Positions 1-22,190 of a stretch of 22,190 bases of DNA are shown here, one piece after another. Numbering within the stretch: the first letter of the stretch is position 1; each line of letters opens with the position of its first letter. The DNA lies in the IMG/VR virus record IMGVR_UViG_3300008262_000338, positions 1 through 22,190 of that record; one strand, given 5' to 3'. Source of the stretch: a virus. A model generated the notes under the pieces. The model saw only the letters and a program-made list of their open reading frames with translations. It had not been told where the DNA came from and did no database searches. Made by a program: the position numbers and the translations under genes.

Positions 1-47
1 TGCTTCGCATTAAAAATTCTAAATTTATCAGAGATAATAGCAGCCAT
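1..47 (-). CDS. Virion structural protein, N-terminus only (runs off the window)
   Basis: ATG at 47-45 opens a frame that continues through the window edge, giving MAAIISDKFRIFNAK and then a cut codon. It sits about 55 bases downstream of the end of the giant structural gene and 35 bases after an exact TATAAATA late promoter. Openings of the kind 'M-A-x-I-I-x-x-K-F-R-I-F-N-A' are what I recall from cyanomyovirus structural proteins, so a tail or baseplate component is the likely role. Only 15 codons are visible, so neither the family nor the length can be judged. Confidence 0.6.
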   Translation of the reverse strand, partial: MAAIISDKFRIFNAK

Positions 48-81
48 TTGTTTCTCGTTCCGACGTAATTTGTGCCTGAGT

Positions 82-89
82 TATTTATA
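82..89 (-). promoter_or_regulatory. T4-type late promoter, exact TATAAATA
   Basis: The minus strand reads TATAAATA, the full consensus of T4-type late promoters (recognised by gp55 sigma with the gp33/gp45 system). It lies between the stop of the giant gene at 103 and the ATG at 47, so it would give the next structural gene its own late transcript. Confidence 0.65.
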
Positions 90-102
90 TTTATGCAGTT
101 AT

Positions 103-3100
103 TTAGTTGATTGAGTATGGAATGATTTCATCACCGACGTTAATCGAATCTGACCCTCTGTAGAGAGTACATCCTGTAAAGGAAGTTGATGTTTTTCCTG
201 TGTATTGAATTACAGTTCCGCCAGAAGTAAATAAGTATCCAGAACTTGGGAAATATGTGGTGTTTTGAACACTAATAGTAGAACTAATATTACCAGAAGA
301 AGAACTAATTGCTACTGGATCTTGAATGGAACAATTTGCAAGATTAAAATAATCACCAGAAAGAGTATAACTAGATTTTCCTCTTTCTTCAAGATCTCTG
401 AATGTAAAGGAAGGATAGTAGAATGAGAAATCTTGCAGAGAAAGACCAGAAACATTTGCCGATCCATCATCGTTTGGTAGGAACTTAAAGTTTTCTATCG
501 TTGGACCAACACTAGTTCTTTCATACGTTCCAACATATTCAATATCATTTCCAAATACTCTGTTGGAAACGTAAATAACAGATAAGTTTCTCTTAACAAC
601 TCCATAATCATTATTCAAATCTACTTGACCATTTAATCTTGTAGTTACAGGGTCTGTAATATAGACGCTTTCTTGATATCCATCAACAGCACCAGATCCA
701 GGTGGAATTAATAACAATTCTAGTGATTCTTTTCTGATTGTAATATCAGATTCTATTATTTGTATCTGAGATAATACTTCAGAAATAGAAGTAGTTAAAG
801 TTACAGATGGTGTGATATCAAATGGAACTTCTATCTTATGGTTAATTTTAGTATTAACATTAGATATAGAATCTATATTTAATAAATTCTGAACAACTGA
901 TACAATATCTTTGGAAACCGTTGTTATAGAAGCATTTGTTAGGATTTGTATTTTCTTTTGCTTTTCAGAAACTACAGTATCCGCTGCTCCAACAGTCATA
1001 GAAACAGTTTGACTTTCAGATTCGATGATGCTGACACCACCAAATACGGATGATATTGGATCTGGAAGTTGACGTAAGAACGTTCCTGCTGGCCAGAATT
1101 GGGCAGTTGTATTATTTTGTCCTCTCTGAACGTTCAAGAAACGATCAGAAAGCTTTCTGTAATATCTTACAACTTCGTTTCCAATCAGTAAATAACCATT
1201 TGTTTTGAACTTGCTGGTGTCTGGAATGTATACGATATTGTCAAGAATATCCAGATTGACATCAAGATATGCACCAATACCATAGTAATTAATATTACTT
1301 AATGCGGTATTATCAATTTCATGACTTATAGTTGTAGTAATTTGTCTTCCAGTTGTTACAATAGAATTAGAAATTACATCTTCAACTCTTCCAGAAATAA
1401 TACTTAGATATTCTGATGTTTGTGGGAAAACATCGAGTACTTGTATCTCATCTAACTCTGGTCTTGTCGTTCCGATAAATTCTCTTTCGACTAGTTCAAG
1501 ATTATTATTTTCACGAACTAGTTGAACTATGGATGTAATTACTCTATCAGAATCAACAGGACTATCAAATATAATTGATGTAAATGTATTAATTTGCGGA
1601 ACTTGACTTCCTAAAACAGAAATAGTTGAACTGGAAACCATACTAAATTGATTGATTTCCAAGTTCAATCCAGCATTAATAACAGAAACACCAATATCTC
1701 TGTCATCAATTACATCGTATCTTCTGGCAACAATAACTTGAGGCGCTTCTGTATATCCAGATCCACCATCTAAAAGATCGACACTAATAACTTGTCCTTT
1801 ACTTACAAGAACATTTGCTCTGGCTCCACCACCATTACCATCTTTTGGTATGAAGTGTAGTACTGGTGGCGTGAAATATTGATATGCAGTTGGTTGTGTA
1901 ATTGGATTATAATTACGCTGATTCCACTCCAATCCAACAACAACACCATTTTCAATAATAGCTACGACGCTGAGACCTTCTCCTCTACTGATTCCATTAT
2001 ATCTTTCAATTTCTACTGTTGAATAGAAACTATTCGATACTTGATGCTGTGGTCTTTCTTCTTTGGTAGTTGCCTTTCTTGATATTTCTTTAATTCTTCT
2101 GAATTTATCTTGACCTTCTACTTTAATCAGATCTCCATTCGAAATATTCACAAATGGATTTTTATACCACCACTTGAAGAAAGTTCCTTTCCAAGAATTA
2201 TTATCTTCTAGGATTGTTCTATCATCTTCATCTTTTTCATATTCAATAAATCCATCGGTAATAGAAATAGAAGTATTAATAGTTGTATACTTTCCAGATA
2301 GAGCAAAATGCATATCTACTCCAGGTAGTATTTCACTCTTATTACCTACACAATTAAATGTCAATATGTTTTCATCGGTTTCAAACCCAGTGGCATTACC
2401 AATCATATTAAATGTTCCATCTGGATTAAATTGGAATGCTTGAATTGCTCCTCGGAAGTCTCCTCCAGTCCAATTAAATCTCATTAAATCTTCTAAACCA
2501 GAAGTTACTTCAACAGTAACTTTAGATTTTGCATAGAAACCATCAACATCGAAATCATAGATTCTTAATATCTGACCGATATCTCTTCCATAGAGATATC
2601 TAATATCCACTTTATTCTGTTCTACTAATGGAACTGTAAAGTAAATGTTTGGACCAGAAACAGTATAAGAATAATTTTCTCTCTGCAGAACACCGTCTAC
2701 AAACACAAACATATAGTCTGGTTCTTCGATGTTTTCTACTGTCAAATCTTCTAGATCAAGAATTAAGAATGGACCACTTCTTATTCCATCAACTAAGTCG
2801 TAATCAATAGTCAAACGCTTATAATTACCGATTCCAACACCAACAACTTTTTCTACTGCAGTTGGTTCTCCAATATTTTTTGCTCCAAAATCTTGATCCC
2901 ATATTGGAGCTACATCAAACACAATTTGGTTAGGAATAACAGTTCTATCGATATAGTATGCATCTGGACCTGGATAGAATTCATTATATTTTGGTTTCTG
3001 TAATACGGCATTAATTGTTAAGAATAGATCTTCATCTTCTTCCGTAATAGCGGGGTCTCCATTCTCCCAGTATAGATCAAATACCTTAGTCTGTCCATCA

Positions 3101-6100
3101 ATATAATCTGGTGTAGTTCTAGTTACTGGAGAAGAATTGATTACATTCTGTAAGTTTTGATATAGGTAGTTTACAGATGATACAACATCATCACATTCCT
3201 GATCTGGCAGTAGAGGATCATCAATTAAGTTGTAATTTGAATAGCTTAGGGTATTTGTCCAGAAACCTGCTTTGTTTTCATTTACTTCTGTTATCTCTAC
3301 AATACCAGTACCGTTAGAAATTATTTCTTCTACGGTAGATATCATTTCGGAAATAGCAGATCCAACCTCAGCACAATATGGCGATTGAGTATCTACAGAT
3401 ACTGTATTATCCACAAATGGAACAATCGATGTATAGGTTCCTGCTCCAAGTTGATTTCTCATCGCCAAAACCATTTTCTCTTCTAGTTTTGACCATGCAT
3501 CTAAAGCAGCATCAGTTTCTTCCTGAGTTCTATTGATATATGTTAACTCTTCTCCGTAAGGATATCCAGCATTAGTGTAGTAAAGCTGAGCAAATTCGAC
3601 AACTTTTCTATTGCCACCAAATCTTAAATGGTAAGCAACGGCATCAATTAGATATCCCAGATCTCTTGCACACTTTGCCTTATCCCCAGATGGTAAGTTA
3701 TAATTGTCATAAATGTACTCACTAATCTCTTCTTGTAAATATTCTTTATTGTTAATAATGAGATTAGAAGCATCGTAAAATGTTCCACTATTAATTCCAC
3801 TCATGTAAAAAGTGGCAACATTATATACAGAATCTTCTAGGGCATCATTAGAAACCATAACTTCTGTGTCACTTTCTATAGATACAATTTTTGTATCCGA
3901 AGAGAAAGCACGTCCAGAACTTACATACATTCCAATTGCTAACCTATCGGTATCTTCGACAGTTATAATATTTGAACCTTGAGTATATGAAACATTACTC
4001 TCAATAATATCCCAATTTCTAATAGAAAGCGAAGATAGCTTAGTTGCATATTTGATAATGTCTAAAGTTTCTGATTTTGTTTTTATTGCAAATTTATATT
4101 TTTTGCTATTTTTGAAACTATTTGCATAATCTACAGTCTTAGAGTTTCCTCCAAATCTTATATCATGGTTGTAAGCATCGATAAAATATCCAACTGCTTC
4201 TTTGTAACCTTCCAGTCTGGTATTCCATGGGAGATCTGGATAAGTGTCTCTTCCATAACCAATAGATTCTTCTACAATAAATTGCTTATTTCTTTCTATT
4301 TGATTAGATGCATCCAACCATCTTCCATTTCTTTGGAAGATATTTCGTATCTTTCTTAGATATCTATTGTTATATTCGCTTTCTCTAAAGTAGAAACACT
4401 TACCGTAGAAAGTAACACCATTATATGTGGTAACATCACTAGAAGTATTTCCTGTCAGTTCTCCTCCAGGACCCAAAGGTGGTTGAGAGAAAATAATTTT
4501 ATCATCTTCTACCGTATATGCAACTCTTGGTTCCTGTAAAATTCCATCTAAAGTTACTACAAGACTTTCTTCGCTGATAGGAGTAAATGGAATTCCTTTG
4601 TCATTTAATACTTGGAATACTGTAGTTCCCTGTAGTCTTCCGTCGTTATCATAATAACCATCAAATGGTGCTGCCAAAGTGAAAGTAAATGCACGGGTTT
4701 CATTAAAATTAAATTCTGACGTAGCAGCAGATCCAACACCCTTTCTTATTCTGGTATTTTCAACTTTTTGAATTGTTTGAGTAACAGTTCTTCTTGTATT
4801 TTCTACAGTTATTTTATTGGTTTCTGGATCCCATAATTGAATTATAGAGAAAGTACTTGCAGCTTGATCTGGTCTTGCCTCTGGCATTTTGGTATCGCCA
4901 GAAGACTCAACATCAACTTGCCCGAATAATTTGAATCCAGCTGGATGAGTAGTTGATTTAATTAAGTCTCTCCATTCTTCGATGGAGGTTTTTGACTTAA
5001 CGACATATGAATAATCTTGATAGAAGAAACTATCTGTTAATCTTTGATTTGATACACCAAGTCTTCCTTTGTCGGATGTGTAATATCCAAGATTATCATA
5101 AAAACTGGTAATATTAGCATTAAATTCTGTAGTGTAAATCGCCTTTACAATTCCTTCTGTTCTCGATACCTCACCTTTAAGTGTCACACCCTGGCGAATT
5201 GTTCCAATAATATCTTGAAGTTTAAGGAGGTTTGATCCGAATCTCCACTCAGAAACTTTTGCTCTTAAAACTTCAACTCCATCAATAGTCTGAGTTACAG
5301 TTTCGCCGCTCTGAAAATCTCCCGTAAAATTCTTTAGGGATACTGTGTAGTTTGTTGTATATTTTGGAGATACTGTCTTATCCAAGTGGAAAGATCCACC
5401 ATTTCTAATAATCGATACACTTAGAGGAGAACCAATTGTATCACTTTCTGCATATGCTTCAACTTCACCTTCAATAATTTCAATTACGGGAGCATATGTA
5501 TATCCCTTTCCAGGATTTTCGACCGTGATTGAAAAGAGTTTTCCTTCTCTTGCTACTACCTTAAATGCTGCATCAACCCCATCACCATCTACAATAACGA
5601 TCTTTGGATTTACATAGTTTGATCCAAGTTCATTTATTTTTACTCCAGATATTTTATTGAGTTTTTCATCAAAGAGAACAGTAGCAGATGCTTTGAAAGA
5701 TGCGTTTGGAGCACATCCAACAATAACTGGAACTTTTTTGTAATTTAATCCAGAATTTATAATGTCAACTGAGTTAATTTGTCCAACAGCAAACTGACCA
5801 GTAGTTGTGTATGTGATACTACCAGATCCATCCCACAGAGGAATTGAATCTAAAGAATAAACAAATCTTGTAGGAGTTACATATGTAACTGTCTTTACTC
5901 CTTGTAATGGATCCTGAATAATTCTAAAATATGCACCATCAGAATCAACTACTCCATTTCTATCAAAATAATAGAAATTAGAGAAGTCCGTACCCACTCT
6001 ATTTTCATATGTATTAGTTGCGAGTCTAGCTCCAAAACCAAATTTAATGTCCGTATAAGAACCAGAATTTCCTGGTTGAATATCAGATTCTATTTTTTCT

Positions 6101-9100
6101 ACAGTTTCAATATTATAGTTTCTGCTTGGACTTAAATCAAAATAAACACCTGTGAGAGATGAGTGAGATGTGTCAAAAACGTATCTATAGAACTCTTGAA
6201 TATTAATATTTGGATTCGGAACAAAGTTAATATTGTCCTCAGAAAATTCAAATTTATATTCGAGATTTTCTATACTCTGAATTCTTACCTGTCTGATTGG
6301 TTGACTTACATCAAAGAATGTTGTGCTTAGTTCAATCTTTTCTGCAGTTAATTTTTGTATGGAATAATCATATACAATTACTGCATTCTGTGTTTCTGGG
6401 TCATATGATTGAACATACCCAGAACCATTATTTGTGGAAATTCTATAATTTGGTGTGAAATTATATCTTGCTTTGTATAGAGATACAGTTTGACCATCGT
6501 AGTGATCAACAATACTGCTATCTTCAATTCCTCTTAATACAGTAACTCTATTGCCGTCAATAGATGTAATCTCTACAATTTCATTTCCGATCTTCAGTAG
6601 ATTGCCATCCGAAAGACCAACAGTTGTTTTTAGTGGAACTACGGATGATTCTAAAGATACACCAACATGGTCAACGTAAATTGTCAATCTGGAAGAACTT
6701 AATGAACCACCAGATCTAGCTAGATCTTGATCATCTACTGTTAGATAATCTGCTTTTCTATACTTAGATCCACCAGATTGAATGACAACAGATGAAACCA
6801 CACCAGATGAAGATACCGTAATCGATGCTGTGGCACCAGTACCAGATCCACCAGTAAGAGGAACATTATTGTAAACGCCTGGAGTATAATCTGCGCCACC
6901 ATTTAAAATTTGAAATCTTCCGACGCCAGTATAATCAATCGTAGTGGATACTTTTGGTGTTTTAAAAGTTACAGATTGATATAATCTCTTTCTTACATAA
7001 TACTCTTTAGTTTTTGTAACATCATCTGGTGATATATTAATAGTTACCTTATCACCAATTCCCAATCCATGAGGAGAATCAGTTTCAATCAAAGCAACAT
7101 TTTGATTGACATCGAATGGCTCTAGATTATCACTTAATGATGTAAGTGTAATGATCTTAGATCCAGCTGTATTAAACAAATTACTGGATTGTAAGAAATA
7201 ATCATCATCAACGATCCAGGTTCCAGATAGAACTTTGATAGTAACAGTATTTTGCTTATCGGTGCTTTCTAGAACTTCGGCAGTAGCAATTGGTGGGTTT
7301 AATCCATCAGTAAGACTTAAAATTGCTCCCTGTGTATATGAACTGTCTTGATCGATCAGTAATATGAAAGTTTTAATATCTGCAGAAAATGTTCCTGTAT
7401 TATTAAATGTTCCAACAACATTTCTTAAAACAATTTCGTTATCATTCTGAACTGTTCCAACAATTTGACCAGAGGCACCTGAAGCTGGTTGTCTTAGAAT
7501 ATCATCAGAAAACAAATATGCACTTTGGATAGTTGTTAATTTTACTACCTTATCTTCCTTGCTTTCTAAGTAATTTACATTCTTTCCTTTAACAGAAGAA
7601 ACAATTGACTCTACATCAAATCCTTCCGTGCCTTTGTTGTCAAAATATACCTTCGAGTTGATGGAAAAATTATCCGAAGATCCATCAATTACGACACGAT
7701 CTATAGTACCAGATCTAACATCAGATACCTTAGCAATCAATCCATCGCCGTTTCCAGGCATTCCAGGAATATAATATCTTCTGGCGCTTTTTGGAATATC
7801 ATTTTGGTTGATATTAGAATTGTAATTACTATCTACTGGTAATGAATAAAAATTCTCTCCAATAAAATATGGGAAAACTGGATTTTGAGATGCATCGATC
7901 GTTAAGAAGTATGCATATACGCCATTTGGATAATCTGGTGTTACGCAGAATCTTCCATTATTTTTATCCAGAGATCCACTATTATGTCTGTAGATATAGT
8001 CATTAACAAAAGATCCAAGGGGATATTTTGAAGTAGATGGTCCCTTTGCTCTAGATCCATCTAAAGTATAACTAGAAGTCATTCTAGCTATTGATGATTG
8101 TGAGTCTAATGGATCTTCATAACCATATGGACCATAGATTGGATTGCCGTCATAGGCAAATCCAATAATAGGAGAGTGCTCTAAAACTTGCGATTCTACA
8201 TAACTGGAAGATAAATTATCATTCAGAATAACTCTTAACTCTTTTGGATTACCCAAATGTGCGTATCCATAGTCCAGAAGATTGTTATAATTTTGGAAAA
8301 GATAACCATTTTGATCATCTAGTTTATTCTTATACTTTGTAAATCTGTTGAAGTTCCATTCTTTTAAAACTGGAAATGCTGTTGCATCTCTACCAACTGG
8401 TACAACATCGACGATAACATTTTCTTGTGTGTAAAAATTGCCACCAGAAACTTTGATGAAATCTACTATTCTTCCATCTGTATCAACAACTGAAGTATAA
8501 TTTGCAAATCTTCCCTTGCCAGCATTATCTCTTATTTGAATTAATGGGGGAGATGAATAAAACTTGCCTGGATCTTCAATAATTAAGCTGGTTATTTCTC
8601 CACGAGTAACGACTGCTTCAATCTTTGCTCCATAACCAGATGTGACAACAATATCAGGTTCTCTGAGAAATACTTCAGATGTTTGAACTTCTATTCTATC
8701 AAGAACTTGACCAGACAAAAATGCTCTTGCTTTATTTGGTTTTCCATTAATTAAAACAAATGGAGGATTTACATATCCTCTACCGCGAGTATTAATCTTA
8801 ATTTCTTCTAGAGTTCCATATCTAATGCTCTCGGAATCTCTAAATCCATAAATTGGAACACCATTTACAAGAATGCCAACATCTCTTTTTGGAGTTTGGT
8901 AAACTTCTGTAGTTCTGATTGATTCTTTTCTAACAATCTTAAGAAGTTTTTGATCTTGTACATCTTGCGATACTGTAGATCCATCCAAAATTTTATATGA
9001 TGGATAGCTCGAACTAGCAATATAATAATACTGCTCATCCTCAAATATAGCAGAAACATCTGTTTTTACTTGATCTAATTGAGATTCTACGCCAACGTTT

Positions 9101-10440
9101 GTTGGAGCATAAACTGGGTCTCCTTGACTCAAAATCCAACGGAGATCGTTTGTTCCAGTCAGTACAATTTTTTGATTAGAAGTTTCAAATCCAGGATTAG
9201 AAATTTGTATTTTATCACCAGGAGATGAATACGGATTTAAAGTAGATGGAGTCAGGTTATATACAATACCAAATGTCAGTAGTTTAACTCCAGATCCTTC
9301 AATTTGAACTGGTCTGTAAACAGATGATCCTTGTGTATGATCTACTGAAATAGGTCCTCTATTTTTAATAATAAATTGAGTAGCATTTTTATCATCAAAA
9401 CTGATGGTCTCTTCGCCAATTAAAATCTCACCAACATCTTCCCACCCAACTGTGGAGAAAACATTTACTCTGTCTCCAGTAGATGCAGACGAAGATAGAT
9501 TACTTTCCAGTCTAGTTTTAGTAGAAATAGCAAATGTTCCATTTACAGTTTCTGGTGCCAAAACCAGATTCCAAATTCTTTCGTCATCCAGATTTCCATC
9601 TGGAAAAACATTATCGACGGTAGCAGAAGCATAATCGTACTCTTTGGTTGGAAGTTGAACGATTTTTGATCCAATAAGAGATCTTGGATCTCCAGATACA
9701 ACTTTAACCTTTAGAGCATAGATATTAATCCAATCCGAATCGGATGATTTGTAAGTAAAATCTCTTGGTTTGTAGGTAGATGGTTTATTGTTTACATCTT
9801 TTGCAACAATTGTGTTGAAGATGAACTTAATTGAACTATCTGTTCCCTTTGTTTTGTAGAACTTTTGAATATTCTTGATTAAAGTTCTCTTGTCTACATC
9901 ACCCTTTAGATACTTTTCTGGGAAAGATCCAAGATACTGAGTTTCGAAATTTCTTATAAAGGCATATAAGAAAAGATTACTGATGTTGAATACTTTGTGC
10001 CCAGCAACATGAGATGCTGCTGTAGTGCTTTGAAAATTTGATTCGGAATATAGATCACCTAGAGTTGTGTTTCCACTAACCCCCCTAGAACAATTTTGTA
10101 GAGTTGTGTTTGTTCTAGTAGCATAAAAAATAACTTCATCTTGAATCTTCACATATCCATTTTTTTCTGGAAATGAAGATGCATCATTCAATACAATTTC
10201 TGTATCAGTAGATGATATTCCAACAGCAAGTTGATCATACTGATTTAAGATATTTTTCTCGTAGTAATCAATATCTGCATACTTTTGGATATTGCTAATA
10301 ATATCCAAAGGACCACCCTGAACTTCCTGAGCTTCATAGTACTTCTGTACAAACTTACTAAAAAGTTCATACTCAGTAGAAATAAACTCTGGGAGTTGTG
10401 ACTCGATAAGAGTAGAAATTCTTTTGGTCTTAGCAGCCAT
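103..10440 (-). CDS. Giant baseplate/tail structural protein with YHYH domain (3445 aa)
   Basis: This very large virion protein is encoded directly after gp6 (four bases between stop and start), the place where T4 has gp7, so a baseplate-wedge or tail-fibre-base role is likely. Three things are visible. First, an N-terminal helical region (residues about 1-70 and 150-220) of the kind seen in cyanomyovirus structural proteins. Second, a YHYH domain at about residues 750-868, with GFAYDGNPIYGPYGY, NGRFCVTPDYPNGVYAYF and YPYFIGENFY. Third, several families of internal repeats: G-x-G-Y-x-x-x-P-x-V beta repeats (for example RGRGYVNPPFV, NPGKGYTYAPVI, GGSGYTEAPQV), 'FP..GYL.IG.EvI.Y' repeats at both ends and mid-protein, and two helical copies of GYxIDA...RFGGNxKxV near residues 2085 and 2267. 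T4 gp7 is about 1030 residues, so this is over three times longer and mostly repeat-built. No frameshift is seen. The ATG at 10440 has AAGAG upstream. Exact equivalence to gp7 is inference. Confidence 0.9.
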   Translation of the reverse strand: MAAKTKRISTLIESQLPEFISTEYELFSKFVQKYYEAQEVQGGPLDIISNIQKYADIDYYEKNILNQYDQLAVGISSTDTEIVLNDASSFPEKNGYVKIQDEVIFYATRTNTTLQNCSRGVSGNTTLGDLYSESNFQSTTAASHVAGHKVFNISNLFLYAFIRNFETQYLGSFPEKYLKGDVDKRTLIKNIQKFYKTKGTDSSIKFIFNTIVAKDVNNKPSTYKPRDFTYKSSDSDWINIYALKVKVVSGDPRSLIGSKIVQLPTKEYDYASATVDNVFPDGNLDDERIWNLVLAPETVNGTFAISTKTRLESNLSSSASTGDRVNVFSTVGWEDVGEILIGEETISFDDKNATQFIIKNRGPISVDHTQGSSVYRPVQIEGSGVKLLTFGIVYNLTPSTLNPYSSPGDKIQISNPGFETSNQKIVLTGTNDLRWILSQGDPVYAPTNVGVESQLDQVKTDVSAIFEDEQYYYIASSSYPSYKILDGSTVSQDVQDQKLLKIVRKESIRTTEVYQTPKRDVGILVNGVPIYGFRDSESIRYGTLEEIKINTRGRGYVNPPFVLINGKPNKARAFLSGQVLDRIEVQTSEVFLREPDIVVTSGYGAKIEAVVTRGEITSLIIEDPGKFYSSPPLIQIRDNAGKGRFANYTSVVDTDGRIVDFIKVSGGNFYTQENVIVDVVPVGRDATAFPVLKEWNFNRFTKYKNKLDDQNGYLFQNYNNLLDYGYAHLGNPKELRVILNDNLSSSYVESQVLEHSPIIGFAYDGNPIYGPYGYEDPLDSQSSIARMTSSYTLDGSRAKGPSTSKYPLGSFVNDYIYRHNSGSLDKNNGRFCVTPDYPNGVYAYFLTIDASQNPVFPYFIGENFYSLPVDSNYNSNINQNDIPKSARRYYIPGMPGNGDGLIAKVSDVRSGTIDRVVIDGSSDNFSINSKVYFDNKGTEGFDVESIVSSVKGKNVNYLESKEDKVVKLTTIQSAYLFSDDILRQPASGASGQIVGTVQNDNEIVLRNVVGTFNNTGTFSADIKTFILLIDQDSSYTQGAILSLTDGLNPPIATAEVLESTDKQNTVTIKVLSGTWIVDDDYFLQSSNLFNTAGSKIITLTSLSDNLEPFDVNQNVALIETDSPHGLGIGDKVTINISPDDVTKTKEYYVRKRLYQSVTFKTPKVSTTIDYTGVGRFQILNGGADYTPGVYNNVPLTGGSGTGATASITVSSSGVVSSVVIQSGGSKYRKADYLTVDDQDLARSGGSLSSSRLTIYVDHVGVSLESSVVPLKTTVGLSDGNLLKIGNEIVEITSIDGNRVTVLRGIEDSSIVDHYDGQTVSLYKARYNFTPNYRISTNNGSGYVQSYDPETQNAVIVYDYSIQKLTAEKIELSTTFFDVSQPIRQVRIQSIENLEYKFEFSEDNINFVPNPNINIQEFYRYVFDTSHSSLTGVYFDLSPSRNYNIETVEKIESDIQPGNSGSYTDIKFGFGARLATNTYENRVGTDFSNFYYFDRNGVVDSDGAYFRIIQDPLQGVKTVTYVTPTRFVYSLDSIPLWDGSGSITYTTTGQFAVGQINSVDIINSGLNYKKVPVIVGCAPNASFKASATVLFDEKLNKISGVKINELGSNYVNPKIVIVDGDGVDAAFKVVAREGKLFSITVENPGKGYTYAPVIEIIEGEVEAYAESDTIGSPLSVSIIRNGGSFHLDKTVSPKYTTNYTVSLKNFTGDFQSGETVTQTIDGVEVLRAKVSEWRFGSNLLKLQDIIGTIRQGVTLKGEVSRTEGIVKAIYTTEFNANITSFYDNLGYYTSDKGRLGVSNQRLTDSFFYQDYSYVVKSKTSIEEWRDLIKSTTHPAGFKLFGQVDVESSGDTKMPEARPDQAASTFSIIQLWDPETNKITVENTRRTVTQTIQKVENTRIRKGVGSAATSEFNFNETRAFTFTLAAPFDGYYDNDGRLQGTTVFQVLNDKGIPFTPISEESLVVTLDGILQEPRVAYTVEDDKIIFSQPPLGPGGELTGNTSSDVTTYNGVTFYGKCFYFRESEYNNRYLRKIRNIFQRNGRWLDASNQIERNKQFIVEESIGYGRDTYPDLPWNTRLEGYKEAVGYFIDAYNHDIRFGGNSKTVDYANSFKNSKKYKFAIKTKSETLDIIKYATKLSSLSIRNWDIIESNVSYTQGSNIITVEDTDRLAIGMYVSSGRAFSSDTKIVSIESDTEVMVSNDALEDSVYNVATFYMSGINSGTFYDASNLIINNKEYLQEEISEYIYDNYNLPSGDKAKCARDLGYLIDAVAYHLRFGGNRKVVEFAQLYYTNAGYPYGEELTYINRTQEETDAALDAWSKLEEKMVLAMRNQLGAGTYTSIVPFVDNTVSVDTQSPYCAEVGSAISEMISTVEEIISNGTGIVEITEVNENKAGFWTNTLSYSNYNLIDDPLLPDQECDDVVSSVNYLYQNLQNVINSSPVTRTTPDYIDGQTKVFDLYWENGDPAITEEDEDLFLTINAVLQKPKYNEFYPGPDAYYIDRTVIPNQIVFDVAPIWDQDFGAKNIGEPTAVEKVVGVGIGNYKRLTIDYDLVDGIRSGPFLILDLEDLTVENIEEPDYMFVFVDGVLQRENYSYTVSGPNIYFTVPLVEQNKVDIRYLYGRDIGQILRIYDFDVDGFYAKSKVTVEVTSGLEDLMRFNWTGGDFRGAIQAFQFNPDGTFNMIGNATGFETDENILTFNCVGNKSEILPGVDMHFALSGKYTTINTSISITDGFIEYEKDEDDRTILEDNNSWKGTFFKWWYKNPFVNISNGDLIKVEGQDKFRRIKEISRKATTKEERPQHQVSNSFYSTVEIERYNGISRGEGLSVVAIIENGVVVGLEWNQRNYNPITQPTAYQYFTPPVLHFIPKDGNGGGARANVLVSKGQVISVDLLDGGSGYTEAPQVIVARRYDVIDDRDIGVSVINAGLNLEINQFSMVSSSTISVLGSQVPQINTFTSIIFDSPVDSDRVITSIVQLVRENNNLELVEREFIGTTRPELDEIQVLDVFPQTSEYLSIISGRVEDVISNSIVTTGRQITTTISHEIDNTALSNINYYGIGAYLDVNLDILDNIVYIPDTSKFKTNGYLLIGNEVVRYYRKLSDRFLNVQRGQNNTTAQFWPAGTFLRQLPDPISSVFGGVSIIESESQTVSMTVGAADTVVSEKQKKIQILTNASITTVSKDIVSVVQNLLNIDSISNVNTKINHKIEVPFDITPSVTLTTSISEVLSQIQIIESDITIRKESLELLLIPPGSGAVDGYQESVYITDPVTTRLNGQVDLNNDYGVVKRNLSVIYVSNRVFGNDIEYVGTYERTSVGPTIENFKFLPNDDGSANVSGLSLQDFSFYYPSFTFRDLEERGKSSYTLSGDYFNLANCSIQDPVAISSSSGNISSTISVQNTTYFPSSGYLFTSGGTVIQYTGKTSTSFTGCTLYRGSDSINVGDEIIPYSIN

Positions 10441-10444
10441 TTAA

Positions 10445-12241
10445 TTACTCTTTATATGCGATGAAACTTGAATTTGCTACGTCAACATCAAGATATACCT
10501 CTCGGAATGCCTTGATATCATTAGATAATGGTTTTACCCTAACTGATATGCGGTTATCGAAGAAACTTCCTTTAATGATTGTCAAATTGTACATCATTAA
10601 CTCACCTTTTGCATAATTAATATCCCCAACTTCCCTGTCAAGGACAACTTTTTCGCCAGTTAAAGCATCTAGTCTATATAGGACAATTTTGCCATCCCTA
10701 TCTTCAAGATATACGTCAAAATTAGGGTATTCGGTAACTCTAAAACCAGTTGACGAAAGAACTGGTTCATCGCAATCTGAGTCAAAAGAATTTTGGAAAC
10801 AGATCTCATAATAGAAGGTTGAATTTAATTGTGGATAAAAATCCTTCCTCATCGTAACTGTGGTTAAGTTTGAAGAGATACTGCGGTCGGCGTCATCAAT
10901 AACACCAACAATTTTGCTGTAGCGGAACTTCCCATTAAAACTTTCTATGTTGGAACTATCTAAGTAGTTCTGAACTGATCCAATAACTTTATCCTTTATT
11001 TGACTTGGAGTTTGATCCGTAACCAATCCATCGTAGAATATTTTGCTGCTAATCTCGACAAATAAAATTGATGGATCTATAATTACTGGTTCTACGGATG
11101 CAACAACATATTTCTTTACCTCATCGGTAATTTGCTTTTTAGTGAGGGATGTTAAGTATGATGCATCAGAAGGCTTCAATACGATGAATACTTTTCCATA
11201 CTGTGGAGGGTCCTGATCTTCGCCTCCAAAGACGAGTATATCGCTAGTGGATGGATATACCCTACGAACGATTGCAGCGTAGTCCTGGGCGGTTACAGCG
11301 CGGTCCTGGGTGCCATATGCCTTAGGTGCGTTGTATCTAATCTTTTCGGTTGACTCTAACTCTTCTCCACCAGATGCCGCAACGGTGGAATTAATAGTTA
11401 CATCAAAAGCAGTTGGTGATACACCATCTGAATTTTCCAGAACACCGCTAAAAACAAAAGTTCTTACGCCGTTTGATTCTGGTCCTGCGGTTCTAAGGTA
11501 TGAAACTTCAACAGTTGCTCCATCTTCTAGTTTCTTACCTAAGACTCCATCACCGAATAGCAATTCATAACGACCATCTTCAATCTCTTCTACAAAGAAG
11601 ATCTTAGAATTACCATCGATTCCAATAATGTTATTTGCTATCAGATATGGCTCGTTAAAGGATCCACCCGTTGGAAATACTCTAACTCTGATAGTATTTG
11701 TGTCAATATTTGTATTATCTAATACAAATCTTTGTGATTTTGAGGAAGCGTTTACGTTAAACGTGTTAATTATTTGATTTCCTTCTCTAACAGCAACATT
11801 TGTAAATATTGCTGTGTTATTTGATACTTGCGCCTTTACATCATCTAAAACAACATATTGGTAGATGGTATTATCAAAAGACGCAATAAAACCAGTTCCT
11901 TTCTTAAGAATGAGTTCTGTATCTGTAGTTGGGTTTGCGTATGTTACTGTAAACGAAACATAAGCAGTTGGCGAAGTAATTGATTTGGGTCTGTATCCTA
12001 ATTGCTTCGCAATCGCCACCACGTTGTCCCTCAAGGTGGCAGAATCAATAAACAGTTCATTTACCACCATGTTGGTGTTAAACGCTGTGTAATAGGTGTT
12101 ATACGCTAGGGTATCAAGAATAGTCGATAATACCGATCCATCAAAATCGTAATCAGTAAAATCAGACTGAGCCCTGAGGTATTCTCTCAGAGCAGTCTTG
12201 ATGTCATTAAAATCTAGATTAGCAACCTGTATGTATGGCAT
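10445..12241 (-). CDS. gp6: Baseplate wedge protein gp6 (baseplate_J family)
   Basis: 598 residues, close to the 660 of T4 gp6. gp6 dimers form the continuous ring of the myovirus baseplate and hold the wedges together. Features seen: an N-terminal FNDIKTALREYLRAQ helix, a DFDGSVLSTILDTLAYNTYY segment typical of the family, a NELFIDSATLRDNV motif with GYRP about 20 residues later, a central LLFGDGVLGKKL, and the baseplate_J core APKAYGTQDRAVTAQDYAAI followed by DILVFGGEDQDPPQYGKVFI. The start codon overlaps the gp25 stop as TAATG, so the two are translationally coupled. The giant structural gene follows four bases after its stop. Assignment is secure by motif and by order. Confidence 0.95.
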   Translation of the reverse strand: MPYIQVANLDFNDIKTALREYLRAQSDFTDYDFDGSVLSTILDTLAYNTYYTAFNTNMVVNELFIDSATLRDNVVAIAKQLGYRPKSITSPTAYVSFTVTYANPTTDTELILKKGTGFIASFDNTIYQYVVLDDVKAQVSNNTAIFTNVAVREGNQIINTFNVNASSKSQRFVLDNTNIDTNTIRVRVFPTGGSFNEPYLIANNIIGIDGNSKIFFVEEIEDGRYELLFGDGVLGKKLEDGATVEVSYLRTAGPESNGVRTFVFSGVLENSDGVSPTAFDVTINSTVAASGGEELESTEKIRYNAPKAYGTQDRAVTAQDYAAIVRRVYPSTSDILVFGGEDQDPPQYGKVFIVLKPSDASYLTSLTKKQITDEVKKYVVASVEPVIIDPSILFVEISSKIFYDGLVTDQTPSQIKDKVIGSVQNYLDSSNIESFNGKFRYSKIVGVIDDADRSISSNLTTVTMRKDFYPQLNSTFYYEICFQNSFDSDCDEPVLSSTGFRVTEYPNFDVYLEDRDGKIVLYRLDALTGEKVVLDREVGDINYAKGELMMYNLTIIKGSFFDNRISVRVKPLSNDIKAFREVYLDVDVANSSFIAYKE

Positions 12242-12633
12242 TATCGAGTACGCTCTAAGAAGAATTCTACGCTTACTGGTACGTCGTCTCTGCCAACAAT
12301 TCTATAGAACAGTTCAACTTCATAACCGTTATTCATCTCATCTGGTCTAACGATAATGTTTTCAATCAGAATTCTTGGTTCATATTTACTTAAAACTTCA
12401 GCAATCTCAGAGCGAACTAAACCAGCTGATGCATAATCAAGGGGTTCAAAGAGAACATTTTGTATTCCACAACCTAGTTGAGGTTGAAATGGTCTTTCAC
12501 CTTTCCTAGTAAGAATCAAGGCAGTAATCGACTGTACGATAGCTGCCTTGTCCTTTACCGTGACTAAATCATCAGTAACTGGATGTTTCTTGAAAGTAAC
12601 ACTCAGATCTTTGAATGTCTGAAAGGTTGGCAT
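12241..12633 (-). CDS. gp25: Baseplate wedge protein gp25 (GPW/gp25 family)
   Basis: 130 residues, the normal size of the family (T4 gp25 is 132). It is the lysozyme-like-fold wedge component that primes sheath assembly on the baseplate; equivalents occur in type VI secretion and contractile injection systems. Seen: KDKAAIVQSITALILTRKGE, then the family hallmark RPFQPQLGCGIQNVLFEPLD, then an E-P-R-I segment and a beta-rich tail ending VSVEFFLERTR. It ends in a TAATG overlap with gp6. An AATAAATA late-promoter-like box lies 25 bases upstream, so gp25, gp6 and the giant gene probably form one late transcript. Confidence 0.96.
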   Translation of the reverse strand: MPTFQTFKDLSVTFKKHPVTDDLVTVKDKAAIVQSITALILTRKGERPFQPQLGCGIQNVLFEPLDYASAGLVRSEIAEVLSKYEPRILIENIIVRPDEMNNGYEVELFYRIVGRDDVPVSVEFFLERTR

Positions 12634-12657
12634 TTAGACACAGCAATACGCTGGTAT

Positions 12658-12665
12658 TATTTATT
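12658..12665 (-). promoter_or_regulatory. T4-type late promoter candidate, AATAAATA
   Basis: The minus strand reads AATAAATA (7 of 8 to TATAAATA). It touches the stop of the preceding small gene and is 25 bases before the gp25 ATG, good spacing for a short leader. Confidence 0.45.
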
Positions 12666-12871
12666 CACTCGTGCCAACGCTCTACAAAGTCATCAAACCC
12701 TCCAGCACCGCCACAGGGACGCTCGTAGCGGTCTTCTGGAAGGGGATATAACTCTTCCTTCTTTTTCATCTTGCTGTGTGCTTTAAGGTACTTCTCGCTG
12801 TCAGTCTCGGTGATCAGCGTCATACCTTCTTCAATAAAGTTTTTGCTTTTGTCTACGGGGTAAAGTCCCAT
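12665..12871 (-). CDS. Small hypothetical protein in baseplate block (68 aa)
   Basis: ATG at 12871 follows the purine-rich stretch AGAGAGG, a fair Shine-Dalgarno site 10 bases upstream. The protein is charged: it starts MGLYPVDKSKNFIEEG, has a KMKKKEELYPLPEDRYE middle and ends FDDFVERWHE. No membrane segment or signal peptide. It has its own upstream late-promoter-like box and sits between a small basic protein and gp25. I do not recognise a family; position suggests a late, virion-linked or assembly role, which is inference. Confidence 0.75.
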   Translation of the reverse strand: MGLYPVDKSKNFIEEGMTLITETDSEKYLKAHSKMKKKEELYPLPEDRYERPCGGAGGFDDFVERWHE

Positions 12872-12930
12872 AAAAAACCTCTCTAAAGAACTGTTTCCAG
12901 AACTTTTAGAGAGGTTGCTATCTCTATAAT

Positions 12931-12938
12931 TATTTATC
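12931..12938 (-). promoter_or_regulatory. T4-type late promoter candidate, GATAAATA
   Basis: GATAAATA on the minus strand (7 of 8 to consensus) overlaps the TAA stop of the 48-residue gene and lies 59 bases before the next ATG at 12871. The same variant occurs at 14958-14965. Confidence 0.4.
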
Positions 12939-13080
12939 CTTTGCCTTGACCGCGATAACGCTTTTTGCGACCATTACGTGAACTTGCGCCAAGATGGGTA
13001 TTTTGTGAACGTCCTTGACGTGTTTTCTTCGGAGAACCTTCGACGTAACCGCCGTTCTTGGACATGGGTGATTTTGCCAT
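12934..13080 (-). CDS. Small basic protein conserved in cyanophages (48 aa)
   Basis: ATG at 13080 gives a 48-residue, strongly basic protein that starts MAKSPMSKNGGYVEGSPKKT, continues with RQGRSQNTHLGASSRNGRKK and ends RYRGQGKG. Arg, Lys and Gly dominate; there is no hydrophobic stretch, so it is probably a disordered nucleic-acid-binding or virion-internal peptide. A good sigma-70-like promoter (TTGGCG, 17 bases, TATAAT) sits directly upstream, overlapping the end of the PAAR gene. I recall very similar short proteins in marine cyanomyoviruses but cannot name a function. Confidence 0.8.
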   Translation of the reverse strand: MAKSPMSKNGGYVEGSPKKTRQGRSQNTHLGASSRNGRKKRYRGQGKG

Positions 13081-13104
13081 AGTGTTCAATCAATTGACAA
13101 AGAT

Positions 13105-13133
13105 ATTATAGCACATGCGTCAGAATTCGCCAA
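13105..13133 (-). promoter_or_regulatory. Sigma-70-like promoter (TTGGCG-17-TATAAT)
   Basis: The minus strand has TTGGCG at 13133-13128, a 17-base spacer and TATAAT at 13110-13105 preceded by TGC (extended -10). It lies at the end of the PAAR gene and 24 bases before the ATG at 13080. A host-type promoter inside a late block suggests that the small basic protein is also made early. Confidence 0.55.
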
Positions 13134-13434
13134 GAAACACATTTACACTTGATGAAACTATAATTGCACCCTCATTCGTAGCACTTCCAATAAATGCTAT
13201 CGGTGATCCATTACACCATACTGTCGGATGTCCAGTCACTAATACATCAGAGTGTGGTGGTGGAGTTGGAATGATCGGAATGGTATGTGGAACAAATGTA
13301 TTGCCAACATGATGTGCTGGGCGCCCGTTTACGATCACATTCGAAGATACTCCAGCAGGAGCTGGATTTGGAATCACAACAGGGTGAATATCATGATTGG
13401 TATAGACTCCTAATACTCCAATTGGTATTGCCAT
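13120..13434 (-). CDS. PAAR-domain baseplate spike-tip protein
   Basis: 104 residues, typical for a stand-alone PAAR protein, which caps the central spike of contractile tails and type VI systems with a sharp metal-bound cone. Seen: an N-terminal GVYTNHDIHPVVIPNPAPAG, then VIVNGRPAHHVGNTFVPH, then a Pro/His-rich IPTPPPHSDVLVTGHPTV, then WCNGSPIAFIGSATNEGAII and a short beta tail. The spaced His and Cys residues fit the zinc/iron site. It starts within the stop of the upstream 379-residue gene (TAATG) and so is co-translated with it. Confidence 0.88.
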   Translation of the reverse strand: MAIPIGVLGVYTNHDIHPVVIPNPAPAGVSSNVIVNGRPAHHVGNTFVPHTIPIIPTPPPHSDVLVTGHPTVWCNGSPIAFIGSATNEGAIIVSSSVNVFLGEF

Positions 13435-14573
13435 TATTCGGTCGTAAATACGTGATTTGGATTATCAATCTTGTTTATTCCTGCCTTATTTAGAAGGAAC
13501 TCAATTCTCTTTGCTGGTATTCTACCATCATATCTTACAGGTAGATAGAAGTACCATATATTGTTCGTTAAGTTGCTTCCAAGCGTCTCTAAGGCGAGCT
13601 GACCGAGTTCTGCTACACTACCAGGCAAAGGGTCGGCGTCGGGGATTACAACGGTCACACAGGACGTTTTAATGGTGATTACCATCGTGTCCAAAGCACT
13701 CGTCTTCACCTCCATAAAGGAACCAATCTTTGGTGTACTTCCAGACGGCGCTATGATCTTACGCCACTCACTACTTCCATATTTCTCTGCATTATCTTTA
13801 TCGTAAATCGCCCACTTCTTATAATCTGAGTCTAATATAATTCTCTGCATCCCTGTGGGATCTCCAGTAACCTGATCAATCGGATATTCTGGATAATTGC
13901 CATTCGTTATATTCGGATTTCTTGCAAGGAATGCATCACGCATTCTAACCTTCACAATCTCGGAGTAATCGTCGCGCTGCTGCTGAGGAGTGTCGGTGTT
14001 ATAATAACTCTGTAAAAGGTATTTGGGTTCCCCATATTCCTTTTTATTGATAAAAGTAAATCCCTGATCATAAAAGGGCCATTCGGTGACCCTTCCTGTA
14101 ACTTCAGAAATACCTACATATCCCGCTGCAAAAACGGGCGGTATAACATTCTGATTAATCTGAATGCCAGGATCGATGTTATCAAAGTCTCTTACATTTA
14201 ATGCAATCAACTGCTCCTCATCAAACTCTGTAGGATCAAACTCTGGAAGATTATCTGATTCCAAACGAGGCCAAAAGTCAATCCTCTCTACGGTAGTTAG
14301 CGTAGAGACAATCCTCTCGTCCTCAAATACAGGAACCATCCAAATCTGAGTAGGTCTGATCTCCTCCCACGTCAACCAAGGCGGGGTTTCGGAGATTAAG
14401 CCTAGCTGCAACCCATCTAAAATTGCCTGGGAATCCTTTGGATAAAACCTCCCAGCATAAAATGGTATTCCATTCTTGGCGGTGAGTCTATTGAGTCTCT
14501 CTAAATCATTCAACTCAATCGGACCTATGCCCCCCATCGAGGGTGCTAGGAAGTTTATCCAAGGTACTGCCAT
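13434..14573 (-). CDS. Conserved cyanophage virion structural protein, baseplate block (379 aa)
   Basis: A 379-residue protein that starts MAVPWINFLAPSMGGIGPIE and has a segment ISETPPWLTWEEIRPTQIWM, an acidic middle (FDPTEFDEEQLIALN), a Tyr/Asn-rich part (LLQSYYNTDTPQQQ) and a C-terminal alpha/beta part (MVITIKTSCVTVVIPDADPL, then RIEFLLNKAGINKI). No signal peptide. It is coupled at both ends: its ATG overlaps the upstream stop (TGATG) and its stop overlaps the PAAR start (TAATG). T4 has genes 53 and 5 in the corresponding area, but I see neither the lysozyme domain of gp5 nor a clear gp53 signature, so I only call it a baseplate-associated structural protein. Confidence 0.85.
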   Translation of the reverse strand: MAVPWINFLAPSMGGIGPIELNDLERLNRLTAKNGIPFYAGRFYPKDSQAILDGLQLGLISETPPWLTWEEIRPTQIWMVPVFEDERIVSTLTTVERIDFWPRLESDNLPEFDPTEFDEEQLIALNVRDFDNIDPGIQINQNVIPPVFAAGYVGISEVTGRVTEWPFYDQGFTFINKKEYGEPKYLLQSYYNTDTPQQQRDDYSEIVKVRMRDAFLARNPNITNGNYPEYPIDQVTGDPTGMQRIILDSDYKKWAIYDKDNAEKYGSSEWRKIIAPSGSTPKIGSFMEVKTSALDTMVITIKTSCVTVVIPDADPLPGSVAELGQLALETLGSNLTNNIWYFYLPVRYDGRIPAKRIEFLLNKAGINKIDNPNHVFTTE

Positions 14574-14803
14574 CAGACTGCTCTTGCGACTATTAACAAA
14601 TCTTTCTTAATTCCTTCTACATTATTATGAAGATAATCTAACGTGTCTGAGAGACTTTCGTAGTCCCTACCCGAGGGGCGGCGGTACATCAACGTGGGGC
14701 GCTCCAATTGCGATATCCGTTGGTCCAGGCTCTGCAATCTCTCGGACAGCGTTAGGAGTGCTTTCTCCAGACTCTGCTGCTGCTTTTGTAACTCTTCCAT
14801 CAT
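14573..14803 (-). CDS. Small coiled-coil protein at head of baseplate operon (76 aa)
   Basis: Starts at the ATGATG at 14803, with a strong GAGGAG Shine-Dalgarno site about 8 bases upstream. The first 35 residues are a coiled coil (MMEELQKQQQSLEKALLTL, then SERLQSLDQRISQLE), followed by RPTLMYRRPSGRDYESLSDT and a second helix, DYLHNNVEGIKKDLLIVARA. The stop overlaps the start of the 379-residue gene (TGATG). Its first 137 bases overlap in another frame with the 81-residue gene at 14667-14912. The strong internal ribosome site says that this frame is used. Confidence 0.8.
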   Translation of the reverse strand: MMEELQKQQQSLEKALLTLSERLQSLDQRISQLERPTLMYRRPSGRDYESLSDTLDYLHNNVEGIKKDLLIVARAV

Positions 14804-14912
14804 TTTGATCTCCTCTCAAGAATGCCTCTGCGGCGCGTGTCTCAAACTCGTCACAGAAGGCGTCAAAATTACTAAGAATATTATTAAAGTTTTCAAACGC
14901 GGGTTTTTCCAT
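14667..14912 (-). CDS. Small protein overlapping the coiled-coil gene (81 aa)
   Basis: ATG at 14912 opens MEKPAFENFNNILSNFDAFC, then DEFETRAAEAFLRGDQNDG, then a low-complexity tail ending DVPPPLG. The first 37 codons are outside the overlap and look like normal phage coding sequence; the remaining 45 share DNA with the coiled-coil gene in a different frame. A GATAAATA late box is 46 bases upstream. There is no clear Shine-Dalgarno site. It could be a true overlapping gene, or its N-terminal part could belong to the coiled-coil frame through a frameshift. Confidence 0.6.
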   Translation of the reverse strand: MEKPAFENFNNILSNFDAFCDEFETRAAEAFLRGDQNDGRVTKAAAESGESTPNAVREIAEPGPTDIAIGAPHVDVPPPLG

Positions 14913-14957
14913 GATTTTTTTCTGGGCGAATTTTTTTATATTCGAGTTTTTCAGAAA

Positions 14958-14965
14958 TATTTATC
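14958..14965 (-). promoter_or_regulatory. T4-type late promoter candidate, GATAAATA
   Basis: The minus strand reads GATAAATA, identical to the box at 12931-12938. It lies 46 bases before the first ATG of the baseplate operon (14912) and just inside the AT-rich side of the composition break near 14995. Confidence 0.5.
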
Positions 14966-15055
14966 GGTCGTTGGGATACTTTTGTAGGTTAGGAAGGACC
15001 CAAACTTTTCGCTCGGCCCCGCCGCCATAACGATAACGTTATAAAATAACTGCCA

Positions 15056-15073
15056 GGGGGCGGGTGTGCCCCC
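15056..15073 (-). terminator. GC hairpin after the HicA-like gene
   Basis: On the minus strand GGGGGC, a six-base loop and GCCCCC form a 6-bp stem 13 bases after the stop of the HicA-like gene, followed by a loose T-rich stretch. It would end the GC-rich early array before the late baseplate operon. The palindrome ATAACGTTAT at 15033-15042 lies just beyond. Confidence 0.45.
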
Positions 15074-15085
15074 ACGGTCTGCCGC

Positions 15086-15262
15086 CTACGCGGTCGCTGC
15101 CTCTAGGCGCTTAGCGAGCAATCGGGCGGTGTGCTGCTTGGGGCGATAGGGCAGTAGGATGGTCTGCCCGCTGCTGTGCCGCCAGAGCTGATGCTTCGAT
15201 CCGTTGCGCTCCTTGATCCACCCCGCTGCTGTGGCGAGGCGCTGCAGTTGCTTGTCTGTCAT
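15086..15262 (-). CDS. hicA: HicA-like toxin-fold protein (58 aa)
   Basis: The protein has the small double-stranded RNA-binding-like fold pattern of HicA mRNA interferases: helix MTDKQLQRLATAAGW, then the family hallmark GSKH (residues 21-24; E. coli HicA has GSNH with the catalytic His), then strands HQLWRHSSGQTILLP and a C-terminal helix TARLLAKRLEAA. Length fits the family (about 60). I chose ATG 15262 over the upstream TTG at 15274. It begins 9 bases after the stop of the 58-residue gene at 15271 and lacks its own promoter cassette, so the two form a pair. The partner does not look like HicB, so it is either a solitary HicA-like phage protein or part of an unusual pair. Family assignment is by motif only. 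Confidence 0.65.
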   Translation of the reverse strand: MTDKQLQRLATAAGWIKERNGSKHQLWRHSSGQTILLPYRPKQHTARLLAKRLEAATA

Positions 15263-15270
15263 GGTGGCGA

Positions 15271-15447
15271 TCAACCGAAGGTGGGGAGGGCAGCGACTGC
15301 CTCATCATGGAAGTGTTCAGCGTAGACCCCTGCGATCATGGCGGCGAGGTGCCCTTGCCCTGTGCTGGGGTTGCTGCTGACCCATACCTGCTGGCGGGTG
15401 GCGAGGTCAGAGGCGAGGCGGAAGCAGGTGGGGTTGCGCTTGGTCAT
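15271..15447 (-). CDS. Hypothetical protein upstream of HicA-like gene (58 aa)
   Basis: ATG 15447 was chosen because it lies 22 bases after a cassette -10 (TAGACT); an open frame further upstream would start before the promoter. The protein begins MTKRNPTCFRLASDLATRQQ, continues VWVSSNPSTGQGHLAAMIAG and ends DEAVAALPTFG. No membrane segment, no recognised domain. It shares a transcript with the HicA-like gene. That makes it a candidate antitoxin by position only; it lacks the partial RNase-H pattern of HicB. Confidence 0.65.
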   Translation of the reverse strand: MTKRNPTCFRLASDLATRQQVWVSSNPSTGQGHLAAMIAGVYAEHFHDEAVAALPTFG

Positions 15448-15479
15448 GGTGTCTGTCGGTTGCTTGGTTAGTCTACAGG
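15448..15479 (-). promoter_or_regulatory. Cassette promoter/leader of the 58-aa gene and HicA-like gene
   Basis: The minus strand has CCTGTAGACTAACC, -10 TAGACT at 15475-15470, 22 bases before the ATG. This copy has a shortened leader without the CTCAGTTCAAA word but keeps AAGCAACCGACA, shared with the copy at 16214-16249. Confidence 0.55.
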
Positions 15480-15488
15480 CGGGGTCGC

Positions 15489-15662
15489 TCAGTCGCGGTC
15501 GCTGATGTTCCAGGTGCCCGACTGGCACTCAGGGGCAGGGAAGGGGAAGGGGCGACCCTCAGCGAATGCCTTACGGTTGGCGGCAGACCGTGCCTGCATC
15601 TCGTTATAGCGGGTGGTGTAGTCTGCCATCAGGGCGGCGAGGTCGATCTTGGGGTTGGTCAT
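15489..15662 (-). CDS. Hypothetical cassette protein (57 aa)
   Basis: ATG 15662 was chosen because it lies 22 bases after the cassette -10. The protein begins MTNPKIDLAALMADYTTRYN, has a helical EMQARSAANRKAFAEG and a Pro/Phe segment RPFPFPAPECQSGTWN. It is polar, with no membrane segment. Codons favour G or C at third positions, unlike the structural genes to the left. Unknown function; it sits in the array of single-gene units. Confidence 0.65.
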   Translation of the reverse strand: MTNPKIDLAALMADYTTRYNEMQARSAANRKAFAEGRPFPFPAPECQSGTWNISDRD

Positions 15663-15694
15663 TTGCTTTGTTTGAACTGAGATCAGTCTACAGG
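15663..15694 (-). promoter_or_regulatory. Cassette promoter/leader of the 57-aa gene
   Basis: -10 TAGACT at 15690-15685, followed by GATCTCAGTTCAAACAAAGC and the ATG. This is the common array element; no Shine-Dalgarno site is visible. Confidence 0.6.
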
Positions 15695-15696
15695 GT

Positions 15697-15739
15697 CGGT
15701 CGGGCAGATCGGGGGTGGAAGGGGACAGAGCCCCGACCG
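15697..15739 (-). other. Intergenic stem-loop between cassettes
   Basis: Arms CGGTCGGG and CCCGACCG (8 bp, perfect) enclose a second possible stem GGGG/CCCC. It starts at the stop of the 63-residue gene and ends just before the next cassette promoter. Probable terminator or mRNA-end protector without a T run. Confidence 0.45.
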
Positions 15740-15931
15740 TCACATCACATAGAGACCGTGGGCGGCGAAGTGCTGGGGATAGTTCTGGCGCCAGTTGGCG
15801 AGGCGCTGCAGCAGCAGGGCATCATCGGCACGATGGTGCAGTTCGATCAGCCAGGCGGGGGTGCTGCCGTGCTCTGCCTTGAACATGGCGAGCAGGGAAG
15901 CGATGGCACGGGTGCGAGCGGTGGCGGTCAT
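15740..15931 (-). CDS. Hypothetical cassette protein (63 aa)
   Basis: ATG 15931 lies 25 bases after a cassette -10. The protein starts MTATARTRAIASLLAMFKAE, continues HGSTPAWLIELHHRADDALL and ends NYPQHFAAHGLYVM. It is Ala/Leu-rich and helical, with several His, no signal peptide. GC-rich codons. No family recognised. Confidence 0.7.
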   Translation of the reverse strand: MTATARTRAIASLLAMFKAEHGSTPAWLIELHHRADDALLLQRLANWRQNYPQHFAAHGLYVM

Positions 15932-15967
15932 GAGTCGTTTCGTTTGAACTGAGGTTAGTCTACAGGG
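15932..15967 (-). promoter_or_regulatory. Cassette promoter/leader of the 63-aa gene
   Basis: -10 TAGACT at 15962-15957, then AACCTCAGTTCAAACGAAAC and ATG 25 bases from the -10. This is the fullest copy of the array element. Confidence 0.65.
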
Positions 15968-15968
15968 T

Positions 15969-15980
15969 GGGGCGAACCCC
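15969..15980 (-). other. GGGG-TTCG-CCCC stem-loop at gene end
   Basis: The minus strand reads GGGGTTCGCCCC: a 4-bp GC stem closed by a TTCG tetraloop, touching the TAG stop of the 77-residue gene and immediately followed by the next cassette promoter. Confidence 0.45.
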
Positions 15981-16213
15981 TAGCGAGCGTATGTGGTCAC
16001 CTCGCTGGCTGGCACACGGGTGACGGTGAGGCGCTTCCACCCCTCGATACGGTAGTAACGCAGCTCCTCGATAACGGCGTTCACCACGTTATCATGCTGG
16101 CGGGACATGCCCTTAGCGGTGGTTGCCTTGCGACGCTTGCGGTATTCAACAGCGGTCGTACCGTCTGCCCGATCGAGCTCGACACGGTAGAAGGCGTAGG
16201 CGTTGCTGGTCAT
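15980..16213 (-). CDS. Hypothetical cassette protein (77 aa)
   Basis: ATG 16213 lies 25 bases after the cassette -10 TAGAAT; a longer frame to 16303 would run back through the promoter and the end of the neighbouring gene. The protein starts MTSNAYAFYRVELDRADGTT, has a basic stretch YRKRRKATTAKGMSRQ and a helix VVNAVIEELRYYRIEGWKRL, then a beta end TVTRVPASEVTTYAR. Basic overall, possibly nucleic-acid binding; this is inference. No known family recognised. Confidence 0.68.
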   Translation of the reverse strand: MTSNAYAFYRVELDRADGTTAVEYRKRRKATTAKGMSRQHDNVVNAVIEELRYYRIEGWKRLTVTRVPASEVTTYAR

Positions 16214-16249
16214 GGTCGGTTGCTTGTGAACTGAGAGAATTCTACAGGC
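16214..16249 (-). promoter_or_regulatory. Cassette promoter/leader of the 77-aa gene
   Basis: -10 TAGAAT at 16244-16239, then TCTCTCAGTTCACAAGCAAC and the ATG. TAGAAT is closer to the TATAAT consensus than the usual TAGACT, which supports reading the repeat as a promoter. Confidence 0.62.
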
Positions 16250-16264
16250 AGCAGGGGACGCTGC
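16248..16264 (-). other. Intergenic stem-loop GCAGC/GCTGC
   Basis: Perfect 5-bp GC stem with a 7-base loop between the stop of the 67-residue gene and the next cassette promoter. Confidence 0.4.
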
Positions 16265-16283
16265 TAGGGTGCTGGGGGACGGT

Positions 16284-16487
16284 TCAGCGATTGTCCAACC
16301 CACGGGCGAAGCCCTGCAGGAAACCCGTCACGATGGCGACGCCCAGATCAGCCCAGAACTGAGGATCACGGGCAGCATCTGCCGCGGCCTTTGCCCAATC
16401 CTCTGGGGTGGCGGTGGCGATTGCTTCCCTCTCTGCAGGGGTCAGATCAGCGATGAACTGTTCGAGCGTGTCAGCGTTGCGGTTCAT
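16284..16487 (-). CDS. Hypothetical cassette protein, helical (67 aa)
   Basis: ATG 16487 lies 26 bases after a cassette -10. The protein begins MNRNADTLEQFIADLTPAER, then EAIATATPEDWAKAAADAAR, and ends with a hydrophobic or amphipathic helix FWADLGVAIVTGFLQGFARG (about residues 44-63) that could touch a membrane. Acidic first half. GC-rich codons. No recognised family. Confidence 0.7.
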   Translation of the reverse strand: MNRNADTLEQFIADLTPAEREAIATATPEDWAKAAADAARDPQFWADLGVAIVTGFLQGFARGLDNR

Positions 16488-16523
16488 GGTCTCGGGTCGT
16501 TTGAACTGAGGTTAGTCTACAGG
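16488..16523 (-). promoter_or_regulatory. Cassette promoter/leader of the 67-aa gene
   Basis: -10 TAGACT at 16519-16514, then AACCTCAGTTCAAACGACCC and ATG. Only a few bases separate it from the stop of the preceding 54-residue gene. Confidence 0.62.
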
Positions 16524-16525
16524 GG

Positions 16526-16690
16526 TCAGGGCATCTCACAGGCGCCAGGGAGGACACTGTTGTAGCTGGCACAACGCTCTGCCTGAATGGCGTTAATGGT
16601 GCTCACCTGCTCTGCTGCAGACTTGACGCACAGGGCGCTGCCGTAGGCGATGCAACCCCAGAACCCGATTGCCAGAACTGCTTTGATCAT
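16526..16690 (-). CDS. Small protein with N-terminal membrane or signal segment (54 aa)
   Basis: ATG 16690 begins MIKAVLAIGFWGCIAYGSAL, a short positively charged start followed by a hydrophobic stretch of about 18 residues, so it is a membrane anchor or signal peptide. The rest (CVKSAAEQVSTINAIQAERC, then ASYNSVLPGACEMP) is polar with several Cys. The mature part could lie outside the inner membrane and form disulfides; this is inference. Its ATG overlaps the TGA of the preceding 44-codon frame (ATGA), and a TATAAT with a cassette-like CAGTTCAAAG leader lies 26 bases upstream. Confidence 0.65.
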   Translation of the reverse strand: MIKAVLAIGFWGCIAYGSALCVKSAAEQVSTINAIQAERCASYNSVLPGACEMP

Positions 16691-16821
16691 TTGCGCTTGC
16701 GCTTTGAACTGTTGCCATTATAGGCATGGGTCAGGGCACCTAGGATCGCTTGCCATGCCACTTGATCAACCGTCCCCTGCATCTTGACGACAGGCAGGTG
16801 AGGCATGGTGAAATGAGACAT
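16687..16821 (-). CDS. Possible small basic protein (44 aa) before the membrane peptide
   Basis: The frame starts MSHFTMPHLPVVKMQGTVDQ, continues VAWQAILGALTHAYNGNSSK and ends RKRK. In its favour: the ATGA overlap with the next gene and protein-like content. Against: the ATG lies two bases after the T run of the ArdA terminator with no Shine-Dalgarno site, and the TATAAT of the downstream cassette lies inside it. It could be expressed by read-through from ArdA, or be chance. Confidence 0.4.
   Translation of the reverse strand: MSHFTMPHLPVVKMQGTVDQVAWQAILGALTHAYNGNSSKRKRK
16717..16722 (-). promoter_or_regulatory. Promoter -10 TATAAT before the membrane peptide
   Basis: TATAAT 26 bases before ATG 16690, followed by GGCAACAGTTCAAAGC, which matches the cassette leader. 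This copy has the exact -10 consensus where the others have TAGACT, anchoring the interpretation of the repeat. Confidence 0.55.
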
Positions 16822-16822
16822 T

Positions 16823-16848
16823 AAAAAAGGGGCAGCATCTCTGCCCCT
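16823..16848 (-). terminator. Rho-independent terminator of the ArdA-like gene
   Basis: On the minus strand GGGGCAG, loop AGATG, CTGCCCC, then six T. A classic intrinsic terminator 32 bases after the ArdA-like stop codon, the clearest in the window. Confidence 0.85.
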
Positions 16849-16879
16849 GTTAGTGTTAGTTAGAATTGATCAGTTGTGA

Positions 16880-17311
16880 TCAGTTATCGCTGAAGATGTA
16901 CACGTTACGATAACCTGCCTCGCAAGCGGTGAAGTCATAACGCAGGTTCTGATCGTAGGTTGCTTCCCAGTCAACAACGACAAAGGAAGGAACATCACCA
17001 TACACATCAGAGGTGAACTCCTCAGCGAAATCTGCGGTGCTTTCGTAGCAACCACGGTAACGCTCATCACAATCCTCGATATAGCTAACGTCGCCCATTT
17101 CCTCGATCAGAGCATCAACTGCCTCGTAACCGATCGCTTCACCACAGCGAACATACTCTTCATAATAGGCAACGAAATCGCTCTCGTTATGGGCATCGAT
17201 GAACTCCAGCATGTCATCGAGAGCATAGTTCTCATCGAGCAACTCATCGATCTTGCTCACGGTATCAGCAGCGAGCACTTCCTTGTAGTTAGCGGTGAGG
17301 GTCACAGACAT
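16880..17311 (-). CDS. ardA: ArdA-like anti-restriction protein (143 aa)
   Basis: ArdA proteins mimic about 40 bp of bent B-form DNA and block type I restriction enzymes. The C-terminal half fits the family: RYRGCYESTADFAEEFTSDV (the family has an EYxGEYDSxxDFAEE-like segment), then VDWEATYDQNLRYDF and a final NVYIFSDN where ArdA proteins end in a GHVF-like strand. About a quarter of residues are Asp or Glu with few Lys or Arg, as expected for a DNA mimic. At 143 residues it is somewhat shorter than the usual 165-170; the N-terminal domain seems reduced. It has its own promoter (TTGACT, 17 bases, TAATCT) and terminator, so it is an early single-gene unit. Assignment is by motif and composition. 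Confidence 0.72.
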   Translation of the reverse strand: MSVTLTANYKEVLAADTVSKIDELLDENYALDDMLEFIDAHNESDFVAYYEEYVRCGEAIGYEAVDALIEEMGDVSYIEDCDERYRGCYESTADFAEEFTSDVYGDVPSFVVVDWEATYDQNLRYDFTACEAGYRNVYIFSDN

Positions 17312-17364
17312 GGTTCGTTTGTTTGAACTGAAGGTAGATTAGACGAGATCGGGGGGAGAGTCAA
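17312..17364 (-). promoter_or_regulatory. Promoter of the ArdA-like gene (TTGACT-17-TAATCT) with cassette leader
   Basis: -35 TTGACT at 17364-17359, a 17-base spacer, -10 TAATCT at 17341-17336, then ACCTTCAGTTCAAACAAACG and ATG. This is the cassette copy with the best -35, consistent with strong immediate-early expression by host RNA polymerase. Confidence 0.7.
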
Positions 17365-17382
17365 GGGGTGGGGGACACCCCT
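17364..17382 (-). other. Intergenic stem-loop before the ArdA promoter
   Basis: AGGGGTG, a five-base loop and CACCCCT form a perfect 7-bp stem 7 bases after the stop of the 53-residue gene, abutting the -35 of the ArdA-like gene: the stem-loop plus promoter layout in its clearest form. Confidence 0.5.
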
Positions 17383-17389
17383 CAGACTG

Positions 17390-17551
17390 TCACATGCCGT
17401 TGAGCATGTCGTAGATGGCATCGAAGTATTCTGCCTCAGTCTCAAAGGTGCGACCGTGGATAGTACGGGGGTACTCTGCCTTAGGGGCAGGCGCCTTGCT
17501 GGGCTCCTTGCCTTGGGAGAGGATCTGCTGGGCGTAGGGGTTGCTGATCAT
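17390..17551 (-). CDS. Hypothetical cassette protein (53 aa)
   Basis: ATG 17551 lies 21 bases after cassette -10 TAGAAT. The protein starts MISNPYAQQILSQGKEPSKA, then a Pro/Lys linker, then PRTIHGRTFETEAEYFDAIY and ends DMLNGM. The C-terminal part, with an H-G-R-x-F-x-T-E-A-E-Y pattern and a helix, looks like a small ordered domain. Unknown function. The stop sits in ATGTGACAGTCT, a 3-prime sequence also found at the end of the 57-residue gene at 19138. Confidence 0.68.
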   Translation of the reverse strand: MISNPYAQQILSQGKEPSKAPAPKAEYPRTIHGRTFETEAEYFDAIYDMLNGM

Positions 17552-17583
17552 GGTGTCGTTTGAACTGAGGTCATTCTACAGGG
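17552..17583 (-). promoter_or_regulatory. Cassette promoter/leader of the 53-aa gene
   Basis: -10 TAGAAT at 17578-17573, then GACCTCAGTTCAAACGACAC and the ATG. Shortest spacing of the set (21 bases). Confidence 0.63.
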
Positions 17584-17590
17584 TGCTGGT

Positions 17591-17608
17591 GGGGGATTGG
17601 CGTCCCCC
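17591..17608 (-). other. Intergenic stem-loop GGGGGA/TCCCCC
   Basis: Perfect 6-bp stem with a six-base loop, 13 bases after the stop of the 65-residue gene and just before the next cassette promoter. Confidence 0.48.
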
Positions 17609-17621
17609 TTGTGCCACCGCC

Positions 17622-17819
17622 TCAACCGTCCATCAAGGCCGCGGCCACCACATCAGCAGCACCGCCCAGATCATCTCTCACAATCAGGCGAAGCATCTCA
17701 GCCCCTGCAGGGGTGGAATGCATCTCTAGGATGTTCTCTGCTGTGGTGGGCATGTCATCAAAGGCAGCAGCAACTAGCATCTCACCGATGATGATCAGGT
17801 GTGCGTTGTTGGCAGTCAT
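17622..17819 (-). CDS. Hypothetical cassette protein (65 aa)
   Basis: ATG 17819 lies 24 bases after a cassette -10. The protein starts MTANNAHLIIIGEMLVAAAF, continues DDMPTTAENILEMHSTPAGA and ends DVVAAALMDG. Acidic and helical; the hydrophobic start (residues 7-20) is too short and interrupted for a sure membrane segment. GC-rich codons. Ends in GACGGTTGA, the same stop context as the neighbour at 17893. Confidence 0.67.
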   Translation of the reverse strand: MTANNAHLIIIGEMLVAAAFDDMPTTAENILEMHSTPAGAEMLRLIVRDDLGGAADVVAAALMDG

Positions 17820-17853
17820 GGGTCGTTTCGTGTTGACTTGATCAGTCTACAGG
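17820..17853 (-). promoter_or_regulatory. Cassette promoter/leader of the 65-aa gene, variant B
   Basis: -10 TAGACT at 17849-17844, then GATCAAGTCAACACGAAACG and ATG. The leader ATCAAGTCAAC differs from the CTCAGTTCAAAC type and matches the copy before the 109-residue gene at 19060-19089. Confidence 0.6.
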
Positions 17854-17877
17854 CAGGGTTGGGCGGATCGTGGGTCA

Positions 17878-17898
17878 GGTTGTGCCACTTGCTCAACC
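17878..17898 (-). other. Stem-loop at stop codon, GGTTG/CAACC
   Basis: The stem starts in the stop context GACGGTTGA of the 63-residue acidic gene; the loop holds AAGTGGCA, a word repeated after other genes here (19370, 20050 areas). Confidence 0.4.
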
Positions 17899-18084
17899 GT
17901 CTGACTCAGCAGGATCGCCTAGCAGTTCAGGATAGTATTCGTTACACTCAGCAGTCAGTTCTTCATCCGAATACTTATCATAACCCTCATCGAGATAATC
18001 ATAACAAAGCTGCGTCATCGTCTTGAGATCCATGTCATCGAGCATCTGCTGAATGAGGGCGTCTTGCAGTTCAGAACGGTTCAT
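17893..18084 (-). CDS. Small acidic phage protein (63 aa)
   Basis: ATG 18084 starts MNRSELQDALIQQMLDDMDL, then KTMTQLCYDYLDEGYDKYSD and EELTAECNEYYPELLGD. Short acidic proteins with 'D-M-D-x-K-T', 'Y-D-x-L' and 'S-D-E-E-L ... E-Y-x-P-x-L-L' are common in cyanophages and other phages as uncharacterised small proteins; I recognise the pattern but no function. It follows the membrane protein gene by 37 bases and probably shares its transcript. Codons are less GC-biased than in the genes to the left. Confidence 0.75.
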   Translation of the reverse strand: MNRSELQDALIQQMLDDMDLKTMTQLCYDYLDEGYDKYSDEELTAECNEYYPELLGDPAESDG

Positions 18085-18121
18085 GAGTTTGTGTTAATTA
18101 GTGGTGAACAGTTAGTGTTGA

Positions 18122-18349
18122 TCAGGCGAGTTCTGCATCCTCCAAAGTATAATAAACTCGCTCGCTGAGTTTGTGACACATAAGGGTGAATTTGGCCGCG
18201 GCAGACATCAGAAACTCCTTGCCACCATCAGCATACCAAACTCGTGCTGCCTTGTAAGTATAGCTAACTACTGCCACGATAACTGCAACAATCGTGGCGA
18301 TGTTGAACACCAAAGTGTTAATGAAGCTCTTGGCAAAAGTGTTGTTCAT
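18122..18349 (-). CDS. Small membrane protein (75 aa)
   Basis: ATG 18349 (MNNTFAKSFINT) was chosen over an upstream in-frame start because a promoter (TTGACT, 17 bases, TACATT) lies 25 bases before it. Residues about 10-31 (INTLVFNIATIVAVIVAVVS) form one clear membrane helix; the polar C-terminal part (KAARVWYADGGKEFLMSAAA, then a helix ending YTLEDAELA) is probably cytoplasmic. A single-pass early membrane peptide could act on host membrane functions; this is inference. No family name known to me. Confidence 0.75.
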   Translation of the reverse strand: MNNTFAKSFINTLVFNIATIVAVIVAVVSYTYKAARVWYADGGKEFLMSAAAKFTLMCHKLSERVYYTLEDAELA

Positions 18350-18374
18350 CGGGTGAAATTGATTGAACAAATGT

Positions 18375-18403
18375 AATGTAACCGATCTGGGAGGCAAAGT
18401 CAA
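18375..18403 (-). promoter_or_regulatory. Sigma-70-like promoter (TTGACT-17-TACATT)
   Basis: -35 TTGACT at 18403-18398, a 17-base spacer and -10 TACATT at 18380-18375, with the ATG 25 bases further. Same -35 and spacing as the ArdA-like gene promoter. Confidence 0.65.
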
Positions 18404-18412
18404 CCACTAGTG

Positions 18413-18430
18413 GACAGTTCCCAGACTGTC
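18413..18430 (-). other. Stem-loop GACAGT/ACTGTC (copy 1)
   Basis: Perfect 6-bp inverted repeat with a 6-base loop; the same arms recur at 19122-19139 with a different loop. It lies between the 44-residue gene and the promoter of the membrane protein gene. Confidence 0.5.
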
Positions 18431-18431
18431 A

Positions 18432-18457
18432 CTGTGCCAGTCACCAAACTGGCACAG
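18432..18457 (-). terminator. 10-bp hairpin after the 44-aa gene
   Basis: Perfect arms CTGTGCCAGT and ACTGGCACAG with a 6-base loop, 16 bases after the stop at 18474. There is no T run, so it may protect or process the mRNA end rather than terminate. Confidence 0.5.
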
Positions 18458-18473
18458 ATATACTTGACTATAC

Positions 18474-18608
18474 TTACTCTTGTATAGTATAGTCAATCTC
18501 TATACTAACTGTATAGAGATCATCGTAGATATCTTTATCTCTATAACCATTCTTTATATCTTCTATCTCTTGTTCTTTCATTTCTTGATAGAACTCTTGA
18601 ATGGTCAT
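18474..18608 (-). CDS. Small acidic peptide with strong ribosome site (44 aa)
   Basis: ATG 18608 is preceded by AAAGGAGG, an almost perfect Shine-Dalgarno site 6 bases upstream and one of the few in this right-hand part. The peptide is MTIQEFYQEMKEQEIEDI, then KNGYRDKDIYDDLYTVSIEI and DYTIQE. Highly acidic, helix then strand. AT-rich codons, unlike its GC-rich neighbours. The promoter region overlaps a 9-bp inverted repeat (18634-18655), so it may be repressed or autoregulated. Function unknown. Confidence 0.75.
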   Translation of the reverse strand: MTIQEFYQEMKEQEIEDIKNGYRDKDIYDDLYTVSIEIDYTIQE

Positions 18609-18632
18609 TTAATCCTCCTTTAGTATTAGTAT

Positions 18633-18655
18633 ATTATAACCTATTAAGGTTATAA
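18633..18655 (-). promoter_or_regulatory. -10 box within a 9-bp inverted repeat (possible operator)
   Basis: TTATAACCT, ATTA, AGGTTATAA is a perfect inverted repeat at 18634-18655. On the minus strand its end forms TATAAT (18638-18633), 24 bases before the ATG at 18608. A dimeric repressor bound here would cover the -10. No good -35 is visible. Confidence 0.5.
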
Positions 18656-18669
18656 TTTATAAAAACTTT

Positions 18670-18720
18670 AAAATATTAGAAATCTCAATATTTTTAATTT
18701 ATTGAGATTTCTAATATTTT
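18670..18720 (-). terminator. 21-bp perfect AT-rich hairpin after the 109-aa gene
   Basis: Arms at 18670-18690 and 18700-18720 are perfectly complementary over 21 bp with a 9-base loop; each arm holds AATCTCAA/TTGAGATT. It starts 10 bases after the stop of the 109-residue gene. An AT-rich stem followed by TTTT fits a terminator, but its length is unusual and the GAGATTT word links it to the repeat block at 19863-19952. Confidence 0.6.
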
Positions 18721-18729
18721 GGGATTTCT

Positions 18730-19059
18730 TCAGTTCAGACGCATCCCAGAAAAGAAAGGAACTTTGAGATCCTCACCTTTAGCATTCTTCATGCTAACAA
18801 ACCAAGTGAAGTTCTGTTGGAAGACACACTCACCAGGGCAACCATGCTCACGCAGAATAGCATTCAGGCGAGATTTGGTGGTGTTAGATTGCCAGCCACC
18901 ATCCATCAGCACGATGAAGTTCTCACCAACCTCTGCAATCTTGTTACCATGAAGGAAGACATGAGACACGCCATTCACAGTGGTCACCATAGTGTTAGCA
19001 GACTTCCAATCCTTGCCAGCAGTGATAGCGGCATTCATTTGGGATTCGATCTTACGCAT
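18730..19059 (-). CDS. Conserved hypothetical phage protein (109 aa)
   Basis: ATG 19059 starts MRKIESQMNAAITAGKDWKS, then ANTMVTTVNGVSHVFLHGNK, then IAEVGENFIVLMDGGWQSNT, TKSRLNAILREHG and a C-terminal strand region with FTWFVSM. The pattern 'W-K-S-x-N-T-x-V' ... 'V-x-L-H-G-N-x-I-A' ... 'D-G-G-W-Q-S-x-T-T-K-S-R-L-N-A-I-L' is one I associate with uncharacterised proteins in many phages of cyanobacteria and proteobacteria. Alpha/beta, no membrane segment. It has a variant B cassette promoter and a long hairpin as its 3-prime end, so it is a stand-alone unit. Function unknown. Confidence 0.82.
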   Translation of the reverse strand: MRKIESQMNAAITAGKDWKSANTMVTTVNGVSHVFLHGNKIAEVGENFIVLMDGGWQSNTTKSRLNAILREHGCPGECVFQQNFTWFVSMKNAKGEDLKVPFFSGMRLN

Positions 19060-19089
19060 GGGTCGTTTGCGGTTGACTTGATTAGTATG
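19060..19089 (-). promoter_or_regulatory. Cassette promoter/leader variant B of the 109-aa gene
   Basis: -10 CATACT at 19089-19084, then AATCAAGTCAACCGCAAACG and ATG. Nearly identical to the leader at 17820-17853 although the genes are unrelated and 1.2 kb apart. Confidence 0.55.
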
Positions 19090-19121
19090 GCACCCCCAGG
19101 GGCACCGTGGAGGGTTTGGTG

Positions 19122-19139
19122 GACAGTTCAGAGACTGTC
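19122..19139 (-). other. Stem-loop GACAGT/ACTGTC (copy 2) at a stop codon
   Basis: Perfect 6-bp inverted repeat with a 6-base loop, overlapping the TGA of the 57-residue gene. Same arms as at 18413-18430. Confidence 0.5.
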
Positions 19140-19311
19140 ACACATCATAGCAGATATGACCTTTCTTCTGCTCACTATACCAAATCTGATCTGCAATATT
19201 ATCTAATTGAGTTGCAACACCAAGGCAGAAATCATAACATTCTGCCATGCTATTGTTCAGATAAAGATGATCATCATGACGCTCAACAATCTTGGTGTTG
19301 AAGTAATTCAT
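19138..19311 (-). CDS. Hypothetical small protein (57 aa)
   Basis: ATG 19311 starts MNYFNTKIVERHDDHLYLNN, then SMAECYDFCLGVATQLDNIA and ends DQIWYSEQKKGHICYDV. Soluble alpha-helical protein with three Cys; no signal peptide. AT-balanced codons. The stop lies inside a GACAGT stem-loop. Family not recognised. Confidence 0.7.
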   Translation of the reverse strand: MNYFNTKIVERHDDHLYLNNSMAECYDFCLGVATQLDNIADQIWYSEQKKGHICYDV

Positions 19312-19380
19312 CGGTTGAATTCCTGACGACTTGTTAACAATACCCCATCGGGTGACCCTGTGGAGGTTTACTGTGCCACT

Positions 19381-19539
19381 TCAGAAAGTGTCATAGTACT
19401 CATCCGTTTCTTTCTTGAACTTGGTTACTTTCTTTTTAGTCTGCCTTCGAATGTTCTTCACTTCATAACCGAAGTCTTCGAAGTCATCCTCGAATTCAGT
19501 AAACTTATCGTTGCTGCTGTAGCGATAGTTCTTAGCCAT
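19381..19539 (-). CDS. Hypothetical small charged protein (52 aa)
   Basis: ATG 19539 starts MAKNYRYSSNDKFTEFEDDF, then EDFGYEVKNIRRQTKKKVTK and FKKETDEYYDTF. An acidic middle is followed by a strongly basic stretch (RRQTKKKVTKFKK), the layout of small nucleic-acid-associated phage proteins. It follows the KTSC-like gene by 34 bases and likely shares its transcript. The stop is followed by AAGTGGCACAG, a word also after genes at 17893 and near 20050. Confidence 0.7.
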   Translation of the reverse strand: MAKNYRYSSNDKFTEFEDDFEDFGYEVKNIRRQTKKKVTKFKKETDEYYDTF

Positions 19540-19573
19540 TTTGTTGTTGAGATTAGTAATTCAATCGAACGGA

Positions 19574-19822
19574 TTATTTATTTTCAACCAAGACACCATT
19601 CTTGATTTGTTGGTATACAAACTTACCAACACTTCCTTTAGTATTAGTGAGCTCAATCTCTGTGAGTTCTTTACACAAATTCTCTTCGAATTCTACTACA
19701 TTTTCGCAGTTAAACGTATATTCTTTGTCTAGATTACTATTATACACTACTTTAACTACATTTTCTTCAATAGTAACACTATTAATAGCACTACTGTTGA
19801 AATTATCGTAGACTTTGGACAT
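19574..19822 (-). CDS. KTSC-like small protein (82 aa)
   Basis: ATG 19822 starts MSKVYDNFNSSAINSVTIEE, then NVVKVVYNSNLDKEYTFNCE, NVVEFEENLCKELTEI, and ends GSVGKFVYQQIKNGVLVENK. The order 'S-S-A-I-x-x-V ... V-x-V-x-Y ... x-Y-x-F ... G-S-V-G-K-F' matches the KTSC domain pattern (small beta-rich domain found beside nucleic-acid enzymes and alone in phages). The role is unknown. It lies downstream of the 370-base region with the DnaA-box-like cluster; a TATAAT at 20016-20021 would give it a long structured leader. Confidence 0.72.
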   Translation of the reverse strand: MSKVYDNFNSSAINSVTIEENVVKVVYNSNLDKEYTFNCENVVEFEENLCKELTEIELTNTKGSVGKFVYQQIKNGVLVENK

Positions 19823-19862
19823 GATGGGTGTGTTTCTTAAAGTTTAAAGATTAAAAGAACTG

Positions 19863-19952
19863 AAAAACTCAAAAATTTAAGTTTCTGAGATTTCTCATTT
19901 TCTCAAAAAACCAAAAAAGTGAGATTTTTGACTTTTTGAGATTTTGAGTTTT
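19863..19952. repeat. AT-rich block with GAGATTT repeats and nested inverted repeats
   Basis: AAAACTCAAAA (19864-19874) pairs with TTTTGAGTTTT (19942-19952), and TCTCAAAAA (19901-19909) pairs with TTTTTGAGA (19933-19941); GAGATTT occurs three times on the plus strand. It would form a large stem, or act as an easily melted, iterated binding region beside the DnaA-like boxes. Confidence 0.6.
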
Positions 19953-19978
19953 CCACAGTTTCCACAGGTTGTGGAAAA
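19949..19978. promoter_or_regulatory. Cluster of DnaA-box-like 9-mers (TTTTCCACA)
   Basis: Two exact TTTTCCACA copies in opposite directions (19949-19957 plus; 19970-19978 minus) and one near copy GTTTCCACA (19958-19966 plus). A further exact copy on the minus strand lies at 20257-20265. TTTTCCACA is the DnaA box reported for Synechococcus oriC. The outer copies also form a 9-bp hairpin, so an RNA-level role is possible. Confidence 0.55.
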
Positions 19979-20015
19979 CTTGGGAGAGGCGTGGTTTCCC
20001 TTGCCTCATGAACGT

Positions 20016-20021
20016 ATTATA
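20016..20021 (-). promoter_or_regulatory. Possible -10 (TATAAT) before the KTSC-like gene
   Basis: TATAAT on the minus strand, 193 bases before ATG 19822; no clear -35. If active, the leader would contain the whole repeat block. Confidence 0.3.
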
Positions 20022-20195
20022 GGGCACCTGGGAGGGTCTCTGAGGGGTTCTGTGCCACTTGGCGTACTGTCACATGTTTCCTTGACTTTCGATAGGTTGC
20101 GTGCTAAGCCAACAACGACTCAGAACCTTTCCAATCCTTCCCTCTCATATGTCATCAATACAACACATTACATATATTTTTTAATACATTTCTTA

Positions 20196-20366
20196 TTATT
20201 GATTCTCAATAGCATTTACCTTATTGAGAACCCTTGCTATGACTGGCGCGGAGACCTGTGGAAAACCTTGTTGATTCTCATTATCAACTCTCTTCAAATG
20301 GTACAGTTGAGGCCACGTATCTCTAATGATTTCTGCTAGTTTGTATGGTGTATTCTCGTTAATCAT
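20196..20366 (-). CDS. Small hypothetical protein, last gene of overlapping operon (56 aa)
   Basis: The ATG overlaps the TGA of the thioredoxin-like gene (ATGA). The protein is MINENTPYKLAEIIRDTWPQ, then LYHLKRVDNENQQGFPQVSA, then PVIARVLNKVNAIENQ. Helical and polar; no recognised domain. The coding strand holds one TTTTCCACA (20265-20257). Overlap and protein-like content support it. Confidence 0.65.
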   Translation of the reverse strand: MINENTPYKLAEIIRDTWPQLYHLKRVDNENQQGFPQVSAPVIARVLNKVNAIENQ

Positions 20367-20635
20367 TTGCTATGTTTGTCGATTGTTTGTTTCCAGAATT
20401 CAGATGTCATTTCTTTTGATCCTGTCATCTTAGCAACGATAACTCCATCTACTAATGCTATGAGTGTTGGTGTTACATCTACACCACAATCAATAGCAAA
20501 CTGTGACCATACATTATTTTCTTTTGCATTTGTGATTGTGACTACCTTATCCCAATCAGGAACTTTTTTTAATTGTGTTTCTGCGTACATGCATGGTCTA
20601 CAACCTTCTTGTACAAATAGGTGTATATCAGTCAT
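20363..20635 (-). CDS. Thioredoxin/glutaredoxin-like protein with CRPC motif (90 aa)
   Basis: A small thiol-disulfide oxidoreductase. Seen: strand DIHLFVQ, then EGCRPCMYAETQL with the redox pair Cys-Arg-Pro-Cys at about residues 12-15, a middle VVTITNAKENNVW, then VDVTPTLIALVDG with the cis-Pro after Thr that all thioredoxin folds carry, then a C-terminal helix. 90 residues is closer to glutaredoxin or phage thioredoxins (T4 NrdC is 87) than to bacterial TrxA (about 105). It may supply electrons to ribonucleotide reductase; that is inference from T4-type phages, and no nrd gene is in the window. It overlaps both neighbours by 4 bases. Confidence 0.9.
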   Translation of the reverse strand: MTDIHLFVQEGCRPCMYAETQLKKVPDWDKVVTITNAKENNVWSQFAIDCGVDVTPTLIALVDGVIVAKMTGSKEMTSEFWKQTIDKHSK

Positions 20636-20838
20636 AACTTTTCTAGTTCAGTTGATAGTGTAATTAAATCATTCTTATCTATCACCTCCATATTATTCAT
20701 GGTTGATGCTTTATATGTTTTAGCATGGGACAATAGTTTACGAATAGTGGCTGCTATCAGTTTATTTTCTGTATCTGCCCACGTATTCCTTTCATGCCAG
20801 ATTTCATCCATTAATGTTTGTGCTCTTGATTGTCCCAT
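20632..20838 (-). CDS. Small helical hypothetical protein (up to 68 aa)
   Basis: Two starts are possible: ATG 20838 (MGQSRAQTLMDEIWHERNTW) or the inner ATG at 20811, which overlaps the preceding stop as TAATG; the inner start gives 59 residues. The body is helical: ADTENKLIAATIRKLLSHAK and VIDKNDLITLSTELEKL. The stop overlaps the thioredoxin-like start (ATGA). No recognised family; conserved-looking cyanophage small protein. Confidence 0.72.
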   Translation of the reverse strand: MGQSRAQTLMDEIWHERNTWADTENKLIAATIRKLLSHAKTYKASTMNNMEVIDKNDLITLSTELEKL

Positions 20839-21155
20839 GGTATTCTTCGTTCAAATAGTTCTTTGAGGGCAGGTAATGTTTTAGGGGGTTCGTCTAATGC
20901 TTTTTGGATGGCGTTGTAATCTTCTTCTGACACATAGAATGTGAATGGTTGTTCTGCTAAGAGTGACTTACGTTGTGCTGAGATGATTGGTAGGTAGAGA
21001 TCATCATATGGATAGATGTACATATGATACCAACCGTTGTTTAACTCTTCGAAGAATGCTAGTCTGTCTATGTTATCGTTGTAATTGATGAATCTGAATG
21101 AAATACAGTTTGCTATTGACCAGTATGCGTCGATGATCCATTCACGGAGTTTCAT
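20811..21155 (-). CDS. Hypothetical protein with DUF1778/TacA-like C-terminal tail (114 aa)
   Basis: ATG 21155 (MKLREWIIDAYWSIANCISF) was chosen; it overlaps the upstream stop by 14 bases. The N-terminal two thirds are unfamiliar: RFINYNDNIDRLAFFEELNN, then GWYHMYIYPYDDLYLPII. The C-terminal part, FYVSEEDYNAIQKALDEPPK then TLPALKELFERRIPWD, closely follows the pattern of the toxin-binding tail of DUF1778 (TacA-type) antitoxins: 'L-S-x-x-D-x-x-x-F-x-x-A-L-D-x-P-P-x-x-N-P-A-L-x-x-L-x-x-x-P-P-W'. The ribbon-helix-helix DNA-binding part of those antitoxins is absent. It might bind a GNAT-type toxin of the host; that is inference. Confidence 0.75.
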   Translation of the reverse strand: MKLREWIIDAYWSIANCISFRFINYNDNIDRLAFFEELNNGWYHMYIYPYDDLYLPIISAQRKSLLAEQPFTFYVSEEDYNAIQKALDEPPKTLPALKELFERRIPWDNQEHKH

Positions 21156-21339
21156 TCCATTCCTCGTATCTGGTATTGATCTTACCATCATTCAGGAAGA
21201 TATTCAAGTGTCCTGTGTTACCGTTATTGAAATAGAATGCCATCCACACATGATCGCCTTCATCCATCACCTCATAATGATAGCTCTTGATATCGTTTAG
21301 TAGGAATTCATCTGGATTGTATAGTATTTTGTCAGTCAT
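21142..21339 (-). CDS. Small hypothetical protein (65 aa)
   Basis: ATG 21339 (MTDKILYNPDEFLLNDIKSY) lies inside the end of the preceding gene (8-base overlap); an in-frame TTG at 21351 is less likely. Beta-rich: HYEVMDEGDHVWMAFYFNNG, then NTGHLNIFLNDGKINTRYEE. A small single-domain protein, no family recognised, in the middle of the overlapping operon. Confidence 0.75.
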   Translation of the reverse strand: MTDKILYNPDEFLLNDIKSYHYEVMDEGDHVWMAFYFNNGNTGHLNIFLNDGKINTRYEEWNETP

Positions 21340-21718
21340 TCTTTTGACCAAATGATTTGTTCATGTATTCAAGTGATGCACGACCTTGCTCATACAGATT
21401 GTCGATAAGATCATTAATGTCAGACGTTTGAATGGTATCAAACTCATGGTTGAGGTTCTCACAACGTAGAGTGTCCAACATACATTCCAACGTCATAGCT
21501 TGTTGGAATTCTGGCGTGATGGGTGTACCATGTGTCAGGGAGGAGCATTCCGCGTTGTAGAATTGATTGTAACGCTCCAGGATGCGCTCTGAACGCTCGA
21601 TACGCGCCAGCTCCTTAAATGCCCCGTCATACTTCTCCATGGCGTCTACAGCGATCTGTAGCACTTGCTGTTCTTTCTCACGTCGTTGTGCTTCTTCCAG
21701 CATCTCTTCATGTGTCAT
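21332..21718 (-). CDS. Hypothetical helical protein (128 aa)
   Basis: ATG 21718 starts MTHEEMLEEAQRREKEQQVL, a long charged helix over about the first 55 residues that may form a coiled coil. The second half (MTLECMLDTLRCENLNHEFD, then LIDNLYEQGRASLEYMNKSF) is also helical. No motif of known function. Start lies within the end of the upstream 53-residue gene (11-base overlap); stop overlaps the next gene by 8 bases. Confidence 0.8.
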   Translation of the reverse strand: MTHEEMLEEAQRREKEQQVLQIAVDAMEKYDGAFKELARIERSERILERYNQFYNAECSSLTHGTPITPEFQQAMTLECMLDTLRCENLNHEFDTIQTSDINDLIDNLYEQGRASLEYMNKSFGQKND

Positions 21719-21869
21719 TTAGTCTTGCCTCTAGTTTCTCTATTCTATCACACAACTCTGCGATAATACCAATCAAAGCATCATAATCAATCGTTTCAGT
21801 TGTTCTACCATCCTCCATATCCTCATAATAGGAATAATAGAGTTCTTGCTTAAAGTTTCGGTCAGTCAT
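21708..21869 (-). CDS. Small hypothetical protein (53 aa)
   Basis: ATG 21869 overlaps the upstream TGA (ATGA). The protein starts MTDRNFKQELYYSYYEDMED, then GRTTETIDYDALIGIIAELC and ends with a short helix DRIEKLEARLNDT (possible coiled coil). Acidic, soluble. Supported by overlaps at both ends. No known family. Confidence 0.75.
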   Translation of the reverse strand: MTDRNFKQELYYSYYEDMEDGRTTETIDYDALIGIIAELCDRIEKLEARLNDT

Positions 21870-22087
21870 CGCAGTTTACCTTTGATTTTGGTGAGACAAT
21901 CATTAAAACCTTCTACAGTACACTCCACATATACATTCTGTGATCCTGCAGCAGATTGTGCTTTAGGTAACCATGCTTCAATTTGATCTACCAGGCTTTC
22001 AATATTCTGTCCTGATGGGTTGTTATTGATAAAGATTTCATCCCACCAATCAGCAATAATATCATACAAAGTTTCTGTTTCAGTCAT
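21866..22087 (-). CDS. Conserved small phage protein (73 aa)
   Basis: ATG 22087 (MTETETLYDIIADWWDEIFI) was chosen over an upstream TTG because it overlaps the preceding stop as ATGA. Then NNNPSGQNIESLVDQIEAWL, PKAQSAAGSQNVYVECTVEG and FNDCLTKIKGKLR. The 'V-D-x-I-E-x-W-L-P ... G-S-Q-N-V-Y-V-E ... V-E-G-F-N-D' pattern I associate with a small protein in cyanomyovirus early regions. Function unknown. Confidence 0.78.
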   Translation of the reverse strand: MTETETLYDIIADWWDEIFINNNPSGQNIESLVDQIEAWLPKAQSAAGSQNVYVECTVEGFNDCLTKIKGKLR

Positions 22088-22190
22088 AGAATGTAAGGTT
22101 GCTGTGGGTCTTCTTTCCAAACTTCCTTGTAGATAATCCAAGGCTCTTCTGTATGTGTCATCTGGGCAGTCCAGTGTCGTCCATTCTCAT
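22084..22190 (-). CDS. C-terminal end of a protein (runs off the window)
   Basis: The frame is open to the window edge and reads ENGRHWTAQMTHTEEPWIIY then KEVWKEDPQQPYIL before a TGA that overlaps the next ATG. The part before the inner Met (R-H-W-T-A-Q) looks as protein-like as the rest, so I read it as the tail of a longer gene and not a 25-residue gene starting at 22161. Confidence 0.6.
   Translation of the reverse strand, partial: ENGRHWTAQMTHTEEPWIIYKEVWKEDPQQPYIL

Follow-up and report, generated by a model that had tools for sequence, protein, structure and literature searches.

The window is a stretch of 22,190 nucleotides from IMG/VR record IMGVR_UViG_3300008262_000338, and it belongs to a T4-like cyanophage. 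Its small-gene array lies in a GC-rich island holding ten small genes, each preceded by a -10 box and a short leader. The features are listed below; handles such as F2 denote gene families, genes are named by their start positions, and spacing is the distance in nt from the start of a palindrome to the -10 box.

15271..15447, minus: cassette gene, 58 aa, then an overlapping HicA-like ORF (15086-15274)
15448..15475, minus: -10 box (TAGACT at 15475) and degenerate leader of the 15447 gene
15506..15529, minus: operator-like palindrome of the 15447 gene, inside CDS 15489-15662 (score 14.3, spacing 54)
15489..15662, minus: cassette gene F3, 57 aa; downstream gene varies among phages
15663..15690, minus: promoter-leader unit TAGACTGATCTCAGTTCAAACAAAGCAA of the 15662 gene (score 36.9)
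15721..15744, minus: palindrome of the 15662 gene (spacing 54)
15740..15931, minus: cassette gene F6, 63 aa; missing between F8 and F3 in related loci L023 and L030
15932..15962, minus: promoter-leader unit of the 15931 gene (score 35.7)
15993..16016, minus: palindrome of the 15931 gene, inside CDS 15980-16213 (spacing 54)
15980..16213, minus: cassette gene F8, 77 aa, phrog_5495 (E=2e-29)
16214..16244, minus: promoter-leader unit of the 16213 gene (score 28.8)
16275..16298, minus: palindrome of the 16213 gene (spacing 54)
16284..16487, minus: cassette gene, 67 aa
16488..16519, minus: promoter-leader unit of the 16487 gene (score 35.7)
16550..16573, minus: palindrome of the 16487 gene, inside CDS 16526-16690 (spacing 54)
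16526..16690, minus: cassette gene, 54 aa, hydrophobic N-terminus
16691..16722, minus: weaker promoter-leader unit (TATAATGGCAACAGTTCAAAG) of the 16690 gene (score 8.9)
16754..16777, minus: palindrome of the 16690 gene (spacing 55)
16880..17311, minus: cassette gene F2, 143 aa, ArdA-like anti-restriction protein, phrog_36653 (E=1e-44); against Pfam ArdA E=3.5e-4, under the curated cut-off
17312..17341, minus: promoter-leader unit of the ArdA-like gene (score 29.0), with TTGACT 17 nt upstream
17371..17394, minus: palindrome of the ArdA-like gene (spacing 53)
17390..17551, minus: cassette gene F4, 53 aa, phrog_649 (E=1e-12)
17552..17578, minus: promoter-leader unit of the 17551 gene (score 36.7)
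17610..17633, minus: palindrome of the 17551 gene (spacing 55)
17622..17819, minus: cassette gene F7, 65 aa
17820..17849, minus: -10 box and variant leader AAGTCAACACGAAACGACCC of the 17819 gene
17881..17904, minus: palindrome of the 17819 gene (spacing 55)
18410..18433, minus: palindrome of the 18349 gene, -10 TACATT at 18380 (spacing 53)
18433-18456: second palindrome, abutting that of the 18349 gene
19060..19089, minus: -10 box (CATACT at 19089) and variant leader AAGTCAACCGCAAACGACCC of the 19059 gene (Kyano_Gp96)
19119..19142, minus: palindrome of the 19059 gene (Kyano_Gp96; spacing 53)
19372..19395, minus: palindrome of the 19311 gene, -10 TATTGT at 19342 (spacing 53)
20051..20074, minus: strong palindrome, then TATAAT at 20021 (spacing 53)

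The promoter-leader unit and its palindrome

The core of the unit is TAnnnT-N4-TCAGTTCAAACRA, or variants of it, and measures about 23 nt, shorter than the 35-base repeat of the original prediction. The near-identical copies claimed before the gene starts were found at 15662, 15931, 16213, 16487, 17311 and 17551 (28.8-36.9 with a 23-nt matrix), the copy before 16690 is weaker (8.9), and at 15447 only the -10 remains (TGTAGACTAACC). The variant leader ATCAAGTCAAC was present before 17819 and 19059 as described, and the distance of 21-26 nt from the -10 to the ATG was confirmed; the leader, which had been taken as translated, is untranslated. The repeat is genuine and above chance: in 94 non-redundant related loci (820 kb) 256 units lie forward, in gene orientation, against 3 in reverse and 8 in the reversed sequence. 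These units precede 61 gene families, and an ATG ORF stands at the correct distance behind 241 of the 256. The search of phage and cyanobacterial genomes that had been proposed thus gave matches across related phage loci, and a host origin of the unit was rejected, with no cyanobacterial genome among 14 exact matches in 257 Gb of genome contigs, nearly all of them isolated singles. An exact search with the less common leader variant gave no match.

Information content across the units displays the -10, no conserved -35, and conservation that begins at the predicted start point. TTGACT at -35 distance occurs at the ArdA-like gene only, and a -35/-10 consensus scan predicted none of the array promoters. 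Shine-Dalgarno-like 4-mers were found in 1/56 unit leaders versus 53/232 other ORFs, leaders were less paired than random leaders in 78/100 cases, and comparison with Rfam returned no credible match to a known structured RNA. Homogenisation of units within one phage is weak (mean edit distance 8.04 versus 8.56 when permuted; 16/1000).

Upstream of every array unit, and of the 18349, 19059 and 19311 genes, lies a 24-bp palindrome, TGTGMCAST-N6-ASTGKCACA. Of the 171 palindrome-bearing units, 168 have its start 53, 54 or 55 nt before the -10, and its offset to gene ends is loose (sd 26); both the anatomy of the unit and this fixed spacing are read directly from the sequence. The related loci hold 709 matches versus 10 in reversed sequence, counts that are partly circular because the matrix was trained on these same loci, which affects the spacing and isolate tests less. 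For the 500 palindromes that lack a TCAGTTCA unit, -10-like hexamers at offsets 53-55 number 399. Array palindromes score 13-21, whereas copies elsewhere are stronger and reach 27. The 29-31 bp between palindrome and -10 are unconserved in sequence, and C-richness was seen there in place of any conserved box.

The palindrome and a -10 without a -35, followed by other leaders, occur throughout S-PM2, Syn9, S-RSM4, S-RIM32, S-B43 and P-SSM4. Pairs at offsets 53-55 number 10-26 per isolate in these six, versus 1.8-5.4 expected from other offsets. T4 and P-SSP7 contained no palindrome with up to 3 mismatches allowed, in contrast to 6 in Syn9 and 10 in P-SSM4. The six isolates have 33 small ORFs in common.

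The original prediction had placed GC stem-loops at the stop codon between most units, as the 3-prime element common to the array. Approximately 55% of 49 spacers do fold better (z<-1) than their shuffles; several lack a hairpin altogether, and U-runs are found in almost none. What recurs is instead the palindrome, which is anchored to the promoter and not to the stop codon, and whose halves display no pairing covariation. With unusual folding confined to roughly half of the spacers, and the palindrome tied to the promoter, the stop-codon stem-loop was rejected as a unifying feature.

The same observations bear on the promoter early stem-loop (PeSL) elements of T4-type phages (Arbiol 2010 and Comeau 2014, as cited in PMC4503421), on which the layout had been modelled. 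As far as they are described there, these are promoter-bearing composite elements of intergenic DNA that recur in a hyperplastic region among small variable genes, with differing flanking genes, and to that extent the comparison stands: the array has a repeated promoter between small variable-region genes, and its sequence points to flanking-gene exchange with junctions in the element. The parts that do not carry over are a terminator-like stem-loop with each promoter and a sigma-70/T4 early promoter with a -35. In that description the upstream half of the element is a terminator hairpin; here a palindrome takes that place, held at a constant distance from the -10 and often in coding sequence, and the repeat runs through the untranslated leader. 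If the inverted repeats were nevertheless transcribed terminators at gene ends, followed by ordinary early promoters, the GC hairpins in half of the spacers and a genuine U-tract terminator of the ArdA-like gene (16848-16828) would be accounted for, and the palindrome might form a hairpin in read-through transcripts. We regard this as improbable, given the fixed distance to the promoter, the missing covariation, U-runs and -35, and the position of the palindrome relative to the upstream CDS (n=168): wholly inside in 53 cases, overlapping the end in 78 and after the end in 37.

Gene exchange around the units

Related phages were compared for the same genes in the same order, and this arrangement was not found. 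L023 has F8-F3 where the window has F8-F6-F3, with identities of 91.8% for F8 and 95.4% for F3, and the 92 adjacent gene pairs in the related loci comprise 71 distinct ones. For CDS at least 90% identical, cases with different upstream DNA were set against cases with shared upstream DNA. Where upstream DNA differs, identity falls from 0.95 in the opening 30 nt of the CDS to 0.60 in the final 6 bases of the leader and to 0.52 farther upstream; where it is shared, identity is 0.92-0.98 throughout. The breaks, whose positions like the changes of neighbour are plain from these alignments, range in place between the DNA ahead of the -10 and the bases immediately preceding the ATG, and do not fall at the palindrome. 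The proposal of single-gene cassettes with a common promoter-leader unit was borne out in that flanking genes differ among relatives and homology breaks at the unit. The reading as swappable cassettes holds, although the whole region is variable, because the unit stands before so many families, the genes are ordered differently from phage to phage and homology ends at the unit.

Homologous recombination at the unit may be the route of exchange. The probability of the same next gene is 0.26 for non-unit genes in the same region versus 0.16 for unit genes; neighbours of non-unit genes are thus also poorly conserved, and the shuffling may have a cause other than the unit. With a control only moderately different, neighbour turnover was discarded as proof that the unit drives it. 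For the exchange step only, a somewhat unlikely but serious alternative is that promoters are kept by selection and turnover occurs by illegitimate recombination without involvement of the units. The variable neighbours of non-unit genes in this hyperplastic region, a common core of just ~23 bp and the weak array palindromes all agree with it; against it, orthologous cassettes with different upstream genes lose homology at the unit or inside it, and adjacent cassettes of one phage can have identical leaders. Such recombination is compatible with a palindrome-controlled promoter.

The shuffling of the cassettes and the single imperfect inverted repeat at each of their junctions would also be expected if the palindrome were a recombinase recognition site moving cassettes in an attC-like role. 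This is very improbable, since isolated promoters all over phage genomes have the same palindrome-promoter spacing and the homology breaks are scattered away from the palindrome. Integron gene cassettes (promoterless, with attC and IntI) were dismissed as a model; here each cassette has its own promoter.

Transcriptional control of the cassettes

We propose, with a probability of about 0.7, that the array consists of autonomous cassettes controlled by the palindrome, on which a dimeric protein recruits polymerase in place of a -35. Every small gene would be its own transcription unit, ordered 5' to 3' as the 24-bp palindrome, a 29-31 bp spacer, a -10 TAnnnT without -35, the start point, the leader and the ATG. 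The predicted transcription start, 7 nt past the -10, is the A of AGTTCAA, which gives an A/C-rich leader of 15-23 nt without a Shine-Dalgarno sequence. A putative dimeric DNA-binding protein would occupy the palindrome, centred near -54, and recruit host RNA polymerase, and the cassette genes may be transcribed early. Since each gene has the same short control module, gain, loss, duplication or exchange could involve one gene at a time, with the junctions falling inside the module, and the genes would be expressed immediately. Such a module would explain the one-at-a-time exchange of dozens of unrelated small genes, the ArdA-like gene included, with expression kept.

The palindrome binder is probably an activator and not a repressor. 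Promoters with only a -10 are usual in picocyanobacteria, so host polymerase could use those of the array unaided, and the palindrome, at -66 to -43, could be the operator of a repressor or timing switch acting via looping. We consider this unlikely: the palindrome does not overlap the promoter, and the missing -35 together with a spacing held within 3 bp over ~30 bp of unconserved DNA favours contact between an activator and polymerase.

Among known systems, the proposed activator promoter resembles T4 middle promoters (MotA/AsiA), in which a -10 promoter has an upstream protein site, here putative, replacing the -35. The MotA box lies near -30, in contrast to a palindrome centred near -54, and a T4 middle promoter was rejected, as no conserved box lies between palindrome and -10 and motA is reported absent (PMC2984593). 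Class I activator promoters of the CRP type likewise have a palindromic dimer site before a weak or absent -35. Their site is centred at -61.5 or -41.5 and has half-sites TGTGA-N6-TCACA, whereas the outer half-sites here are 14 bp apart (TGTGM-N14-KCACA), and a CRP/FNR-type site was rejected on this spacing.

T4-like cyanophages rank among the most abundant viruses of the sea. A 2010 review judged it unclear how these phages carry out early and middle transcription, because Alt, ModA/B, MotA and AsiA are absent, cyanomyoviruses having neither motA nor asiA (PMC2984593). Palindrome-driven activation would be a testable answer to early and middle gene control in such phages. The fixed-distance palindrome, in 6/6 cyanomyovirus isolates and absent from T4, offers a bait site for the regulator and a promoter map. 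More tentatively, at slightly less than even odds, a palindrome binder, phage-encoded or host-hijacked, may activate early/middle promoters without a -35 genome-wide throughout the Kyanoviridae, Prochlorococcus phages included, with accessory arrays as its densest targets. If true, it would be the missing MotA/AsiA counterpart in T4-like cyanophages. The distribution of the palindrome points to a so far unrecognised on-switch common to the whole virus family; an earlier description of the palindrome may exist.

One such site has been read differently. Rihtman et al. 2024 (PMC10976474, Table 2) list a putative Pho box, CCTATACT GAT CTCAGTTC, for S-PM2d250, as a site of host PhoB. Its letters are those of one promoter-leader unit (-10 TATACT and leader CTCAGTTC), which here is 1 of 11 near-identical promoter-leaders, located at 21542-24583, in a 3.1-kb array of S-PM2.

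The array and its cargo

The window, 22,190 bases long, is a viral contig from IMG/VR; its nearest isolates are Synechococcus T4-like phages (Kyanoviridae). On the minus strand, gp6-/gp25-like baseplate genes and then a series of very small genes lie upstream of a 3445-aa ORF. The array is a GC island, with 59-64% GC at 15.0-16.8 kb and 49-55% up to 18.0 kb, the rest of the window being at 31-44%.

103-10440: 3445-aa ORF
15086-15274: HicA-toxin-like ORF, TTG start, at the downstream end of the array
16880-17311: ArdA-like anti-restriction gene, the sole array gene with a TTGACT -35

The cargo is mostly of unknown function; among 33 family representatives, Pfam recognises 3 and PHROGs names 1. 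It includes the ArdA-like anti-restriction protein, which has relatives in more than 100 IMG/VR loci and whose gene has a canonical U-tract terminator downstream (16848-16828), and DUF7249, with matches in 215 phage records. The HicA-like ORF overlaps the 3' end of the 15271-15447 gene, and the two are possibly a toxin/antitoxin-type pair. AT-rich long inverted repeats at 18640-18720 and 19870-19960 (AATATTAGAAATCTCAATA...; a run of TTTTTGAGATTTTGAG-like repeats) flank the Gp96-like gene and the 19574-19822 gene.

A promoter-leader unit with an upstream palindrome

Inspection of the upstream sequences confirmed the predicted -10 and leader ahead of nine starts and also of 19059. Scanning the window with a 23-nt matrix derived from related phages gave six strong units, which score 28.8-36.9; the unit at 16690 is weak, 15447 retains the -10 alone, and 17819 and 19059 have leaders of the AAGTCAAC type. 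The aligned units read T-A-n-A-C/A-T, 4 more bases, then TCAGTTCAAACRA, and lack a -35. Assuming a start point 7 nt past the -10, the mRNAs would open with AGUUCAAACRA. The leaders are 15-23 nt long and A/C-rich, their structure is below that of random local sequence, and a Shine-Dalgarno-like sequence occurs in 1/56 of them versus 53/232 other ORFs. A -10 of this kind also stands before AGTCAAC and CATACCAAACGA, so leaders come in several interchangeable types, of which this is one.

The exact unit was present in 27 IMG/VR stretches, and 94 non-redundant loci (820 kb) gave 256 matches in forward and 3 in reverse orientation, against 8 in the control; as far as tested, it is not a host sequence. 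Metagenomic assembly may misjoin repeats; nevertheless, the isolate S-PM2 has the same architecture, with 11 units within 3.1 kb (21542-24583); elsewhere in its genome, matches are scattered and score no more than about 17.

The genes had also been predicted to end in 3' stem-loops. A search for these by k-mers near gene ends gave TGACAGT...GTGGCACA, of constant length, which as the model TGTGMCAST-N6-ASTGKCACA had 709 matches versus 10 in reversed sequence. With the palindrome matrix trained on the same loci as studied, 171/239 units had a palindrome 24-120 nt upstream, starting in 168 of the 171 at 53, 54 or 55 nt ahead of the -10, across an interval that is C-rich and otherwise unconserved. 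The offset to the gene end varied (sd 26), and the palindrome lay entirely within the preceding CDS in 53 cases, spanned its end in 78 and was past it in 37. For 500 palindromes without the TCAGTTCA unit, 399 -10-like hexamers fell at offsets 53-55, and just a handful at each of most other offsets. The degenerate letters of the two halves vary independently, the pattern expected of half-sites for a DNA-binding dimer and not of an RNA stem. The window has a palindrome ahead of every array unit and of the genes starting at 18349, 19059 and 19311; upstream of 18349 two abut directly (18433-18456, 18410-18433), an unusual double site.

Occurrence in isolates and relation to known elements

Palindrome/-10 pairs at offsets 53-55 in cyanophage isolates, with the number expected from other offsets
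Isolate, observed, expected
S-PM2, 26, 3.1
S-RIM32, 19, 2.5
Syn9, 12, 1.8
P-SSM4, 22, 5.4
S-B43, 10, 1.9
S-RSM4, 10, 2.9

T4 and the podovirus P-SSP7 had zero palindromes at ≤3 mismatches, compared with 6 in Syn9 and 10 in P-SSM4. MotA, AsiA, Alt and Mod are missing from cyanomyoviruses, and a putative middle promoter has been reported for P-SSM4 and Syn9, not for S-PM2 (PMC2984593); the palindrome is unlikely to be that element because it is abundant in S-PM2. At S-PM2 120703 (locus L241), a strong pair stands immediately before a 79-aa gene conserved in 6/6 isolates compared.

The array resembles promoter early stem-loop (PeSL) cassettes, as originally proposed, in that single genes are exchangeable; it differs in that neither a paired terminator hairpin nor a sigma-70 -35 is common to its units. 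Failing these two defining tests, it is not classed here as a PeSL. Puxty et al. 2015 described the S-PM2 ORFanage as without dense PeSLs (PMC4503421); the 11-unit array (locus L006, 20.4-24.9 kb) lies a few kb downstream of that stretch. The putative Pho box S-PM2d250 listed by Rihtman et al. 2024, whose gene reportedly has higher expression when phosphate is depleted (PMC10976474), has the letters (CCTATACTGATCTCAGTTC) of a promoter-leader unit, that at S-PM2 22069 (locus L235).

Gene shuffling and homology breaks

Units precede 61 protein families, and 71 of the 92 adjacent unit-gene pairs are distinct. The clearest case of shuffling concerns families F8 and F3, neighbours in the related locus L023 (identity to the window 91.8% and 95.4%, respectively) and separated in the window by F6; the genes after F3 differ from phage to phage. 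Locus L066 has two ArdA-like cassettes. Locus L017 has three cassettes of family F12, two in direct tandem, as expected from unequal exchange; the tandem paralogues (5200-6300) have near-identical spacers and promoters, and the third is elsewhere in the contig.

In 17 pairs of orthologues, from 8 families, that have CDS ≥90% identical and upstream DNA unrelated, identity fell from 0.95 over the opening 30 nt of the CDS to 0.60 in the final six bases of the leader and 0.52 on the upstream side of the -10, while orthologues with shared upstream DNA stayed at 0.92-0.98 throughout. Homology therefore breaks within the module of palindrome, spacer, -10 and leader, at varying places. We infer that the unit may cause the shuffling; a neighbour-turnover control differed only moderately, and the region is thus generally plastic.
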